NCBI RefSeq assembly: GCF_003002815.1
Contig: NZ_PVTF01000023.1
Location: 1-64,000 of the forward strand
From: Umezawaea tangerina
GTDB taxonomy: Bacteria > Actinomycetota > Actinomycetes > Mycobacteriales > Pseudonocardiaceae
DNA length: 64,000 bases
Direction of reading: 5' to 3'
Part shown: piece after piece, positions 1 through 64,000 of the stretch
How positions within the stretch are numbered: the first letter of the stretch is position 1
Layout: the number at the start of each line of letters is the position of its first letter
Made by a program: the position numbers and the translations under genes
The notes under the pieces: generated by a model
The model's database searches: none
Seen by the model: only the letters and a program-made list of their open reading frames with translations
What the model was told of the DNA's origin: nothing

Positions 1-1
1 T

Positions 2-184
2 GGACAGGTTGCTGCCATACCTGCCGACAACCCGTCCAGCCCACAGGCAGTCCAACAAAACCCCAGCTCAACAGCACCTAACGAAGTCCTACTAGCCACC
101 CGATACGAACGACACGGCAACAACTTCTGCGCGTTTCTCACTCTGGCCGCAGCGCTGACCTGCTTCAAGAAGCTACCCACATGA
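2..184 (+). pseudogene. IS5-type transposase C-terminal remnant
   Basis: An open frame runs in from the window edge and stops at TGA 182-184. Its last 32 residues (from about NEVLLATRYERHG to LTCFKKLPT) resemble the RYDK-type C-terminal tail of IS5-group DDE transposases common in actinobacteria. The preceding part does not resemble a transposase core and has no visible catalytic glutamate region, so I read this as a truncated end of an insertion sequence. The call rests on tail resemblance only. The 5' side lies outside the window. Confidence 0.45.
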
Positions 185-196
185 GACGCCCTCTAA

Positions 197-472
197 GAGG
201 TCGGCACGGCGCTCGACTCCCACAACGTCCGCCGGGCGTTCCGGCGAGTCGTCAACGCGGCTGGACTCATCGGTGCGGAGTGGACGCTGCGGGAGATGCG
301 GCACAGCTTCGTGTCGGTGCTCTCCGCGTCCGGGGTGACACTTGAGGACATCGCACGCCTGGTCGGCCACAGCAGCACCACCGTCACGGAGACGGTCTAC
401 CGCCACCAGATCGTGCCCGTGATGCAGCACGCCGCGATCACGATGAACGACATCTTCCCGTCAGCCAGCTAG
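197..472 (+). pseudogene. Tyrosine recombinase (integrase) C-terminal fragment
   Basis: The frame opens directly after an in-frame TAA (194-196) and reads 91 codons to TAG 470-472. It carries the C-terminal half of a phage/ICE-type tyrosine recombinase catalytic domain: TLREMRHSFVS (box II His and Arg), LVGHSSTTVTE (conserved GH) and VYRHQ with the nucleophilic Tyr. The N-terminal domains and the first catalytic Arg region are missing and no start codon or ribosome site precedes it, so it is a decayed fragment. It sits 137 bp from the 3' end of a tRNA-Pro gene, a normal integration site for actinomycete integrative elements. The junction with the transposase remnant suggests IS insertion or deletion removed the 5' part. 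Confidence 0.8.
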
Positions 473-558
473 GCCGTTGTCACTCAGTTAGTCACTCCGG
501 TCCACAACTGATCGCACAGGCAAGATCATGAGGATGATCCATCCGAAGGCATGAAAAG

Positions 559-596
559 GCCCTGCTGACCAGGCATTATGCCGTGGTCAGCAGGGC
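559..596 (-). terminator. Intrinsic terminator downstream of tRNA-Pro
   Basis: A perfect 13-bp stem (gccctgctgacca at 559-571 with its complement at 584-596) encloses a 12-nt loop and on the minus strand is followed by CCTTTTC. It lies 13 bp past the 3' end of tRNA-Pro, so it most likely ends that transcript. Confidence 0.75.
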
Positions 597-608
597 TGAT
601 TCAGACCG

Positions 609-682
<74 letters not shown>

Positions 683-790
683 GCCGCTCCCCGTCTCCGG
701 GGTGCTGGGAAAGCTTAGCGCATCTGCAGTAGTGCTTCGACACGGGGGGTCGGTTTGGTGATCAAGGGGGGTGAGCTGGGGGTTTGGGGG

Positions 791-2227
791 TTATCGCTTG
801 GTGGGTTTGCCGGGCTTGCCGGTTGCGCCGCGCTTCTCGCGGACGCGGACGGAGATGCGGACTGGGCTGCCGGTGAAGCCGAACTCCTCGCGGAGCTTGC
901 GTTCGATGAAGCGGCGGTAGCCCGCCTCGAGGAAGCCGGAGGTGAAGAGGACGAAGGTGGGGGGCCTGGTGGCGGCCTGGGTGGCGAAGAGGACCTTGGG
1001 CTGCTTGCCACCACGTACGGGGGGTGGGGTGGCGGCGATGAGGTCGGTGAGCCAGGAGTTGAGGCGGCCGGTGGGGACGCGGGTGTCCCAGGAGGCGAGC
1101 GCCGTGCGGAGGGCGGGGGCGAGTTTGCGGACGGCGCGGCCGGTGAGGGCGGAGATGTTGACGGTTTCGGCCCAGGGGACGCGGACGAGGCCTCGTTCGA
1201 GCTCTCGGACCATCTCCTTGCGGCGGTCCTCGTCGACGAGGTCCCACTTGTTCATGGCCAGGACGATGCCCTTGCCGGACTCGACGGCCATGGTGAGGAC
1301 GCGGAGGTCCTGCTCGCTGATGGGCTCGCTGGCGTCCAGCAGGACGATGGCGACCTCGGCGGAGTCGATGGCGGCCTTGGTGCGCAACGAGGCGTAGTAC
1401 TCGGCGCCGCTGGCGAAGTTGACGCGCTTGCGCAGCCCGGCCGTGTCGACGAAGCGCCAGGTCTCGTCGTCGAGCTCCACGAGGGTGTCGACGGGGTCGA
1501 CGGTGGTGCCCGCCACGGAGTCGACGACGGAGCGGTTCTCGCCGGTGAGGCGGTTGAGGAGGCTGGACTTGCCGACGTTGGGCTTGCCGACCAGCGCGAC
1601 GCGGCGGGGGCCCGCGACGGGGTTGAAGTCGTCGCGGGGGGACTCGGGCAGGGCGCGCAGGATCTCGTCGAGCAGGTCGCCGGAGCCGCGGCCGTGCAGG
1701 CCGCTGACCGGCCACGGCTCGCCGAGGCCCAACGACCAGAGGGACGCGGTCTCGGCCATGAGCCGTTCGTCGTCGACCTTGTTCGCCACCAGCAGCACCG
1801 GGCGCTTGGAGCGGCGCAGGATCTTCGCCACGGCCTCCTCGGTGGTGGTGGCGCCGACGGTGGCGTCCACGACCAGCAGGATGACGTCGGCGGCCTCCAT
1901 GGCCAGCTCGGCCTGAGCCGCGACGGCGGCCTGCAGGCCGGTCGCGTCGGGCTCCCAGCCGCCGGTGTCGACGACCGTGAACTTGCGGCCGTTCCACAGC
2001 GCGTCGTAGGCGATCCGGTCGCGCGTCACGCCGGGCACGTCCTGCACGACCGCCTCGCGGCGGCCGATGATGCGGTTCACCAGGGTCGACTTGCCGACGT
2101 TCGGGCGTCCGACCACGGCCAGCGTCGGCTGCGGTACGGCGACGCCCTCCTCGCCGTCCTCCGAGCCGTCACCGTCGAAACCCGACCAGTCGGACTCGTC
2201 CGTCCACGTGCCGTCCAAGTCCGTCAC
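791..2227 (-). CDS. der: Ribosome-associated GTPase Der (EngA)
   Basis: Tandem-domain GTPase needed for late 50S ribosomal subunit assembly. Two complete G domains are visible, each with its own P-loop ([10 protein letters not shown] and [10 protein letters not shown]) plus DTGG/DTAG and NKVD/NKWD motifs, followed by the C-terminal KH-like domain ending in a basic GKPGKPTKR tail. The start chosen is GTG 2227, inside the GTGA that overlaps the stop of the upstream acyltransferase; the frame stays open further upstream but that part is antisense to the acyltransferase reading. At 478 aa with an acidic N-terminal extension it fits the actinobacterial form. It is the last gene of a cmk-plsC-der operon with overlapping ends, so translation is probably coupled. 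Confidence 0.96.
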
Positions 2228-2883
2228 TTTGCTTCTCCACTCAGACTTCTGTCGCGAAAATCGTCCAGTTCGGCCACCAGGGTGGCCAGGCGGTCGCGCA
2301 CCTGCTCGGTGGCAACGTCGAGTGCCTGTTTTCCCTTCCCAGGGGGCAGCTCGAACGGCTCGCCGACCAGCATGTCGACCACGGGCAGAAAACGGCGGGT
2401 CGTGCCCGCCGGGCGCAGCGTGCCCCGGCACGCCACCGGCAGCACGACCGCGTTCGACGACCGGGCCAGCCAGGCGGCGCCGTGCTGCGCGTCCGCCACG
2501 TCGCCCGCGCCCCGCGTGCCCTCGGGGAAGACCCCGACGACGCCACCGGCGCGGAGCACCTTCAACGCGGCGAGCAGCGGTGCCCGGTCCGGCACGCCGC
2601 GGCGCACCGACAGCTGACCGATCTTCCGCAGGAACCAGCCCAGGGGCCCCGCGAACATCTCCTGCTTGATGAGGAACACCACCCGGCGCGGCAGGAAGCC
2701 GAACAGCAGCGGCCCGTCCGCCATCGAGCTGTGGTTGGCCACCACCACGACCGCGCCCGTCACCGGCACCCGCTCACGGCCGCGCACCCGCACGCGGAAC
2801 GGCAGCCCATAAGGGTACCGCGCGATCCACCTGCCGAAATCCGTCCACCCCGCCGACGCGCCGTCGGGGAGCTGTCCGGTCAC
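2224..2883 (-). CDS. 1-acyl-sn-glycerol-3-phosphate acyltransferase (PlsC family)
   Basis: Membrane-associated acyltransferase that would acylate lysophosphatidate to phosphatidate in phospholipid synthesis. It has the HX4D motif (NHSSMADG), the FPEGTRG glycerophosphate-binding motif and a hydrophobic stretch around [11 protein letters not shown] 2883 overlaps the cmk stop as GTGA and its own stop overlaps the der start the same way. The 219-aa length is normal for the family. Its position between cmk and der is an established actinobacterial arrangement. Substrate is inferred from family; related acyltransferases use other lysolipids. Confidence 0.9.
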
Positions 2884-3590
2884 CTGGTCACCCGATCCGC
2901 CACCCGGAGGCCGCGCTCGTCGACCAGGTCCAGCAGCGCGTCCACGGTGCCCACGAGGTCGAGCGAGGTCGTGTCGACCTCGACCGCGTCGTCGGCGGGC
3001 CGCAGCGGGGACACCGCGCGCGTCGAGTCGTAGGTGTCGCGCCGCTGCACGTCCGCCAGCGTCGCGTCCACCGTGACGACCCGCCCGGCGGCGGTGTCCT
3101 GCCTGGTCCGGCGCTGGGCGCGGGCCTCGGCGGACGCCGTCAGGTACACCTTCAGGTCGGCGTCGGGCGAGACGACGGTGCCGATGTCGCGGCCCTCGAC
3201 GACGATGCCGTCGGCCTCCGCGATGATCCGGCGCTGCTCGGCGACGAGCAGCTCGCGCACCTCGCGCACGGCCGAGACGGGCGACACGGCCAGAGTCACG
3301 TCGGCGCCGCGGATCTCGGTGCCGACGTCCTGGCCGTCCAGCGTCGTGGTCGCGTGCTGCGGGTCGGTGCCGAGCTCCAGCCTGCACGCGCGGGCGATCG
3401 AGATCACCCGTTCGGTGTCGAGCGGGTCGACGCCCGCGCGGAGCACGGCGAGCGTGACCGCCCGGTACATCGCGCCCGTGTCCAGGTACCGGGCACCGAG
3501 GATCGCCGCGAGGCGGCGCGCCACGGAGGACTTGCCGGTGCCGGAAGGCCCGTCGAGGGCCACCACGCCACGCAGCTCACCTTGTCCCAC
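2880..3590 (-). CDS. cmk: Cytidylate kinase
   Basis: Phosphorylates CMP and dCMP with ATP for nucleotide salvage and CTP supply. The N-terminus carries the P-loop GPSGTGKSS and the [12 protein letters not shown] substrate-binding motif, then the NMP-binding insert, EGRDIGTVV and [10 protein letters not shown] chose GTG 3590 because an AGGAGG (complement of 3599-3604) sits 8 nt upstream, although an ATG at 3653 would add 21 unlikely residues. The 236-aa length matches bacterial Cmk. It overlaps plsC by 4 bp and leads the cmk-plsC-der run. Confidence 0.95.
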
Positions 3591-3713
3591 CGCGACTTCC
3601 TCCTGTTGTCGACTGGCGAGGGCTGCTATTTTCCGATGCCCGCGCGCTTCCATTGTGCCTGGTGCGGAGCGTCACGCCCGCAGCAGGCGTGGTTAGTCCC
3701 CGAACTCGGCCCG

Positions 3714-4394
3714 CTAGTCCTTGCCGCCGTCCACGAACAGCTCCTGCCCGGTGATGCCGGAGGCCTGCTCGGAGCAGAGGAACAGCACCGCCGCGGCGAC
3801 CTCGTCGGCGGTGGCCAGCCGCTGCAACGGGGTGCGCGAGGCCACGTCCGCGACGTGGTCGGCGAAGTCCCCCGTCGCCGCCGCGGTGCGCTCGGAGGCG
3901 ATGAGGCCGGGCACGACCACGTTGACCGTCACGCCCGAGGGCCCGCCGTCCCACGCCAGGCTGCGGGCGGCGGCGTGCACCGAGCCCTTGGCGGCGGCGT
4001 ACGCGCCGAGGCCGGGGATGCCCGCGCGCACGACGGCGCTGGACAGCAGGACGACCCGGCCCCAGCCCGCGGCCGTCATGCCGGGCATCGCCGCGCCGAC
4101 CAGGTCGAGCATGCCCTCGGTGTTGGCGCGCAGCGCCGTGCGCCAGTCGACGGCCGGGTCGGACCAGGCGAACGCGTTGTGCACCAGCACGTCCACCGGG
4201 CCGACCGCGTCGAGCAGCGCGGCCGCGGACCCCGGTCGGGCCAGGTCGAACGGTTCGGCGCGGACGCCGAGCGCCTCGACGCGGGCGCGGTCCTCCCGGT
4301 ACGTGCCGACGACGTCGTAGCCCTCCTTGACCAGGGCCGACGTGATCGCGGCACCGATCCGACTGCCGCCGCCGGTGACGATCGCCTTGCGCAC
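3714..4394 (-). CDS. Short-chain dehydrogenase/reductase (FabG-like)
   Basis: Classical SDR of 226 aa with a GTG start. It has the dinucleotide-binding motif TGGGSRIG near residue 8, an NAF variant of the usual NAG motif, the catalytic Ser in LLSSAVV, and YAAAK supplying Tyr and Lys. The C-terminus ITGQELFVDGGKD is the usual SDR end. The substrate cannot be read from sequence. It lies in the same direction as aroH and cmk but is separated from both by about 100 bp, so operon membership is uncertain. Confidence 0.85.
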   Translation of the reverse strand: MRKAIVTGGGSRIGAAITSALVKEGYDVVGTYREDRARVEALGVRAEPFDLARPGSAAALLDAVGPVDVLVHNAFAWSDPAVDWRTALRANTEGMLDLVGAAMPGMTAAGWGRVVLLSSAVVRAGIPGLGAYAAAKGSVHAAARSLAWDGGPSGVTVNVVVPGLIASERTAAATGDFADHVADVASRTPLQRLATADEVAAAVLFLCSEQASGITGQELFVDGGKD

Positions 4395-4499
4395 GAGCCA
4401 CTCCGTTCACGGGGTCCGACCCCGTCAACGGTACTCACCCTGCAGAGCCGACCGGCTACCGCTCGTGAACCGATCGGTCCTCCGGGCGGCTCCCGGCCG

Positions 4500-4862
4500 T
4501 CAGTGGTTGAGGTCGGTGCGCAGGCCCGCGGCGCCGCGCAGGTAGACGTGCTTCACCTCGTCGCGGTGCAGGTCGGTCTCCACGTGCGCCATCAGCCGGA
4601 TCACCCTGGGCATCGCGCCGGGTACCGCGATCTCGGTCGCCGACAGCAGCGGCACGTCGTCCAGCCCGGCCAGCCGCGCGGCGTAGGCCGGGAACTCGGA
4701 CACGACGTCCGGTGTGGCCGTCAGGATCACGCTGATCAGGTCGTCCGTGCTCAAGCTGTTGCGCGTCAGGACCTCGCGGACCAGCTCGGCTGTCGCCTCG
4801 AGCACCTGGTCCCGGTCGTCCGCGTCGATCTGGGTCGCTCCGCGAATCGCTCGTACCGCCAT
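4500..4862 (-). CDS. aroH: Chorismate mutase, AroH class
   Basis: A 120-aa monofunctional chorismate mutase converting chorismate to prephenate for Phe/Tyr synthesis. It begins VRAIRGATQIDADD, the diagnostic AroH N-terminus with the active-site Arg, and ends HVYLRGAAGLRTDL, the usual VYLxxA-LRxDL tail. The ATG at 4862 gives the family's normal length. The gene starts 14 bp after the stop of the DUF1015 gene, so the two are probably cotranscribed. AroH near cmk is common in Gram-positive genomes. Confidence 0.95.
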   Translation of the reverse strand: MAVRAIRGATQIDADDRDQVLEATAELVREVLTRNSLSTDDLISVILTATPDVVSEFPAYAARLAGLDDVPLLSATEIAVPGAMPRVIRLMAHVETDLHRDEVKHVYLRGAAGLRTDLNH

Positions 4863-4876
4863 TCGGGGGACTCTAG

Positions 4877-6025
4877 TCAGGCGAGGTCGGCGAGCAGCAG
4901 GCCGCTGCGCGGTTTGGGGGTGAAGTAGGTGCTCTTGCGGGGCATCCGCTCCCCCGCCGCGTGCACGGCCAGCACGTCGGCGAGCGGCACCGGGGCCACG
5001 AGCAGGACGGCGTCGGCGGCGACCGAGCGCCACCGGTCGTCGGCGACCGGGCGCACGCGCGGGGACTCGGGGTCCAGGCCGAGCGCCTTCTCCAGCAGCA
5101 CGGACTCGACGGCGGCGTGGTCGATGCCGGGGGTGGGGAGCCCGACGCGGAGCACCCGGTCCGGGCAGACCACGACGACCGCGCCGGGCGCGGGTGGTTC
5201 GACGGCGGCGAGGTCGTCCACCCGGAGGCCGACCCCGCGCCAGGCGGTGGCGAGGTCGTCGGCGGTGAGGCCGGTGTCGACCAACGCGCGGTGGATGGGG
5301 CCGATCCGCAGCGCGGGGCCTGCGGTGACCAGTGCCAGCAGGCCGCTGAGCCCGGCGGCGGCCGCGGCGGCCACCCGGTGGTTGCCGTCCGCGACGAGCA
5401 ACGGGTGCGCGCCCGCCGCGTCGAGCAGGGTGTCCTGGCGCGCGCCGGGACCGACCAGCCAGAGGCGGTGCCGACGGCCGCCCGAGTCCACCAGCGACAC
5501 GGCGGGCTCGGAGCCGAACTCGGCCTGCAGCAACGAGGTCAGCTCGTCGTGCGGGGCGACCGGCACGAGCATCGCGGCGCTGGTGGCGACGCCGAGCCCG
5601 GCCAGGACGCGGGCGCGTTCGGCCACGACCTCGGGGTAGACCTGCTCGCTATGCCGCACGCGGGTGAACCCGTCGGCGTCGACCGCGGCCGGGTCGACCA
5701 TGCACAGCAGGCCGCACGCGGTCCCGTCCGGACCGTCCACCCAGTACGGCGCGACCACGTCGACGACCGGCCGGTAGGACCGGCGCACGAGCTCCGCCAG
5801 CGCCGCGCGGGCCACCGGCAGCGAGTCGAGCAGGCTCGTCCCGGCGGCCAGGGCGGCGGGCGTGCGGTGCGGGTGCTGGACCGCGAGCAGCGTGCCTCGA
5901 CCGCCGTCGGGACCGGCCAGCGCGCGGACCACGCGGTCCGGTTCGGCGAACTCGTCGACGTCCGGACCGGGCACCCGGTCGCGCACCACCCATCCCCGCC
6001 GCACCGGCTGAAGCCATCCCGTCAT
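4877..6025 (-). CDS. DUF1015 family protein
   Basis: A 382-aa protein with the hallmarks of DUF1015: central LLVADGNHRVAAA and C-terminal MPRKSTYFTPKP. Members carry a ParB/sulfiredoxin-like nucleotide-binding fold; the ADGNHR stretch corresponds to the ADGHHR-type signature also found in free-serine kinases. Whether this member is a serine kinase is not established by the sequence. No signal peptide or membrane segment is seen, so it should be cytoplasmic. It is the first gene of the minus-strand block and overlaps nothing. Confidence 0.85.
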   Translation of the reverse strand: MTGWLQPVRRGWVVRDRVPGPDVDEFAEPDRVVRALAGPDGGRGTLLAVQHPHRTPAALAAGTSLLDSLPVARAALAELVRRSYRPVVDVVAPYWVDGPDGTACGLLCMVDPAAVDADGFTRVRHSEQVYPEVVAERARVLAGLGVATSAAMLVPVAPHDELTSLLQAEFGSEPAVSLVDSGGRRHRLWLVGPGARQDTLLDAAGAHPLLVADGNHRVAAAAAAGLSGLLALVTAGPALRIGPIHRALVDTGLTADDLATAWRGVGLRVDDLAAVEPPAPGAVVVVCPDRVLRVGLPTPGIDHAAVESVLLEKALGLDPESPRVRPVADDRWRSVAADAVLLVAPVPLADVLAVHAAGERMPRKSTYFTPKPRSGLLLADLA

Positions 6026-6117
6026 CCGGGCACGGTACTGCCGTGGACGGTGCCGGCACGCGGTCGCGGCGGCGCAGCGGCCGGTCCTGTCATGGGACGT
6101 AAAGTAAGCTTTAGCTC

Positions 6118-6600
6118 ATGAACGTCGAGGTGACCCCACTGCCTGGCATCGGCACCCGCCAGGACTTCATGATCCGCGCGGATCGCCGGATCGGGGTGAT
6201 CACCTACCGCGACGGCAAGTTCGAGCTGATCGTCTCCAAGACCGACGACCCCGACGCGTGCATGGCGTCGATACCGCTGACGCCCGCCGAGGCGGGCACG
6301 CTCGCCGGCCTGCTCGGCGCGCCGCAGCTGGTGGCGCACCTGGCGAACCAGCACAGCGAGGTCACCGGGATCGACACCAAGCAGTTCCCGATCGTCCCCG
6401 GCTCGCACTTCGACGGCCGCGAGCTCGGCGACACCCAGCTGCGCACCAGGACCGGCGCGTCGATCGTGGCGGTCGTGCGGGCGGGCACCGTGCACCCGTC
6501 GCCCCGGCCGGACTTCGTGTTCGCGGGCGGTGACCTGGTCGTGGTGGTGGGGACGTCGGACGGACTCTCGTCCTCCGCCGAGATCCTGGGTGGTGGCTGA
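6118..6600 (+). CDS. TrkA-C domain regulatory subunit of cation/H+ antiporter (KhtT-like)
   Basis: A 160-aa soluble protein with an N-terminal region like that of Bacillus KhtT and a C-terminal TrkA_C (RCK_C) domain (about 75-150: GRELGDTQLRTRTGASIVAVVR, then DFVFAGGDLVVVVG). Such subunits gate a partner CPA2 transporter in response to nucleotides or cations. The transporter gene starts 6 bp after its stop, so the pair is an operon. A basic, AT-richer stretch containing TAAGCTTTA precedes the ATG and may be promoter sequence. Confidence 0.9.
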   Translation: MNVEVTPLPGIGTRQDFMIRADRRIGVITYRDGKFELIVSKTDDPDACMASIPLTPAEAGTLAGLLGAPQLVAHLANQHSEVTGIDTKQFPIVPGSHFDGRELGDTQLRTRTGASIVAVVRAGTVHPSPRPDFVFAGGDLVVVVGTSDGLSSSAEILGGG

Positions 6601-6606
6601 GCACCC

Positions 6607-7791
6607 GTGCACACGACAGCGATCGCCCTGATCCAACTCGGCGCGGTCTTCTTCGGCCTGGGCCTGCTCGGCCGGGTGGCGTGGAAGATCGGCATCTCCC
6701 CCATCCCGCTCTACCTGATCGGCGGTCTGGCCTTCGGGCACGGCGGCCTGGTCCCGCTGGACGGCATCGAGGAGTTCACCCACATCGCCAGCGAGATCGG
6801 CGTGGTCCTGCTGTTGCTGCTGCTGGGCCTGGAGTACTCGGCCAGCGAGCTGGTGACCGGCCTGAAGCGGTCGTGGATGGCGGGCCTGCTCGACATCGTG
6901 CTGAACGCGACGCCGGGCGCGGTCGCCGGGCTGCTGCTGGGCTGGGGCCCGGTCGGCGCGCTCGCGATGGCCGGTGTCACCTACATCTCGTCCTCGGGGA
7001 TCATCGCGAAGGTCCTCGGCGACCTCGGCCGCCTCGGCAACCGGGAGACGCCGGTCGTGCTGTCGGTGCTGGTGTTCGAGGACCTGGCGATGGCGCTGTA
7101 CCTGCCGATCCTGACCGCCGTGCTGGCGGGCGTGAGCTTCCTCGGCGGGCTGAGCGCGGTGGGGATCTCGCTGGCCGCGATCACCGTCGTGCTGGTGATC
7201 GCGCTGAAGTACGGCCGGTACGTGTCCGCGATCGTGGACTCGCCGGACGCCGAGGTGTTCCTGCTCAAGGTGCTCGGGTCGGCGCTGCTGGTGGCGGGCA
7301 TCGCCTCGCAGCTGCAGGTGTCCGCCGCGGTGGGCGCGTTCCTGCTGGGCATCGCGATCTCCGGGTCCACCGCGGAGAACGCGACCAGGATGCTCGAACC
7401 GCTGCGCGACCTGTTCGCGGCGATGTTCTTCGTGGTGTTCGGCCTGAACACCAACCCCTCCTCCATCCCGCCCGTCCTCGGCGTGGCCGTGGCGCTGGCC
7501 GTGGTGACGACGCTGACGAAGGTCGCGACCGGGTGGTGGGCGGCTAAGCGGCAGGGGATCGCCAAGATGGGCCGGGCCCGTGCCGGGGCGGCGCTGGTGG
7601 CGCGCGGCGAGTTCTCGATCGTCATCGCCGGGCTCACCGTGGCCTCCGGCGCGGTGGACGAGAAGCTGGCCGCGCTGGCGACGGCGTACGTGCTGCTGAT
7701 GGCCGTGTTCGGGCCGGTCACCGCGCGGATCGTGGAGCCGGTGGTCGGGTTCGTCCGCAAGCGTCGGGGCCTGCGCACGGCAACCGCCTGA
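6607..7791 (+). CDS. CPA2 family monovalent cation/H+ antiporter (KhtU/Kef-like)
   Basis: A 394-aa integral membrane protein with about 12 hydrophobic segments, GTG start, and the Na_H_Exchanger signature motifs: GLAFGHGGLVPLD near the start, VLVFEDLAMALYLP with the acidic membrane pair region, and FFVVFGLNTNP late in the domain. It lacks the C-terminal RCK-N domain of KefB/C, which explains the separate TrkA-C partner upstream. A role in K+ or NH4+ efflux at alkaline pH or toxic electrophile stress follows from the KhtTU family; the ion is not determinable here. Confidence 0.92.
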   Translation: MHTTAIALIQLGAVFFGLGLLGRVAWKIGISPIPLYLIGGLAFGHGGLVPLDGIEEFTHIASEIGVVLLLLLLGLEYSASELVTGLKRSWMAGLLDIVLNATPGAVAGLLLGWGPVGALAMAGVTYISSSGIIAKVLGDLGRLGNRETPVVLSVLVFEDLAMALYLPILTAVLAGVSFLGGLSAVGISLAAITVVLVIALKYGRYVSAIVDSPDAEVFLLKVLGSALLVAGIASQLQVSAAVGAFLLGIAISGSTAENATRMLEPLRDLFAAMFFVVFGLNTNPSSIPPVLGVAVALAVVTTLTKVATGWWAAKRQGIAKMGRARAGAALVARGEFSIVIAGLTVASGAVDEKLAALATAYVLLMAVFGPVTARIVEPVVGFVRKRRGLRTATA

Positions 7792-7890
7792 ACCCCTTGG
7801 GCATTCGAGTGAACCCCGGTATCCAGGCCGGTGGCGGCGTCTCACTACTCGCGTAGGGATCCGCCGCCACCGTCCCCGAAGGGGGTCGTC

Positions 7891-9063
7891 ATGTCACAAC
7901 CGACGAGCACCGAGACCACCGGTCGCTACCTGGTGCTCCTGGAGTCCGGCTCCACCGCCGCGAGCGTGCGCGAGCTGGACCACGTCGCGGGCATCCAGGT
8001 CGCCAGCACCACCGACACCGTCGCCGAGCAGATCGCGAGCTCGGACGGCCTGATCTTCCACGAGCTGGGCATCGCGCTCGTGGACGCCACCCCCGACCAG
8101 CTGCCCGGCCTCAACCGCGCGGTCGACGAGCCCGGCCCGGTGCTCGCCGTCGAGGCCGAGCGGGTCGTGCACGCGATCACGGCGACCGACCAGGACGCCG
8201 ACGTGACCGCGGTCGACGAGAGCGCGTTCACCTGGGGCCTGCAGGCCGTCCGGGCGAACCTGAGCACCGCCACCGGCAAGGGGATCCGGGTCGCGGTGCT
8301 GGACACCGGGTTCACCGTCGCGCACGCCGACTTCGTCGGCCGCACCGTGACCACGAGCTCGTTCATCCCCGGTGAGGCGGTCGACGACGCGCACGGCCAC
8401 GGCACGCACTGCGTCGGCGTCTCGTGCGGTCCGCGCAAGCCGGCGAGCGGCCCTGGTTACGGGGTCGCCTACGAAGCCGAGATCTTCGCGGGCAAGGTGC
8501 TCAGCAACGCCGGTTCCGGCAGCGACGGCGGCATCCTCGCGGGCATCGAGTGGGCCATCGCCAACGGGTGCGCGGTCATCTCCATGTCGTTGGGCGCGGC
8601 CACCCGCCCCGGCACCGCGTACTCCGCGATCTTCGAGCAGGCGGCGTCGCGCGCGCTCGCCAAGGGCACGCTGATCATCGCGGCCGCGGGCAACGAGAGC
8701 AGGCGGCCCGGCTCGGTCAACCCGGTCGGCCACCCGGCGAACTGCCCGTCGATCATGGCCGTCGGCGCCACCGACGTGCAGGGCGCGCTCGGCTTCTTCT
8801 CCTGCGGCACCGTCGACGCGGTCGGCGCCGTGGACGTCGTCGCACCCGGTGTCGACGTGTACTCCAGCTGGAACGCGGCTCCGGGCACCAAGCGCCTGCA
8901 GGGCACCAGCATGGCGACCCCGCACGTCGCGGGCGTCGCGGCGCTGATGGCCGAGCGGTACGGGGCGCGCGGGTTCGAGCTGTGGGCGCGGCTGGCGCAA
9001 ACCGCTCGCCGACTCCCCTTGCCTTCCACCGATGTCGGTGCAGGATTGGTGCAAGCTCCCTGA
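7891..9063 (+). CDS. S8 family serine peptidase (subtilisin-like)
   Basis: Subtilase with all catalytic residues: Asp138 in AVLDTGF, His170 in GHGTHCVG, oxyanion Asn268 in AAGNES and Ser340 in GTSMATPHVAG. I chose ATG 7891 (390 aa), which follows GAAGGGGG, over an in-frame GTG at 7831. There is no evident signal peptide; residues 1-120 look like a fervidolysin-type propeptide region (RYLVLLESG...). Without an export signal it may act inside the cell or leave by an unrecognised route. The next gene encodes a small protein resembling an I9-type propeptide and is probably cotranscribed. Confidence 0.93.
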   Translation: MSQPTSTETTGRYLVLLESGSTAASVRELDHVAGIQVASTTDTVAEQIASSDGLIFHELGIALVDATPDQLPGLNRAVDEPGPVLAVEAERVVHAITATDQDADVTAVDESAFTWGLQAVRANLSTATGKGIRVAVLDTGFTVAHADFVGRTVTTSSFIPGEAVDDAHGHGTHCVGVSCGPRKPASGPGYGVAYEAEIFAGKVLSNAGSGSDGGILAGIEWAIANGCAVISMSLGAATRPGTAYSAIFEQAASRALAKGTLIIAAAGNESRRPGSVNPVGHPANCPSIMAVGATDVQGALGFFSCGTVDAVGAVDVVAPGVDVYSSWNAAPGTKRLQGTSMATPHVAGVAALMAERYGARGFELWARLAQTARRLPLPSTDVGAGLVQAP

Positions 9064-9084
9064 GGTCGCACCCGGAGGTCGCCG

Positions 9085-9312
9085 GTGGAGAAGGTCGTGG
9101 TCTCGATCGCCGACGACAGGCTGGACCGGTTGCCCGAGGTCGTCGCCGCGCTGCGCGCGGCGGGGCTGGTCGTGGACGACGTCCTCGAGGCACTCGGTCT
9201 GGTGACCGGGGCGGTGCGAGCCGGGGGGCTGGCCGCGTTGGCGGCCGTCGACGGGGTGCTCGACGTGGAGCGGCAGCGGGGTGTCCGGGTGCTGCCGCCG
9301 GAGGGTCCCTGA
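9085..9312 (+). CDS. Small I9-inhibitor-like protein next to subtilase
   Basis: A 75-aa protein starting VEKVVVSIADDRLDRL, with a beta-alpha-beta pattern ending GVLDVERQRGVRVLPPE. This shape (V-V-DVE near the C-terminus) resembles the inhibitor-I9 propeptides of subtilases, here as a free-standing gene 21 bp behind the peptidase. Homologues in actinobacteria are often mislabelled as aldolases. I infer that it binds or chaperones the peptidase; no catalytic residues are apparent. Confidence 0.7.
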   Translation: MEKVVVSIADDRLDRLPEVVAALRAAGLVVDDVLEALGLVTGAVRAGGLAALAAVDGVLDVERQRGVRVLPPEGP

Positions 9313-9319
9313 GCGCGTC

Positions 9320-9343
9320 CGAGGCCGTCGGGGGGCGGCCTCG
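9320..9343. terminator. Bidirectional hairpin between convergent genes
   Basis: An 8-bp GC stem CGAGGCCG/CGGCCTCG with an 8-nt G-rich loop fills the 35-bp gap between the convergent I9-like and alpha/beta hydrolase genes. No T-tract follows, which is usual for actinobacterial terminators. Confidence 0.55.
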
Positions 9344-9347
9344 TCGC

Positions 9348-10310
9348 TCACTTGCGGTCGACCCGCCCTTGCGCGGCACCGTGTTCCTGGAACGCCTCGC
9401 ACGCCCGTGCCCACGCCGGGTCACCCTCGACCAGCGCGGAACGCAGGTAGGCCCACGTCATGCGCTGGGTGACGGCCAGCCGGTCCGGGTCCTCGTCGTC
9501 CGACTCGCGCGCGTCGTAGCCCGTCACGCCGCCGAGGAAGTGCTTGGCTCCCACCAGGGTCAGCAGGGCGTCCGCGCCGGGGCCGTGGTGGAAGGGGTCG
9601 GCGTGCCAGTCGGCGCCGCGCGCGGTCAGCGCCGGGCTCACGTCGTCGTCACCGAAGACCACGAGCGTCCGGGTCGTCATGCCGGAGAAGTCGGTGCTCA
9701 GCTCGGGCAGCCGTTCCCGCAGGGAGGGCAGGACGTCGGCACCGCCGCCGACCGGCGCGAGCAGGACACCCGCTTTGACCCGCGGGTCGAGGTACCCGTC
9801 GCCGTCCTCCAGGTCGGTCAGCCGCGCCCCGAGCAGCATCGCGGCCGTGTGCGAGCCGCCGGAGTGCCCGACCACCGCGATCCTGTCGTGGTCGAGACGG
9901 CCCGCGACCGCGGGTGCCTGCGCCTCGATCTCGTCGAGGCCGTCCAGGATCCGCACGAGGTCCGCGACGCGGGACCGCCAGAAGATCGGGAAGCCCGGCG
10001 CGGCGGGGTCGAGCCCGAGTCCGCCGACCCGCGCGCTGAGGTGCGTCGGCTGGACCACGGCGAAGCCGTGCGCGGCGTAGAAGTCCACCAGCGGGCCGTA
10101 GCCGTCCTTCGACGGGAGGTAGGTCGACTCGCCGCCGCCGTGCGAGAGGAGGACCACCGGCAGGTCGCTTCCGGTCACCGGTGCGGTGACGCGCAGCGCG
10201 AGCGGCAGTGCCCGGTCGGGTGCGGGCAGGGTGACCGGGTTGACCGCCGCGGTCGGGGTCGCCTCGACGACGGGGATGTGCCGGGCGGTGCGGAACAGGC
10301 TGTCCGTCAT
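9348..10310 (-). CDS. Alpha/beta hydrolase (chlorophyllase/dienelactone hydrolase-like)
   Basis: A 320-aa hydrolase beginning MTDSLFRTARHIPVVE. It has the oxyanion-hole region VVLLSHGGGES, the nucleophile elbow VVGHSGGSHTA, an acid in VVFGDDDVS and a His in GAKHFLGG. The large N-terminal segment and HGGGES resemble the platelet-activating-factor acetylhydrolase/chlorophyllase branch. ATG 10310 was chosen; the open frame extends 15 codons further without support. No signal peptide is seen. Substrate is unknown. Confidence 0.85.
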   Translation of the reverse strand: MTDSLFRTARHIPVVEATPTAAVNPVTLPAPDRALPLALRVTAPVTGSDLPVVLLSHGGGESTYLPSKDGYGPLVDFYAAHGFAVVQPTHLSARVGGLGLDPAAPGFPIFWRSRVADLVRILDGLDEIEAQAPAVAGRLDHDRIAVVGHSGGSHTAAMLLGARLTDLEDGDGYLDPRVKAGVLLAPVGGGADVLPSLRERLPELSTDFSGMTTRTLVVFGDDDVSPALTARGADWHADPFHHGPGADALLTLVGAKHFLGGVTGYDARESDDEDPDRLAVTQRMTWAYLRSALVEGDPAWARACEAFQEHGAAQGRVDRK

Positions 10311-10418
10311 GCCACCACCGTGCCGCGCGGCGGACGGCTCGGGCAGGCAGCGCACATCCCAGGAGCGCCTCTCCCCGCCTGCGGCGCCGCACGGGGACGT
10401 TCACGGTCGGGCGCGGGC

Positions 10419-11033
10419 TCAGGGGGTGCGGAGCATGCGGAGCACGAGGTCGGCGTAGAGGGAGCCGATCTGCTCCGGGGTGCGGGTGCCGTCCGGGCGG
10501 TACCAGCGGGCGACGTCGATGCAGAGCGACAGCACGGCCAACGAGGTGCCCTTGAGGTCCGGCACGGTGAAGGCGCCGGACCGCACGCCCTCCTCGACCA
10601 TCGAGCGCACGTGCGTCTCGATCTTGCGGCGCAGCTCGGCGACCACGGCGTGGTGCTCCGGGGAGAGCGCGCCCAGCTCGTACTGGACGACGCGGGCCGT
10701 GGTGCGGAACTCGGCGTGCCAGCGGGCGAACGACGCCACGGTCCTGGCCATCCGGTCGACCGGGTCGGGGTCCTGGACGCCGGTGAGGACCTTGAGGGAG
10801 CGCTCGTGGCCGATCCTGCTGATCTGGAAGAGCAGGTCCTCCTTGGACCGGTAGTGGATGTAGACCGCGGCCGGGCTCATACCCGCGCGCGCGGCGATGT
10901 CGCGGGTCGTCGTGGCGTGGTAACCCTTGTCGGCGAAGGCCTGGGCGGCCGCGATCAGCATCCGGCGGGCGGCGTCGGGGACCACGTCGTGCCAGGACTG
11001 GTCGAGCAGGGCGTACTCACCCAGGCTGGTCAT
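10419..11033 (-). CDS. TetR/AcrR family regulator of acyl-CoA genes
   Basis: A 204-aa TetR-type repressor: N-terminal helix-turn-helix TTRDIAARAGMSPAAVYIHYRSKEDLL (split about residues 40-65) and a ligand-binding C-terminal domain. It is transcribed divergently from an acyl-CoA dehydrogenase gene. The shared promoter holds two CTAAGC-N4-GCTTA palindromes, and copies of the same palindrome lie before the MaoC/SDR operon and the acyl-CoA carboxylase. I infer it senses an acyl-CoA or related lipid ligand and represses these units and itself. ATG 11033 was preferred over a 45-residue upstream extension. Confidence 0.9.
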   Translation of the reverse strand: MTSLGEYALLDQSWHDVVPDAARRMLIAAAQAFADKGYHATTTRDIAARAGMSPAAVYIHYRSKEDLLFQISRIGHERSLKVLTGVQDPDPVDRMARTVASFARWHAEFRTTARVVQYELGALSPEHHAVVAELRRKIETHVRSMVEEGVRSGAFTVPDLKGTSLAVLSLCIDVARWYRPDGTRTPEQIGSLYADLVLRMLRTP

Positions 11034-11079
11034 GTGCCCTCCGCGATCGTGTTGACAGGGGGTCGGATGGTACTGCAAT

Positions 11080-11113
11080 CTAAGCGCACGCTTATCTCTA
11101 AGCAACCGCTTAG
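11080..11113. promoter_or_regulatory. Tandem TetR operators (CTAAGC-N4-GCTTAK)
   Basis: Two inverted repeats lie between the divergent TetR and acyl-CoA dehydrogenase genes: CTAAGC-gcac-GCTTAT (11080-11095) and CTAAGC-aacc-GCTTAG (11098-11113), with centres 18 bp apart. They end 23 bp before the dehydrogenase GTG, well placed to block its promoter and that of the regulator. Confidence 0.8.
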
Positions 11114-11136
11114 TATGTCGTTTTGAGGAGGCTTTC

Positions 11137-12282
11137 GTGCAGCGGACGCTGTTCGACGCGGACCACAACGCGTTCCGGGAGTCGGCACGGGAGTTCGTCG
11201 ACCGCGCGCTGCGTCCGAACTACGAGAAGTACGTGGAGCAGCGGTTCATCGACCGCGAGGCGTGGCTGGAAGCCGGTCGCCAGGGGCTGCTCGGCCTCGA
11301 GGTGCCCGAGGAGTACGGCGGCAGCGGCGCGGGCGACTACCGGTTCAACGCCGTGTTCGGCGAGGAGCTGTGCAAGCTCAGCGCGGGCATCGCGTCGTGC
11401 ATCGGGATCCACGCCGACGTCGTCGCGCCCTACCTGGTGGACCTGTGCACCGAGGAGCAGAAGCAGCGGTGGCTGCCCCGGTTCTGCTCCGGCGAGATGA
11501 CCACCGGCATCGGCATGACCGAGCCGTCGGGCGGGTCCGACCTGGCCGCGCTGCGCAGCGTCGCCGTGCGCGACGGGTCCGACTGGATCCTCAACGGCTC
11601 CAAGACGTTCATCACCAACGGCTACTCCGCGGACATGATCGTCGTGGCCGCCCGCACCTCCCCGGAGAAGGGCGCGAAGGGCATCACGCTGTTCGCCGTC
11701 GAGACCGGGATGAAGGGCTTCGAGCGCGGCCGCAAGCTCGACAAGGTCGGCCAGCCCGAGTCCGACACCGCGGAGCTGTTCTTCAGCGACGTGCGGCTGC
11801 CCGCCGAGCAGGTCATCGGCGAGGTCGACCGCGGGTTCATCTACATGATGGAGCGGCTGCCGCAGGAGCGCATCGGCGGTGCCATCTCGAACCTGGCGCA
11901 CGCCGCGCAGATCCTGCTGGAGACCATCGAGTACACCAAGGAGCGCAAGGCGTTCGGCCAGTCCATCGGGTCGTTCCAGGCCAACAAGTTCCTGCTCGCC
12001 GAGCTGGTCACCAAGGTCGACGTCACGCAGGCTTTCCTCGACCAGTGCACGCTCGCCCACACCCGCGGCGAGCTGACCGCCGTGGACGCGGCGAAGGCGA
12101 AGTACTGGAGCGCGGACGTGCAGAACGAGGTGCTCGACGCCTGCGTGCAGCTGCACGGCGGCTACGGGTACATGACCGAGTACCGGGTCGCCCGCGCCTG
12201 GATGGACGCGCGGGTCACCAGGATCTGGGCAGGCTCCAACGAGATCATGAAGGAACTCATCGGCCGCGACCTCGGCCTGTGA
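11137..12282 (+). CDS. Acyl-CoA dehydrogenase
   Basis: FAD-dependent acyl-CoA dehydrogenase of 381 aa, the first oxidation step of a beta-oxidation-like pathway. The three ACAD regions are present: N-terminal helices, middle domain with GIGMTEPSGGSDLA, and the C-terminal IYTKERKAFGQSIGSFQ-like segment plus QLHGGYGYMTEYRVAR and IWAGSNEIMKELIGR. A GAGGAGG lies just before the GTG start. It is followed 27 bp later by an SDR, probably in one transcript, and is preceded by two TetR operators. Chain-length preference is not readable; the catalytic base is most likely the Glu of the final region, as in short-chain enzymes. Confidence 0.93.
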   Translation: MQRTLFDADHNAFRESAREFVDRALRPNYEKYVEQRFIDREAWLEAGRQGLLGLEVPEEYGGSGAGDYRFNAVFGEELCKLSAGIASCIGIHADVVAPYLVDLCTEEQKQRWLPRFCSGEMTTGIGMTEPSGGSDLAALRSVAVRDGSDWILNGSKTFITNGYSADMIVVAARTSPEKGAKGITLFAVETGMKGFERGRKLDKVGQPESDTAELFFSDVRLPAEQVIGEVDRGFIYMMERLPQERIGGAISNLAHAAQILLETIEYTKERKAFGQSIGSFQANKFLLAELVTKVDVTQAFLDQCTLAHTRGELTAVDAAKAKYWSADVQNEVLDACVQLHGGYGYMTEYRVARAWMDARVTRIWAGSNEIMKELIGRDLGL

Positions 12283-12309
12283 CCACCCACCCGGAAGGGC
12301 TTTGCTGAC

Positions 12310-13071
12310 ATGGGAATCCTCGACAAGTTCCGCCTCGACGGTCAGGTCGCCATCGTCACCGGCGCCTCCTCCGGTCTCGGTGTCGCGTTCGCCAAGGGCC
12401 TCGCCGAGGCGGGCGCGGACGTCGTGCTCGCCGCCCGCCGCGCGGACCGGCTCAAGGAGACCGCGCAGCTGGTCGAGGCCGCCGGTCGGCGCGCGCTGAT
12501 CGTGCAGGCCGACGTGTCGCTGCCCGAGGACTGCCGTCGGGTCGCCGAGGAGGCCGCCGCGTTCGGGCCGGTGTCGATCCTGGTCAACAACGCCGGTGTC
12601 GGCACGGCCGTGCCCGCCTCGCGCGAGACGCCGGAGCAGTTCCGCGACGTCATCGACGTGAACCTCAACGGCGCGTACTGGATGGCGCAGGCCGCCGCGG
12701 CGGCGATGGCGAGCGGCGGTTCCATCATCAACATCTCCAGCGTGCTGGGCCTGATGTCCGGTGGCCTGCCGCAGGCCGCGTACTCGTCGTCGAAGGCCGC
12801 GCTGCTCGGCCTCACCAGGGACCTGGCCGCGCAGTGGAGCTCCCGCAAGGGGATCCGCGTCAACGCCATCGCGCCCGGCTACTTCGAGAGCGAGATGACC
12901 GACACGTACCCGGACGGCTACCTGGAGGCGCACCTGAAGAGGGCGCCCATGGGCCGTGTCGGCGACGCGGAGGAGCTGGCCGCGGCCGTGGTCTTCCTCG
13001 CGTCCAGCGCGGGCGGCTACGTCACCGGCGCCACCCTCGTCGTCGACGGCGGCCTGTCGATCGCGGGCTGA
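12310..13071 (+). CDS. SDR family oxidoreductase (3-hydroxyacyl-CoA dehydrogenase-like)
   Basis: A 253-aa classical SDR: TGASSGLG nucleotide motif, NNAGVG, catalytic Ser in INISSVLG, YSSSK Tyr/Lys and the TLVVDGG C-terminus. Directly behind an acyl-CoA dehydrogenase it would logically oxidise or reduce a 3-hydroxyacyl intermediate. That role is inference from position. A terminator-like hairpin follows. Confidence 0.88.
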   Translation: MGILDKFRLDGQVAIVTGASSGLGVAFAKGLAEAGADVVLAARRADRLKETAQLVEAAGRRALIVQADVSLPEDCRRVAEEAAAFGPVSILVNNAGVGTAVPASRETPEQFRDVIDVNLNGAYWMAQAAAAAMASGGSIINISSVLGLMSGGLPQAAYSSSKAALLGLTRDLAAQWSSRKGIRVNAIAPGYFESEMTDTYPDGYLEAHLKRAPMGRVGDAEELAAAVVFLASSAGGYVTGATLVVDGGLSIAG

Positions 13072-13080
13072 GAACGCTCC

Positions 13081-13120
13081 GGGAACCCCGTGTCCGGCGA
13101 AAGTCGGGCGCGGGGTTCCC
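13081..13120 (+). terminator. Hairpin terminator after the dehydrogenase/SDR operon
   Basis: A perfect 10-bp stem GGGAACCCCG/CGGGGTTCCC with a 20-nt loop starts 9 bp after the SDR stop. Confidence 0.65.
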
Positions 13121-13142
13121 GCATTCCTGCGACGATCCTCAC

Positions 13143-13676
13143 GTGGAACTGGATCGGGTGCTGGTGGTGGACGTCGAGGCGACCTGCTGGGCGGGGCGAC
13201 CGCCGGACGGCGAGACGTCGGAGATCATCGAGATCGGACTGTGCGAACTGGACGTCGAGTCCGGGCGGCGGATGGGCAAGCACAGCATCCTGGTGCGGCC
13301 GGAACGGTCGTCGGTCAGCGAGTTCTGCACGTCGCTGACGACGCTGACCCCCGAGCAGGTCGCGGGCGGGGTGACCTACGCGGAAGCGTGCCGCTTGCTG
13401 CGCAAGGACTTCCGCTCGCGCGACCGCGTGTGGGCGAGCTACGGCGACTACGACCGCAAGCAGTTCGAACGCCAAGGCGCCTACCCATTCGGCCCGCGCC
13501 ACCTCAACGTCAAGACCTTGTTCGCCCTCACCAGGAACCTCCCCCGCGAAGTCGGCCTCGCCGAGGCGCTGCGCATCGCGGGTCTCCCGTTGGAGGGCAC
13601 CCACCACCGCGGCGACGACGACGCCTGGAACATCGCCGCCCTGCTGGCCGGAATCCTGCTTTCCGCGCGCCGGTAG
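13143..13676 (+). CDS. DEDD-family 3'-5' exonuclease
   Basis: A 177-aa exonuclease-fold protein with the ExoI-like signature: VVDVEATCW (DxE), IEIGLCELD, WASYGDYDRKQFE and the final THHRGDDDAWNIA (HxxxDD). Such stand-alone DEDDh proteins degrade or trim RNA or ssDNA 3' ends; homologues are often labelled inhibitor of KinA-type exonucleases. GTG 13143 was taken as start because it opens immediately before the first strand. It is followed 13 bp later by a TetR gene, so the two may be cotranscribed. Confidence 0.88.
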   Translation: MELDRVLVVDVEATCWAGRPPDGETSEIIEIGLCELDVESGRRMGKHSILVRPERSSVSEFCTSLTTLTPEQVAGGVTYAEACRLLRKDFRSRDRVWASYGDYDRKQFERQGAYPFGPRHLNVKTLFALTRNLPREVGLAEALRIAGLPLEGTHHRGDDDAWNIAALLAGILLSARR

Positions 13677-13689
13677 GTAGGCTTCGCCG

Positions 13690-14265
13690 GTGAGCAACGC
13701 CACCGTCCCCGAGCGCCTGATCAGCGCGGCCACCGAACTGTTCGCGGCCAAGGGCTTCGACCGGGTGGCCGTGCAGGAGGTCGTGGACCGCGCGGGCGTC
13801 ACCAAGGGCGCCATGTACCACTACTTCGGCTCCAAGGACGACCTGCTGCACGAGATCTACGGCAGCGTCCTGCGCATGCAGACCGCCCGCCTGGAGGAGA
13901 TCGCCGCGGGCCCGGAACCGATCACCCACCGCCTGCACGCCGCGGCCGCCGACGTCATCGTCACCAGCATCGACAACTTCGACCAGGCCAAGGTCTACTT
14001 CCGCTCCGCCGACCACCTCGCCGAGGACAAGCGCCTCGCGATGCGCGCCGAACGCCGGACCTACCACGAACGCTTCCGCGCCCTCGTCGAGGAAGGCCAA
14101 GCCGCGGGCGTGTTCCGCACCGACATCCCAGCGGACCTCACGGTGCACTACTACTTCGGCTCGGTGCACCACCTCGGCACCTGGTACAGCCCGGAGGGGC
14201 CGTTGGCGGCGAAGGACATCGGACGGCACTACGCCGATCTGCTGCTGGCTTCGTTGCGACTTTAG
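13690..14265 (+). CDS. TetR/AcrR family transcriptional regulator
   Basis: A 191-aa TetR protein with the helix-turn-helix VAVQEVVDRAGVTKGAMYHYFGSKDDLL and a C-terminal domain of the KstR2-type layout ending YADLLLASLRL. GTG start. It has no divergent partner, and its target is not evident. It differs from the regulator at 10419 in its recognition helix, so the two probably bind different operators; the palindrome at 16602 is a possible target. Confidence 0.88.
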   Translation: MSNATVPERLISAATELFAAKGFDRVAVQEVVDRAGVTKGAMYHYFGSKDDLLHEIYGSVLRMQTARLEEIAAGPEPITHRLHAAAADVIVTSIDNFDQAKVYFRSADHLAEDKRLAMRAERRTYHERFRALVEEGQAAGVFRTDIPADLTVHYYFGSVHHLGTWYSPEGPLAAKDIGRHYADLLLASLRL

Positions 14266-14327
14266 TCGCGGACATCCGCGCCGTTCCGGAGATCCCGCGC
14301 AGCCGCGTCGCGTGGCAGGATCCCGTG

Positions 14328-15107
14328 ATGACGGTCTTCGTGAACGAGCTGGGGCCGCGCGACGCGCCCAGCGTCGTCCTGCTCCACGGTCTGAGCACCA
14401 GCGGATGGATGTGGCGCGAGCAGGCGGCCGCGCTGGTCGGGGACCTGCACGTGCTGATCCCGGACTTACCCGGACACGGCCTCAGCAACGACCACCCGTG
14501 GATCTCCCTGTCCGACACCGTCCGGGTCGTCGCGGACGTCATCGCCTCCCGCACGCCGTCGGGCCGTGCCCACGTCGTCGGGTTGTCGCTGGGCGGGTAC
14601 GTCGCCGCCCTGCTGGCGGCGGACGCGCCGGAGGTGGTGGACAGCGCGATCGTCAGCGGGGTCAACGTCCTGCCGTTCCCGAACCCCGCGGTGATGCGAC
14701 TGGCGGGCCGCGTGATGGGGCCGTTCGCGACATCGGGCCCCGTACTGCGGGCGAACGCCCGGACGCTCCGCGTGCGCGACGAGGACTTCCAGGCCTACCG
14801 GGCTTCCGCGAAGGCGATGGCCAAGGGCACGATCGGGCGCGTCACCGGCGACGTGATGGCCTTCCGCGTCCCGGCCGCCGCGGGCACGTCGCCGTGCCGG
14901 TTGCTCGCGGTGGCGGGCGGGGACGAGAACGAGCTGATCCTCCGGTCGCTGCCCCGGTTGGCCGCCGGGTTCGCCGCGGGCTCGGCGCGGATCGCGTCGG
15001 GCATGGGGCACGCGTGGAACGGCGAGGAGCCGGGGCTGTTCACCGCCATGATCCGCGCGCACGTCGCGGACTCGCCGCTCCCGGAGGGGTTGTCGGCCGT
15101 GGAGTGA
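14328..15107 (+). CDS. Alpha/beta hydrolase with a TTA codon
   Basis: A 259-aa alpha/beta hydrolase: LLHGLSTSGWMW oxyanion region, PGHGLS, nucleophile elbow GLSLGGYVAA, and late acid and His (MGHAWN). Codon 47 (14466-14468, the Leu of PDLPGHG) is TTA, the rare codon read by the bldA tRNA in differentiating actinomycetes, so expression could be tied to growth phase. ATG 14328 follows an AGGA; the adjacent GTG 14325 is possible. The substrate is unknown. A long inverted repeat follows the gene. Confidence 0.87.
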   Translation: MTVFVNELGPRDAPSVVLLHGLSTSGWMWREQAAALVGDLHVLIPDLPGHGLSNDHPWISLSDTVRVVADVIASRTPSGRAHVVGLSLGGYVAALLAADAPEVVDSAIVSGVNVLPFPNPAVMRLAGRVMGPFATSGPVLRANARTLRVRDEDFQAYRASAKAMAKGTIGRVTGDVMAFRVPAAAGTSPCRLLAVAGGDENELILRSLPRLAAGFAAGSARIASGMGHAWNGEEPGLFTAMIRAHVADSPLPEGLSAVE

Positions 15108-15139
15108 GCACGTCCGTGACGCCGAACGCACCCCTGACA

Positions 15140-15249
15140 CCGGAATTGTCGGACCCTCGAAGTAGCCTCGAATCCGGGGGCCCATCCCACACGCGCGCGG
15201 GCGGGGGTCCCCCGAATCCAAGGCTACCCAAGGGGTACGACAATTCCGG
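15140..15249. repeat. 110-bp imperfect inverted repeat between convergent genes
   Basis: The outer arms match over about 45 bp with a few mismatches: the left arm begins CCGGAATTGTCGGACCC (15140) and the right arm ends GTACGACAATTCCGG (15249); both continue through GTAGCCT(Y)GRAT to a GGGGG/CCCCC core. The loop is short (around catcccacacgcgcgcggg). It separates the alpha/beta hydrolase from the convergent MaoC gene. It may be a large terminator or a MITE-like palindromic element. No target-site duplication is visible. Confidence 0.75.
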
Positions 15250-15273
15250 CCGACGGTCGGACGTGAAGATCGT

Positions 15274-15726
15274 TCAAGCCACGAACAGGACCACGGTCTC
15301 CGCGACGCAGCCGGGTTTGGGGTTGCCGTCGATTTCGACGGTGACCTTCACGACAGCCTGCTTGCCCGGTGGGAAGTCGACCACGTCGAGGATCTCGGCG
15401 CCGGCGCGGACGCGGGAGCCGACGACCACGGGGCTGGGGAAGCGGACCTTGTTGAGGCCGTAGTTGACGCCCATCTTGAGGCCTTCGATGGTGTAGATGT
15501 CCTTCACCAGCAACGGGATCAGCGACAGCGTCAGGTAGCCGTGGGCGACCGGGGCACCGAAGGGGCCCGCTTTGGCCTTCTCCAGGTCGATGTGGATCCA
15601 CTGGTGGTCGCCGGTGGCGTCGGCGAACAGGTTGATCTCGTCCTGGGTGATCTCGTGCCAGTCGCCGTAGCCGAGGTGTTCGCCCTTGGCCTCGGAGTAC
15701 TCGTCGAGCGAAGCGAAAACGCGCAT
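15274..15726 (-). CDS. MaoC-like (R)-hydratase
   Basis: A 150-aa single hot-dog domain with the hydratase-2 motif (FADATGDHQWIHID, catalytic Asp and His) and the GYLTLSLIP helix. Such enzymes hydrate trans-2-enoyl-CoA to (R)-3-hydroxyacyl-CoA. The ATG at 15726 is 11 bp after the SDR stop; with that SDR it forms a hydratase/reductase pair behind a CTAAGC-N4-GCTTAG operator, so it likely belongs to the same regulon as the acyl-CoA dehydrogenase. Confidence 0.92.
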   Translation of the reverse strand: MRVFASLDEYSEAKGEHLGYGDWHEITQDEINLFADATGDHQWIHIDLEKAKAGPFGAPVAHGYLTLSLIPLLVKDIYTIEGLKMGVNYGLNKVRFPSPVVVGSRVRAGAEILDVVDFPPGKQAVVKVTVEIDGNPKPGCVAETVVLFVA

Positions 15727-15737
15727 CGGAAGCCCCC

Positions 15738-16502
15738 TCAGTCCTTCGGTCCGCCGGCGACGTAGATGACCTGACCGGAGACGAAGCCCGCGCCGTCGCT
15801 CACGAGGAACGAGACGGTGTGGGCGATGTCGTCGGGGGTGCCGACGCGGGCGACGGGGATCTGGGAGGCGGCGGCCTTCTTGAAGTCCTCGAAGTCCATC
15901 TTGACCCTGGCGGCCGTGGCGGCGGTCATCTCGGTGGCGATGAAGCCGGGGGCGATGGCGTTGACGGTGACACCGAACTTGCCGAGCTCGATGGCGAGGG
16001 TCTTGGTGAAGCCCTGCAGACCCGCCTTGGCGGTGGCGTAGTTGGCCTGGCCGCGGTTGCCGAGCGCGGAGGTGCTGGAGAGGTTGACGATGCGGCCCCA
16101 GCCCTGTTCGGTCTGGAACTTCTGGACCGCGCGGCTCATCAGGAAGGCGCCCCGGAGGTGCACGTTCATGACGGCGTCCCAGTCGTCGTCGGTCATCTTG
16201 AACAGCAGGTTGTCGCGCAGGATGCCCGCGTTGTTGACCAGCACCGTGGGGGCGCCGAGCTCGTCGGCGACCTTCTGCACGACCTCGGCGACCTGGGCCG
16301 AGTCGCTCACGTCGAGCGCGGCGGCCAGGGCGCGCCCGCCGGAGGCGTTGATCTTCTCGGCGGCGTCGGAACAGCCTTCCACGTCGAGGTCGAGCAGCGC
16401 GACGGCGAAGCCGTCCTGCGCCAGCCGCCACGCGGTGGCGGCACCGATGCCCCGTGCCGCGCCGGTCACGATCGCTACCCGCGAAGCGGTCTCTGCAGCC
16501 AC
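15738..16502 (-). CDS. 3-oxoacyl reductase-type SDR (FabG-like)
   Basis: A 254-aa classical SDR with GTG start: TGAARGIG, NNAGILRDNLLFKM, catalytic Ser in NLSSTSALG, YATAK and the C-terminal VSGQVIYVAGGPKD. The NNAGI(T/L)RDNLL segment is typical of enzymes acting on beta-ketoacyl or beta-hydroxyacyl thioesters. It pairs with the MaoC hydratase downstream, and the joint promoter carries the shared TetR palindrome. Confidence 0.9.
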   Translation of the reverse strand: MAAETASRVAIVTGAARGIGAATAWRLAQDGFAVALLDLDVEGCSDAAEKINASGGRALAAALDVSDSAQVAEVVQKVADELGAPTVLVNNAGILRDNLLFKMTDDDWDAVMNVHLRGAFLMSRAVQKFQTEQGWGRIVNLSSTSALGNRGQANYATAKAGLQGFTKTLAIELGKFGVTVNAIAPGFIATEMTAATAARVKMDFEDFKKAAASQIPVARVGTPDDIAHTVSFLVSDGAGFVSGQVIYVAGGPKD

Positions 16503-16523
16503 TGGTTCCTCCTTGAACGTGAG

Positions 16524-16539
16524 CTAAGCAAGCGCTTAG
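16524..16539. promoter_or_regulatory. TetR operator CTAAGC-N4-GCTTAG
   Basis: Perfect 6-bp inverted half-sites with a 4-bp spacer (aagc), 21 bp upstream of the SDR GTG at 16502. The half-sites are identical to those at 11098-11113. Confidence 0.78.
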
Positions 16540-16601
16540 AAAGTACTCCGCGCGGGCTGGCTAGCGCCAGCTTGACGGCCTAGCATGTCACCAGAACCAT
16601 A

Positions 16602-16613
16602 CCGACTGGTCGG
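16602..16613. promoter_or_regulatory. Second, different TetR-like palindrome (CCGAC-N2-GTCGG)
   Basis: CCGAC-TG-GTCGG within TACCGACTGGTCGGAAT lies 21 bp before the GTG of the plus-strand SDR. It differs from the CTAAGC motif 63 bp away, so the two divergent units here appear to answer to different regulators. Confidence 0.6.
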
Positions 16614-16634
16614 AATGTAGTCACGAGGAGGCAC

Positions 16635-17444
16635 GTGCCGGTGGAGGACCGCAGGTTCGAGGGCAAGGTCGCGCTGATCACCGGTGCGGCGAACGGAATC
16701 GGCGCGGGCGCGTCCCGCCGCCTCGCCGAGTCGGGGGCGCACGTCGTGGTCGCCGACATCGACGGCGACCGGGGCAAGGTGATCGCCGACGAGGTCGACG
16801 GCCTGTTCGTGCACTGCGACGTGCGCGACCCCGAGCACAGCAAGGCCGCCGTCGCGGCCGCCGTGGAGCGGTTCGGCAAGCTGGACCTGGTCGCGCTGAA
16901 CGCGGGCATCTCCACCGGGTTCACCCTCGGCGAGGACTTCGACCCCGAGCGCTACCGCAGCGTCATGGGCATCAACCTCGACGGCGTCGTCTACGGCGTG
17001 CACGCCGCGCTGCCCGCGTTGCGGGAGACCGGCGGCCAGATCATCGCCACGGCGAGCATGGCGGGTATCACGCCGACGCCGATGGACCCGATCTACGGCG
17101 CCAACAAGACCGCCGTCGTGGGCCTCGTGCGCTCGCTCGCGCCGTCGTTGCAGAAGACGGGCGTGCGGGTCAACGCGCTGTGCCCGTCGTTCGCCGACAC
17201 CGCGATCATCGGGCCCTTCCGCGCGCAGCTCGAGTCGACGAACATGCCGATCATGGAGGTCGCCGACGTCGTGAAGGCGTTCATGGCGATCGCCGAGTCC
17301 GACGGGACCGGCGAGTGCTGGTTCGTCGTGCCCGGCCGCGAGTCCCAGCCGTTCACCTTCCGCAACGCCCCCGGTCCGCGCACCGCGACCGGTGAGCGCA
17401 TGTCCGTCGATCCCGGCGCCTTCGCGACCGGGCAGGAGGCCTGA
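16635..17444 (+). CDS. SDR family oxidoreductase
   Basis: A 269-aa SDR with TGAANGIG and a LNAGIST variant of NNAG; the active-site Ser is in IATASMAG and the Tyr/Lys in YGANK. The sequence after 215 (GTGECWFVVPGRESQPF) departs from the standard DGG ending, as in the 15-hydroxyprostaglandin dehydrogenase-like branch. A GAGGAGG precedes the GTG. It is followed after 5 bp by a quinone oxidoreductase in the same transcript. Substrate unknown; the setting suggests an acyl or alcohol metabolite. Confidence 0.87.
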   Translation: MPVEDRRFEGKVALITGAANGIGAGASRRLAESGAHVVVADIDGDRGKVIADEVDGLFVHCDVRDPEHSKAAVAAAVERFGKLDLVALNAGISTGFTLGEDFDPERYRSVMGINLDGVVYGVHAALPALRETGGQIIATASMAGITPTPMDPIYGANKTAVVGLVRSLAPSLQKTGVRVNALCPSFADTAIIGPFRAQLESTNMPIMEVADVVKAFMAIAESDGTGECWFVVPGRESQPFTFRNAPGPRTATGERMSVDPGAFATGQEA

Positions 17445-17449
17445 AACCC

Positions 17450-18409
17450 ATGCGTGCCATCCAGATCACCGCGTTCGGCGGGCCCGAGGTCCTCACCGAG
17501 GTCGAGCTGCCCGACCCCGTCGCCGGTCCGGGCGAGGTGCTGATCGACGTCAGCCGCGCCGGCCTCAACTACGCCGACACCCACCAGGCGGAGAACTCCT
17601 ACCTGTCGTCGATGACGCTCCCGCTGGTGCCCGGCGGCGAGATCGCGGGCGTCACCGCGGACGGCAAGCGCGTGGTCGCGCTGACCAGTGGTGGCGGCGG
17701 TTACGCGCAGAAGGCCGTGGCCCCGGCCGCGACGACGTTCGAGGTGCCGGACGGCGTGGACGACCTGACCGCGCTGAGCCTCGTCGTGCAGGGCGCGACC
17801 GCGTGGCTGCTGCTGCGCAAGAGCGCGCACCTGGCCGAGGGCGAGAGCGTCGTCGTGCACGCCGCCGCAGGCGGGGTCGGCTCGATCGCCGTACAGCTGG
17901 CGAAGCTGTGGGGCGCGGGACGGGTCATCGCGACGGCCAGCACCGAGGACAAGCGCAAGCTGGCGCTGGACCTCGGTGCCGACGTGGCGATCTCCTCGAC
18001 CGAGGAGGACATGACGGAAGCCTTGCGGGAAGCCAACAACGGCCGCCGCGTGGACGTCGTGCTCGACATGACCGGCGGCGCCGTCACCGACCAGAGCGTC
18101 GCCGCGCTGGCCGCGTTCGGCAGGCTCGTCTTCTACGGCATGGCCAGCCGCGAACGGCCGAAGCCGGTGCAGCCGGTGAACCTGCTCGTGCACTCCACGG
18201 CCGTCATCGGCATGTGGCTGCCGCACGCGTTCCGGCTGCCGGGCCGCGTCGTGCACACGGCGATGGACGAGATGTTCCAGCTCGTGCTGGACGGCAAGCT
18301 GCGCGCCGTGCCAGGCGGGGAGTACGGGATGTCCGACGTCCGCCAGGCGCACGAGGACCTGCGGGCCCGGCGCACGAGCGGCAAGCTGCTGCTGGACCCG
18401 AACCGGTAG
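17450..18409 (+). CDS. Zinc-independent MDR / NADPH:quinone oxidoreductase
   Basis: A 319-aa medium-chain reductase: GroES-like N-terminal domain (ITAFGGPEVL, GEVLIDVSRAGLNYAD) and a Rossmann domain with AAAGGVGSIAVQLAKLWGAGRVIAT. The structural and catalytic zinc cysteines are absent, placing it with QOR-type enzymes that reduce quinones or enoyl substrates with NADPH. It follows the SDR by 5 bp and ends before a strong terminator. Confidence 0.9.
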   Translation: MRAIQITAFGGPEVLTEVELPDPVAGPGEVLIDVSRAGLNYADTHQAENSYLSSMTLPLVPGGEIAGVTADGKRVVALTSGGGGYAQKAVAPAATTFEVPDGVDDLTALSLVVQGATAWLLLRKSAHLAEGESVVVHAAAGGVGSIAVQLAKLWGAGRVIATASTEDKRKLALDLGADVAISSTEEDMTEALREANNGRRVDVVLDMTGGAVTDQSVAALAAFGRLVFYGMASRERPKPVQPVNLLVHSTAVIGMWLPHAFRLPGRVVHTAMDEMFQLVLDGKLRAVPGGEYGMSDVRQAHEDLRARRTSGKLLLDPNR

Positions 18410-18424
18410 TCCCCCGTCCACGCG

Positions 18425-18460
18425 GAAGGGCCCCTCTCCCGAGCGGGAGAGGGGCCCTTC
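18425..18460. terminator. Strong hairpin terminator
   Basis: A 16-bp perfect stem GAAGGGCCCCTCTCCC with its complement and loop GAGC lies between the oxidoreductase (+) and the convergent hypothetical gene (-), so it can serve both. Confidence 0.85.
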
Positions 18461-18470
18461 GTGCGAAAGA

Positions 18471-18971
18471 TCAGTCGCTCAGCTCGGCCAGGGCCTGCTT
18501 GACCTTGGCGAGCTCGGCCTCGAGCTCCTCCATGCGGGTGCGGTGCTGGTCTCGCGCCGCCTCCAGCACGGTCTCGATGCCGCTGAAGATGTCCTCGTGC
18601 AGCTCCTTGGCCGCCTTGGACACCGCGATGGCGGGGATGGAGAGACCCTGCACGACACGGGTGGTCCCGTGCAGCAGGTCGGCCTGCCAGTCGCCGTCCA
18701 TGGTGCCGGTGACCGTGAGCGTGAGCTCCACGGTCCGCGTCTTCTTGGCCGTGCTCTTGGCCCGCTTGACCGGCTTGGCCGGGGGGTCCTCCTGCACCGG
18801 CGCGTCGGTGGGCTTGTCCGCCTGCTTGTCGGCGGAAGTGTCGGCGGGGGTGTCTGCCGGCTTGTCGGCGGGCTTCGGGGACAGCGGGTTCGCGGAGGCC
18901 TCGGGGGCCGCCGGAATCGTGGCTTCCACCGCGTCTACCTGGTCATCCTGCTCCGTGAGCGTGTTGGCCAC
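18471..18971 (-). CDS. Conserved actinobacterial hypothetical protein (DUF6319-like)
   Basis: A 166-aa protein in three parts: an acidic/Ala-Pro-Lys-rich N-terminus with repeated PADKPAD/ADTPADT segments, a compact domain about 85-135 (TVELTLTVTGTMDGDWQADLLHGTTRVVQG), and a C-terminal coiled coil (ARDQHRTRMEELEAELAKVKQALAEL). GTG 18971 follows AGAGGAAA; 18 upstream residues are possible but unsupported. The layout resembles DUF6319-type proteins of unknown function. No signal peptide or membrane segment. The low-complexity linker resembles those of nucleoid or cytoskeletal adaptors, but no function can be assigned. Confidence 0.75.
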   Translation of the reverse strand: MANTLTEQDDQVDAVEATIPAAPEASANPLSPKPADKPADTPADTSADKQADKPTDAPVQEDPPAKPVKRAKSTAKKTRTVELTLTVTGTMDGDWQADLLHGTTRVVQGLSIPAIAVSKAAKELHEDIFSGIETVLEAARDQHRTRMEELEAELAKVKQALAELSD

Positions 18972-19135
18972 GTTCTGGTTTCCTCTCTGGCAATACCGGG
19001 TCGACCCGGCCATATCATAGAACACGTGTTCGATGCCGAAACGTCAGGCTCGAGCGGCGCGGACGTCAGCACCGGCGTCGTGCGGGACATCCTTGCACTG
19101 CGGGTGGGTGGAGCGGGCGGGGGTTGAGGGAAAGA

Positions 19136-19272
19136 GGGAAGCCCAGCCCCCGGCGCGCGATTGTCTCAATGCCCCACCCCTGTTTGTCAAGACGGTGAAG
19201 CTGTCTTGACAAACAGGGGTGGGGCAGGAGGGCGCTGTTTATCGGGGGCGGGAGGGGATCTGGCTTCGCCAG
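19136..19272 (+). repeat. Structured repeat family A, copy 1
   Basis: A 137-bp unit also present at 26423-26559 in the same orientation. It contains a perfect 23-bp stem (19171-19193 with 19203-19225) around a 9-nt loop ggtgaagct, preceded by GCGCGATTGTCTCAATG and followed by a segment (19226-19272) identical in both copies, which ends in the small hairpin CTGGC-TTC-GCCAG. Relative to the other copy the stem differs by paired changes. It could be a non-coding RNA, a processed structure or a mobile palindromic element. The 599-bp gap 18972-19570 contains only this unit, the array behind it and a terminator. Confidence 0.85.
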
Positions 19273-19515
19273 CAAGGCATCGGGCTCCGCCCGACAAGGC
19301 ATCGGCTGCGCCGACAGGGCATCCTCGCTGCGCGTCGGACTCAAGCGGGCGGGCGCTCCGCGCCGGATGCGAGGTGGCGGCTGCGCCCTGTCCGGGATCC
19401 TCGGCTTCGCCGTCGGACGGGGCATCCTCGCTGCGCGTCGGACAAGGCATCCGAGCTTCGCCGGACAAGGCGGGCGGGCGCTCCGCGCCGGGTGGGGGTG
19501 GCGGCTACGCCGGGG
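19273..19515. repeat. Array of short GC-TNC-GC palindromes (array 1)
   Basis: About ten short hairpins stand in tandem, separated by GGCATC and GGACAA/GACAG-like spacers. Their cores are GGCTCCGCC, GGCTGCGCC, CGCTGCGCG, GCGCTCCGCGC, GGCTTCGCC, GCTTCGCC and GGCTACGCC. In nearly all, the centre is GC-TNC-GC, giving a TNC triloop, while the stem bases change. GCATCCTCGCTGCGCGTCGGAC occurs twice in full form (from 19319 and 19422). Long open frames cross this region in several phases but show no protein-like sequence. Confidence 0.8.
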
Positions 19516-19524
19516 GTTGAATGG

Positions 19525-19559
19525 CCGAGCGCCTGTCGACTGGGTCGGCAGGCGCTCGG
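19525..19559 (-). terminator. Terminator of the GlsB-like gene
   Basis: An 11-bp perfect stem CCGAGCGCCTG/CAGGCGCTCGG with a 13-nt loop sits 11 bp beyond the stop of the minus-strand membrane protein gene. Confidence 0.75.
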
Positions 19560-19570
19560 TGGGGGTGGAG

Positions 19571-19840
19571 CTAGTGGGCTTGTTTGCCGTAGATGCCTGC
19601 GGCGAGGGTGACGCCTACCGCGGCCAGGGCGATCTGGACGAGGAGTTCGATCCAGTCGATGCCGGGGGTGTCCACGACGCCGAAGATGCGTGCGACGAAC
19701 GTGCCCAGGAACGCCGCGACGATGCCGACCACGATGGTCAGCCAGATGGGAATGCCCTGCTTGCCGGGAGCGACCAGCTTGCCCAGCACGCCGAGGACCA
19801 AACCGATGACCAGGGCGCCGATGACGCTGCCGATGCTCAT
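19571..19840 (-). CDS. GlsB/YeaQ/YmgE family stress membrane protein
   Basis: An 89-aa protein with three hydrophobic segments (IGSVIGALVIGLVLGVLGKL, IWLTIVVGIVAAFLG and LLVQIALAAVGVTLA) and the family motif GKLVAPGKQGIPIWLTIVVGIVAAFLG (split). Members are small Gly-rich inner-membrane proteins linked to general stress; the older name transglycosylase-associated protein is not supported by activity data. A single gene with its own terminator. Confidence 0.92.
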   Translation of the reverse strand: MSIGSVIGALVIGLVLGVLGKLVAPGKQGIPIWLTIVVGIVAAFLGTFVARIFGVVDTPGIDWIELLVQIALAAVGVTLAAGIYGKQAH

Positions 19841-19958
19841 GCTGCCTCCTGCGGGTCAGTCAACCCCTCGAAGAGGACCCGATCGGGTCGGGGCCTCGGT
19901 GAGCATCATTCCACCGGAGGAGCGGGGTGCAGCGCGGCAAGCGGGGCATTCGCCCGCT

Positions 19959-20750
19959 TCAGTGACCGAAGACGCCGCGGCGGCCCGCGGTCTGGTCCAT
20001 CCACTGGTGGAGGATGCCCGCCCAGTCGGCGCCCATGGCCTCGTGGTGGCCCATGTGGAAGTGGCCGAAGCTGTCGCCGCCGGAGCGGAACATGCCGCCG
20101 CGGCGGTCGGCCTCGAGGATGACCCAGAGGCTGTGCGGGTCGGCGACGAAGGTGAGCTCGACCTGGCTGATCTTGCTGATGAACTGGTGCGGCGGGTGGA
20201 ACTCGATCTCCTGGTAGAAGCCGAGCTGCTGCGGGACGCCGTGCAGCCTGCCGCCCTCGTTGTCGGCGCGGGTGAAGCGGAAACCGAGCTGCATGAAGGC
20301 GTTGAGGACGCGCTCCTGCGAGGGGAGCGGGTGGATCGCGACCGGGTCGAGGTCGCCGGGGTCGATGGCGCCGCGGACGGCGAGCTCGGTGCGCAGGCCG
20401 AGGGTCATGCCGTGCAGCTGCTGGCCCGCGACGACGTTGATCGGGGACTCCATCGGCACCTGGTACTGGAACGGGATGGAGAGCTGCTGGCCGGGGGCGA
20501 CGGCGACGCGCTGGGCGACGTAGGCGTGGCCGTAGTCGACGTTGCGGACGGTCTCGCTGTCGCTGCCCTCGAACTCGACCCTGGTGACCAGCGAGAGCGC
20601 GACGTGGTCGATGTCGACGGGGTGGTCGCCGCCGGCGATGCGCACCTCCCCGGTCAGCAGCTCACCGGGACGCGCGTTCGGGTTGGTGAGCACGGTGTCC
20701 ACCGTGGGCCCGCCGACACCGAACGCGCGCAACATCCTCTTGAACACCAC
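19959..20750 (-). CDS. Spo0M-like sporulation-control (arrestin-fold) protein
   Basis: A 263-aa soluble protein of the SpoOM family. It starts VVFKRMLRAFGVGGPTVDTVL, with the GGPTVDTVLTNP and PG-LTGEVRIAGGDHPVDI motifs of the N-terminal arrestin-like beta-sandwich and VAPGQQLSIPFQYQVPMESPIN in the second. GTG 20750 follows an AGGAGG 7 nt upstream. In Bacillus, Spo0M modulates entry into sporulation and the cytoskeleton; in actinomycetes the role is undefined. It is transcribed divergently from the acyl-CoA carboxylase, so its promoter could also be affected by the operator at 20873. Confidence 0.9.
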   Translation of the reverse strand: MVFKRMLRAFGVGGPTVDTVLTNPNARPGELLTGEVRIAGGDHPVDIDHVALSLVTRVEFEGSDSETVRNVDYGHAYVAQRVAVAPGQQLSIPFQYQVPMESPINVVAGQQLHGMTLGLRTELAVRGAIDPGDLDPVAIHPLPSQERVLNAFMQLGFRFTRADNEGGRLHGVPQQLGFYQEIEFHPPHQFISKISQVELTFVADPHSLWVILEADRRGGMFRSGGDSFGHFHMGHHEAMGADWAGILHQWMDQTAGRRGVFGH

Positions 20751-20872
20751 TGGGGGACCTCCTGGGGGCGGCTGACGGCTTGGGTGAAGTGTCCCATTGA
20801 CGCCTGACAGGGGGTTTCGGTTCCGTGTAGACGTGGTACCGCTTCCGCTGCGACCATGGCGGCCGGAACATA

Positions 20873-20888
20873 CTAAGCGGTCGCTCAG
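20873..20888. promoter_or_regulatory. TetR operator CTAAGC-N4-GCTCAG
   Basis: A near-perfect copy of the palindrome at 11098 and 16524 (one change in the right half) ends 8 bp before the acyl-CoA carboxylase GTG and overlaps its ribosome site, CAGGAGG. Binding here would block transcription or initiation complex access. Confidence 0.72.
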
Positions 20889-20896
20889 GAGGTCGT

Positions 20897-23800
20897 GTGT
20901 CCACTTTGCTGGTCGCGAACAGGGGCGAGGTCGCGGTCCGGGTGCTGCGGACCGCGGCCGACCTGGGTCTGCGCACGGTCGCCGTGCACTCGACCGACGA
21001 CGCGGACGCGCTGCACGTCCGGCTCGCCGACGTGGCGGTCCGGCTGGACGGCGAGGGGCCCGCGCCCTACCTCGACCCCGACCAGTTGGTGAAGGCCGCG
21101 CTGGAACACGGCTGCGACCTCGTGCACCCCGGTTACGGCTTCCTGTCCGAGAACGCCGACTTCGCCAGGGCGTGCGCGGAGGCGGGGCTGGTGTTCGTGG
21201 GGCCCAGCCCCGAGGTGTTGGCGCTGCTGGGTGACAAGAGCCGGGCGCGGGCGTTGGCCGCGAGCCTGGACATCCCGGTCCTGGAGGGCACCGGGCCGGT
21301 CGACCTGGCCGCCGCACGGGAGTTCTTCACCGGGCCGGTGATGGTGAAGGCGGTCGCGGGCGGTGGGGGCAAGGGCATGCGCGAGGTGCACCGCGCGGAG
21401 GACCTGCCCGCGGCGTTCGAACGGTGCCGCGCCGAGGCGCTGGCGGCGTTCGGCGACGGCGAGGTCTACCTGGAGCGGCTGCTGACCCGCGCCCGGCACG
21501 TCGAGGTGCAGCTGGTCGGCACAACCGTGCTCGGCGACCGCGACTGCTCCCTCCAAAGTGGACACCAGAAGGTCGTGGAGATCGCCCCGGCGCCGCGGTT
21601 GGCGGCCGGGGTGCGCGCGGGTCTGCACGACGCGGCGGCGCGGATCGCGGAGGCGGTCGACTACACGGGCGTGGGCACGGTCGAGTTCCTGGTCTCCCCC
21701 GACGGCGGGTTCGTGTTCCTGGAGGCCAACCCCCGGCTCCAGGTCGAGCACACGGTCACCGAGGAGGTGACGGGCGTCGACCTGGTCCGCGCGCAGCTCG
21801 TGCTGGCCGCGGGCGGGACGCCCGACCTCACCCGCCACGACCGCGGCTGCGCGGTCCAGCTGCGGATCACCCTGGGCTCGGCGGGCACGGTCGCGGTGTT
21901 CCAGCCCGCGACCGGCCCCGGCGTGCGGGTCGACACCCACGCCTACGGCGGGTACCGGGCGGGCGACCGGTTCGACGCGCTGCTGGCGAAGCTGGTCGTG
22001 CACGCCGACGACCTGGACACCGCGCTGCGCAAGGCCCGCCGCGCGCTGGCGGAGTTCCGCGTGGACGGTGTGCCGACGAACCTGCCGTTCCTGCACGACC
22101 TGCTGGAGCGAGACCTCACCGACGCGCACACCGGGTTCCTCGACGAGCTGCCCGCGCCGCCGACCGGGGACGGCCCGCGCTCCCCCGTGCACGGCACGGT
22201 CGTCGCGGTCGAGCCCGGCGCGGTCGTGGTCGAGGCGATGAAGATGCAGCACGTGGTCCCCGTGGGCGACGGCCGGGTCCTCGTGGCGGTCGGCGACACG
22301 GTGACCGAGGGCGCGCCGCTGGCCGAGTCCGGCACGGCCGACGCGGTCGCCGAGGTCGAGCAGGCCGACCTCGACGCGATCCGCCCGGACCTCGCGGAAG
22401 TGCTGGCGCGCCACGACTTCCGCCGTCCGGACGCCGAGGCGAAGCGGCACGCGGCCGGTCGCCGGACGGCCCGCGAGAACGTCGCGGACCTGTGCGACCC
22501 GGACGGTTTCGTGGAGTACGGCGGGCTGGCCATCGCGGCGCAGCGGCAGCGGCGGTCGGTGGCCGAACTGGTCGAACGCACCCCGGCGGACGGCCTGGTC
22601 GCCGGGATCGGCACGGTCGACGGCCGCCGCGCGGTCGTGATGTCCTACGACTACGCGGTGCTGGCGGGCACCCAGGGCGTGCGCAACCACGCGAAGCTGG
22701 ACCGGATGCTCGCGCTGGCCGAGCAGCGGCGGCTGCCGGTGGTGCTGTTCGCGGAGGGCGGCGGAGGGCGGCCCGGCGACACCGACCACGGCATGGTCAG
22801 CGGGCTGGACACCGGGTCGTTCCACGCCATGGCGAAGCTGAGCGGCCTGGTGCCGCTGGTGGGCGTGGTGTCCGGGCGGTGCTTCGCGGGCAACGCGGTG
22901 CTGCTCGGCACCTGCGACGTGATCATCGCGACCGCGGACGCGAACATCGGCATGGGCGGCCCGGCGATGGTCGAGGGCGGCGGGCTGGGCGTGTTCCGGC
23001 CGGAGGAGATCGGGCCGATGGACGTCCAGGTCCCCAACGGGGTCGTGGACGTCGCCGTGGCCGACGAGGCGGAGGCCGTCGCGGTGGCGCGCAGGTACCT
23101 CTCCTACTTCGGCGGCCCCAAGGCCGACTGGACGGCTCCGGACCAGCGGCTGCTGCGGCACGCCGTGCCGGAGAACCGGTTGCGCGCCTACGACGTGCGG
23201 ACCGTGGTGGAGACCATCGCCGACACCGGCGAGGTGCTGGAGCTGCGCCGGGCGTTCGGCCGCGGCATCGTCACGGCGCTGGTGCGGGTGGAGGGCAGGC
23301 CGTTCGGGCTGATCGCCAACGACCCCGCGCACCTGGGCGGCGCGATCGACGCGGACGCGGCGGACAAGGCGGCGCGGTTCCTGCGGCTGTGCGACGCGTT
23401 CGACCTGCCGGTGCTGTCCCTGTGCGACACACCGGGGTTCATGGTCGGCCCGGACGCCGAGCGCACGGCCACCGTGCGGCACCTGACCAGGATGATGGTC
23501 GCCGCGGCGGACCTGGACGTGCCGTTCGGCCTCGTCGTGCTGCGCAAGGCCTACGGGCTGGGCGCGCAGGCGATGGCGGGCGGCAGCCTTGCCGTGCCGG
23601 GGTTTGCGGTGTCCTGGCCCAGCGGCGAGTTCGGCCCGATGGGGCTGGAAGGGGCCGTGCGGCTGGGTTTCCGGCGCGAGCTGGAGGCGATCGACGACCC
23701 GGCGGAGCGGCAGGCTGCGTTCGACCGGATGGTCGCGGCGTCCTACGAGCACGGCAAGGCGCTCAACCTGGCGGCGGCGTTCGAGATCGACGACGTCATC

Positions 23801-23899
23801 GACCCGGCCGACACCCGGCGGTGGATCAGCTCGTCGCTGACCGCGGACCGGGGCGAGCAGCGCCGCGAGCGGAGGCGGAAGGTCGTGGACACCTGGTGA
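20897..23899 (+). CDS. Single-chain acyl-CoA carboxylase (biotin carboxylase-BCCP-carboxyltransferase fusion)
   Basis: A 1000-aa protein holding every activity of a biotin-dependent acyl-CoA carboxylase. Residues 1-430 are biotin carboxylase (VANRGEVAVRVLRTA, KAVAGGGGKGMR ATP loop, EANPRLQVEH). A very short biotinyl domain follows with VEAMKMQH, biotin on Lys449. From about 510 to the end are both halves of the carboxyltransferase (GLVAGIGTVDGRRAVV, GGPAMVEGGGLG, LCDTPGFMVGP). This is the layout of the long-chain acyl-CoA carboxylases of actinobacteria. GTG start with CAGGAGG. The product would be a malonyl-type thioester. A TetR palindrome at the start puts it under control shared with the acyl-CoA dehydrogenase operon. 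Confidence 0.94.
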   Translation: MSTLLVANRGEVAVRVLRTAADLGLRTVAVHSTDDADALHVRLADVAVRLDGEGPAPYLDPDQLVKAALEHGCDLVHPGYGFLSENADFARACAEAGLVFVGPSPEVLALLGDKSRARALAASLDIPVLEGTGPVDLAAAREFFTGPVMVKAVAGGGGKGMREVHRAEDLPAAFERCRAEALAAFGDGEVYLERLLTRARHVEVQLVGTTVLGDRDCSLQSGHQKVVEIAPAPRLAAGVRAGLHDAAARIAEAVDYTGVGTVEFLVSPDGGFVFLEANPRLQVEHTVTEEVTGVDLVRAQLVLAAGGTPDLTRHDRGCAVQLRITLGSAGTVAVFQPATGPGVRVDTHAYGGYRAGDRFDALLAKLVVHADDLDTALRKARRALAEFRVDGVPTNLPFLHDLLERDLTDAHTGFLDELPAPPTGDGPRSPVHGTVVAVEPGAVVVEAMKMQHVVPVGDGRVLVAVGDTVTEGAPLAESGTADAVAEVEQADLDAIRPDLAEVLARHDFRRPDAEAKRHAAGRRTARENVADLCDPDGFVEYGGLAIAAQRQRRSVAELVERTPADGLVAGIGTVDGRRAVVMSYDYAVLAGTQGVRNHAKLDRMLALAEQRRLPVVLFAEGGGGRPGDTDHGMVSGLDTGSFHAMAKLSGLVPLVGVVSGRCFAGNAVLLGTCDVIIATADANIGMGGPAMVEGGGLGVFRPEEIGPMDVQVPNGVVDVAVADEAEAVAVARRYLSYFGGPKADWTAPDQRLLRHAVPENRLRAYDVRTVVETIADTGEVLELRRAFGRGIVTALVRVEGRPFGLIANDPAHLGGAIDADAADKAARFLRLCDAFDLPVLSLCDTPGFMVGPDAERTATVRHLTRMMVAAADLDVPFGLVVLRKAYGLGAQAMAGGSLAVPGFAVSWPSGEFGPMGLEGAVRLGFRRELEAIDDPAERQAAFDRMVAASYEHGKALNLAAAFEIDDVIDPADTRRWISSSLTADRGEQRRERRRKVVDTW

Positions 23900-23918
23900 G
23901 CGTGGGCTGATCGGGTGC

Positions 23919-23943
23919 GCACCCCCGCCCCGATCGGGGGTGC
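23919..23943 (+). terminator. Terminator after acyl-CoA carboxylase
   Basis: A 9-bp stem GCACCCCCG/CGGGGGTGC with loop CCCCGAT lies 19 bp past the stop, with flanking CGTGGGC/GCCCACG that can extend it. Confidence 0.65.
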
Positions 23944-24081
23944 CCACGGCCTCCGTTCACCTTCTTCGCCCGGAGTATTCGCTGGTCACGGGCGCGCGAA
24001 CGGCGTCGGGAGCGGCAACTGTGAAGGTCCGCTCCCCCACCACACGGGGAACGCAACCGCCGTGCCGTACGTTTCGGCACC

Positions 24082-26406
24082 GTGACCACACTCATGGCAC
24101 GGCTGAAGCAGCGGATGCGTCGGTTCGCACAACGCCCCGGCTCGGCCGACCTCACGCCCTACCGGACCCTGCTGACCGCCGTGAACACCCACGAGGAGCG
24201 CATCGGCGCGCTCACCGACTCCGAGCTCACCGAGGCGGCCAAGGAGCTGCGCGAACGGTCGACGTTCGGCAAGGACGAGCTGGTCGAGGTGTGCGCCCTC
24301 GCGCGGGAGGCCGCCGACCGCGCGCTGGGGCTGCGGCCGTTCGACGTGCAGATCCTCGGCGCCCTTGGGCTCCTGGAGGGTCACGTCGTCGAGATGGCCA
24401 CCGGTGAGGGCAAGACGCTGTCCGGCGCGATCGCGGCGGCCGGGTTCGCCCTGCGCGGCGACCAGGTGCACGTGGCGTCGGTCAACGACTACCTCGCCCA
24501 GCGCGACGCCGAGTGGATGGGTCCGCTGTACAAGCTGCTCGGCGTGTCCGTGGGGTGGCTGAACCAGAGCTCCAAGCCGGACGAGCGCCGCGCGGCCTAC
24601 GAGGCCGAGGTCACCTACGCCGCGGTCAGCGAGATCGGCTTCGACGTCCTGCGCGACCGGTTGGCCACCGACGAGGCCGACCGGATCGTGCCCGAGCCGC
24701 GCGTGGTGCTGGTCGACGAGGCGGACTCCGTGCTCGTGGACGAGGCCCGCGTGCCGCTGGTGCTGGCCGGGTCGACCGCGAACGAGGCCGCCGACCCCGT
24801 CATCGCCGACCTGGTCCGCAGGCTCCGCCTCGACCTGCACTACGAGGTCGACGACGAGGAGCGCAACGTCTACCTGACGGGTGCGGGCTCCGAGGCCGTG
24901 GAGCGGGCGCTCGGTGGCATCGACCTGTACTCCGACGAGCACGTCCAGACCACGCTGAGCAAGGTCAACGTGGCCCTGCACGCGCACGTCCTGCTGCACC
25001 GCGACATCGACTACATCGTGCGCGACGGCAAGGTGCACCTGATCAACGACACCCGCGGCCGGATCGCCCGGCTCCAGCGCTGGCCCGACGGCCTGCAGGC
25101 GGCCGTGGAGGCCAAGGAGTCGGTGGCGGCGACCGACAGCGGCGAGGTGCTGGACTCGATCACCGTGCAGGCGCTGCTCAACCGCTACCCCACCGTGTGC
25201 GGCATGACCGGTACGGCGGTCGCCGTCGCCGAGCAGCTGCGCACGTTCTACAACCTCGAGGTGCTGGTCATCCCCTCGAACCAGGAGTGCATCCGGGAGG
25301 ACGAGGCGCCGCGGCTGTACACGACGCTGGAGCTCAAGGAAGCCGCGCTGGTCAAGGAGATCGCCTCGGTCCACGAGACCGGGCGGCCGATCCTGGTGGG
25401 CACGCTGGACGTGGCCGAGTCCGAGCGGCTCTCGACGAAGCTGCGCGCGGCGGGCCTGGAACCGGTGGTGCTGAACGCGAAGAACGACGCCGAGGAGGCG
25501 ACGATCATCGCGGACGCCGGGTCGTTCGAGCGGATCACCGTGTCGACGCAGATGGCCGGGCGGGGGACGGACATCCGGCTGGGCGGGCACGACGGCGAGG
25601 ACCACGACCGGATCGTGGAGCTCGGCGGGCTGTACGTGGTCGGGTCCGGACGGCACACCTCCAGCCGGTTGGACGACCAGCTGCGCGGACGCGCCGGACG
25701 GCAGGGCGACCCCGGCGGGTCGGTGTTCTTCGGGTCGTTGCAGGACGAGCTGGTGACGCAGTTCGCGCCGGACCACGACTCGCCCGTCGAGGTGGACGAC
25801 GACGGGCTGATCACGGACGCGGGGACGCTGCACACGGTGGAGCACGCGCAGCGGGTGGCCGAGGGCGTGCACCTGGAGATCCACCGGAACACGTGGCGGT
25901 ACAACAAGCTGGTCGAACACCAGCGCGAACTGCTGATGTCGCACCGGGACAAGGTGCTGACGTCCGACGCCGCCTGGGAAGAGCTGTCCACGCGGTCGCC
26001 GGAGAGGGCGGCGGAGCTGAAGGAAGCCGTGTCGGACGAGGAAGTGCTCGTCTCGGCGGCGCGCCTGATCACGCTGTACCACCTGGACCAGCGGTGGAGC
26101 GAACACCTGACGTTCCTGACCGACCTGCGCGAGGGGATCCACCTGCGGGCACTGGCCCGGCAGAACCCGCTGGACGAGTTCCACCGGGAAGCGATCCCGG
26201 CGTTCAACCGGATCGTGCCGGACTCGTGGGAAGCGGCCGAGGAGACGCTGGCGGAGGCGAAGGTCGGGGAGGACGGGGTGGAGCTGGTTAAGGCGGGGGT
26301 GAAGAGGCCGAACACGACCTGGACGTACCTCGTGCACGACAACCCGTTCTCGTCGGGGTTGGAGGAGACGTTCAAGGGGTTGGTGAAGATGGTGAAGCGG
26401 CGGTAG
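24082..26406 (+). CDS. secA2: Accessory preprotein translocase ATPase SecA2
   Basis: A 774-aa SecA-type motor: Walker A ATGEGKT (Lys111), VASVNDYLAQRDAEWM, Walker B VLVDEADSVLVDEA, MTGTAVAVAEQL, STQMAGRGTDI and the arginine-finger region DQLRGRAGRQGDPGG. It lacks the C-terminal zinc-binding linker of SecA1 and is shorter than SecA1 (about 900-950 aa), as in the mycobacterial SecA2 branch. It would drive export of a subset of proteins together with SecYEG. GTG start; stands alone, with an atypical repeat directly downstream. Confidence 0.94.
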   Translation: MTTLMARLKQRMRRFAQRPGSADLTPYRTLLTAVNTHEERIGALTDSELTEAAKELRERSTFGKDELVEVCALAREAADRALGLRPFDVQILGALGLLEGHVVEMATGEGKTLSGAIAAAGFALRGDQVHVASVNDYLAQRDAEWMGPLYKLLGVSVGWLNQSSKPDERRAAYEAEVTYAAVSEIGFDVLRDRLATDEADRIVPEPRVVLVDEADSVLVDEARVPLVLAGSTANEAADPVIADLVRRLRLDLHYEVDDEERNVYLTGAGSEAVERALGGIDLYSDEHVQTTLSKVNVALHAHVLLHRDIDYIVRDGKVHLINDTRGRIARLQRWPDGLQAAVEAKESVAATDSGEVLDSITVQALLNRYPTVCGMTGTAVAVAEQLRTFYNLEVLVIPSNQECIREDEAPRLYTTLELKEAALVKEIASVHETGRPILVGTLDVAESERLSTKLRAAGLEPVVLNAKNDAEEATIIADAGSFERITVSTQMAGRGTDIRLGGHDGEDHDRIVELGGLYVVGSGRHTSSRLDDQLRGRAGRQGDPGGSVFFGSLQDELVTQFAPDHDSPVEVDDDGLITDAGTLHTVEHAQRVAEGVHLEIHRNTWRYNKLVEHQRELLMSHRDKVLTSDAAWEELSTRSPERAAELKEAVSDEEVLVSAARLITLYHLDQRWSEHLTFLTDLREGIHLRALARQNPLDEFHREAIPAFNRIVPDSWEAAEETLAEAKVGEDGVELVKAGVKRPNTTWTYLVHDNPFSSGLEETFKGLVKMVKRR

Positions 26407-26422
26407 GGGTTGGAGGTCTTGG

Positions 26423-26559
26423 GGGAAGCCCGGCCCCCGGTGCGCGATTGTCTCAATGCTTCACCCTTGTTTGTCAAGACGATAAAGCCATCTTGACAAA
26501 CAAGGGTGAAGCAGGAGGGCGCTGTTTATCGGGGGCGGGAGGGGATCTGGCTTCGCCAG
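26423..26559 (+). repeat. Structured repeat family A, copy 2
   Basis: The 137-bp partner of the unit at 19136. It starts 17 bp after the secA2 stop. Stem 26458-26479 pairs perfectly with 26491-26512 around loop cgataaagcca. Positions that are C-G in copy 1 (third, fourth and tenth pairs of the stem) are T-A here on both arms, so base pairing is preserved. The flanks GCGCGATTGTCTCAATG and the segment 26513-26559 are nearly unchanged. Confidence 0.85.
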
Positions 26560-26800
26560 CATCAGGCTGCGCCTGACAGGGCATCCTCGGCTTCGCCGTC
26601 GGACAGGGCATCCTTGCTGCGCTGCGGACAAGGCCCCAGGCGCTCCGCGCCGGATGCGCGTTGGCGGGCTGCGCCCCGTCGGGGTGGTCCTCGCTGCGCG
26701 TGGACACGGCATCGGTTGGCGCCGACGGGCCCTAGGCGCTTCGCGCCGGATGCGAGTGGCGGTGCGCCCGGCGGGTCATCCTCGCTGCGCGTCGGACCGA
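26560..26800. repeat. Array of short GC-TNC-GC palindromes (array 2)
   Basis: Tandem short hairpins like those at 19273: CAGGCTGCGCCTG, CGGCTTCGCCGTCGG, TTGCTGCGCTGCGG, GCGCTCCGCGC, GGGCTGCGCCCC, CTCGCTGCGCGTGG, GGCGCTTCGCGCC and CTCGCTGCGCGTCGG, again joined by GGCATC and GGACA spacers. Weaker copies run on to about 26865. The 548-bp gap 26407-26954 holds only repeat A, this array and a terminator. Confidence 0.78.
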
Positions 26801-26910
26801 GCGGGCGGGTGTGTTGTTCTGTGGTCTTCGCTGTGCGTTGGACCGAAGGCTTGGGGGTGGCGACCCCGGCGGGGGTTGCCCGCCGGGTGTCGTGCTGTTG
26901 TTCGGCACGG

Positions 26911-26946
26911 CCGATGCCCCGGACCGGTTGGTTGCCGGGGCATCGG
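26911..26946 (-). terminator. Terminator of the 93-aa hypothetical gene
   Basis: A 12-bp perfect stem CCGATGCCCCGG/CCGGGGCATCGG with a 12-nt loop, 8 bp past the stop codon at 26955. Its position supports the reality of the short upstream gene. Confidence 0.75.
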
Positions 26947-26954
26947 TGTGCTTA

Positions 26955-27236
26955 CTACTGGGTCCGGACAGCGAGGACGACCCTGTGGTCGTCCGCGGGC
27001 TCGGCCTGTCGGGGCATCATGGACTTCGAGGTCACCGTGAGGTGCGACTCGGTGAGTGCGCGGATCTCCGCCAAGAGCGCCAAGTGCTCCTGGGAGGGGG
27101 GTGGACCCACGAAGTTGGAGTGGTCGTGGGCCGTCCGTTCAGCACGCCGGGCCAGGTGCTGAATCCGCCGAATGAGTACCAGGTCTTCGTCCGAGACCTG
27201 CGAGCGCCGTTGCTCCATCACCACAGCAGCGTTCAC
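26955..27236 (-). CDS. Hypothetical protein, 93 aa
   Basis: No family recognised. The product is hydrophilic and mostly helical by eye (SDEDLVLIRRIQHLARRAERTAHDH, EHLALLAEIRALTESHL split), with no signal peptide or membrane segment. The start could be GTG 27236 or ATG 27218; neither has a good ribosome site. A perfect terminator right after the stop argues that it is a real gene. It lies 48 bp downstream of the Rieske oxygenase stop in the same direction, so it may be the last gene of the betaine operon. Confidence 0.55.
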   Translation of the reverse strand: MNAAVVMEQRRSQVSDEDLVLIRRIQHLARRAERTAHDHSNFVGPPPSQEHLALLAEIRALTESHLTVTSKSMMPRQAEPADDHRVVLAVRTQ

Positions 27237-27284
27237 CCCCGGCGGTGGGATGGTCCATCCCCTAGAGGAGCGAACCTCGGACCG

Positions 27285-28403
27285 TCACATCAGTACCCGT
27301 TCGACCCACGCGTGGAACTGCCCGATGTGGTGTTCCGACGGTACGAGCACACCTCCGTTGGCATACGCGCGTGACGACATACCCGGTTGGCAGCGTTCGC
27401 AGGCGTCGAAGTCCTGTTCGTTCACCCGGTGGAACAACTCGACCGACCGCGAGACGTCACGCCCCCCGGACACGACCTGTTCGGCGTACAGCCAATCGCA
27501 CTCCACGATCGTGAGATCCGGCGCCATCGGGTACATGCGGTGGATGATCACGTGATCGGGGACGAGGTTGATGAAGACCTGCGGGCGGATGGTGATGGCG
27601 TAGTAGCGGCGGTCCTGGTCGTCGCTGACGCCGTCCAGCTTCTCGAAGCCCTCACTGCCGTCCACGGTGAAACCGCTGATCCCCGAGCCGAACTCGGCGC
27701 CATGTCCGACGTAGTACTGAGCCGCGTACCCATCGGCGAACTCGGGCAGCACCTCGGTCAGTTCGGGGTGGATCGTCGCGCAGTGGTAGCACTCCATGAA
27801 GTTCTCGATGATGAGCTTCCAATTCGCCTTCACCTCGTACCTGATCCGCCTGCCGACCCTCAGTTCGTCGATCTCGTACCCGTCGATGGCGTCCAGAGCG
27901 CCGAGACGTTCGGTCACGGCGCTCTGGACGGTGTCGGCGAAGGAGGCTGGCTCCTCCGCCAGGCTGATCCACGCGTAGCCGAGCCACTCGCGCAGGTGCA
28001 CCCCGGTCAGGCCGTACTCGACGCGGTCGACGTCCGGCATGGAGGTGAGGTTGGGCGCGGCGATCAGCTTGCCGTCCAGACCGTAGGTCCAGGCGTGGTA
28101 GGGGCACTGGAAGGCGCGCTTCACCGAGCCGGTCTCGGTGGTGCACAGCCGGGCGCCGCGGTGGCGGCAGACGTTGAGGAACGCGCGCAGCCCGCCGTCG
28201 CGCCCACGGGAGATCAGCACGCTCTCGCGGCCGATCGTGACGGTGCGGAAGTCGCCGGGGTTCGGCAGGTCGGAGCCGCGCACCGCGCAGAACCACATCT
28301 GCTCGAAGATCTTCTCCTGCTCGGCGGCGAACACCCCGGGGTCGGTGTAGAACCTCCCGCCGAGGGTGCGGATCAGGCTGCTCGGCTGCTCGGTCGCGGT
28401 CAT
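27285..28403 (-). CDS. gbcA: Rieske non-heme iron oxygenase, glycine betaine demethylase-like
   Basis: A 372-aa aromatic-ring-hydroxylase-type alpha subunit. The Rieske [2Fe-2S] motif is [21 protein letters not shown] (CxH...CxxH, about 75-100) and the mononuclear iron site is in [16 protein letters not shown]. Together with sarcosine and dimethylglycine oxidases this points to GbcA-type glycine betaine monooxygenase, forming dimethylglycine and formaldehyde. Its ATG overlaps the sarcosine oxidase stop (ATGA), so translation is coupled. Electrons probably come from the Rieske ferredoxin and reductase encoded at 33077-34521 instead of a GbcB-type reductase. Confidence 0.88.
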
Positions 28404-29563
28404 CTGGTGGCCACCCTCTCCTCGGAACCGGCCAGCCGCGCCGGGTCGAACAACGCGATGGGGTGCCGGGTGGCGCCGTCGGCCACCAGGTCGGCCAGGA
28501 TCTCGCCGACCACCGGCACGAACTTGAAGCCGTGCCCGGAGAAGCCGCACGCGACGACCACGGCCTCGTGGTCGGGGTGGCGGGCGATGACGAAGTGCTC
28601 GTCGGCGGTGTTGGTGTACATGCAGGTCGCCGCGCGCAGGAAGTCACCGGGCAGGGTGGGCATGGCGGCGCCGACGAAGTCGGCCATCGCGGCCACCTCG
28701 TGGGGGTGCACGGTGCGGTCGATCGTCTCGGGGGTGCAGGTGAGGCCACCGCGGAAGAACGCGACCTTCACACCGCCGTCGAGCCCGTTGTGCGCGGGGA
28801 AGCCATAGAACTGGCGGCCCTCCGGGTTCTCCCAGATGTAGACGGGGTGCCGGTCGGACAGGAACGGGGTCGCGCCCCCCGCCGGTTCGAACCAGTACTG
28901 GACCTGCCGCTCGACGGTGAAAGGGATGCCGAGGTCGGCGAGCAGGCCGGGTGCCCAGGCACCGGGGCAGATCACCAGCTGGTCGGCGCGGTAGGTGCCC
29001 TGGGCGGTGGTGACCTCGACGCCGCCGTCGGCGGTCCAGGACAGGACCTCCTCCTCGAAGCGCAGCTCGGCACCGGCCCTGGCCGCCAGGTCGAGGTGCG
29101 CGCCGACGCTGGCCTCCGGGACCACCAGGCCGGCGCCCGCCTCGTAGAGGGCGATGTCCTCTTCGGACGGTCGCATGGTCGGGAAGCGGTGGCGGATCTC
29201 CCGCGCGTCCAGCAGCTCGTGCGGCAGGTCCCACTCCTGCGCGGACAGCAGGCTGCCCGCCACGGTCCGGGACTCCGGCCTGCCGACCATGACGCCGCCC
29301 ACCCGGTGGAAGATCCGCCGTCCGGAGTCGGCCTCGATCTGGTCCCACATCTCGTGCGCGCGCAGCAGCAGCGGCACGTAGTCGGGGTCCTCGAAGTAGG
29401 CCTGCCGGGTGATCCGGGAACCACCGTGGCTGGACCCCTGCGTGTGCACGGGCTTGAACTTCTCCAGCCCCAGCACGCGCTGCCCGCGTTCGGCCAGCCG
29501 GTACGCCGCGGCGCTGCCCATCCCGCCGAGGCCGATCACGATGACGTCATGGGTGTTGGGCAC
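28400..29563 (-). CDS. Monomeric sarcosine oxidase-like FAD oxidoreductase
   Basis: A 387-aa DAO-family flavoenzyme: N-terminal [37 protein letters not shown] characteristic of MSOX/SolA, and C-terminal [17 protein letters not shown] and [12 protein letters not shown], including the Cys (CMYT) that binds FAD covalently in MSOX. It would oxidise sarcosine to glycine with formaldehyde and H2O2. It lies 4 bp behind dimethylglycine oxidase and overlaps the Rieske oxygenase start. Confidence 0.92.
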
Positions 29564-29567
29564 GGCG

Positions 29568-32024
<2,457 letters not shown>

Positions 32025-32122
32025 TCAGCGCTCCCCGATGTCAATCCCTCCATCCGAGTAGTAGCACGCCGGAAACGCGGCGTTCGGCCGCTACTCGCAG
32101 GTAATGGGACAGAACGACAACA

Positions 32123-32149
32123 ACCCCGTCCCACCAGGTGAAACGGGGT
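32123..32149 (-). terminator. Terminator downstream of the IclR gene
   Basis: Stem ACCCCGT/ACGGGGT with a 13-nt loop, 15 bp beyond the IclR stop on the minus strand. It would also insulate the dmg operon promoter. Confidence 0.6.
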
Positions 32150-32164
32150 CCAAGATCGTCGGGG

Positions 32165-32947
32165 CTAGTCGGCGAAGTAGCCCAGCTGCGCGGACAGCTC
32201 GGAGGCCGCCTCGGTCATCGGGGGCACGATCTGGCGCACCCGCTGCCGGGACAGCCGGTAGGAGGGCCCGGACGCGCTCATGGCGGCGATCACCTCGCCG
32301 CGCTGCCCCCGGATCGGCACGGCGACCGCGTGCAGGCCGAGCTCCAGCTCCTCGTAGCAGGCCGCGTACCCCTCGACGGCGATGCGGTCCAGCTCCACCG
32401 ACAGCTCGTCCGGCTCGACGACCGTGCGCGGCGTGTACCGGTCCAGCGGCAGGCCCAGCAACCGCTTGCGCTCCTCCGGGACCATGAACGCGAACAGCAC
32501 CTTGCCGCTCGAGGTCGCGTGCAGCGGCGTGCGCTGCCCGATCCAGTTCTGCGCGCTGATCGCCGCCGACCCCCTGGCCTGCGTGATGTTGATGGCGACC
32601 CCCTGGTCGGCCACCGCGATGTTCACCGTCTCGCCAAACTCGTCGGCCAACGACTGGCACGTCGGCTGCCCCAGCTTGGCCAGGTCCATGCGGCCGGTCG
32701 CCGCACCGGCCAGCCGGACGACCCCGAAGCCGATCGCGTACTTGCCCCGGTCGCCCAGCTGCTCCACGAGCCCGCGGGACTCCAGCACGCTCACCAGCCT
32801 GGACGCGGTGGACTTGTGCACACCCAGCTCACCAGCGATTTCGGTGATGCCCGCCTCGCCGTGCGCCAGCATCTCCAGCACGCTGATGGCGCGGTCCACG
32901 GACTGGACCTGCGCCACCGTTCCCCGATCTGCGTCCGAGTTGCTCAT
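32165..32947 (-). CDS. IclR family regulator of choline/betaine catabolism
   Basis: A 260-aa IclR protein: winged helix ITEIAGELGVHKSTASRLVSVLESRGLV and the effector domain with RGSAAISAQNWIGQRTPLHATSSGKVLFAF, plus AVPIRGQRGEVIAAMSASGPS. It sits between the minus dmg-sox-gbcA operon and the plus ferredoxin-reductase-BADH-choline oxidase genes, so it most likely controls both. The hexamer CGCAAC/GTTGCG occurs at its own start and in both flanking promoters and is a candidate binding element. Confidence 0.9.
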   Translation of the reverse strand: MSNSDADRGTVAQVQSVDRAISVLEMLAHGEAGITEIAGELGVHKSTASRLVSVLESRGLVEQLGDRGKYAIGFGVVRLAGAATGRMDLAKLGQPTCQSLADEFGETVNIAVADQGVAINITQARGSAAISAQNWIGQRTPLHATSSGKVLFAFMVPEERKRLLGLPLDRYTPRTVVEPDELSVELDRIAVEGYAACYEELELGLHAVAVPIRGQRGEVIAAMSASGPSYRLSRQRVRQIVPPMTEAASELSAQLGYFAD

Positions 32948-33029
32948 GGCGCAACAGTAACCACCGGGTAAACCACGTCTGCTCCAACCAGGCGAACCCC
33001 TTGACGGCGGCCCCCGCCAGCCTCACATT

Positions 33030-33065
33030 GTTGCGTTATCCAGGTCGTGTTCTGCATCGCGCAAC
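33030..33065. promoter_or_regulatory. Candidate IclR operator GTTGCG-N24-CGCAAC
   Basis: GTTGCG (33030-33035) and CGCAAC (33060-33065) form an inverted pair just upstream of the Rieske ferredoxin ATG. Further copies are CGCAAC at 32951-32956, next to the IclR start, and GTTGCG at 31980-31985, before dimethylglycine oxidase. The recurrence in each promoter of the island suggests a shared regulator. Confidence 0.45.
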
Positions 33066-33076
33066 GGAGGCGCCCC

Positions 33077-33391
33077 ATGATCCGCGTCTGCACCGTCCTC
33101 GACCTCCCCCCTGGCGAGGCGGTCCGCGTCGTGGCGCACGTGCCCATCGCGGTGTTCAACGCCGACGGCGAGCTGTACGCGGTCGACGACACCTGCACCC
33201 ACCAGGACGCCTCGCTCGCCGACGGCTGGCTGGAGGGCTGCTGGGTCGAGTGCCCGTTGCACGCGTCGTCGTTCGACCTGCGGACCGGGCTGCCCAACGG
33301 GCTGCCCGCCAAGAGACCCGTCCGCACCTACCCGGTCGTCGTGCGCGACGACGTGGTCTACGTGGACACCGCCGTGCAGGACGTGGCGTGA
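33077..33391 (+). CDS. Rieske-type [2Fe-2S] ferredoxin
   Basis: A 104-aa single-domain Rieske ferredoxin with CTHQDASL and CPLHASSFD cluster ligands (CxH and CxxH). It would carry electrons from the adjacent reductase to the Rieske oxygenase encoded at 27285. ATG 33077 has GGAGG 7 nt upstream. Its TGA overlaps the reductase GTG as GTGA. Confidence 0.93.
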   Translation: MIRVCTVLDLPPGEAVRVVAHVPIAVFNADGELYAVDDTCTHQDASLADGWLEGCWVECPLHASSFDLRTGLPNGLPAKRPVRTYPVVVRDDVVYVDTAVQDVA

Positions 33392-34521
33392 GGACCATCG
33401 CGGTCATCGGCGCCTCGCTCGCCGGACTGCGCTCCGCGGAGGCGTTGCGCGCACAGGGTTTCGACGGCAGGTTGGTCGTGGTCGGCGACGAGCCCCACGA
33501 GCCCTACGACCGGCCCCCGCTCTCGAAGGGCTTCCTGCTCGGCACCACCGACCGCGAGTCGCTCGCGCTGGCCGACGCCGACGGGCTCGCCGCGCTGGAC
33601 GCGGAGTGGCGGCTGGGCGTGCGGGCCGAACGGCTCGACACGAGCACCCGCGAGGTCCACCTGTCCGACGGCGCGACCGTGGTCGCGGACGGCGTGGTGA
33701 TCGCGACCGGCGGCGCGCCGCGGACGCTGCCCGGCACCCGCGCGCTGCGCACGCTGGACGACGCGGTGGAGCTGCGGGCCGCGCTCACCGGTGGGGCGGA
33801 ACGGCTCGTGGTGGTCGGCGCGGGCTTCATCGGCGCCGAGGTCGCCTCGACCGCGCGCCTGCTCGGCCTGGACGTGACGGTGGTGGAGGTGCTGCCGATC
33901 CCGCTCGGCCGGATCCTCGGACCCGAGATCGGCGCGGTGTGCGGCGAGCTGCACCTCGACCACGGCGTGCGGCTGCGCTGCGGTGTGGGCGTGGAGGAGG
34001 TGTCCACCTCCGGGGTCGTGCTCACCGACGGCGAGGTGCTGCCCGCGGACGTGGTCGTCGCGGGTGTCGGCGCGCGGCCGGAGACGGACTGGCTGGCGGG
34101 CTCGGACGTGGCCGTCGGCAACGGCGTGCTGTGCGACCAGGGCGGTGTGACCAACGTCCCCGGCGTGGTCGCCGTCGGCGACGTCGCCCGGTGGAGCGGG
34201 CAGCGGCACGAGCACTGGACCAGCGCCGCCGAACAAGCGGCCGTCGCGGTGCGCAACCTGCTCGCGGGGGCCACCGTGGACACCCACGACAAGCCCGGCT
34301 ACTTCTGGTCCGACCAGTACGGGGTGCGGATCCAGTTCATCGGCGAGACGCACCTCTACGACGAGATCCGCTACGTCGACGGGTCGGCCCAGGACCGCAA
34401 GTTCGCCGCCGTGTACCTGCGCGAGGACGTGGTCGTCGGCGTGGTGTCGATGAACGACGCGCGCCACTTCACCCGGCTGCGCAGGCAGCTCGGCACCGCC
34501 GCACTGTCCACACCGAACTGA
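33388..34521 (+). CDS. NAD(P)H:ferredoxin reductase (BphA4-type)
   Basis: A 377-aa FAD pyridine-nucleotide disulfide-fold reductase: AVIGASLAGLRSAEALR for FAD, PYDRPPLSKGFLLG, VVVGAGFIGAEVASTA for NAD(P)H, and VVAVGDVARW; the C-terminal domain has YFWSDQYGVRIQF typical of oxygenase-coupled ferredoxin reductases. GTG overlaps the ferredoxin stop. With the ferredoxin and the Rieske oxygenase it completes a three-component oxygenase. Confidence 0.93.
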   Translation: MRTIAVIGASLAGLRSAEALRAQGFDGRLVVVGDEPHEPYDRPPLSKGFLLGTTDRESLALADADGLAALDAEWRLGVRAERLDTSTREVHLSDGATVVADGVVIATGGAPRTLPGTRALRTLDDAVELRAALTGGAERLVVVGAGFIGAEVASTARLLGLDVTVVEVLPIPLGRILGPEIGAVCGELHLDHGVRLRCGVGVEEVSTSGVVLTDGEVLPADVVVAGVGARPETDWLAGSDVAVGNGVLCDQGGVTNVPGVVAVGDVARWSGQRHEHWTSAAEQAAVAVRNLLAGATVDTHDKPGYFWSDQYGVRIQFIGETHLYDEIRYVDGSAQDRKFAAVYLREDVVVGVVSMNDARHFTRLRRQLGTAALSTPN

Positions 34522-34594
34522 CCCGGCTTGACAGGGCCCGCCCCCGGCGGGAACGGTGCTACGACCAGTCCAGGTCTTGAGGAGGCGGGCACCC

Positions 34595-36076
34595 GTGTCG
34601 AAGCTGTACGTCGACGGCCGGTGGGGCGGAGCGAGTGGCGGCGCCGAGCGCGAGGTGATCAACCCGTTCGACCGGAGCGTGGTCGCCACCGTCGCCGAGG
34701 GCACCGCCGAGGACGCCGCGGCGGCCATCGCGGCGGCGCGGCGCGCGTTCGACGACGGCGCGTGGACCTCCACCAGCCCGGAGCACCGCGCGGCCGTGCT
34801 GAACCACGTGGCGGACCTGCTGGAGCGGGCGAAGGAGGACATCGCCCGCACCGAGACCCTCGACACCGGCAAGACGCTGGTGGAGAGCCGGATCGACGTG
34901 GACGACGTCGCCGCGGTGTTCCGCTACTACGGCAACCTCGCGGGCGCGCTGCACCCCCGCGTGGTGACCGGCGCTGGTCCGGACGTGATCAGCCGGATCG
35001 ACTACGCCCCGGTCGGCGTGTGCGCGATGATCGCGCCGTGGAACTACCCGCTGCTCCAGGTGGCGTGGAAGATCGCGCCCGCGTTGTTGGCGGGCAACAC
35101 GTTCGTCGTGAAGCCCAGCGAGATCACCCCGTTGTCGACGATCAAGCTGTTCGAGCTGTTCGCCGAGGCCGGTGTGCCCGCGGGTGTCGCGAACCTGGTG
35201 CTGGGCACCGGTCCCGAGGTGGGCTCGGTGCTGGTCGAGAGCCCGGACGTGGACCTGGTGTCGTTCACCGGGAGCCTCAAGGTGGGGCAGTACGTCATGC
35301 GGGCGGCGGCCGACACCGTGAAGAAGGTCGCGCTGGAGCTGGGCGGCAAGAACCCGAACATCGTGTTCGCCGACGCCGACCTGGACATCGCGGTCGACTA
35401 CGCGCTCACCGCCGCGTTCTTCCACGCGGGCCAGGTGTGCTCGTCGGGCACGCGGCTGATCGTGCAGGACTCCGTGTACGACGACTTCGTCGCCGAGGTG
35501 GCCCGACGGGCGGACCTCGTGAGGCTGGGCAACGGTTTCTCGCCCGACTCGGAGAGCGGGCCGCTGGTGTCGGCCGAGCACCGGGCGAAGGTCGAGGAGT
35601 ACGTGCGGATCGGACAGGCCGAGGGCGCCCGGCTGCTGGCGGGCGGGAAGCGGCCGACCGAGCCGGAGCTGCAGGACGGGTTCTTCTTCCGCCCCACCGT
35701 GTTCGCGGACTGCACGCGGGAGATGCGGCTGGTGCGCGAGGAGACGTTCGGGCCGATCATCACCGCCGAGCGGTTCGGCGACCAGCGGGAGGCCGTGCTG
35801 CTGGGCAACGACACCGAGTACGGGCTCGCCGGCGGCGTGTGGTCGCAGGACCTGGAGAAGGCGCAGTGGGTCGCCAGGCGCCTGCGCCACGGCACCGTGT
35901 GGATCAACGACTTCGGCCCGTACCTGCCGCAGGCCGAGTGGGGCGGGTTCAAGCGGTCCGGTCTCGGCCGCGAACTCGGGCCGTCCGGGCTGCACGAGTA
36001 CTGCGAGCCCAAGCACGTCTACCAGAACCTCAAGCCCACGGCCCAGAACTGGTTCGCGAGGAGCGCCGATGCCTGA
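34595..36076 (+). CDS. betB: Betaine aldehyde dehydrogenase
   Basis: A 493-aa NAD(P)+-dependent aldehyde dehydrogenase: APWNYPLLQVAWKIAPAL, the catalytic Glu in LELGGKNPNIVF, catalytic Cys in FHAGQVCSSGTRL, and EETFGPI. It would oxidise betaine aldehyde to glycine betaine. GTG 34595 follows GAGGAGG; it overlaps the choline oxidase gene by 8 bp. The assignment rests on family and on neighbouring choline and betaine genes. Confidence 0.92.
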   Translation: MSKLYVDGRWGGASGGAEREVINPFDRSVVATVAEGTAEDAAAAIAAARRAFDDGAWTSTSPEHRAAVLNHVADLLERAKEDIARTETLDTGKTLVESRIDVDDVAAVFRYYGNLAGALHPRVVTGAGPDVISRIDYAPVGVCAMIAPWNYPLLQVAWKIAPALLAGNTFVVKPSEITPLSTIKLFELFAEAGVPAGVANLVLGTGPEVGSVLVESPDVDLVSFTGSLKVGQYVMRAAADTVKKVALELGGKNPNIVFADADLDIAVDYALTAAFFHAGQVCSSGTRLIVQDSVYDDFVAEVARRADLVRLGNGFSPDSESGPLVSAEHRAKVEEYVRIGQAEGARLLAGGKRPTEPELQDGFFFRPTVFADCTREMRLVREETFGPIITAERFGDQREAVLLGNDTEYGLAGGVWSQDLEKAQWVARRLRHGTVWINDFGPYLPQAEWGGFKRSGLGRELGPSGLHEYCEPKHVYQNLKPTAQNWFARSADA

Positions 36077-37535
36077 GTACGACTACGTCGTCGTCGGCGG
36101 GGGCACCGCCGGATCGGTGCTCGCCTCAAGACTCAGCGAGGACCCCGACGTGACGGTGTGCGTCGTGGAGGGCGGCCCGAGCGACGTCGGCGACGAGCGC
36201 GTGCTGCAGCTGCGGAACTGGATCAACCTGCTCGGGTCCGAACTGGACTACGACTACCCGACCGTCGAGCAGCCGCGCGGCAACTCCCACATCCGGCACT
36301 CGCGGGCACGGGTGCTGGGCGGGTGCTCCTCGCACAACACGCTGATCAGCTTCGCGCCGTTCCCGCAGGACGTGGCGGACTGGGGGCCGGGCTGGGACTG
36401 GGAGACGTTCGGGCCGTACTACGACCGGCTGCTGAACAACATCATCCCGGTGGCGCCCGCGGACCGGAACCCGATCGCGCTGGACTTCATCGCCGCCGCG
36501 AAGGCCGCGCTGGGCGTTCCGGAGATCCAGGACTTCAACGCGAAGCCGTTCGCCGAGGGCACCGGGTTCTTCTCGGTCGCCTACCACCCCGAGAACGGCC
36601 ACCGCTCGTCCGCGTCCACGGCGTACCTGCACCCGGTCCTGTCCAGACCCAACCTGACCCTGATGCTGGAGACCTGGGTCAGCCGGGTGACCTTTGTGGA
36701 TGGTCGCGCCGTCGGCGTCGAGACGTCGGCCGGCCCCGTGACCGCGCGCCGCGAGGTGCTGCTGTGCGCGGGGGCCATCGACACGCCGAGGTTGTTGATG
36801 CTCTCGGGTGTCGGCCGCGGCTCGGACCTGGCGGCGTTGGGCATCGAGGTCGTGCACGACCTGCCCGGCGTCGGCGAGAACCTGCTGGACCACCCGGAGT
36901 CCGTCATCATCTGGGAGACCGACGGCCCGATCCCGCTGAACTCCGTCATGGACTCCGACGCGGGCCTGTTCGTCCGCCGCGACACCGCGGACCCCCGCCC
37001 GGACCTGATGTTCCACTTCTACCAGATCCCCTTCACCGCCAACACCGAACGCCTCGGCTTCCCGGTGGTGGAGCACGGCGTCTGCATGACCCCGAACATC
37101 CCGCGCCCGCACAGCGTCGGCCGGATGTGGCTCACCAGCGCGGACCCGACCGTGAAACCCGCACTGGACTTCGGCTACTTCACCAACCCCGACGGCTACG
37201 ACGAGCAGACCCTCGTCGACGGCTTCCGCATCGCCCGCGAGATCGCCTCCCACGAACCCCTGAAGTCCTGGCTGCTGCGCGAGATCGCCCCCGGCCCCAC
37301 CGTCACGACCGACGAGGCCCTCTCCGAGTACGGCCGCCGCGCCGCCCACACCGTCTACCACCCGGCCGGCACCTGCGCCATCGGCTCGGTGGTGGACCGG
37401 TCGCTGAAGGTCATCGGGTTGGAGGGGCTGCGCATCGCGGACGCCTCGGTCTTCCCCACCATGCCCACCGTGAACCCGATGGTGACGGTGCTGATGATCG
37501 GCGAACGGGCAGCGGACCTGATCCGCGGCACGTGA
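36069..37535 (+). CDS. Choline oxidase/dehydrogenase (GMC family)
   Basis: A 488-aa GMC flavoenzyme: VVVGGGTAGSVLASRLSED dinucleotide motif, HIRHSRARVLGGCSSHNT, and the C-terminal pair His431 (VYHPAGTCAIG) and Asn469 (TVNPMVTVLMIGE). GCSSHNT with His89 aligns with the covalent FAD-His region of Arthrobacter choline oxidase (GCSSHNS), and RHSRARVLGG resembles it more than BetA, so an oxygen-using choline oxidase is more likely than a membrane dehydrogenase. It is somewhat shorter than the Arthrobacter enzyme (about 546 aa). Ends before a strong terminator. Confidence 0.88.
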   Translation: MPEYDYVVVGGGTAGSVLASRLSEDPDVTVCVVEGGPSDVGDERVLQLRNWINLLGSELDYDYPTVEQPRGNSHIRHSRARVLGGCSSHNTLISFAPFPQDVADWGPGWDWETFGPYYDRLLNNIIPVAPADRNPIALDFIAAAKAALGVPEIQDFNAKPFAEGTGFFSVAYHPENGHRSSASTAYLHPVLSRPNLTLMLETWVSRVTFVDGRAVGVETSAGPVTARREVLLCAGAIDTPRLLMLSGVGRGSDLAALGIEVVHDLPGVGENLLDHPESVIIWETDGPIPLNSVMDSDAGLFVRRDTADPRPDLMFHFYQIPFTANTERLGFPVVEHGVCMTPNIPRPHSVGRMWLTSADPTVKPALDFGYFTNPDGYDEQTLVDGFRIAREIASHEPLKSWLLREIAPGPTVTTDEALSEYGRRAAHTVYHPAGTCAIGSVVDRSLKVIGLEGLRIADASVFPTMPTVNPMVTVLMIGERAADLIRGT

Positions 37536-37541
37536 CCAGGT

Positions 37542-37569
37542 GTGGAGCTTCCCGGCGGGGAAGCTCCAC
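37542..37569. terminator. Bidirectional terminator
   Basis: A perfect 12-bp stem GTGGAGCTTCCC with its complement and loop GGCG lies between the choline oxidase (+) stop and the stop of the convergent small membrane protein (-). Confidence 0.85.
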
Positions 37570-37576
37570 TCATCGC

Positions 37577-37801
37577 TCAGTCGAGGATGCGGTCGTGCCG
37601 GATCCTGTGCGTGTGCATGTCCTCGTGCCACTTGGACAACGCCAGGTCGACCGACGACTGCAAGGTGCTCATCCGCGCCTCCATCAGGTGCATGGAAGGC
37701 GCCACGTGCGCCGTCATCTCCTGCCTGACGTACCGGACACAAGCCACCGCACCGATGAGCACACCCAACAACGCGCCGATGAGGAAGATCAGAACCGTCA
37801 T
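37577..37801 (-). CDS. Small single-pass membrane protein
   Basis: A 74-aa protein beginning MTVLIFLIGALLGVLIGAVACV, one N-terminal transmembrane helix, followed by a polar helical tail (about 25-74) rich in Met, His and Arg (HEDMHTHRIRHDRILD). ATG 37801 is the likely start. No family recognised. It is divergent from the XRE gene and the shared promoter region is AT-rich for this genome, so the two may be co-regulated. Confidence 0.6.
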   Translation of the reverse strand: MTVLIFLIGALLGVLIGAVACVRYVRQEMTAHVAPSMHLMEARMSTLQSSVDLALSKWHEDMHTHRIRHDRILD

Positions 37802-37832
37802 CGCGACCACCCGCCCACTTCCGATCAAGCTA

Positions 37833-37849
37833 TCCGCAATTTTTGCGGA
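37833..37849. promoter_or_regulatory. Palindrome TCCGCAA-TTT-TTGCGGA in the XRE promoter region
   Basis: A perfect 7-bp inverted repeat with a 3-nt spacer lies between the divergent small membrane protein and XRE genes, 32 bp from the former. It is a candidate autoregulatory operator. It could instead be a short hairpin with T-run, but no gene ends here. Confidence 0.5.
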
Positions 37850-37992
37850 CTTGATTTCTGGCCGTGCAGCCTGAATTATGCGCTCTTTGTGCGGCCGGTC
37901 AAGCCAGCCTCGTAAGCCATACTTGACGCTTGTACAGCCAAACTTCACTCAAGGGGTCGGCCGCTTCGAGTCGATTCCAGCTCAGACAGCGG

Positions 37993-38901
37993 GTGGATGA
38001 AGTGGAAAAACGCGAAGTGAAGCTGGGACAAACGCTCAGTTCACTGATCGAGCGGGGTGGCTACAGCAGAAATAGACGAGACATCCTCACCGCCCTGGAC
38101 ATCAGCCCGGCGGCCCTGTCCCAGTACGCGCGGAACCAGACGCGACCGAGCTTCCAGAAGCTCGTGGCACTGGCCGACTTCTTCGGCGTGAGCCTCGACT
38201 ACCTGGTCTACGGGCAACCGATGATCGACCACAGCACGACGACCGGCTACATCGAGAGCACCTGGCAGCGGGTAATGGCCAACACCCGCCGCCATTCGGC
38301 CCTCGTCGGGCGGATGGGCAGGTTGCTCGCCGACCGCGTTGACGAGGTGGCCCGCGAGTTGGCGAACTCCCCGACCGCAGGACGTGAAGGTCTGATCCAG
38401 GACGACGAGGCAGCGCGACTGGAACGCTTCTGCCTGTCCGCCGACATCCTCACGCTGAACCTGGACTTCGACATGGTCAACCTGCCGGACGGCAGTGCCG
38501 CCGCGGGCAGGTTCATGGACGTCGTGGCGATGAACCTGCTGGCTGGATGCACCTACAGGTTCCTCGTACCCGTCGATTCGGAGCACGTCATCGAACAGTT
38601 CCGACTCCTTCTCGTGAACCAGGTCGGTCGGGACCTGGTCCGTCGCAACTGCTCATTCCGCCGTACAGCTCAACCGGTCTACTCTGGAATGGTGATATAC
38701 CGACTCGACCTGGGCAGACTCGGCATGGAAGAGCCCGCTCTGCTCACACAGATGCAGGACTACATCGGAGCCCACGGGGAACTCGGCTACGTCATTCGCC
38801 CGAACGAGGACTCGAACAGCGACATGATGATGAGCAATGGACACCGCAACCGCGCCAAGGCTGCCTTCAACACACTGTGGGCCTCCGGACGGCATGAATG
38901 A
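37993..38901 (+). CDS. XRE/HTH transcriptional regulator with unknown C-terminal domain
   Basis: A 302-aa protein from GTG 37993; further in-frame starts exist up to TTG 37930 and downstream, none with a clear ribosome site. The N-terminus is a Cro/CI-type HTH (QTLSSLIERGGYSRNRRDILTALDISPAALSQYARNQTRPSFQKLVALADFFGVSLDYLVYG split, about 11-75). Residues 90-300 form an unrecognised domain (TYRFLVPVDSEHVIEQFRLLL, SGMVIYRLDLGRLGMEEPAL) that may sense a ligand. Codon use is less GC-rich at third positions than neighbours, suggesting transfer. Its stop overlaps the next gene's ATG, so the pair is translationally coupled. Confidence 0.8.
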   Translation: MDEVEKREVKLGQTLSSLIERGGYSRNRRDILTALDISPAALSQYARNQTRPSFQKLVALADFFGVSLDYLVYGQPMIDHSTTTGYIESTWQRVMANTRRHSALVGRMGRLLADRVDEVARELANSPTAGREGLIQDDEAARLERFCLSADILTLNLDFDMVNLPDGSAAAGRFMDVVAMNLLAGCTYRFLVPVDSEHVIEQFRLLLVNQVGRDLVRRNCSFRRTAQPVYSGMVIYRLDLGRLGMEEPALLTQMQDYIGAHGELGYVIRPNEDSNSDMMMSNGHRNRAKAAFNTLWASGRHE

Positions 38902-39326
38902 TCTACGATCCCGCGATGCCCACTGGTGTCGTTGCGGGACTGGTCGTTGAGGTCAACATCCACCCCGGCGGTGACTTCATCCGCCTTGCCACAGTCGATG
39001 TCGGACACAACAAAGTGCAGATCGTGTTCGGAGGGCCCGATCTCGTGAGGGCGGGCGACTTCGTCCCGGTCGCCCTGCCCGGAACGAGGCTCCCCGGCCG
39101 GAAGAAAATACGGCGTACCAAGTTCCGCGGGAAGACGTCGCACGGGATGTTGTGCAGCGCCGCCGAGCTCGGTTGGGAGCCGGATGGCCCCGATGAGGTC
39201 GCCCTGTTGAAACCGGATGGCCTGCGCCCAGGGACCAGATTGGACAACGTCGAGTGGCCAGGCCTCCAAGCCGACATGAGGCCCGGCCACCTTGAGCTTC
39301 GTGAGCGTTGGAGACGTGGGCGCTAG
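38898..39326 (+). CDS. Free-standing tRNA-binding (PheT-B2/EMAPII-like OB fold) domain protein
   Basis: A 142-aa protein whose body matches the N-terminal tRNA-binding domain of bacterial PheRS beta chains: GLVVEVNIHPGGDFIRLATVDVGHNKVQIVFGGPDLVRAGDFVPVALPG (read in parts), then the diagnostic RGKTSHGMLCSAAELGW. No synthetase domains are attached. Stand-alone relatives (CsaA, Trbp111, YgjH) bind tRNA or act as chaperones, but those resemble the EMAPII branch; the RGxxSxGMLCSxxELG tail here is PheT-like. It overlaps the XRE gene by 4 bp (ATGA), and its stop overlaps the convergent depolymerase stop. The function is not known. Confidence 0.85.
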   Translation: MIYDPAMPTGVVAGLVVEVNIHPGGDFIRLATVDVGHNKVQIVFGGPDLVRAGDFVPVALPGTRLPGRKKIRRTKFRGKTSHGMLCSAAELGWEPDGPDEVALLKPDGLRPGTRLDNVEWPGLQADMRPGHLELRERWRRGR

Positions 39327-40249
39327 GCGTCCAAACCCCACCCGTGCGCCAGGTACCAGGCCGCGCAGATGTTGACGTCGAGCACGTAGGCGGTGGCGGT
39401 GCCGCATTGCTTGGGGCCGGTGCCGGGGTCGACGGGTTGGCCGTGGCCCATGGTGGTGAGGGTGTAGGTCTCGACGGCGGGGGTGCCGGACGGGGCGCGG
39501 TAGGTGGAGTGGGGGTAGCCGGCGACGGTGTCGGTGGTGTCCGGGGTGGTGTCGGTGCCGAGGGCGTTGGTCCACTGGTCGACCAGTTCGCGCTGGTTCG
39601 CGGTGGCGACGGTGTAGTCGGCGGTGCCGTGCCAGATGGTGACGGGTGGGCGGGGGCCGGTGTAGGGGCTGGCGGCGCGGACCTTGTCGCCCCACTGCTG
39701 CGGGGTGAGGTTCTTGCCGGGGTTCATGCACGTGTAGGCGTCGATGATGCTTGCCGCGCAGCCGTGCGGGAGGCCGGCGACGATGCCGCCGCCGCGGAAG
39801 GACTCGGGGTAGGTGGCGAGCATGACGGAGGTCATGGCGCCGCCGGCGGACAAGCCCGTGACGTAGGCGGGGCCGGCTGCCATCTTGGTGACCATCTGGG
39901 CGATGGAGGCGGCTTCACCCTGACCGCGGGTGGTGTCGGCGGTCTGGAACCAGGAGAAGCACTTGTTGGCGTTGTTGGTGGTCTGCTGCTGCGGGAGCAG
40001 CACGGAGAAGCGGTAGCGGTCGGCCAGCGCGACCCAGCCCGACGCGGTGCCGTACCCGGCGGCGTCCTGGGTGCAGCCGTGCAGGGCGACCACGACGGGG
40101 CGGCCGGCGGGCAGGTCGTCGGGAACGTAGCGGAACATCCTGAGGTTGCCGGGGTTCGTGCCGAACCCGGTGACCTCCGTGATACCCGCGGCCTGGGCGG
40201 ACGGCGTGAGGGTCGTCAACAGGAGCAGGGCCAGTAAGACGGTTCGCAT
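39323..40249 (-). CDS. Secreted PHB depolymerase-like esterase (extracellular catalytic domain type 1)
   Basis: A 308-aa protein with a clear signal peptide (MRTVLLALLLLTTLTPSAQA), then an esterase_PHB domain: VVALHGCTQDAAGY oxyanion region, lipase box GLSAGGAMTS, Asp in HGTADYTV and His in TTMGHGQPVDPG. It lacks the C-terminal linker and substrate-binding domains of full PHB depolymerases. It may act on soluble polyester or on acetylated or feruloylated polysaccharide. Neighbouring 3-hydroxybutyrate genes favour polyhydroxybutyrate. ATG 40249; its stop overlaps that of the convergent tRNA-binding-domain gene. Confidence 0.9.
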   Translation of the reverse strand: MRTVLLALLLLTTLTPSAQAAGITEVTGFGTNPGNLRMFRYVPDDLPAGRPVVVALHGCTQDAAGYGTASGWVALADRYRFSVLLPQQQTTNNANKCFSWFQTADTTRGQGEAASIAQMVTKMAAGPAYVTGLSAGGAMTSVMLATYPESFRGGGIVAGLPHGCAASIIDAYTCMNPGKNLTPQQWGDKVRAASPYTGPRPPVTIWHGTADYTVATANQRELVDQWTNALGTDTTPDTTDTVAGYPHSTYRAPSGTPAVETYTLTTMGHGQPVDPGTGPKQCGTATAYVLDVNICAAWYLAHGWGLDA

Positions 40250-40385
40250 GCGGACCTCCTTGTCCGCACCCCACGGTAGGAACGCCGCCGGCGCCCCGCG
40301 ATGGACCGCGCCACCACATCCGCGGCGCGCGGAGTGGCGGCCACAACCATTACCCCGCAACGGCTACGGCCCTAACGTGACCGCC

Positions 40386-41600
40386 GTGAACATCGTCGTT
40401 CCCCTGTTCGCCGCACTGGCCGTCCTCGGCACGGTCCCCGCCCCGGCCCCGTCGGCCGTCGGCTGCGGCTCATCGCGCGTCCCCGGCGCCGACCACCAGG
40501 AGTCGTCGCGCACCACCGACCTGACCACCGCCGGTGGTCTCACCGACCCGGCCGACTGGGCCGGGCTGACACCGGCCGGGCTGGCGGCACCGACCGCCGT
40601 GCCCGGCACGCAGGTCGACGGGTACTTCCCCGACGACTCCACGACCAACACCAACCACGGCTGGAACCACGACTCGCAGTTCGTGATCCGGTTGCCGCGG
40701 CACTGGAACGGCGGCCTGGTGGTCACCGGGTCGCCGGGCGTGCGCGAGCAGTACGCCAACGACCGCGCCATCGGCGACTGGGTGCTCCAGCGCGGGTACG
40801 CGTTCGCGGCGACGGACAAGGGCAACACCGGCGTGGAGTTCCACACCGACGGCGCCGCGATCGAGGAGTGGAACGAGCGCGTGACGCAGCTCGCCCGCGC
40901 GGCGAAGGCGTTGGTGCGCCTGCACTACTGCCGTCCGCCGACCCGGACCATCGCGACCGGCCTGTCCAACGGCGGCTACCTGGTCCGGTGGCAGCTGGAG
41001 AACCACCCCGAGCTCTACGACGGCGGCGTGGACTGGGAAGGCGTGCTGTGGCGGGAGGAGGGGCCGAACCTGCTCACGTTCCTGCCGCCCGCGCTGCGCG
41101 GCGAACCGGTGTTCCCGGCCGAGTCGGAGTTCCTGTGGCCCTTCTACCGGCAGTACTACTGGGAGCTGACCCAGCGCGTCTACCGCGAGGAGCTGGACCC
41201 GGACTACCAGGGCGCCGAGGCCGACTACGACTACCGGACCAGGCCCGCGGCCCAGCGCGCCGTGCGGCGGATCGCGCTGACCGGCCGGATCGGCAGACCG
41301 CTGATCACCCTGCACGGCACCCTGGACGGGCTGCTGCCGATCACCCAGGACTCCGACGTGTACGCGGACATGGTGCGGGGCAGGGGAAGGGCGGCGCTGT
41401 TCCGGTACTACCGGATCGAGGGCGGCACCCACGTCGACTCCCTGTACGACGCGCATCCCGACCGGGTCCGCCCGCTGACCCCTTGCCACCACACGGCTTT
41501 CGCCGCGCTGGAACGGTGGCTGGACGGCGTCCGACCACCTGCCTCAGCCACCATCGCCAGGCCGACGGCGGTCTCCCCCGACGACTGCGCCTTGGGCTAG
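40386..41600 (+). CDS. Secreted tannase/3HB-oligomer hydrolase-like alpha/beta hydrolase
   Basis: A 404-aa protein from GTG 40386 with a hydrophobic signal-like N-terminus (VNIVVPLFAALAVLGTVPAPAPSA). Its nucleophile elbow is ATGLSNGGYLVRW; HGTLDGLLPI supplies an acid and EGGTHVDSLYD a His. The family is close to tannase/feruloyl esterase-type and 3-hydroxybutyrate oligomer hydrolase proteins; next to the depolymerase and BDH genes the latter role is attractive but inferred. Paired cysteines (VGCGSS, HYCRPP, TPCHH, DDCALG) suggest disulfides. It is divergent from the depolymerase and convergent with the PucR-type gene, overlapping it by 4 bp. Confidence 0.82.
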   Translation: MNIVVPLFAALAVLGTVPAPAPSAVGCGSSRVPGADHQESSRTTDLTTAGGLTDPADWAGLTPAGLAAPTAVPGTQVDGYFPDDSTTNTNHGWNHDSQFVIRLPRHWNGGLVVTGSPGVREQYANDRAIGDWVLQRGYAFAATDKGNTGVEFHTDGAAIEEWNERVTQLARAAKALVRLHYCRPPTRTIATGLSNGGYLVRWQLENHPELYDGGVDWEGVLWREEGPNLLTFLPPALRGEPVFPAESEFLWPFYRQYYWELTQRVYREELDPDYQGAEADYDYRTRPAAQRAVRRIALTGRIGRPLITLHGTLDGLLPITQDSDVYADMVRGRGRAALFRYYRIEGGTHVDSLYDAHPDRVRPLTPCHHTAFAALERWLDGVRPPASATIARPTAVSPDDCALG

Positions 41601-43462
41601 CCGACCAACCGCAGCAGCCGCAACGCCAACTGGACCTCCAGCACCCGCTCCGGGGACACCCAGTCGTCCCCGAGCAGGGTGGCGACCCGGTCCAGCCGCT
41701 GCACGACCGTGTTCACGTGGACGTGCAGCTCGTCCTTGGCACGACTCAGGTTCGCGCCGCACGCGAAGTACGCGGACAGCGTCCGCACCAGCTCCGTCCC
41801 CCGGCTCGCGTCGTAGTCCAACAGGGGCCCCAGGGTCGTGCGCACGTACCCGGCCACGTCGGCGCGCTCCCCCAGCAGCACCCCGACGAACCCGAGGTCC
41901 GCGGGCGTCCCGCCCTGACCGCACCGGTCCAGCACCAGCAGCGCGGACAGGCAGCGGGCGGCCTCGGCGTGCGCCTGCACGACCTGGTCCGGCCCGGCGG
42001 CCGGACCACCCGCCCCCACGGTCACCGGGGCGCCGACGGCCTTCCCCAGCACACGGGCGGTGTCGGCGGCGGCGGAGGCCGCGTCCGTGCCGGGCAGCAG
42101 CAGGACGACGTGCTCGCCGTGCGCACCGGCCAGCCCGCGACCGACCGAGGCCAGGTGCGCGGCGGCGGCCAGCAGGCGTTCGCGAGGCGCGGACGCACCG
42201 TCGGCGACCAGGACGACGTGCGGCACCCCGAGCTCCACGCCGATGCGGCGGGCACGGGCCGTGAGCCCGGCGGGGTCGCGGTCCGGAGCCGTGAGCAGGT
42301 CGGCGATCAGCTCACCGCGCACCTTGTTCTCCGCCTCGGCCACGCTGCGGCGCAACAGCAGCAGCAGCGCCGTCACCACGCTGGCGCGCTCGAACAGCCG
42401 CCGGTCCGCGTCGGTCAGGTCGGGACGGCCCGCGAGCGTGATGCTGCCGAGCAGCTCCCGCCCGGCCAGCACCGCGCACACCCACGTCCCGTCCTGGGCC
42501 ACGGCCCGGCCGGTCGCGCGCGAGGAGTTGACCGCCGACCGCGCCGGAGTCCCCTTGGTGGCACCGATCCTGGCCAGCTCGCCCAGGTCGCTGTCGTGCA
42601 CGGCGATCGCGCCGCCGAGCACCTTGGCGACCGCGGCGGCCACCTCGGGCACGTCGGCGCCGCGCAGCACGAGGTCGGCGAGCCGGTCGTGGGCCTCCTC
42701 GGCCCGGCGCATCGCCTCGCTGTTCGCGCGGATGACCTCGTTGGCCTCGTTGCGCTCGCGCAGCGCGACCCTGGTCTCCTCCAGCAGGTGCGCGGTGTCC
42801 AGCGCGATGGCGGCGTGGTCGGCCAGCGAGGACAGCAGAGCCACCTCGTCGGGCGGGAACTGCCGGGTCGTCCGGTTCGCCGCGTACAGCACGCCGATCA
42901 CCCGGCTGCCCAGCGTCAGCGGCACGCCCAGGATCGCGACGAGCCCCTCGTCCTTCACGGCGGTGTCGATCGGGGTGGTGTGGTCGAACCGCAGGTCGGC
43001 GAAGTAGTCGGCGGTGGCGTACGGCCGGGCCGTCTGGGCGACGAGGCCGCCCAGCCCCTCCCCCATGCCCAGGCGCACCTCCTGGAACAGCGCGGACACC
43101 GAGCCGTCGGTGACCCGCATGGAGGTCCCGTGCGCCGAGGGCTCGTTCATGCTCAGGTACGCCACGTCCGTGCCGAGCAGCAGCCGGGCGCGGCGCACGA
43201 TGGACTTCAGCACGGCGTCCGGGTCGCGGGCGCCCGCGAGGTCGCTGGCGGTGTCGAACAGCGCCTCCAGCTCGGCCTCGCGGCGACGGTGCTCGGTCAG
43301 CGTGCGACGGATCCGCAGCGCCCACTCGGTGGCCCGCTCGACCCGGTCGAGGTCCGCGCCCGCGGCCCCCGCGGCACGGGCCGCGGGGAGCACCTGCGCG
43401 AGCCGTTCGCTCCCCGCGTCCTGGGCGAGCAGTTCGAGCAGGCGCTCCACCGGGTCGGTCAT
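41597..43462 (-). CDS. GAF-PucR family transcriptional regulator
   Basis: A 621-aa regulator: N-terminal helices, a GAF domain (about 65-215, LFDTASDLAGARDPDAVLKSIVRRARLLLGTDVAYL split), a central coiled helix EETRVALRERNEANEVIRAN, a GGDEF-like PucR region, and the C-terminal HTH_30 (TLSAYFACGANLSRAKDELHVHVNTVVQRLDRV split). It is the third gene of bdh-transporter-pucR, starting 4 bp after the transporter stop, and likely activates this operon in response to 3-hydroxybutyrate or a related acid. Confidence 0.9.
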   Translation of the reverse strand: MTDPVERLLELLAQDAGSERLAQVLPAARAAGAAGADLDRVERATEWALRIRRTLTEHRRREAELEALFDTASDLAGARDPDAVLKSIVRRARLLLGTDVAYLSMNEPSAHGTSMRVTDGSVSALFQEVRLGMGEGLGGLVAQTARPYATADYFADLRFDHTTPIDTAVKDEGLVAILGVPLTLGSRVIGVLYAANRTTRQFPPDEVALLSSLADHAAIALDTAHLLEETRVALRERNEANEVIRANSEAMRRAEEAHDRLADLVLRGADVPEVAAAVAKVLGGAIAVHDSDLGELARIGATKGTPARSAVNSSRATGRAVAQDGTWVCAVLAGRELLGSITLAGRPDLTDADRRLFERASVVTALLLLLRRSVAEAENKVRGELIADLLTAPDRDPAGLTARARRIGVELGVPHVVLVADGASAPRERLLAAAAHLASVGRGLAGAHGEHVVLLLPGTDAASAAADTARVLGKAVGAPVTVGAGGPAAGPDQVVQAHAEAARCLSALLVLDRCGQGGTPADLGFVGVLLGERADVAGYVRTTLGPLLDYDASRGTELVRTLSAYFACGANLSRAKDELHVHVNTVVQRLDRVATLLGDDWVSPERVLEVQLALRLLRLVG

Positions 43463-43466
43463 GGCA

Positions 43467-44807
43467 TCATGCTGGCACTTCGGCGGGGTCGGTGGCGCTC
43501 TTCTCCAGCGACACGCCCCTGGTCTCCTTCGCGACCACCACCGCGATGACGCTGAGCAGGCAGGCGAACCCGACGTACAGCGCGACCGGGACCGTGCTGC
43601 CGTACGCCTTGAGCAGCGCCGTCGCGATCAGCGGGGCCAGCGCACCGGCCACGATGGACGCGAGCTGGTAGCCGATCGAGGCACCCGAGTAGCGGACCCT
43701 GGTGCCGAACAGCTCCGAGAAGAACGCGGCCTGCGGTCCGTACATCGCGCCGTGCAGCACGAGCCCGACGGCGGTGGCGAGCAGGATCGCGCCGAAGGAC
43801 TTGGTGTCGAGCAGCGTGAAGAACACGAAGATCCACACGCCGACGCCGACCGCGCCGAACAGGTACACCGCGCGGCGGCCGACCCGGTCGGACAGCGCGC
43901 CCCACAACGGGATCGAGACGAAGTGGATCACCGAGCCGATCAGCACCGCGTTGAGCCCGTAGGACTTCGACAGCCCCAGCGGTCCGGTGATGTAGACGAG
44001 GATGAACGCGGTGATCACGTAGTACGACACGTTCTCGCCCATCCGCGCGCCCATCGCGATCAGCACCTCGCGCCAGTGCTCCCGCATCAGCGTGACGATC
44101 GGCGCCTTCTCCACGATCGGGGCCTTGGCCAGCTCCGCCTTGCGCTGCGCCTCCAGGAAGATCGGCGACTCGCTGACGGTCAGCCGGATCCACAGCCCGA
44201 TGCCGACCAGCAGGCCGGACAGCAGGAACGGCACCCGCCAGCCCCAGGACAGGAAGGCGTCGTCGGTCTGCACGGCCGCCAGCACCGCGAGCACCGCGGT
44301 CGCCAGCAGGTTGCCCAGCGGCACACCCGCCTGCGGCCACGAGGCCCAGAAGCCGCGCCGCTTCGCGTCCCCGTGCTCGGAGACGATCAGCACCGCACCG
44401 CCCCACTCGCCACCCAGCGCGAACCCCTGCACCAGCCGCAGCAGGGTCAGCAGAATCGGCGCGCCGATGCCGATCGTGGCGTATGTCGGCAGCAGGCCCA
44501 TCGCGAACGTCGCGCCGCCCATCAGCACCAGCGCCAGCACGAGCAGCCTCTTGCGGCCGATCTTGTCGCCGAAGTGGCCGAACACCAGACCGCCCAACGG
44601 CCTGGCCAGGAAGCCGATGGCGTACGTCGTGAACGCCAGCAGCGTGCCGGTGAGCGGGTCCACGCTCGGGAAGAACAGCTTGTTGAACACCAACGCGGCC
44701 GCGGAGCCGTAGAGGAAGAAGTCGTACCACTCGATGGTGGTGCCGATCAGGCTCGCCGCGACGACCTTGACGATGGACTTCTTCGGTGGGGCAGGGGTCT
44801 CGACCAT
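43467..44807 (-). CDS. MFS transporter, metabolite:H+ symporter (MHS) family
   Basis: A 446-aa, 12-TM permease with MHS signatures: GTTIEWYDFFLYGSAAAL in TM1, GFLARPLGGLVFGHFGDKIGRKR loop 2-3 motif, RLVQGFALGGEWGGAVL and SESPIFLEAQRKAE. MHS members import organic acids, betaines or shikimate with protons. Position between 3-hydroxybutyrate dehydrogenase and a PucR regulator suggests 3-hydroxybutyrate uptake. Confidence 0.9.
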   Translation of the reverse strand: MVETPAPPKKSIVKVVAASLIGTTIEWYDFFLYGSAAALVFNKLFFPSVDPLTGTLLAFTTYAIGFLARPLGGLVFGHFGDKIGRKRLLVLALVLMGGATFAMGLLPTYATIGIGAPILLTLLRLVQGFALGGEWGGAVLIVSEHGDAKRRGFWASWPQAGVPLGNLLATAVLAVLAAVQTDDAFLSWGWRVPFLLSGLLVGIGLWIRLTVSESPIFLEAQRKAELAKAPIVEKAPIVTLMREHWREVLIAMGARMGENVSYYVITAFILVYITGPLGLSKSYGLNAVLIGSVIHFVSIPLWGALSDRVGRRAVYLFGAVGVGVWIFVFFTLLDTKSFGAILLATAVGLVLHGAMYGPQAAFFSELFGTRVRYSGASIGYQLASIVAGALAPLIATALLKAYGSTVPVALYVGFACLLSVIAVVVAKETRGVSLEKSATDPAEVPA

Positions 44808-44843
44808 GAGATCACCACTTCTTCGGGGTGGGCTTGCGGGTGA

Positions 44844-45614
44844 CTACTGGGCGGACCAGCCGCCGTCGATCGTGAACGTCGTGCCGGTGACGTGCCCGGA
44901 GTTGGCTCCGCAGAGCCACAGCACGGTCGCCGCGATGTCGACGGGCTCGATCAGCCGCTTGATCGCGGTGCGCTGGAGCATGACCTCGGCCAGCACCCGG
45001 TCCTCCGGGATGCCGTGCGCGCGGGCCTGGTCGGCGACCTGCCCCTCGACCAGCGGCGTGCGGACGTAGCCGGGGCTGACGCAGTTGCTGGTCACGCCGT
45101 GCTCGGCGCCCTCCAGCGCGGCGACCTTGCTCAGCCCCTCCAGGCCGTGCTTCGCCGCGGTGTAGGCGGACTTGAACGCGCTGGCGCGCAGCCCGTGCAC
45201 GCTGGTGAGGTTGACGATCCGGCCCCAGCCGCGCTCGTACATGTGCGGCAGGCAGTGCCGCATCAGCAGGAACGGGGCGGTGACCATGACCCGCTGCATC
45301 AGCTCGAAGCGCTCGGGCGGGAAGTCGTGGATCGGCGCGACGTGCTGGAGCCCCGCGTTGTTGACGAGGACGTCGACGTCGCGCGGGAGGTCGCGCACCG
45401 GGTCGGGCGCCGAGAGGTCGACCACGTGCGTCGTGCCCTCGACCTCCTCGGCGACGGCGCGCACCGCGGCGTCGTCCCGGTCGACGAGGTGGATCTTCGC
45501 ACCGGCTTCGGCGAACGCGAGGGCGCAGGCGCGGCCGATGCCGCCCCCGGCCCCCGTGATGAGGGCGGTGCGGCCCGCGAGGCCTTCGCCGGTGTGACCG
45601 AGACCACTGTTCAT
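44844..45614 (-). CDS. bdhA: 3-hydroxybutyrate dehydrogenase
   Basis: A 256-aa SDR with the D-3-hydroxybutyrate dehydrogenase pattern: ITGAGGGIGRACA, NNAGLQHVAPIHDFP, VNLTSVHGLRASAFKSAYTAAKHGLEGL and SPGYVRTPLVEGQVADQA, where the Gln and Lys/His positions of the BDH active site are kept. It oxidises (R)-3-hydroxybutyrate to acetoacetate with NAD+. First gene of the minus operon with the transporter and regulator. ATG 45614; the upstream 42-codon extension covers promoter repeats and is unlikely. Confidence 0.9.
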   Translation of the reverse strand: MNSGLGHTGEGLAGRTALITGAGGGIGRACALAFAEAGAKIHLVDRDDAAVRAVAEEVEGTTHVVDLSAPDPVRDLPRDVDVLVNNAGLQHVAPIHDFPPERFELMQRVMVTAPFLLMRHCLPHMYERGWGRIVNLTSVHGLRASAFKSAYTAAKHGLEGLSKVAALEGAEHGVTSNCVSPGYVRTPLVEGQVADQARAHGIPEDRVLAEVMLQRTAIKRLIEPVDIAATVLWLCGANSGHVTGTTFTIDGGWSAQ

Positions 45615-45644
45615 GCCCACGACGCTAGCGAGGGGCACGTGGGT

Positions 45645-45754
45645 CAGCACATGTGTGACCAGCACATAACGGCGTATTGCTTCATGTGCCCGGCCGACAG
45701 TCCGGATTGTGATTCTCGGCTTATGCAATACCTGGTGCAATCACCCCTGGTGCA
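45645..45754. promoter_or_regulatory. Promoter region with two sets of direct repeats
   Basis: The 195-bp gap between bdhA (-) and the small ORF (+) holds CAGCACAT twice (45645 and 45660, 15 bp apart) with an inverted ATGTGC at 45684 and a CACGTG at 45636, on the bdhA side. On the other side CTGGTGCA occurs twice (45732 and 45747, also 15 bp apart). The first set suits the PucR-type regulator; the second may control the small ORF. Confidence 0.5.
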
Positions 45755-45809
45755 TGAGTACTCTTCATTGATCCGTTCGGGGGACGACCACGTACTTGGG
45801 GGTAACTAA

Positions 45810-45959
45810 ATGTCATTAACGCCGATCTACGACGACGTCATGCGCGAGCTCGACGGCATCATGGCAGCCAGCAAGGCGAAGCAGGCCCAGGTCGCGGCGG
45901 ACACCGCGAACGCGGAGAAGGCCGCCGAGCAGAAGCTCGACGACCCCCTCGCCAGCTAG
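45810..45959 (+). CDS. Small 49-aa protein with TTA as third codon
   Basis: ATG 45810, after GGGGGTAACTAA, opens a 49-codon frame ending TAG 45957-45959. Third positions are almost all G or C and the product is a highly charged amphipathic helix (MSLTPIYDDVMRELDGIM, then AASKAKQAQVAADTANAEKAAEQK and DDPLAS). Codon 3 (45816-45818) is TTA. No family recognised. No Cys and few Ser/Thr, so not an obvious lanthipeptide precursor. Strong codon bias and a tidy upstream region support a real gene. It stops 13 bp before the end of the convergent LCP gene. Confidence 0.65.
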   Translation: MSLTPIYDDVMRELDGIMAASKAKQAQVAADTANAEKAAEQKLDDPLAS

Positions 45960-45972
45960 CGGACCCGGAGAC

Positions 45973-46986
45973 CTAGCCGGGCTGCTGGAGCAGGTCCGCG
46001 GGGACCGGCTCGTCCTTCTCCAACGCGCCGAACAGGCGCAGGGCGTTCTCCCGGTCCCACTGCACGACCGAGCCGACCCCGTCCAGCGTCGGCGTGCTGC
46101 CGATGGGCACGGTCGCCGTGTCCACGCCGCCACCCATGCCGAACGCCAGGCCCACCAGGTTCTGCAGGTGGTCGCTGTCGTCGACCGAGATGGCGTCCGT
46201 GCTGGCGAACAGCAGCGGGAACGCCCGGAACGGGTTGGCCAGCGTGCCCACGCTCGTCGCCCGCTCGGACAGCGCGGCGAGGAACTTGCGCTGGTTCTGC
46301 ACGCGCTGGAGGTCCGCCGTGGCGAACGCCCTGGTGCGCACGTAGCCGAGCGCCTGGGTGCCGTCCAGCTCCTGGCAGCCCGCCTTGAGGTCGAGGCCCG
46401 CCAACGGGTCCTGCATCGGCTCGTCGATGCACATGTCGACACCGCCGACGGCGTCCACGATGCCCGCGAACCCGCCGAAGCCGATCTCCATGTAGTGGTC
46501 GAGGTGCAGCCCGGTCGCGGTCTCGACCGTCCGCGCCAGCAGCGGCGCGCCGCCGAGCGAGAACGCGGCGTTGATCTTGTTCTTGTCGTTGCCCGCGATG
46601 TCCACATAGGAGTCGCGCGGCAGGCTCACCAGCGTCGCCTTCCCGGAGCCGTCCGGGATGTGCAGGATCATGATGGTGTCCGTGCGCTTGCCGCCCGCGT
46701 CACCGGTCGACAGCGCGTCCTTCTGCTCCTGCGTCAGGTCGTCGCGGGCGTCCGAGCCCACCAGCAGCCAGTTGGTGCCGGGGGTGTCCGCCGGTCGGCC
46801 CTCGTAGTCCGGCAGCGCGTCGGAGCGCTTCAGCGACGAGTCGACGTAGAACCACAGACCGACCACGGCCAGCAACAACACGAACACGACGGCCAGGAAC
46901 ACACGGCCCTTCTTGACCTTGCGCCGCTGCGGCATCGGCCTGCGCGCGGGCGGTTGCTGGTACCCCTGCTGGTATCCAGCGCTCAT
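45973..46986 (-). CDS. LCP family (LytR-CpsA-Psr) cell wall ligase
   Basis: A 337-aa type II membrane protein: proline-rich cytoplasmic N-terminus, basic patch RRKVKKGR, a single TM helix (VFLAVVFVLLLAVVGLWFYV) and an extracellular LCP domain with NWLLVGSDAR, KRTDTIMILHIP, SLPRDSYVDI, KINAAFSLGG and GYVRTRAFATADLQRVQNQ. LCP enzymes attach arabinogalactan, teichoic acids or other polymers to peptidoglycan from polyprenyl-phosphate carriers. Single gene. Confidence 0.94.
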   Translation of the reverse strand: MSAGYQQGYQQPPARRPMPQRRKVKKGRVFLAVVFVLLLAVVGLWFYVDSSLKRSDALPDYEGRPADTPGTNWLLVGSDARDDLTQEQKDALSTGDAGGKRTDTIMILHIPDGSGKATLVSLPRDSYVDIAGNDKNKINAAFSLGGAPLLARTVETATGLHLDHYMEIGFGGFAGIVDAVGGVDMCIDEPMQDPLAGLDLKAGCQELDGTQALGYVRTRAFATADLQRVQNQRKFLAALSERATSVGTLANPFRAFPLLFASTDAISVDDSDHLQNLVGLAFGMGGGVDTATVPIGSTPTLDGVGSVVQWDRENALRLFGALEKDEPVPADLLQQPG

Positions 46987-47069
46987 GTCGCCAACCCCGA
47001 TCTGGATGGATGTCTTCGGTCAACCGGTCTTGCACCTAGAGACGCGGCGCAAGCGGAGAGGTTGCCACC

Positions 47070-47459
47070 TTAGTCAGTCAGCGGCAGGACGAGCGCCCCG
47101 AGCAGCCGGGTGAGCTCGGCCTCCGGGTCGGCCGTGAGACCGGTGTGCGTGGGCGACGTCTGGACCACCGTGCTGCGCGGCGCGGTCAGCCAGCGGAACC
47201 GCTGCCCCTGCGTCGTCCCGGACACCGGCCCGGCCTCCCGCGCGCCGTCGCACGACGTGCCCAGGTGCGCCAGCGTCGCCTCCAGCAGCTCCACGTCGAA
47301 CCCCGGATCCAGCGCCTTGACCCGCTGGGCGTCCACGAACGTCTTGGCGCGCAGGAACTTCAGCTCCGGGCAGTAGAGCAGGACACCGACGTTCGCGAAC
47401 TCGCCGCGCTCGGGCCTGGGCACCGCCCGCAGGACCGCGTACTCAAACACGTGCGGCAC
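47070..47459 (-). CDS. DUF3037 family protein
   Basis: A 129-aa protein with the DUF3037 start FEYAVLRAVPRPERGEFANVGVLLY and the central FVDAQRVKALDPGFD. Its GTG lies inside the end of the HipA-like kinase gene (17-bp overlap), so the two are translated together. DUF3037 proteins regularly pair with HipA-like kinases; the partner relation resembles a kinase with a small regulatory or antitoxin subunit, but the role is not proven. Confidence 0.88.
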   Translation of the reverse strand: MPHVFEYAVLRAVPRPERGEFANVGVLLYCPELKFLRAKTFVDAQRVKALDPGFDVELLEATLAHLGTSCDGAREAGPVSGTTQGQRFRWLTAPRSTVVQTSPTHTGLTADPEAELTRLLGALVLPLTD

Positions 47460-48237
47460 GGGCCACCTCCAACGCCTCGACCCACGCCCGCGGACCGGCC
47501 AGCCGGGCCGCGAAGTACGCGAGGTACGCCTCCCGCACGGCCGGCGCCCCCTCGAACACCTGGTCCTGCGCCAACCACTCGTCCGGCACCAGCGCCAGCA
47601 CCTCCCGCAGCAGCTCCGGGGTGACCTTCGCGGCCAGCTCGGCGTCGACGTCCGCGAGCGGACCGGCGAACGGGAGCATCAGGTGGTCGGCGGCGTCGAA
47701 CCGGTACTCCTTGGCGGGGAAGCGATCCGCGCGCCAACCGTGATGGAAGTAGAGGGCGGCGCCGTGGTCGATCAGCCAGAGCTGCCGGTGCCACAACAAG
47801 GTGTTCGGGTTGCGCCAGCTGCGGTCGACGTTGACGGTCAGACCGTCGAGCCAGAGGAGCCGGGTGGCCGTCTCCTGGTCCGGTTCGCGCACGACGGGGT
47901 TGTAGTCGAACGAGCCGGGCAGGTAGTCCAGGCCGAGGTTCACGCCACCGCTCTTGCGGAGCAGGTCCTGGATCTCCTCGTCGGGCTCGGAGCGGGCCAG
48001 CTCGGGGTCGAGGTCGACCAGGACGATCTCGGGGACGCGGAAGCCGAGGCGGCGGGCGAGCTCGCCGACGACGATCTCGGCGATGAGGGCTTTGACGCCC
48101 TGGCCTGCGCCGCGGAACTTGAGGACGTACATGCCGAGGTCGTCGGCTTCGACGAGGCCGGGGAGGGAGCCGCCTTCGCGGAAGGGGGTGACGTACCGGG
48201 TGGCCGCGACCGTCCGCAGGCCGTTGGGGGATTCCAC
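47443..48237 (-). CDS. HipA-like kinase
   Basis: A 264-aa kinase-fold protein. YVLKFRGAGQGVKALIAEIVVGELAR holds the ATP Lys and helix C Glu region, and LLWLDGLTVNVDRSWRNPNTLLWHRQLWLIDHGAALYFHH (read in parts) gives the HipA-type catalytic NxDR and the IDHG metal site. It lacks the N-terminal HipA domain and is shorter than HipA (about 440 aa). GTG start. It overlaps the DUF3037 gene. Toxin activity is possible by analogy with HipA-type kinases; no HipB-like HTH gene is adjacent. Confidence 0.87.
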   Translation of the reverse strand: MESPNGLRTVAATRYVTPFREGGSLPGLVEADDLGMYVLKFRGAGQGVKALIAEIVVGELARRLGFRVPEIVLVDLDPELARSEPDEEIQDLLRKSGGVNLGLDYLPGSFDYNPVVREPDQETATRLLWLDGLTVNVDRSWRNPNTLLWHRQLWLIDHGAALYFHHGWRADRFPAKEYRFDAADHLMLPFAGPLADVDAELAAKVTPELLREVLALVPDEWLAQDQVFEGAPAVREAYLAYFAARLAGPRAWVEALEVARAARV

Positions 48238-48320
48238 GCGGACATCATGGTCTGGGGGTGGGGGTTTCGCGAACTGGTTGGTGGGTGGGGGTGGTGGGTG
48301 GAGAGTTGGTTTGGGTGGGG

Positions 48321-48473
48321 TTGTCGAGGCGTAGCGAGTTCGTCTGGGTGCGTGGCTGGGTGGGTTGTGCGTGGTTGTCGAGGCGTAGCGAGTTCGTTTA
48401 GGTGCGTGGCTGGGTGGGTTGTGCGTGGTTGTCGAGGCGTAGCGAGTTCGCCGGGGTGCGTGGCTGGGTGGGG
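48321..48473. repeat. 54-bp tandem repeat, about 2.8 copies
   Basis: Unit starting TTGTCGAGGCGTAGCGAGTT repeats at 48321, 48375 and 48429, each ending TGGCTGGGTGGG with minor changes in the middle (GTCTGGG, GTTTAGG, GCCGGGG). It lies 84 bp upstream of the HipA-like kinase start in its 509-bp 5' gap (48238-48746), which otherwise contains only repeat family B and a G/T-rich stretch. No protein-like frame is seen. Confidence 0.88.
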
Positions 48474-48491
48474 GTTACGACCCGCGGTGGT

Positions 48492-48608
48492 GTGGTCGAT
48501 TTGACTTGGGGCCCCTCTTTTTGGGCCTCGTCGGGCGAAAAAGGGCAGGTGGTAGAGCCTGCCCGCCGACCAATTTTAGGCCCAAAAACCCCAAGTAAAA
48601 TCGACCAC
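48492..48608. repeat. Structured repeat family B, copy 1
   Basis: A 117-bp element folding into four nested helices. H1 48492-48511 pairs with 48589-48608 (19 of 20). H2 TTTTTGGGCCT 48518-48528 pairs with 48578-48588. H3 GTCGG 48530-48534 pairs with 48566-48570. H4 GGGCAGG 48543-48549 pairs with 48558-48564 with loop TGGTAGAG. Single-stranded GCGAAAAA and CAATTTT segments are shared with the copy at 56006. It sits 138 bp past the SGNH hydrolase stop. Confidence 0.85.
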
Positions 48609-48746
48609 GGTTGCGTGCTTTCGTTGCGTACCAGCGGCTTGCGCGGGTCGGACTTTGGTAGGCCTGACTTTGGTGGGTCTGGCTTTGTGTCTTGCTCTCC
48701 AGCGGCTTGGGTGGGCTCTGTCCGGTTGCCGTTGCTTTCCCTCTGT

Positions 48747-49499
48747 CTACCGCTCGCCGAGTGCTGATTCCAGGGCCTTGAGGTAGGCGAGCTGGCCTTG
48801 TTTGGTGGGGTGGTAGGAGTCTTCGAAGGGGACGGTGATGCCGTTCAGCCAGGGGTCCGCGGAGCAGATGCCGTGGTTGGCGAAGGGGGTGCGGAGGTCG
48901 ATGTAGGTGGCGCCGGCGGTGGTCGTGGCGGATTTGACGACGTCTGCCAGGAGGTCGGCGCCGGTGTTGATGGCGGTGCGCTTGGTTTCGGTGAGGCCGG
49001 CGGCGCAGGAGGTCGGTTCGAAGAGGTGGGGGTAGCCGAGGACGTAGGTCTTGGCGGCGGGGGCGGCCTTGTTGAGGGCTGTGAAGAGTTGGGTGAGCTT
49101 GGCGGGGAGCTCGTCCCTGGTGGTGGTGTTGGCCTTGTCGACGGCTTGCAGGCAGGCGCGGTCGGACTTGAGGGAGCAGGTGCTCATGACGTCGCTGAAG
49201 CCGATGTCGTTGCCGCCGATGGTGAGCGTGACGAGGCCGGTCTCGGGGGTGAGGGTGGGGAGTTGGCGTTCCAGGACCTCGCCGACGGTGGCGCCGGAGC
49301 AGGCGGGGAACTGGAAGGAGGCGGGGCTGTGGGCGTCCTTCCACAGGTTGGGGTAGGCGAAGGCGGTGCGGCCGCAGCCGCCGCTGGAGCTGCCGGTTCC
49401 CACGCCCGCGGCGTAGGAGTCGCCGAGTGCGGCGTACTCCGGTGCGACGGGCGCGGGGACCATGACCAGGCTGAGGACGAGTGCGGCGGCGATACCCAT
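48747..49499 (-). CDS. Secreted SGNH/GDSL hydrolase
   Basis: A 250-aa protein with a signal peptide (MGIAAALVLSLVMVPAPVAP) and the four SGNH blocks: YAALGDSYAAGVG (Ser), ACSGATVGEVL (Gly), TIGGNDIGFS (Asn) and EDSYHPTKQGQ (Asp and His). Cysteines in SGGCGRT, FPACSG, STCSLKSDRACL and TSCAAG are those that form disulfides in the Streptomyces-type lipase/esterase (SCO7513-like) branch. It is probably a secreted lipase or esterase. Confidence 0.93.
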   Translation of the reverse strand: MGIAAALVLSLVMVPAPVAPEYAALGDSYAAGVGTGSSSGGCGRTAFAYPNLWKDAHSPASFQFPACSGATVGEVLERQLPTLTPETGLVTLTIGGNDIGFSDVMSTCSLKSDRACLQAVDKANTTTRDELPAKLTQLFTALNKAAPAAKTYVLGYPHLFEPTSCAAGLTETKRTAINTGADLLADVVKSATTTAGATYIDLRTPFANHGICSADPWLNGITVPFEDSYHPTKQGQLAYLKALESALGER

Positions 49500-49540
49500 G
49501 ACCTAGCGGTACCACTGTGGACAGTCCCGGCGGTAGGGCG

Positions 49541-50683
49541 TTAACCCAGCCGGGTGGGGACCACGCAGACCGGGATCGGGGTCGACAGCGGGGTGCCGGT
49601 GGGGCGCAGGCGGCCGGTGGCCAGGTCGACCCTGAACGAGGTGACGGTGTTCGAGTTCTGGTTGGCCGCGAACAGGAATCGCCCGGTCGGGTCGAACGTG
49701 ATGTGCCTGGGGAACTTGCCGCCGGTGGGCACGGTCTCCACGAAGCGCAGCCGGGCGCCGCCCTGGTCGACCGCGAACAGCGCCACGCTGTCGTGGCCGC
49801 GGTTGGACAGGTAGACGAAGCGGCCGTCGGCGGAGACGACGACCTCGGCCGGGTAGTTGCGCGGGGTCGCGGGGGTGCCGATCGGGGTGGTGCGCAGGGT
49901 CTGCGCGGGGGTCAGCAGGCCGCGTTCCGGGTCGTAGGCGGCCGCGACGATCGTCGAGTCCAGCTCGTTGGCCAGGTAGGCGAACGAGCCGGACGGGTGG
50001 AACGCGAGGTGGCGCGGACCGGCGCCGGGCTTGACCTTGGCGGTGCCGACCAGGGTCAGCTTCCCCGTGGTGGTGTCCAGCCGGTAGCTGTAGACGGAGT
50101 CGGTGCCAAGGTCGACGGCGAGCAGGTGCTTGCCCGCGGGGTCCGGCAGGACCTGGTGGGCGTGCGGGCCCTCCTGGCGCTCCTTGTCCGGCCCCGAGCC
50201 CTGGTGCTGCACGAGGTCGACGCGGGCGCCCAGGCCGCCGTCGGCGCGCACCGGGTGCACGGCGACGCTGCCGGAGGAGTAGTTCGCGCTCAGCAGGTAC
50301 CGGCCGCTGGGGTCCAGGGCCAGGTGGCACGGGTCCGCGCCGCCGGTGCTCTGGCTGTTGATCACCCGCAGCCCACCGCCGGCACCGATCGCGATCGAGG
50401 TCACCGCGCCCGCGGACTGCTCGTTGACCGCGTAGAGCGTGCGCCCGGCCTCGATGACGAACGACGGGTTCGCGACACCGGGGAACACGCCGGTCTGCCG
50501 CAGCTGACCGGTGGTCTGGTCGTAGGCCGCGAGGCCGATCCCCGTCCCCCCGCCCGACCAGGTCGTGTACGTCCCCAAGTACGCGGTGGTCTCCGCGCGT
50601 GGTTGTGCCGCAGCGGCCTCACCGGTCACCAGCATCCCCGCCCCAACGCCCACGGCTCCGAGGAACCTTCGCCTGTCGATCAT
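49541..50683 (-). CDS. Tat-exported lactonase family beta-propeller protein
   Basis: A 380-aa protein starting MIDRRRFLGAVGVGAGMLVTG, a twin-arginine signal. The rest is a seven-bladed propeller of the Pgl/carboxymuconate cyclase family: YLGTYTTW, repeated DPSGRYLLSANYSSGSVAV, HPSGSFAYLANE and DPTGRFLFAANQNSNTV. Cytoplasmic relatives hydrolyse 6-phosphogluconolactone; an exported member must act on another lactone or bind a ligand outside. ATG 50683 puts the Tat motif at the N-terminus; upstream in-frame ATGs exist. Confidence 0.9.
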   Translation of the reverse strand: MIDRRRFLGAVGVGAGMLVTGEAAAAQPRAETTAYLGTYTTWSGGGTGIGLAAYDQTTGQLRQTGVFPGVANPSFVIEAGRTLYAVNEQSAGAVTSIAIGAGGGLRVINSQSTGGADPCHLALDPSGRYLLSANYSSGSVAVHPVRADGGLGARVDLVQHQGSGPDKERQEGPHAHQVLPDPAGKHLLAVDLGTDSVYSYRLDTTTGKLTLVGTAKVKPGAGPRHLAFHPSGSFAYLANELDSTIVAAAYDPERGLLTPAQTLRTTPIGTPATPRNYPAEVVVSADGRFVYLSNRGHDSVALFAVDQGGARLRFVETVPTGGKFPRHITFDPTGRFLFAANQNSNTVTSFRVDLATGRLRPTGTPLSTPIPVCVVPTRLG

Positions 50684-50771
50684 CGCTGCGCACCTCCGCT
50701 TCATCACTGGCGGCGAACCCACAGTGGCCTAGACCACTGCGTCCCGACAAGGGATGCAACGAAGATTGCGC

Positions 50772-51641
50772 CTACCGCAACGGGTCGGCCTCGGTCAACG
50801 TGGCCAGCTCCGCTACGGGGTCGTAGTCCGGCACAGGATACGTCGGCGCGAGGTCGCGCAAGGTGTGCAGCAGCAGCCGGGCGACGGCCCAGTTGCGGTA
50901 CCACTTGCGGTCCGAGGGCACGGCGTACCAGGGCGCGGTCGGCGGCGAGCACTTGGTCAGCAGGTCGGTGTAGGCCAGCTGGTACTGCGACCACTTGGCC
51001 CGCACGGCGAGGTCCTGCGGGTTGTACTTCCACCGCTTCTCCGGCGTCTCCAGCCGGGCCACGAGCCGTTCCTTCTGCCGTTCCGGCGAGATGTGCAGGA
51101 AGCACTTCAGGATCGTCACGCCGGACTCGGCCAGCTCGGCCTCGAAGTCGTTGATCTGCTGGTAGCGGGCCCGCCACACCGACGGCGGCACCAGCTTGTC
51201 CACCCTGGGGACCAGCACGTCCTCGTAGTGCGACCGGTCGAAGAAGCCGATCTCCCCCGGCGTGGGCAGCTGGCGGCGGATCCGCCACAGGAAGTCGTGC
51301 GACAGCTCCGAGCGGGTCGGCTTCTTGAACGACACGATCCGCAGGCCCTGCGGGTTGACCAACCCCGCGACGTGCCGGATCGTGCCGCCCTTGCCCGAGG
51401 TGTCCATGCCCTGGAGCACGACCAGCACGCGCCGCTTCCCGCCGAGGACGCCCTCGGCGTAGAGGTTCTCCTGGAGCTGGTCCAGCTCGGCCGCCATCCC
51501 CGCGAGGTCCTCGGCCGCGTCGGACTTGCTCTTCGGGCCGACCGGGGAGCCCGCCGGGTCGACCGCCGAGAGGTCGACGGCCTCCGGGTCGATCCGGAGG
51601 ACGTCGCGGACGGACTGGACGTGCGCCGACTTCTTCGCCAT
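50772..51641 (-). CDS. ppk2: Polyphosphate kinase 2
   Basis: A 289-aa PPK2-family phosphotransferase using polyphosphate to phosphorylate nucleotides. Walker A is LQGMDTSGKGGTIRHV, Walker B FDRSHYEDVLVPRV, and the lid has PEKRWKYNPQDLAVRAKW. The class I-like single domain with KRWKYNP suggests NDP to NTP or NMP to NDP transfer; the class cannot be fixed by eye. It is divergent from the ornithine aminotransferase gene with a 141-bp promoter region between. Confidence 0.93.
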   Translation of the reverse strand: MAKKSAHVQSVRDVLRIDPEAVDLSAVDPAGSPVGPKSKSDAAEDLAGMAAELDQLQENLYAEGVLGGKRRVLVVLQGMDTSGKGGTIRHVAGLVNPQGLRIVSFKKPTRSELSHDFLWRIRRQLPTPGEIGFFDRSHYEDVLVPRVDKLVPPSVWRARYQQINDFEAELAESGVTILKCFLHISPERQKERLVARLETPEKRWKYNPQDLAVRAKWSQYQLAYTDLLTKCSPPTAPWYAVPSDRKWYRNWAVARLLLHTLRDLAPTYPVPDYDPVAELATLTEADPLR

Positions 51642-51679
51642 CGTCGGAGGGTAACCAGGACGTGATCACTTCGCAGGGC

Positions 51680-51737
51680 GCGCAACGGATCTCCGCCGAT
51701 CATCGCGTTTGCGCAACGAACCTGACACATGCGCAAC
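51680..51737. promoter_or_regulatory. Three GCGCAAC repeats upstream of ornithine aminotransferase
   Basis: GCGCAAC occurs at 51680, 51711 and 51731 in the same orientation between ppk2 and the aminotransferase, 20-31 bp apart, so two lie on nearly the same helix face. Regulators of the Lrp/AsnC type bind such phased arrays, but the protein is not encoded here. Confidence 0.5.
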
Positions 51738-51782
51738 ACCTCACGGATGAAATCGCTGGCATTTCCCCCTTAGCCTTGTCCT

Positions 51783-53018
51783 ATGACCGCCATCGCCGTT
51801 CCCACCACCGTGACCCCGGCCCACGCGGCCGACTACATCGCGCTCGACGAGGCCTGGAGCACGCACAACTACCACCCGCTGCCGGTCGTGATCTCCCACG
51901 GCGAGGGGGCGTGGGTGACGGACGTGGACGGTCGCCGGTACCTGGACTTCCTGTCCGGCTACTCGTCCCTCAACTTCGGCCACCGGCACCCCGCCCTGGT
52001 CGCCGCCGCGGTCGAGCAGCTCGGCCGCGTCACGCTGACCAGCCGCGCGTTCCACCACGACCAGTTCGGCCTGTTCTGCCGCGAGCTCGCCGAGCTGACC
52101 GGCACCGAGATGGTGCTGGCGATGAACTCCGGGGCCGAGGCCGTCGAGTCGGCCATCAAGGTCGCCCGCAAGTGGGCCTACCAGGTCAAGGGCGTTCCGG
52201 AGGGCACCGCGGAGATCGTCGTCGCGGGGGCCAACTTCCACGGCCGGACCACCACGATCGTGTCGTTCTCGACCGACGAGGTCGCGCGCGCCGACTTCGG
52301 GCCGTTCACGCCCGGCTTCACGGTCGTGGCCTACGGCGACGAGCAGGCGCTGCGGGACGCGATCACCGAGCGCACCGCGGCCGTGCTGATCGAGCCCATC
52401 CAGGGCGAGGCGGGCATCGTGGTGCCGCCCGCGGGCTACCTGGCGGCCGTGCGGCGGATCTGCGACGAGAACAACGTCCTCATGGTCGCCGACGAGATCC
52501 AGTCCGGGCTCGGCCGCACCGGCGAGCTGCTGGCGCTCGACGACGCGGGCGTGCGCGCCGACCTCTACACGCTCGGCAAGGCGCTGGGCGGCGGGATCAT
52601 GCCGGTGTCGGCCGTGGTGGGCAGCCGGTCGGTGCTCGGCCTGCTCAAGCCCGGCGAGCACGGGTCCACGTTCGGCGGCAACCCGCTGGCCTGCGCCATC
52701 GGCCGCGCCGTGGTGAAGCTGCTGGCGACCGGCGAGTTCCAGGAGCGCTCCCGCGAGCTGGGCGGGTACCTGCACGCCCGACTGGGTGAACTCGTCGGGC
52801 ACGGCGTGTCCGAGGTCCGCGGCCGCGGCCTGTGGGCGGGCGTCGAGATCGCGCCCGGCGGTCCGAAGGGCCGGGAGGCATCCGAGGCGCTGGCCGCGCG
52901 GGGCGTGCTGTGCAAGGAGACGCACGACTCGACGCTGCGCGTCGCTCCCCCGCTGGTGATCACCCGCGAGGAGCTGGACCTGGGCGTGGAGGCCATCGCG
53001 GCGGTCGTCGCGCGATAG
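51783..53018 (+). CDS. rocD: Ornithine aminotransferase
   Basis: A 411-aa class III PLP aminotransferase converting ornithine and 2-oxoglutarate to glutamate semialdehyde and glutamate. It has DEAWSTHNYHPLPVVISHGEGAWVTDVDGRRYLD (read in parts, typical of ornithine enzymes, with the substrate Tyr), MNSGAEAVESAIKVARKW, VADEIQSGLGRTG and the PLP Lys in TLGKALGGGIMPVSA. Single gene ending before a strong hairpin. It links arginine/ornithine degradation to proline and glutamate. Confidence 0.95.
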   Translation: MTAIAVPTTVTPAHAADYIALDEAWSTHNYHPLPVVISHGEGAWVTDVDGRRYLDFLSGYSSLNFGHRHPALVAAAVEQLGRVTLTSRAFHHDQFGLFCRELAELTGTEMVLAMNSGAEAVESAIKVARKWAYQVKGVPEGTAEIVVAGANFHGRTTTIVSFSTDEVARADFGPFTPGFTVVAYGDEQALRDAITERTAAVLIEPIQGEAGIVVPPAGYLAAVRRICDENNVLMVADEIQSGLGRTGELLALDDAGVRADLYTLGKALGGGIMPVSAVVGSRSVLGLLKPGEHGSTFGGNPLACAIGRAVVKLLATGEFQERSRELGGYLHARLGELVGHGVSEVRGRGLWAGVEIAPGGPKGREASEALAARGVLCKETHDSTLRVAPPLVITREELDLGVEAIAAVVAR

Positions 53019-53032
53019 TCACGATCGGCGTT

Positions 53033-53073
53033 CGGGCACCTCACGATGCGTGAAACACCTCGTGAGGTGCCCG
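53033..53073 (+). terminator. Perfect 13-bp hairpin after rocD
   Basis: CGGGCACCTCACG (53033-53045) pairs with CGTGAGGTGCCCG (53061-53073) around a 15-nt loop. It ends 10 bp before the start codon of the next gene, so it may attenuate read-through or mask that gene's ribosome site. Confidence 0.75.
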
Positions 53074-53083
53074 GACGGCATGC

Positions 53084-54475
53084 ATGATGCCGTTCATGGG
53101 TGAACGGGTACGCGCGCAGGCGGCAGCGGCGCTCGGTCGGTGGACCGAGCCGGAAGAGGTCCTCGCGAACGGCCGCGCGCTGCGCGACGCCGTCGGCCAC
53201 CAGGCGCACCGCAAGGCGCTGCTGGCCGTGGACCGGCCATCCATCCCGGACTACGTGCGCGCCAGCAACCAGGGCAGGCTCGAGGAGCTGATCCCGTTGC
53301 GGATCGGCCGGATGATCGCCTCCCCGTTCTCGTTCTTCCGCGGCAGCGCGGGCCTGATGGCGGGCGACCTCGCGGTGAGCCCGCGCAGCGGCGTGGACGC
53401 CCAGCTCTGCGGGGACGCGCACGCGGCGAACTTCGGCCTCTACGGCACGCCCGAGGGCCAGATCGTCATGGACATCAACGACTTCGACGAGACGCTGCCC
53501 GGCCCGTGGGAGTGGGACCTCAAGCGGCTGGCGACCAGCCTCGTGCTCGCGGGCCGCGAGGGCGGGGTGTCGGAGAAGGGCTGCCGCGACGCCGCCGAGG
53601 ACGCCGTCCGCGCCTACCGGGGCGCGCTGCGGCACCTGGCCGAGGTGCCGTTCCTGGAGTCGTGGAGCGCGCTGGGCGACGAGTCGGTGCTGAGCAAGGC
53701 CAAGGCCGACGACCTGACCGAGGAGTTCAGCAAGGCGGCGTCCAAGGCGCGGAAGAACACCAGCGCGCGGGTCGCCGCGAAGTGGACCCGCAAGGAGGGC
53801 GAGCACTGGCGCTTCATCGCGGACCCGCCCGTGCTCACCAGGATCCCCGAGGCGACCGCCGACGCCGTGCTCGGCGCGCTGCCGTCCTACGTGGACACGC
53901 TGCGCGAGTCCCGCCGCAACCTGATCACCCGCTACGGGGTGTCCGACGTGGCGTTCCGGGTCGTCGGCACCGGCAGCGTCGGCCTGCGCAACTACCTGGT
54001 CCTGCTGCACGGCAACGGCGACGAGGCGCTCATCCTCCAGGCCAAGGAGGCCCGCCCGTCCGCGCTGGCGCCGTTCCTGGGCGCGCCCATGGCCAGGCAC
54101 GAGGGCAAGCGCATCGTGCACGGCGCGCGGCTCGTGCAGGCCGAGACGGACATCCTGCTGGGCTGGACGACCATCGAGGGCAGGCCGTTCATCGTCCGCC
54201 AGTTCCGCAACCGCAAGGGCGAGATCGACGCCACCACGCTCAAGCGCGACGACCTCGACGACTACGGCCGGTTCGCGGGAGCCCTGCTGGCCCGCGCCCA
54301 CACCCGCTCGGTCGACCCCCGGCTGCTCGCGGGCTACTGCGACGACGGCGAGGACCTCGACGAGGCGTTCGCGAAGTACGCGATCGACTACGCCGACCAG
54401 ACCGAGTCCGACCACGCGCGGCTCGTGGCCGAGGTGGACGCGGGCCGGATGCCCGCGCTCATCGAGGAGGACTGA
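53084..54475 (+). CDS. DUF2252 family protein
   Basis: A 463-aa protein with the DUF2252 pattern: ASPFSFFRGSAGLMAGDLA, QLCGDAHAANFGLYG, VMDINDFDETLPGPWEWDLKRLATSL and IVRQFRNRKGEIDA. The GDAHxxNFG and DxNDFDE elements match kinase-like catalytic and metal-binding motifs, so it probably has an aminoglycoside-phosphotransferase-type fold, but no substrate is known. The start is uncertain (ATG 53084, 53087 or 53096). Its 3' end overlaps the convergent ceramidase-like gene by 17 bp. Confidence 0.9.
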   Translation: MMPFMGERVRAQAAAALGRWTEPEEVLANGRALRDAVGHQAHRKALLAVDRPSIPDYVRASNQGRLEELIPLRIGRMIASPFSFFRGSAGLMAGDLAVSPRSGVDAQLCGDAHAANFGLYGTPEGQIVMDINDFDETLPGPWEWDLKRLATSLVLAGREGGVSEKGCRDAAEDAVRAYRGALRHLAEVPFLESWSALGDESVLSKAKADDLTEEFSKAASKARKNTSARVAAKWTRKEGEHWRFIADPPVLTRIPEATADAVLGALPSYVDTLRESRRNLITRYGVSDVAFRVVGTGSVGLRNYLVLLHGNGDEALILQAKEARPSALAPFLGAPMARHEGKRIVHGARLVQAETDILLGWTTIEGRPFIVRQFRNRKGEIDATTLKRDDLDDYGRFAGALLARAHTRSVDPRLLAGYCDDGEDLDEAFAKYAIDYADQTESDHARLVAEVDAGRMPALIEED

Positions 54476-55106
54476 CCCGCACCAGCGCCTCCCGCGCGAC
54501 CAGGAACAGCACGACCGCGTTGAGCAGGTGCCACAGGTAGTGCGTGCCCGACGGCCAGTCGGCGCACCACGTGAGGTCGACCGTCCGCAACGTCAGCGAC
54601 ACCGCGAACACCACCCCGGCGACCGCGAACGCGCGCCAGTGGTGCCGCGTCCCGGTCGGGCCGAAGAACCGCAGCGCCACCGCCAGCCCGACCAGCGCCA
54701 CCCCGGCGGCCAGGTAGGACCCCGAGCCGCCGGGGATGGCCAGCGAGACCGGGACCAGCAGCACACCGAGCACCGCCAGCCCCGGCGCGAACCACCACGC
54801 CCGGTGCCACGGCAGCCCCCAGAACCAGTGCCCGAAGCACACGACGTAGAAGAACACGAACACCGCGATGAACAGCACGTCGAACACGCGCGTCAGCTCC
54901 GTCGCCGCGGTGTGGAACGCCAGGCTCGCCACCCCGATCAGCGCGAGCAGCACGACCAGCGCCCGCATGCTCCGCTGCTCCGGCCGGAACCGGAACCAGA
55001 GCACCGCCGCCGCCAGCAGGAACCCCAGGTTGCTGAGCGCGTTGAGCGGCTCACCCCACAGGCCCGGAGCCAGCCGCTCGCAGTAGGCGTCGACGTAGTT
55101 GTTCAT
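54459..55106 (-). CDS. Ceramidase-family (CREST) membrane protein
   Basis: A 215-aa protein with about seven TM helices. Its start VDAYCERLAPGLWGEPLNALSNLGFLLAAA and the motifs SLAFHTAATELTRVFDVLFI and WPSGTHYLWHLLNAVVLFLV are those of alkaline ceramidases, keeping the Ser, His, Asp and paired His that bind the active-site zinc. Bacteria of this group rarely make ceramides, so its amide or lipid substrate is unclear. Read in the opposite direction to DUF2252 and overlapping its end. Confidence 0.87.
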   Translation of the reverse strand: MNNYVDAYCERLAPGLWGEPLNALSNLGFLLAAAVLWFRFRPEQRSMRALVVLLALIGVASLAFHTAATELTRVFDVLFIAVFVFFYVVCFGHWFWGLPWHRAWWFAPGLAVLGVLLVPVSLAIPGGSGSYLAAGVALVGLAVALRFFGPTGTRHHWRAFAVAGVVFAVSLTLRTVDLTWCADWPSGTHYLWHLLNAVVLFLVAREALVRVSPPR

Positions 55107-55147
55107 GCGGGGGTTTTAGCGCACGGGAATCGGGTACGTCTCGCGGC

Positions 55148-55951
55148 GTGACGGATCTCGGGTGGATCGGCTTGATCAGGCACGGTGAGAGCACCGGCAA
55201 CATCGCGAGGGACCGGGCCGAGGCCGCGGGACTGGACGTCATCGAGATAGCCGAGCGCGACGCGGACGTACCGCTGTCGCCGCGCGGCGAGGAGCACGGC
55301 CGGGCCGTCGGCCGCTGGCTGACCTCGCTGCCCGCCGACCAGCGCCCCCAGGTGATCGTGTGCTCGCCGTACCAGCGGACGCTGGCCACCGCGTGGCTCG
55401 CCACCCGCGAGATCGACTTCCAGCCGGTGCAGGTGGTGGACGAACGGCTGCGGGACCGCGAACTGGGCATCCTGGACCTGCTGACCGGGCACGGCGTGGC
55501 CAAGCAGTACCCCGGTGAGCTGGCCCGGATGCGCAGACTGGGCAAGTTCTACTACCGGCCGCCGGGCGGGGAGTCCTGGGCGGACGTGGCGCTGCGGCTG
55601 CGGTCGCTGCTGTCGGACCTGGAGAGGGACCATCCGGGTGAGCGGGTGCTGCTGTTCGGGCACGAGGTGACGGCTTACCTGCTGCGGTACCTGCTGGAGG
55701 GGGTGCCGGAGAAGGACCTGTTGGCGGTGGCTCGGAGCTCGGTGGTGGCGAACGGGTCGTTGACGTCGTGGAGTCGGGCGGACGCGGAGTTCCGGCTGGT
55801 GCATGAGCATTCGGTGGAGCATCTGGAGGTTGGGGGGTCGGAGGTCGCGGGGTCGGAGGTCGCGGGGTCGGAGGAGCCGACTGTGGAGGTGCCGGTGCGG
55901 CCTAGTACTTGGAGGGCTACTCGGTCCAGGGCTTGGAGGAGGACGGGGTAG
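55148..55951 (+). CDS. Histidine phosphatase family protein
   Basis: A 267-aa phosphoglycerate-mutase-like phosphatase: LIRHGESTGNIARD (catalytic His), SPYQRTLATAWLA, DERLRDRELGILDLLTGHG and LLFGHEVTAYLLRYL (second His). GTG start, divergent from the ceramidase-like gene. The C-terminal tail is odd: GGSEVAGSEVAGSEEP is coded by a short tandem repeat (about 55830-55870) and the last 30 residues are basic and look like read-through of former intergenic DNA. Substrate unknown. Confidence 0.88.
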   Translation: MTDLGWIGLIRHGESTGNIARDRAEAAGLDVIEIAERDADVPLSPRGEEHGRAVGRWLTSLPADQRPQVIVCSPYQRTLATAWLATREIDFQPVQVVDERLRDRELGILDLLTGHGVAKQYPGELARMRRLGKFYYRPPGGESWADVALRLRSLLSDLERDHPGERVLLFGHEVTAYLLRYLLEGVPEKDLLAVARSSVVANGSLTSWSRADAEFRLVHEHSVEHLEVGGSEVAGSEVAGSEEPTVEVPVRPSTWRATRSRAWRRTG

Positions 55952-56005
55952 TTCGGTATTGGATTTGCCGAGGTCGAGGCGGGGTGTCGCTACAGCCGTC
56001 TCCGG

Positions 56006-56125
56006 GTGCGGTCGGCTTGACTTGGGGCCCCTTTTTTGGGCTTCGTCGGGCGAAAAAGGGCAGGTAGTAGAGCCTGCCCGCCGACCAATTTTAAGCCCAA
56101 AAACCCCAAGTCAAGCCGACCGCAC
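56006..56125. repeat. Structured repeat family B, copy 2
   Basis: A 120-bp copy of the element at 48492 in the same orientation. H1 is a perfect 22-bp helix (56006-56027 with 56104-56125). H2 reads TTTTTGGGCTT/AAGCCCAAAAA; H3 and H4 are unchanged, with loop TAGTAGAG. Compared with copy 1, GATTT/AAATC became GGCTT/AAGCC in H1 and GGGCCT/AGGCCC became GGGCTT/AAGCCC in H2, both preserving pairs. It lies in the 455-bp gap 55952-56406 between the convergent phosphatase and ABC-F genes, which also holds a broken gene. Confidence 0.87.
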
Positions 56126-56334
56126 TAGCGGACGAGCACCGCTCGCTTCCAGCTGGGTTGGGTTACCTGTGTTCCGTTCCAGTGTCGTTGGGCGGCTTGG
56201 CTTGGGCGTTGGCCGCCGAAAGCGGCGTCCACGGCGGGGTGGATGCGGGTGTTGAAGGCGGTGGTGCAGGCGGATTCGGATTCCCGGACGTCGATGTAGC
56301 TGAGGCCGCCGTCGGGGCGGCGTAGCCAGAAACG
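56125..56334 (-). pseudogene. C-terminal fragment of an unrecognised protein
   Basis: The minus frame from 56334 to TAG 56125-56127 reads RFWLRRPDGGLSYIDVRESE, then ACTTAFNTRIHPAVDAAFGG and a tail ending WKRAVLVR. It has protein-like composition and high GC3 but no start: an in-frame TGA lies at 56335-56337 and no ribosome site is seen. A different frame just upstream (ESAIHTRNLSGLR) may be the continuation after a frameshift. I cannot name the family. The stop codon falls on the edge of repeat B copy 2. Confidence 0.45.
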
Positions 56335-56406
56335 TCAAGCGTCGGAGCCCGGAGAGGTTCCGGGTGTGGATCGCCGACTCGTGGACCAGGCTGCTGCTGG
56401 TCTGAG

Positions 56407-58026
56407 CTACCGGGCCCGTTGCACGCGGGCCTCGTCCCACACCGGTTCGTCCACCTCGGACACCACGCCGTCGGAGCGGAACAGCAGGAAGCGGTCGAAC
56501 GACCGCGCGAACCAGCGGTCGTGGGTCACCGCGACCACGGTCCCGGTGAACTCCTCCAACGCCCTCTGCAGCGCCTCGGCCGAGTTGAGGTCGAGGTTGT
56601 CGGTGGGTTCGTCGAGCAGCAGCAGGGTCGATCCCGACAGCTCCAGCAGGAGGACCTGGAACCGCGCCTGCTGCCCGCCCGACAGCGACTCGAACTTCTG
56701 GTCGCCGCTCGGTCCGAGGCCGTAGCGGGTGAGGATCGCCATGGCGGCGCCGCGGTCCTTGCCGGTGCGGGTGCCCTCGCCGTGCCAGAGGATGTCGACC
56801 AGCGTGCGGCCGATCCACTCCGGGTGCTGGTGGGTCTGGGCGAACAGGCCCGGTACGACCCGTGAGCCGGTCTTGCACACGCCGGTGTGGGCCACCTCGC
56901 CGCCGCCGAGCAGCCGCAGGAAGTGGCTCTTGCCGGACCCGTTGGACCCGAGCACCGCGACCCGGTCCCCGAAGAAGATCTCCGTGTCGAACGGCTTCAT
57001 CAGGCCGGTCAGCTCCAGCTTCTCGCACGTCACCGCGCGGACGGCCGTGCGACCGCCCCTCAGCCTGGGCGTCACCTTCTCGTCGGTGGGCAGCTCGGGC
57101 GGTGGGCCCGCGTCCTCGTACTTCTTGAGCTTGGCCGACATGACCCGGTACTTGGCGGCCATGACCTCGGAGATGGTGGCCTGGATCTGCAGGGTGCGCA
57201 CGAGCTCCTTGAGGCGTTCGTGCTCCTCGTCCCAGCGGCGGTGCAGCTCCTTGAGCCGTTCGATGCGGGCGGTGCGGGCGGCGTGCCAGGTGCCGAACGA
57301 GCCGCTGTGCGTCCACGCGCTGTGCGCTTCGACGGTGACGACCTGGGTCGCCGCGATGGACAGCAGCTCGCGGTCGTGGCTGACCAGCAGCACGGCCTTG
57401 TCCGTCTCGGACAGCCGCTGCTCCAGCCAGCGCTTGCCGGGCACGTCGAGGTAGTTGTCCGGCTCGTCGAGCAGCAGCACCTGTTCGTGACCCCGAAGCA
57501 ACGCCTCCAGCACCAACCGCTTCTGCTCGCCGCCGGACAGCGTGCGCACGTCGCGGAAGCGGGCGCGGTCGTAGGGGACGCCGAGCGCGGCGACGGTGAC
57601 GGTGTCCCAGAGGACCTCGATGTCGTAGCCGCCGTGCTCGCCCCAGGTGGTGATGGCGTTGGCGTACCTCATCTGGGTCGGCTCGTCGTCGACGTCCATC
57701 AGCGCCAGCTCGGCGGCGTCCAGGTCGAGCGCGGCCTTGCGCAGGCCAGGTGGGGCGACGGCGAGCAGCAGGTCCCGGACGGTGCTGTCGTCGCGGACCG
57801 AACCGACGAACTGCGGCATCACCCCCAGGCCGCCCTGCACGCGAACGCTGCCGGTCGTCGGGGTCAGCTCACCCGAGAGGATCCGCAGCAACGTGGTCTT
57901 GCCGACCCCGTTCGCACCCACCAGCGCGACCACGGAACCGGTACCGACCTTGAACGACACATCGCGAAACAGCTCGCGCCCATCCGGCAGGCGGAAGGCG
58001 AGACCGTTCGCATCGAGGAACCCCAC
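56407..58026 (-). CDS. ABC-F family ATP-binding protein
   Basis: A 539-aa protein with two ABC domains and no membrane segments: Walker A GANGVGKTTL and GSNGSGKSHF, signatures LSGGEQKRL and LSGGQQARF, Walker B LLLDEPDNYLD and LLLDEPTDNLD, and a long charged inter-domain linker (ERLKELHRRWDEEHERLKELV). ABC-F proteins act on ribosomes, in translation control or antibiotic protection. The class cannot be set by eye; the linker is long and helical as in factors that reach the peptidyl-transferase site. Confidence 0.92.
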   Translation of the reverse strand: MGFLDANGLAFRLPDGRELFRDVSFKVGTGSVVALVGANGVGKTTLLRILSGELTPTTGSVRVQGGLGVMPQFVGSVRDDSTVRDLLLAVAPPGLRKAALDLDAAELALMDVDDEPTQMRYANAITTWGEHGGYDIEVLWDTVTVAALGVPYDRARFRDVRTLSGGEQKRLVLEALLRGHEQVLLLDEPDNYLDVPGKRWLEQRLSETDKAVLLVSHDRELLSIAATQVVTVEAHSAWTHSGSFGTWHAARTARIERLKELHRRWDEEHERLKELVRTLQIQATISEVMAAKYRVMSAKLKKYEDAGPPPELPTDEKVTPRLRGGRTAVRAVTCEKLELTGLMKPFDTEIFFGDRVAVLGSNGSGKSHFLRLLGGGEVAHTGVCKTGSRVVPGLFAQTHQHPEWIGRTLVDILWHGEGTRTGKDRGAAMAILTRYGLGPSGDQKFESLSGGQQARFQVLLLELSGSTLLLLDEPTDNLDLNSAEALQRALEEFTGTVVAVTHDRWFARSFDRFLLFRSDGVVSEVDEPVWDEARVQRAR

Positions 58027-58131
58027 GGTGGGCCATCGTCGTCTGACATGTGCCGCGCGACCAAATCATTTGGTATCAGGCCGCGCGGTCGCGACTCCAA
58101 CAGGAGAGGCGCATCACAGGGAAGGAGCTCG

Positions 58132-59268
58132 ATGACCCGCATCGAGTCGGCTCGGTTGGTCGCGGCGCAGCTGGGCGTGCTGGCGACGCTCGGGGCGCTG
58201 CCCGATCTGCCGGACGGGCCCCGCCTCGACCGCTCGCCCACGCCGGTGCACGACGTCAACGGCGAGCTGCTGCTGTGGCGGATCGGCACGTGCGGTGGTC
58301 GCGGCTACGTCGACGTGGCCGCGCACCCGATGCTGGGCGCGCCGCTGGTGGCGGTCGCGCCGGAGGCGGTCTGGGAACCGGAGGCGCTGCTCGCCGAGGC
58401 GCGGGCCAGGGGCGTGGAGCACGACGAGCTGCAGTTCGTGGCCTACAGCTTCCCGAAGCTGGCCGTGCGGTACCTGCTCGACGGGGTCGAGGTGGCGCTG
58501 CTGGAGCTGCACACGTGGGAGCGGGTGCCGCCGGTGCGCGCGGACCTGTCCGAGCCGCCCGGCGAGTTCGAGCGGTGGTCGTTCCTGGACGAGCTGTCCC
58601 CGCAGGCCCGGCACACCCACGACGAGCGGTACCGGCAGCGCAGGGAGGCGCTGACGCACCTGGCGAACGTGCTGCACGTCGACGACCCGGTGGTGCGGAG
58701 GTTCGACCGCAAGATCGTGGAGCAGGTGCTCAAGCCCAGGGTGGACGCGCTGGAGCTGCAGTACTCGCACCGGTTCTCCGACCAGTCGAGCTGCCTCGGC
58801 CTGCTCGGGCAGGAGACCAACCGGTGGAGCTCGGCGGCGAGCGCGCAGATGGTGCTGGACTTCTACCGGTACCGCTACGACCAGGAGCGGCTGGCCGACG
58901 AGCTGGGGCTGGGCACCGAGGAGCACCCCAGCGGGCTGCCCGCGAGCCGCGACTTCGACGTGGTCAGGGCGTTGGAGAACCTCACCGGCAAGTCGCTGTC
59001 GGCGGCCATGTCGACCACGCCGACGTTCGCCGAGTACCGCTCCGAGATCCGCGCGAACCGACCGGTCATCAGCTTCGTCCCCGGTCACTGCCGCGTGGTC
59101 ACCGGCTACACCCGCACCAGCTCGCTGCTGCTCATCGGCGCCAGCTTCGCCGCCCTCCGCGTCGCCGACCCGTGGCCGCCCAAGGCCGGGGTGGTGACCC
59201 GCTGGGAGAACGTGGACACGATCGTCTGCCGGAACACGGTGACGGCGCGGGTGACCCTGGTGCCGTAG
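58132..59268 (+). CDS. Papain-fold (C39/AvrRpt2-like) protein with Ser in place of the catalytic Cys
   Basis: A 378-aa protein from ATG 58132 (GGAAGGAGC upstream). Residues 1-200 are an unrecognised domain. The C-terminal part looks like a papain-like peptidase: GQETNRWSSAASAQMVLDFY aligns with the usual Q-x-WCWAAsaqM block, then PGHCRVVTGY (His319) and RVADPWPP (Asp346). The nucleophile position is Ser233 and the following Trp is Ser234, so classic Cys protease activity is unlikely. It may be a pseudoenzyme or binding protein. There is no signal peptide. The next plus-strand gene starts 122 bp later. Confidence 0.7.
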   Translation: MTRIESARLVAAQLGVLATLGALPDLPDGPRLDRSPTPVHDVNGELLLWRIGTCGGRGYVDVAAHPMLGAPLVAVAPEAVWEPEALLAEARARGVEHDELQFVAYSFPKLAVRYLLDGVEVALLELHTWERVPPVRADLSEPPGEFERWSFLDELSPQARHTHDERYRQRREALTHLANVLHVDDPVVRRFDRKIVEQVLKPRVDALELQYSHRFSDQSSCLGLLGQETNRWSSAASAQMVLDFYRYRYDQERLADELGLGTEEHPSGLPASRDFDVVRALENLTGKSLSAAMSTTPTFAEYRSEIRANRPVISFVPGHCRVVTGYTRTSSLLLIGASFAALRVADPWPPKAGVVTRWENVDTIVCRNTVTARVTLVP

Positions 59269-59390
59269 CGGGCGGCTGGTCCGACGGGGTGGTGTTCGAC
59301 CGCCGACCGTACGCGGAGGCGGGGTGGGGCGACTTCTCCCGTGACGGTCGAAGCCCGGACGGGCACCGGTTCCCGAGCACGGAGGAAGCA

Positions 59391-60080
59391 GTGATCGAGG
59401 CAAGCAGCCAGAACGACGCCAAGATCGGCGTCAAGGGGTTCTCGTCGGCGTTCACCCTGGTGGTGATGAGTGCGAAGGGTGCGACGGATTTCCTCACCTG
59501 GATCGTGCAGGACCCGACGGTCCTGGTCCACGTGGGTTCCGCCGACCTGGGGGACATCGCGGCGAGCACCGACTACATGGTCAAGGGCAGCGGGAACTGG
59601 GTGCGGACCGGCACCAGCCTCAAGGCGGCCCGCGCCGCCACGGGAGAGCCGGTGAACCGGGTCGGCGCGTCGATCGAGCTGAACAACCGCTCAGGGGTCC
59701 TGACGCGCGGCTACCTCGAGGTCGCCCGCGTGCTGGCCCACGAGCTCACCCTGCACGCGATGGCCGTGGAGGTCTTCCGGGAGAGGATCCTAGAGCGGGA
59801 CGCCGAGGTCGAAGAGGAGTGGCGCGACCTCGTCTCGCCCGGTGGTCAGCTCAGCCAGCGGAACCAGCACGACGGCGCGGCGTTCGACCTCAACGCCCAC
59901 TACGAGCCCCTGATCACCAGGATGTCCGGGAACCTCAAGGAGCAGGGGTACGCGGGCGACGCCGCGACCCTGCGCAAGTACTACGAGGAGGACGTCGTGC
60001 ACCTGAAGGTGGAGTACGCCAAGCGCGATCTGGGTGCCGAGTACCTCAAGCACCACCTCCTGGAGGGCGTCGTGTTCTGA
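59391..60080 (+). CDS. Hypothetical protein with HExxxH motif
   Basis: A 229-aa protein from GTG 59391 (GGAGG 6 nt upstream). The middle holds VARVLAHELTLHAMAVEVF with His117, Glu118, His122 and Glu127, an HExxxH arrangement resembling but not equal to zincin HExxH. The flanks are helical and charged. The segment VNRVGASIELNNRSG and the strict AHELTLHAM context recall metallopeptidase-like toxin domains, but I cannot place it in a family. Another in-frame extension upstream (to about 59270) is open but lacks a good start. Confidence 0.65.
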   Translation: MIEASSQNDAKIGVKGFSSAFTLVVMSAKGATDFLTWIVQDPTVLVHVGSADLGDIAASTDYMVKGSGNWVRTGTSLKAARAATGEPVNRVGASIELNNRSGVLTRGYLEVARVLAHELTLHAMAVEVFRERILERDAEVEEEWRDLVSPGGQLSQRNQHDGAAFDLNAHYEPLITRMSGNLKEQGYAGDAATLRKYYEEDVVHLKVEYAKRDLGAEYLKHHLLEGVVF

Positions 60081-60101
60081 CGCCCCCGGAGGCCCGGTGG
60101 T

Positions 60102-60344
60102 CTAGCGCCAGGTCGTCCCGCGCAGGAGCAGCGACACCGACACCATGCCGAAGCTGAGCAGGGCCGCGCCGATCACCCCCATGCACAGCAGGAACACGCC
60201 GAGAGCGCCGAAGAGCACGGCGAGGACCGTGGTGGGTTTGGGGTGGGACCGGCCCACTGCCAGCCGGTTGTCGAGGTGGGGGTCGTCGAGGCGGAACTGG
60301 TGCTCGATCTCGTCCAGCGAACGGCGCTCGGATTCACTCAGCAT
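60102..60344 (-). CDS. DUF3040 family membrane protein
   Basis: An 80-aa actinobacterial protein: MLSESERRSLDEIEHQFRLDDP at the N-terminus is the DUF3040 hallmark, followed by two hydrophobic helices (TTVLAVLFGALGVFLLCMGV and GAALLSFGMVSVSLLL). ATG 60344 has GGAGG upstream; a 5-residue longer start is possible. Members of this family accompany cell-envelope and division genes; the function is unknown. Confidence 0.9.
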   Translation of the reverse strand: MLSESERRSLDEIEHQFRLDDPHLDNRLAVGRSHPKPTTVLAVLFGALGVFLLCMGVIGAALLSFGMVSVSLLLRGTTWR

Positions 60345-60408
60345 CGGGGGCTCCTCCACATGCTCCAGGCTTGGTGGGAGTACCCCGATCCGGGTCGGCT
60401 AATCCCGA

Positions 60409-61416
60409 CTATCCGCGGGAAAGCGCGACGAGCCGCGAGACGGCCCGCAGGTACTTCTTCCGGTACCCGCCGCGCAGCATCTCCTCGGTGAACAGCTCCG
60501 AGAGCGGCAGCCCGGACACGGCGACCGGGACGTCGCGGTCGTAGAGCCGGTCCCCCAGCGCGACCAGGCGCAACGCGACGGACTGGTCGGCGGCCGGGTG
60601 CACGCCGCGCAGGTGCACGGCGGCGACCCCGTCGACCAGGCGGCCGTAGCGGGACGGGTGCAGCCTGGCCAGCCGGGCGCACAGCTCGTCGAAGTCGTCG
60701 AGGGTCGAGCCGGGGGTGGCGTCGGCGCTGGCGGTCAGCTCGGCGTCGGACATCGGCGCGGGAGCGTCGGGCAGGCCGCGGTGCCGGTAGTCGGGGCCGT
60801 CGACCCGGACGACCTCGAACCGGGCCGCCATCGCCTGGATCTCGCGCAGGAAGTCCTGGGCGGCGAACCGGCCCTCGCCGAGCTTGTCGGGCAGCGTGTT
60901 GGAGGTCGCCGCGACGAACACGCCCGCCTCGGTCAGCTCCTTGATGATCCGCCCGACCAGGGTCGTGTCGCCGGGGTCGTCCAGCTCGAACTCGTCGATC
61001 GCGAGCAGCCGGTGGTCCGACAGCCGCCGCACGGCCTCGCCGAACCCGAGCGCGCCGACCAGGTTCGTCAGCTCGACGAACGTGCCGTACGCCTTCGGGC
61101 CGGGCACGGTGTGCCAGATCGAGGCGAGCAGGTGGGTCTTGCCGACGCCGAACCCGCCGTCGAGGTAGAGGCCGCGCTTGCCCTCGGGGGCGGACTTGCG
61201 GAACAGCGACGTGAGCCAGCCGCCGTCGGAGCCCGCGCCGACCCGCTTGGCGAACGCGGCGCACGCCGTGACGGCCGCGGCCTGGCTGGGCTCGTCCGGG
61301 TTGGGGACGTAGGTGTCGAACCGGACACCGTCGAACCGGGGCGGCGGGACCAGGGAGCTCACCAGTTCGTCCGCCTCGATCCGGGGATCTCGGTCGGCCA
61401 GGCGCGGGGCGGACAT
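60409..61416 (-). CDS. zapE: Cell division protein ZapE (AFG1-like ATPase)
   Basis: A 335-aa P-loop ATPase: FDTYVPNPDEPSQAAA, Walker A GGFGVGKTHLLASIWH, Walker B LLAIDEFELDDPGDT, sensor AATSNTLPDKLGEGRF and FRFLFFELC-free C-terminal lid, as in actinobacterial AFG1/ZapE proteins. Members bind FtsZ or handle mitochondrial proteins; the actinobacterial role is unproven. It is divergent from the RibD-type reductase with a 33-bp gap, so promoters must overlap. Confidence 0.9.
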   Translation of the reverse strand: MSAPRLADRDPRIEADELVSSLVPPPRFDGVRFDTYVPNPDEPSQAAAVTACAAFAKRVGAGSDGGWLTSLFRKSAPEGKRGLYLDGGFGVGKTHLLASIWHTVPGPKAYGTFVELTNLVGALGFGEAVRRLSDHRLLAIDEFELDDPGDTTLVGRIIKELTEAGVFVAATSNTLPDKLGEGRFAAQDFLREIQAMAARFEVVRVDGPDYRHRGLPDAPAPMSDAELTASADATPGSTLDDFDELCARLARLHPSRYGRLVDGVAAVHLRGVHPAADQSVALRLVALGDRLYDRDVPVAVSGLPLSELFTEEMLRGGYRKKYLRAVSRLVALSRG

Positions 61417-61449
61417 GGGTGGAGGGTATCGGCGTGCTGGGATGGCCGT

Positions 61450-62196
61450 GTGCAGATGTTGTGGCCACCACAGGCCGGGGAGATCGGCGACGCGGAGCTG
61501 GAGCGGGTCTACGACTACCCGCCCGCCCTGGACCGCCCGTGGGTGCAGGTCAACTTCGTGTCCAGCGTCGACGGGGCGGTGTCGGTCGACGGCAAGTCCG
61601 GCGCGCTCGGCAACGCGGCCGACAAGAAGGTGTTCGCGCTCGGCCGCGACCTCGCCGACGTGGTGCTGGTCGGCGCGGGCACGGCCGAGGCCGAGGGCTA
61701 CCGCGGCATCAGGGCGGGCGAGGTGCGCGCGGAACGCCGGGCCCGGCTGGGGCTGGCCCCCGTGCCGCCGATCGCCGTGGTGACCGCCCGCGCGTCCGTT
61801 CCGCCGACCTCTCCCCTGCTGACCGACACGTCCGTGCCACCGATCGTGCTGACCACGTCGTCCGCGCAGGCCGAACGCCGGAACGCGCTGGTCGAGGCCG
61901 GTGCGGACGTGGTGGTCGTCGGCGAGGACGAGGTGGACCTGGTCGCGGCGCTGCGGGAGCTGGAGCGGCGCGGGCTGCGCCGGGTGGACTGCGAGGGCGG
62001 GCCGACGCTGTTCGGGGCGCTGATCGCCGCGGACCTGGTGGACGAGCTGTGCGTCACGGTCGCGCCCGCGCTGGTGGGCGGTGACGCGGGCCGGATCGCG
62101 CACGGGGCGACGCCCGAGGTGCCGCGCGGGATGGAGCTCACCTCGGTGCTGCACTCGGAGTCGGCGCTGCTGCTGCGCTACCAACGCGTGCGCTGA
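61450..62196 (+). CDS. RibD C-terminal type pyrimidine reductase
   Basis: A 248-aa single-domain dihydrofolate-reductase-like enzyme of the RibD_C family: VQVNFVSSVDGAVSVDGKSGALGNAADKKVF (read in parts), DVVLVGAGTAEAEGYR, VDCEGGPTLFGALIAADLVDELCVTVAPALVGGDAGRIAHG. It would reduce 5-amino-6-ribosylamino-uracil phosphate with NADPH in riboflavin (or deazaflavin) synthesis, though no deaminase domain is attached and no rib genes are near. Start GTG 61450 or ATG 61456. In actinobacteria such stand-alone members often have other roles. Confidence 0.9.
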   Translation: MQMLWPPQAGEIGDAELERVYDYPPALDRPWVQVNFVSSVDGAVSVDGKSGALGNAADKKVFALGRDLADVVLVGAGTAEAEGYRGIRAGEVRAERRARLGLAPVPPIAVVTARASVPPTSPLLTDTSVPPIVLTTSSAQAERRNALVEAGADVVVVGEDEVDLVAALRELERRGLRRVDCEGGPTLFGALIAADLVDELCVTVAPALVGGDAGRIAHGATPEVPRGMELTSVLHSESALLLRYQRVR

Positions 62197-62222
62197 CCTG
62201 CCGCAAGAGGCAGGATGGCCCC

Positions 62223-63305
62223 GTGCCGCTACCCCTGACCTCACCGCTGCAGCCGATGCTCGCGACCGCGGTCGACGCGATCCCGTCCGGCAAGGACCTG
62301 CTGTTCGAGCCGAAGTGGGACGGGTTCCGCTGCCTGGTGTTCCGCGACGGCGACGAGGTGGTGCTCCAGTCGCGCAGCGGGAAGCCGTTGAACCGGTACT
62401 TCCCCGAGGTGGTCGCCGCGATGCTCCGGACGCTGCCCGACCGGGTGGTGCTCGACGGCGAGCTGGTGGTCGCGAAGGACGACAGGCTGGACTTCGACGC
62501 GCTGTCGGAGCGCATCCACCCGGCCGCCAGCCGGATCGCGCTGCTGTCCGAGCAGATCCCCGCGGCCTACGTGGCGTTCGACCTGCTCGCGCTCGGCGAC
62601 GAGGTGCTGCTGGAGAAGCCGTGCACCGAACGCCGGGACGCGCTGGTGGCGCTGGTGAAGCCGGGTGACGGGCTCTACCTGACGCCCGCGACCACCGACG
62701 CGGGGCTGGCGGCGCAGTGGTTCGAGCTGTTCGAGGGCGCCGGGCTGGACGGCGTGATCGGCAAGCCCGCGGGCTCGGAGTACACGCCGGGCAAGCGGTC
62801 GATGATCAAGGTCAAGCACGCCCGCTCGGCGGACTGCGTGGTCGCGGGGCTGCGCTGGCACAAGGACACCGACCCCGGCACGGCCGTCGGGTCGCTGCTG
62901 CTGGGCCTGCACGACGACCAGGGCGTGCTGCACCACGTCGGCGTGGTCGGGTCGTTCAAGGCCGACCGCCGCCGGGAGCTGGCCGACGAGCTGCGCGAGC
63001 TGATCACCGAAGCCGGGGACCACCCGTGGCTCGGCCCGGACGCCGAGGACGGCCGCAGGCTGCCCGGCGCGATCAACCGGTGGCGCGGCGAGCACGCGTC
63101 GTGGGTCCCGCTGCGGCCCGAGCGCGTGCTGGAGATCTCCTACACCCAGACCGAGGGCGGGCACCCGGCCCGGCTGCGGCACAACGGCCAGTTCACCCGG
63201 TGGCGGCCGGACCGCGAGGCGGACTCGTGCCGCTACGACCAGCTCGACCAGCCCGCGCGCTACGACGTGGAGTCGGTGCTGCGCGGCGAGGTCAAACCGG
63301 CTTAG
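62223..63305 (+). CDS. ATP-dependent DNA ligase (LigC-like)
   Basis: A 360-aa ligase: adenylation motif I FEPKWDGFRCLVF with nucleophile Lys, LDGELVV (motif III), DGVIGKPAGSEYTPGKRSMIKVKH (motifs IV-V) and the OB fold with SYTQTEGGHPARLRHNGQF. No LigD nuclease or primase domain. Such ligases serve in NHEJ back-up or in stationary-phase and base-excision repair in actinobacteria. GTG start 26 bp after the reductase gene, so they may be cotranscribed. It overlaps the convergent EamA gene by 14 bp. Confidence 0.94.
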   Translation: MPLPLTSPLQPMLATAVDAIPSGKDLLFEPKWDGFRCLVFRDGDEVVLQSRSGKPLNRYFPEVVAAMLRTLPDRVVLDGELVVAKDDRLDFDALSERIHPAASRIALLSEQIPAAYVAFDLLALGDEVLLEKPCTERRDALVALVKPGDGLYLTPATTDAGLAAQWFELFEGAGLDGVIGKPAGSEYTPGKRSMIKVKHARSADCVVAGLRWHKDTDPGTAVGSLLLGLHDDQGVLHHVGVVGSFKADRRRELADELRELITEAGDHPWLGPDAEDGRRLPGAINRWRGEHASWVPLRPERVLEISYTQTEGGHPARLRHNGQFTRWRPDREADSCRYDQLDQPARYDVESVLRGEVKPA

Positions 63306-64000
63306 CGGTCCGGGTGGCGCCCGCGGAGGCGAGCACCACGCAGCACACCGCGACCCACTGCACGGGCCGCAGGGCCTCGCCGAGCACGACCAGGCCGACG
63401 AGCGCGGCCATCGCGGGCTCCAGGCTCATCAGGATGCCGAACACCCGCGGCGGGATGCGGCGCAGCGCCTCCAGCTCCAACGAGTGCGGCACCACCGTGG
63501 ACAGCAGCGCCACGCCGAGGCCGGAGAGCAGCACCAGCGGGTCGAGCAGCACCTGGCTGACGTCGCCGACGCCGAACGGGAGCACCACCAGCGCGGCGAA
63601 CACCATCGCCAGCGCGAGCCCCCGCCCGTCCGGGGACTGGCTGCCCAACGAGGCCGCGAGCAGGATGTAGGTCCCCCAGCACACGCCCGCGAGCAGCGCG
63701 AACACCACACCGGTCCACACCAGGCCGCCGTCGGCGCGGGTCAGCAGCAGCACGCCGCCCGCCGCCAGCAGCGCCCACAGGCCGTCGACCCACCGCCGCG
63801 ACCCGACCACGGCGACGGCCAGCGGGCCGAGGAACTCGATGGTCACCGCCGCGCCCAGCGGGATCCGTTCGATCGCCTGGTAGAAGAGCAGGTTCATCGC
63901 CCCGAGCACCGCGCCGTAGCCGACGACGGTGAGCAGCATCCGCCTGCCGATCCGCACCGAGGGCCGCCACAGGACCACCAGCACCACGGCCGCGAACGCG
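63292..64000 (-). CDS. EamA/DMT family exporter (RhtA-like), 5' end outside window
   Basis: The C-terminal 236 residues of a 10-TM drug/metabolite transporter run to the window edge. Visible are MNLLFYQAIERIPLGAAVTIEFLGPLAVA (end of the first EamA repeat) and the second repeat VFALLAGVCWGTYILLAASLG, then LEALRRIPPRVFGILMSLEPAMAALVGLVVLGEAL. The ERIPLGxAVTIEFLGPL signature is that of RhtA-type homoserine/threonine exporters. The N-terminus lies past base 64000. Confidence 0.88.
   Translation of the reverse strand, partial: AFAAVVLVVLWRPSVRIGRRMLLTVVGYGAVLGAMNLLFYQAIERIPLGAAVTIEFLGPLAVAVVGSRRWVDGLWALLAAGGVLLLTRADGGLVWTGVVFALLAGVCWGTYILLAASLGSQSPDGRGLALAMVFAALVVLPFGVGDVSQVLLDPLVLLSGLGVALLSTVVPHSLELEALRRIPPRVFGILMSLEPAMAALVGLVVLGEALRPVQWVAVCCVVLASAGATRTAKPV

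Follow-up and report, generated by a model that had tools for sequence, protein, structure and literature searches.

Short palindromic repeats between bacterial genes are best known from the REP/BIME elements, high-copy intergenic palindromes at gene ends that are accompanied by RAYT, a nuclease gene flanked by palindromes, and that comprise many non-autonomous copies. MITEs are likewise short, noncoding, and abundant, carry inverted-repeat ends, and are present or absent at orthologous sites. In HEARO/IscB systems, an HNH nuclease gene is immediately preceded by a structured element with an omega RNA, which also occurs as solo copies. DUF222-HNH endonucleases form a large actinobacterial family and presumably correspond to the 13E12 (REP13E12) repeat family of mycobacteria. 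REP13E12/HNH endonuclease/DUF222 is listed among repetitive elements (PMC10589994), and the passages of that source at hand mention neither terminal palindromes nor solo high-copy derivatives for REP13E12.

The hairpin repeat of Umezawaea tangerina resembles REP/BIME, MITE, and HEARO/IscB systems in the traits named above, REP13E12 in the DUF222-HNH domains of its associated proteins (the same by name only), and intrinsic terminators in the minus-strand GC stem and T-tract of the two copies described below. In contrast to REP/BIME elements with RAYT, it measures 117 to 120 bp with internal arms, is surrounded by a mutation halo, and belongs to a genus in which three of three genomes lack Y1_Tnp; its partner gene elsewhere encodes DUF222-HNH and not Y1. 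Unlike MITEs, it has a conserved, internally covarying fold, no target-site duplication was seen at the copies compared, and we know of no matching transposase; the candidate for a MITE-style autonomous partner is a DUF222 unit with related ends, present in three other genera and not in its own genome. The HEARO/IscB arrangement differs in that the proteins here have no RuvC domain according to Pfam and the element is also found inverted downstream of the gene. Compared to an intrinsic terminator, the stem is embedded in a long covarying hairpin and is not kept in all genera.

The window, a stretch of 64,000 nucleotides from the U. tangerina genome, contains two plus-strand copies at the positions given in the preliminary description, whose range of 48492-56125 comprises both copies plus unrelated genes in between. 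Copy 1 (48492-48608) is of type II, with the outer arm GTGGTCGATTTGAC and a G.A mismatch in its outer stem, and scored 139.5 bits (R1) in the covariance-model search. Copy 2 (56006-56125) is of type I, with the outer arm GTGCGGTCGGCTTGAC and an outer stem that is paired throughout. Both fold far better than shuffled sequences: -66.4 kcal/mol (z -7.95) for copy 1 and -80.6 kcal/mol (z -11.44) for copy 2, with 0/200 shuffles as good in either case. The shared motifs GCGAAAAA, RGTAGAG, and CAATTTT were found in both, and the exchanges described between them, GATTT/AAATC to GGCTT/AAGCC in H1 and GGGCCT/AGGCCC to GGGCTT/AAGCCC in H2, preserve pairing. By hand count from the sequence, the H2 arms of copy 1 occupy 48518-48528 (left) and 48578-48588 (right). 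The placement beyond gene ends also holds. Copy 1 is intergenic between two minus-strand genes, past the 3′ end of a GDSL lipase gene (48747-49499) that faces the element, with a HipA-like kinase gene (47443-48237) on the other side; copy 2 sits between the convergent genes of a histidine phosphatase (55148-55951, plus strand) and an ABC-type ATPase (56407-58026, minus strand).

The two types have their own conserved surroundings, which are not alike. Upstream of copy 1 stand three tandem repeats of period 54 (48323-48450, plus strand), with GTCGAGGCGTAGCGAGTTCG units at 48323, 48377, and 48431; this module also occurs beside several other type II copies, which share the downstream flank GGTTGCGTGCTTTCGTTGCGTACCAGCGGC (48609-48638). 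Type I copies are preceded by a degenerate tandem unit of about 24 bp (55985-56005 at copy 2) and followed by AGCGGACGAGC..GCTCGCTTCCAGC (56126-56153), which by eye forms a small hairpin. The preliminary description mentions neither these flanking repeats nor the terminator-like hairpin on the minus strand, nor does it note that the flanks have a composition peculiar to one strand.

An exact-core pattern matched the 10.7 Mb genome 104 times (51 forward, 53 reverse) and its reversed control 0 times, so the repeat family is not due to chance; its many intergenic palindromic copies are REP-like. The covariance-model search found the element in 20 of 150 Pseudonocardiaceae genomes, distributed over 9 of 46 genera including Umezawaea. 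Both window copies are members of this high-copy hairpin family. For H1 and H2 in 34 distinct copies from the genus Umezawaea, 98.3% of cells are paired and the covariation score is 0.318 versus 0.118, both values with 0/500 shuffles as good; slid controls scored 0.018-0.091. Compensatory changes therefore exceed the controls, as in a structured RNA or a DNA hairpin. Copies in the eight other genera have the same plan, with new arms that still pair by eye and in single-sequence folds. That the element belongs to no recognized family was borne out by an Rfam scan of the whole window, in which no model reached its gathering score at the copies; copy 2 gave sub-threshold matches only, to five miRNA models and RAGATH-13. 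No description of this hairpin repeat was noticed in open-licence PMC titles and abstract openings.

Both window copies look like insertions, since no copy of this family was found at the orthologous sites of either congener (G001, G002). At copy 1, the aligned ends (48262-48756) are about 490 bp apart in U. tangerina versus about 27 bp in G002, and neither congener has the element at this place. At copy 2 (55826-56408), about 580 bp compare with about 204 bp in G002, where a different palindrome is found; in G001 the site is occupied by different genes and a short stretch of N. Among 14 copies in a 400-kb stretch compared with G002, 6 have no counterpart, 7 have one, and 1 is unmappable; at two of the seven sites the orientation is opposite, and at a third two copies stand against one. 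Neither a target-site duplication nor a sharp unit boundary was found at the copies compared, which showed no clean boundary or empty site. Two mobilizer families were searched and rejected for the U. tangerina genome, as neither gene was found: Y1 transposase (PF01797) has 0/3 matches among the genomes of the genus, with control genomes positive in 5/14, and reverse transcriptase (PF00078) has none in U. tangerina, 1 in G001, and 9 in G002.

In three genera other than Umezawaea, the element adjoins DUF222(-HNH) genes. It is present at 12 of 30 DUF222 loci, always upstream on the same strand (12/12) and in 6/12 also as an inverted copy downstream; in Kibdelosporangium aridum, all five long inverted element pairs fetched enclose a DUF222(-HNH) gene. 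Viewed from the element, tblastn detected DUF222 at 17 of 38 loci in other genera, a tally in which some places appear twice. The remaining 18/30 DUF222 loci and 21/38 element loci show no such association. Pfam assigned only DUF222 and HNH to the element-associated proteins, HNH being above cut-off in loci L141 and L147, below it in L148 and L143, and not listed for L152; the ends of g34 and g8 are HNH-like as judged by eye. The L148 protein had no NCBIfam match, and DUF222 gave no useful match to solved structures (one weak hit, E 0.0079). Some genomes contain 30 to 61 DUF222-HNH matches; U. tangerina and G001 have none, and around the 7 DUF222 genes of G002 neither model nor pattern picked up an element in the 1.5 kb fetched. 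Close inverted pairs without a gene between them do occur in Umezawaea (L138, L146, L178 in G002, and C1:1140136/1140368 in G000), and the genes enclosed by close copies at L175 and L176 of the U. tangerina genome are, from their ORFs, unrelated enzymes. We read the window copies as putative solo, non-autonomous ends of DUF222-HNH units, a reading that is weakened by the lack of a DUF222 match in their own genome. The earlier alternative of a conserved RNA or a palindromic mobile unit is thereby answered in part: copy number, presence or absence at orthologous sites, and DUF222 flanking elsewhere support the mobile unit, and a trans-acting RNA is neither demonstrated nor contradicted.

Around the copies, the flanking DNA, coding sequence included, has lost C to T and G on the element's strand. 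A keto excess on that strand is found on each side in 40 of 42 examined copies. Of 67 strong skew peaks, 25 lie within 1.5 kb of a copy, all with the polarity of the element, and 42 are farther from any copy of this family; 9/32 copies lack such a peak. When changes relative to G002 were polarized with G001, C>T outnumbered G>A by 40 to 12 and C>G outnumbered G>C by 114 to 43 near copies (10/14 copies with data), versus 91 to 98 and 350 to 366 at random places; A>G (13) and T>C (17) showed no bias. At codon positions 1 and 2, polarized C>T, C>G, and C>A reach 6.3, 3.3, and 4.2 times the far rate (14/26 elements of two families). The halo appears whichever way the adjacent gene runs, in convergent, antisense, and sense contexts alike; its polarity tracks the element, not the gene. 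Rho loading or another mRNA-level selection is an unlikely cause of the skew, since the polarity goes with the element beside genes of both orientations and at their 5′ as well as their 3′ ends.

In the window, unpolarized comparison with G002 gives C>T 42/252 versus G>A 1/295 and C>G 44/252 versus G>C 6/295 downstream of copy 1 (48609-49500, largely within the GDSL lipase gene). Upstream of copy 2 (55400-56005, the end of the histidine phosphatase gene), the same comparison gives C>T 9/129 versus G>A 4/172 and C>G 17/129 versus G>C 7/172. Downstream of copy 2, C/G changes run the wrong way against G002 (C>G 8/185, G>C 31/227) and in the expected direction against G001 (C>G 30/260, G>C 11/208). 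The G002 branch shows a reversed bias at the same places (C>T 20 versus G>A 43, C>G 34 versus G>C 121), single copies such as 1062313 are contrary (C>G 2, G>C 7), and upstream past about -400 the bias of this family weakly reverses. In five facing genes of G002, the third-position bias is absent or contrary over the last 200 bp (G3.47-.54, C3.36-.39) and takes the expected form only from 400 bp on. The halo around two hairpin families is strong in U. tangerina and weaker or uneven in both congeners; downstream of the copies of other genera it is faint or lacking (dn300 12/16, dn300-800 9/16). Replication-fork direction was considered as a cause and set aside: by hand count, 25 of 40 listed G002 copies point away from position 1, near which the origin was assumed. 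As to deaminase context, C>T at codon position 3 shows no strong preference for the 5′ base (A.077, C.089, G.141, T.082), a comparison confounded by codons.

The explanation that we favor, with moderate confidence, is a mobile hairpin repeat whose full form is a DUF222-HNH gene between inverted palindromes and whose window copies are solo ends amplified in Umezawaea. It builds on observations made here, namely the repeat family, the covarying fold, the absence at congener sites, the one-strand halo, and the DUF222 flanking in three genera; nicking and movement by the DUF222-HNH protein are postulated. The complete unit of other genera would be the endonuclease gene between two inverted palindromes that both point inward. 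Recognition of the folded hairpin may fall to the HNH protein or to a relative since lost or diverged, which would nick or open one strand and leave the element's plus strand single-stranded over about 0.3 kb on the upstream side and 0.8-1.5 kb on the downstream side. Deamination and excision of the exposed cytosines would then produce C to T and C to G changes along with some C to A. Covariation of the helices would reflect the role of the fold as recognition signal, perhaps aided by hairpin template-switch correction, a mechanism able to preserve pairing. In Umezawaea, insertions that face a gene end may be tolerated or be of use owing to the terminator-like stem and T-tract on the minus strand.

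A palindromic MITE- or REP-like element might instead be moved by some other enzyme, with DUF222-HNH genes merely using or carrying it in some genera. The DUF222-free genome of U. tangerina, the 21 of 38 loci elsewhere without DUF222 nearby, and the gene-less inverted pairs would all fit; the fixed geometry around DUF222 in three genera, down to the five of five pairs in K. aridum, is at odds with it, as is the absence from the U. tangerina genome of the two enzyme families searched, and we regard it as unlikely. We give still less credence to a structured RNA gene in dispersed copies or a cis RNA, at which plus-strand transcription would form an R-loop and expose the displaced plus strand to deamination. 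R-loops from such transcription would leave a displaced strand that is G/T-rich and C-poor, as is the case here, and the covariation is strong, but it can also come from DNA-hairpin selection or template-switch correction. The halo on both sides of the element and the different flanks of the two types also speak against this reading, and a search for sigma-70-like promoters had no match at 48200-48760 or 55900-56420, around either window copy.

That the element is solely a mobile or duplicated intrinsic terminator, in which minus-strand H4 plus T-tract ends the transcription of the facing gene, is very improbable. On the minus strand of both window copies, a GC stem is indeed followed by a T-tract, namely H4 at 48543-48564 with TTTTT at 48542-48538 and H4 at 56058-56079 with its T-tract at 56057-56053; two such sites per region compare with 1.5 and 0.6 in shuffles, which is weak alone, and in tandem gene contexts among 44 copies 17 are antisense and 5 sense (p 0.017). 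By eye, however, several other genera lack the A-run whose complement is the T-tract, and the long covarying outer stems, DUF222 flanking, and halo are left unexplained. The preliminary description had named elements that act as nothing but ordinary terminators as an outcome against it; this applies in part, to the minus strand of the apical helix, and does not account for the rest. Oriented insertion into DNA that was already G/T-rich, so that the halo predates the element, would yield the same polarity across copies and is scarcely credible, given the strongly asymmetric differences from G002 at sites where G002 has no element and the G001-polarized changes that fall on the element-bearing branch.

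The mobile hairpin repeat with its proposed DUF222-HNH full form offers a lead on the possible role of DUF222-HNH (13E12-like) proteins and on what their termini look like. A bolder and distinctly doubtful extension is that these proteins provide the mobility for a new class of elements that end in folded hairpins. Solo ends would be spread in trans, and every copy, by keeping one DNA strand exposed, would act permanently as a strand-specific cytosine hypermutator on neighboring genes. The repeats bring to light a local, strand-polarized substitution signature around bacterial hairpin repeats that reaches the amino-acid positions of adjacent genes, and what keeps one strand exposed there is now a directly testable question. 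Near such repeats, codon usage, skew, and divergence are not neutral baselines.

Re-inspection of the sequence confirmed that both window copies of the element, a hairpin repeat, lie where the preliminary description had placed them (copy 1, 48492-48608, type II; copy 2, 56006-56125, type I) and are built as it had stated. The pair-preserving changes that it claimed in the outer helix H1 and in H2 are correct. Both copies fold far better than dinucleotide shuffles, as does the minus strand of copy 2 when folded as DNA. In an alignment of 34 distinct copies, 98.3% of the cells in the two long helices are paired (87.3% in shuffles), and 104 cells are changed on both sides (29 in shuffles). The covariation score is 0.318, compared with 0.118 in shuffles and 0.018-0.091 in slid controls; pairing and score were each attained in 0/500 shuffles, with a structure that was derived from the same alignment and is thereby favored. 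Less clear are the pairs changed on both sides (12/28 versus 9.8 in shuffles, 16/500) and the pair types, which at 18 versus 20.4 are not above shuffles. The covariation count covers H1 and H2; H3 and the apical helix H4 vary in sequence with pairing preserved, as judged by eye.

The window is a piece of one contig of a draft genome (10.68 Mb, 34 contigs) that harbors 104 matches to the core pattern (51 forward, 53 reverse) and none to the reversed control pattern. A DNA search of this genome gave 135 first-look candidates, and all 40 that were scored match over the full or nearly full length. The congeners G001 and G002 yielded 107 and 121 first-look candidates, respectively (40 scored in each). 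A covariance-model homology search, as proposed in the preliminary description, was carried out with a model built from 34 copies out of these three genomes. Within the family, 20 of 150 genomes and nine of 46 genera, including the own one, gave matches; the copy numbers from these searches are lower bounds, as Infernal's stricter filters were in force and no more than 24 or 30 candidates were scored per genome. At the order level, 3/121 genomes carry the element; one of these is outside the family, 78% complete, and has just one weak match. Those copies from other genera that were folded one by one form long hairpins, and in eight other genera the plan TTGACnTGGGG-CCCC ... CCCCAnGTAAA, or one near it, is kept with new arm sequences (by eye).

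Alignment of window positions 44001-60000 with the congeners allowed the sites of both copies to be compared. The site of copy 1 spans ∼490 bp in the own genome and ∼27 bp in G002, that of copy 2 ∼580 bp and ∼204 bp, the latter holding a different palindrome. This palindrome (L165, orthologous to window 55826-56408) carries GAGTGTTCGAC / GTCGAAC units, and similar G/T-rich repeats occur near G002 position 6524500. No present-family copy was detected by blastn in the orthologous stretches fetched from G002 or G001, the latter containing a short N stretch close to the copy 2 site. Among 14 copies in 400 kb of C1, another contig of the own genome, six are without a G002 counterpart, seven have one, and one is unmappable on its right side. 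The counterparts of copies 1027768 and 1094556 are in opposite orientation, and two own-genome copies (1140136/1140368) correspond to one in G002. At C1:1140136-1140485, two copies of opposite orientation lie ∼115 bp apart, and by eye the flanking bias changes strand from one to the other. No target duplication was found at the element sites examined. At the sites printed out, much of the intergenic DNA around the copies is unlike that of the other species, G/T-rich, and repetitive. The flanks of the type I (32) and type II (10) copies examined consist mostly of degenerate tandem units whose likeness to the consensus falls with distance, partly by construction, given that DNA close to the element supplied the consensus. 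Mean mismatches by order from the element are 1.6, 3.5, and 4.2 for type I left-flank units and 1.6, 2.5, 2.8, and then 1.6 (nine fourth units) for right-flank units.

The flanking DNA is marked by a one-strand bias in composition and substitution, termed the halo, with upstream and downstream set by the element's plus strand. Around 16 own-genome copies, this strand is poor in C and rich in G and T from about -400 to +1500. In a sample of 42 own-genome copies (16 located on C1 or in the window, plus 26 of the highest-scoring remaining ones), keto (G/T) excess was present in 40/42 each for the 300 bp upstream, the 300 bp downstream, and 300-800 bp downstream, and in 16/42 at 900-1400 bp upstream. 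In other genera, it was seen upstream in 15/17 and downstream in 12/16 (first 300 bp) and 9/16 (300-800 bp). Of 67 strong skew peaks, 25 lie within 1.5 kb of a present-family copy, all with the element's polarity; 23 of the 32 copies in the scanned stretches have such a peak. Third positions were counted in genes called with a home-made gene finder. In 13 genes that end toward the downstream side of the element, C is at.69-.70 and G at.21-.23, 100-400 bp from the stop, versus.51-.53 and.43-.44 in 118 convergent control genes. Nine genes ending at the upstream side have the opposite bias (G.66, C.25, last 100 bp), and therefore the DNA strand matters, not the gene strand. Five facing genes in G002 show no or contrary bias in the last 200 bp and the expected bias only from 400 bp on; in five of G001, a bias that is weak close to the stop gains strength deeper in the gene.

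The substitutions are similarly one-sided. Relative to G002, at six sites where it lacks the element, the unpolarized rates 200-400 bp downstream are.128 for C>T versus.022 for G>A,.264 for C>G versus.015 for G>C, and.147 for A>G versus.028 for T>C. When polarized with G001 (-400 to +1000, data for 10/14 copies), C>T outnumbers G>A by 40 to 12 and C>G outnumbers G>C by 114 to 43, and A>G and T>C show no bias (13 versus 17). The same polarized counts at 40 random places are 91 versus 98 and 350 versus 366. Codon positions 1+2 were evaluated at 14 of 26 elements of both hairpin families (the second is described below), namely those without a same-orientation partner in G002. Relative to far DNA, the polarized changes are raised for C>T (6.3x), C>A (4.2x), C>G (3.3x), T>G (2.9x), and G>T (2.3x; eight changes each for the last two), with A>G at 1.3x, G>A at 1.0x, and G>C at 0.9x. 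Halo changes originate chiefly at C. On general grounds, this is the pattern that would be expected from cytosine damage followed by bypass of abasic sites. On the G002 branch, the bias at the same places is reversed (C>T 20 versus G>A 43, C>G 34 versus G>C 121), a reversal for which parallel substitutions in G001 and the own genome, or else other elements present in G002, could be responsible. In the window, the halo is striking downstream of copy 1 (C>T 42/252 versus G>A 1/295) and weaker upstream (C>T 3/117 versus G>A 2/137; C>G 14/117 versus G>C 3/137). Downstream of copy 2, the comparison with G002 is contrary for C/G (C>G 8/185 versus G>C 31/227), whereas that with G001 agrees with the halo (C>G 30/260 versus G>C 11/208).

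Following skew peaks that lack the present element led to a second palindromic family, with window copies at about 19124-19272 and 26411-26559. Its plan is GCGCGATTGTCTCAATGCC - variable arm - TTGTCAAGACGRTRAAGCTGTCTTGACAA - complementary arm - GGCAGGAGGGCGCTG, and each copy has middle arms of its own that are still complementary (by eye). Twelve oriented copies within 400 kb of C1 have a similar one-strand halo (polarized with G001, C>T 82 versus G>A 25 and C>G 170 versus G>C 41). Its minus strand carries, by eye, TTGACA ∼17 bases ahead of GACAAT or GATAAT. Strong keto-skew peaks away from the present family also occur at window positions 950 and 39550; the latter is inside called coding DNA, with neither hairpin family visible by eye.

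In some other genera, the element is associated with genes of the DUF222-HNH endonuclease family. A 21-base pattern run over named genomes gave 17 stretches, among them five from Kibdelosporangium aridum with two inverted, inward-pointing elements whose inner edges are 1.0-2.1 kb apart. All five pairs enclose a DUF222 gene, which is split into two frames in L141; in L147, two DUF222-HNH genes form one tandem frame across an assembly gap. L141 and L147 have an HNH match that clears the Pfam threshold; in L148 and L143 the match falls short of it, and L152 has no HNH listed. In another genus, the partly masked stretch L174 contains an inverted pair with a fragment of DUF222 between its elements. 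Among 30 DUF222 loci from 15 element-bearing genomes, the covariance model finds the element at 12 (three genera; L204 and L152 are one locus, L200 has a partial match upstream, and L189 is truncated close to the contig end). It lies upstream in gene orientation in 12/12, with an inverted downstream copy too in six. Conversely, tblastn detected DUF222 in 17 of 38 element loci of other genera and not in 21, with L121/L137, L116/L174, and L123/L136 each being the same place. At 19/22 outer ends of 11 units, one counted twice (L152/L204), the flank has a keto excess on the strand of the element; the exceptions, with negative values, are L181, L195, and L200, each at its left end. In Umezawaea, tblastn found no DUF222 in the 108 loci given or in the window, and inverted element pairs with little between them are also present (L138, L146, L178). 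No DUF222 gene was found in the own genome or in G001. G002 has seven DUF222 genes, none with the element; those at L167-L172 share a conserved unit of ∼1.2-1.3 kb without present-family terminal palindromes.

In both window copies, the apical stem leads on the minus strand into a TTTTT run. Of 44 own-genome copies, those in tandem gene contexts have this terminator-like strand facing the gene end in 17 cases and not in five (p 0.017). Sense copies, of which there are only five, and the remaining ones show no difference in mean keto excess (p.32-.53).

The interpretation covering most of the observations takes the element copies to be solo ends of a mobile DUF222-HNH unit. Its main weakness is the lack of DUF222 in the own genome; either the enzyme was lost after a burst, or it is absent from the draft, or another enzyme is active. 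As solo ends of such a unit, the element would be acted on by the enzyme, one strand would stay exposed there, and deamination would take place on this exposed strand.
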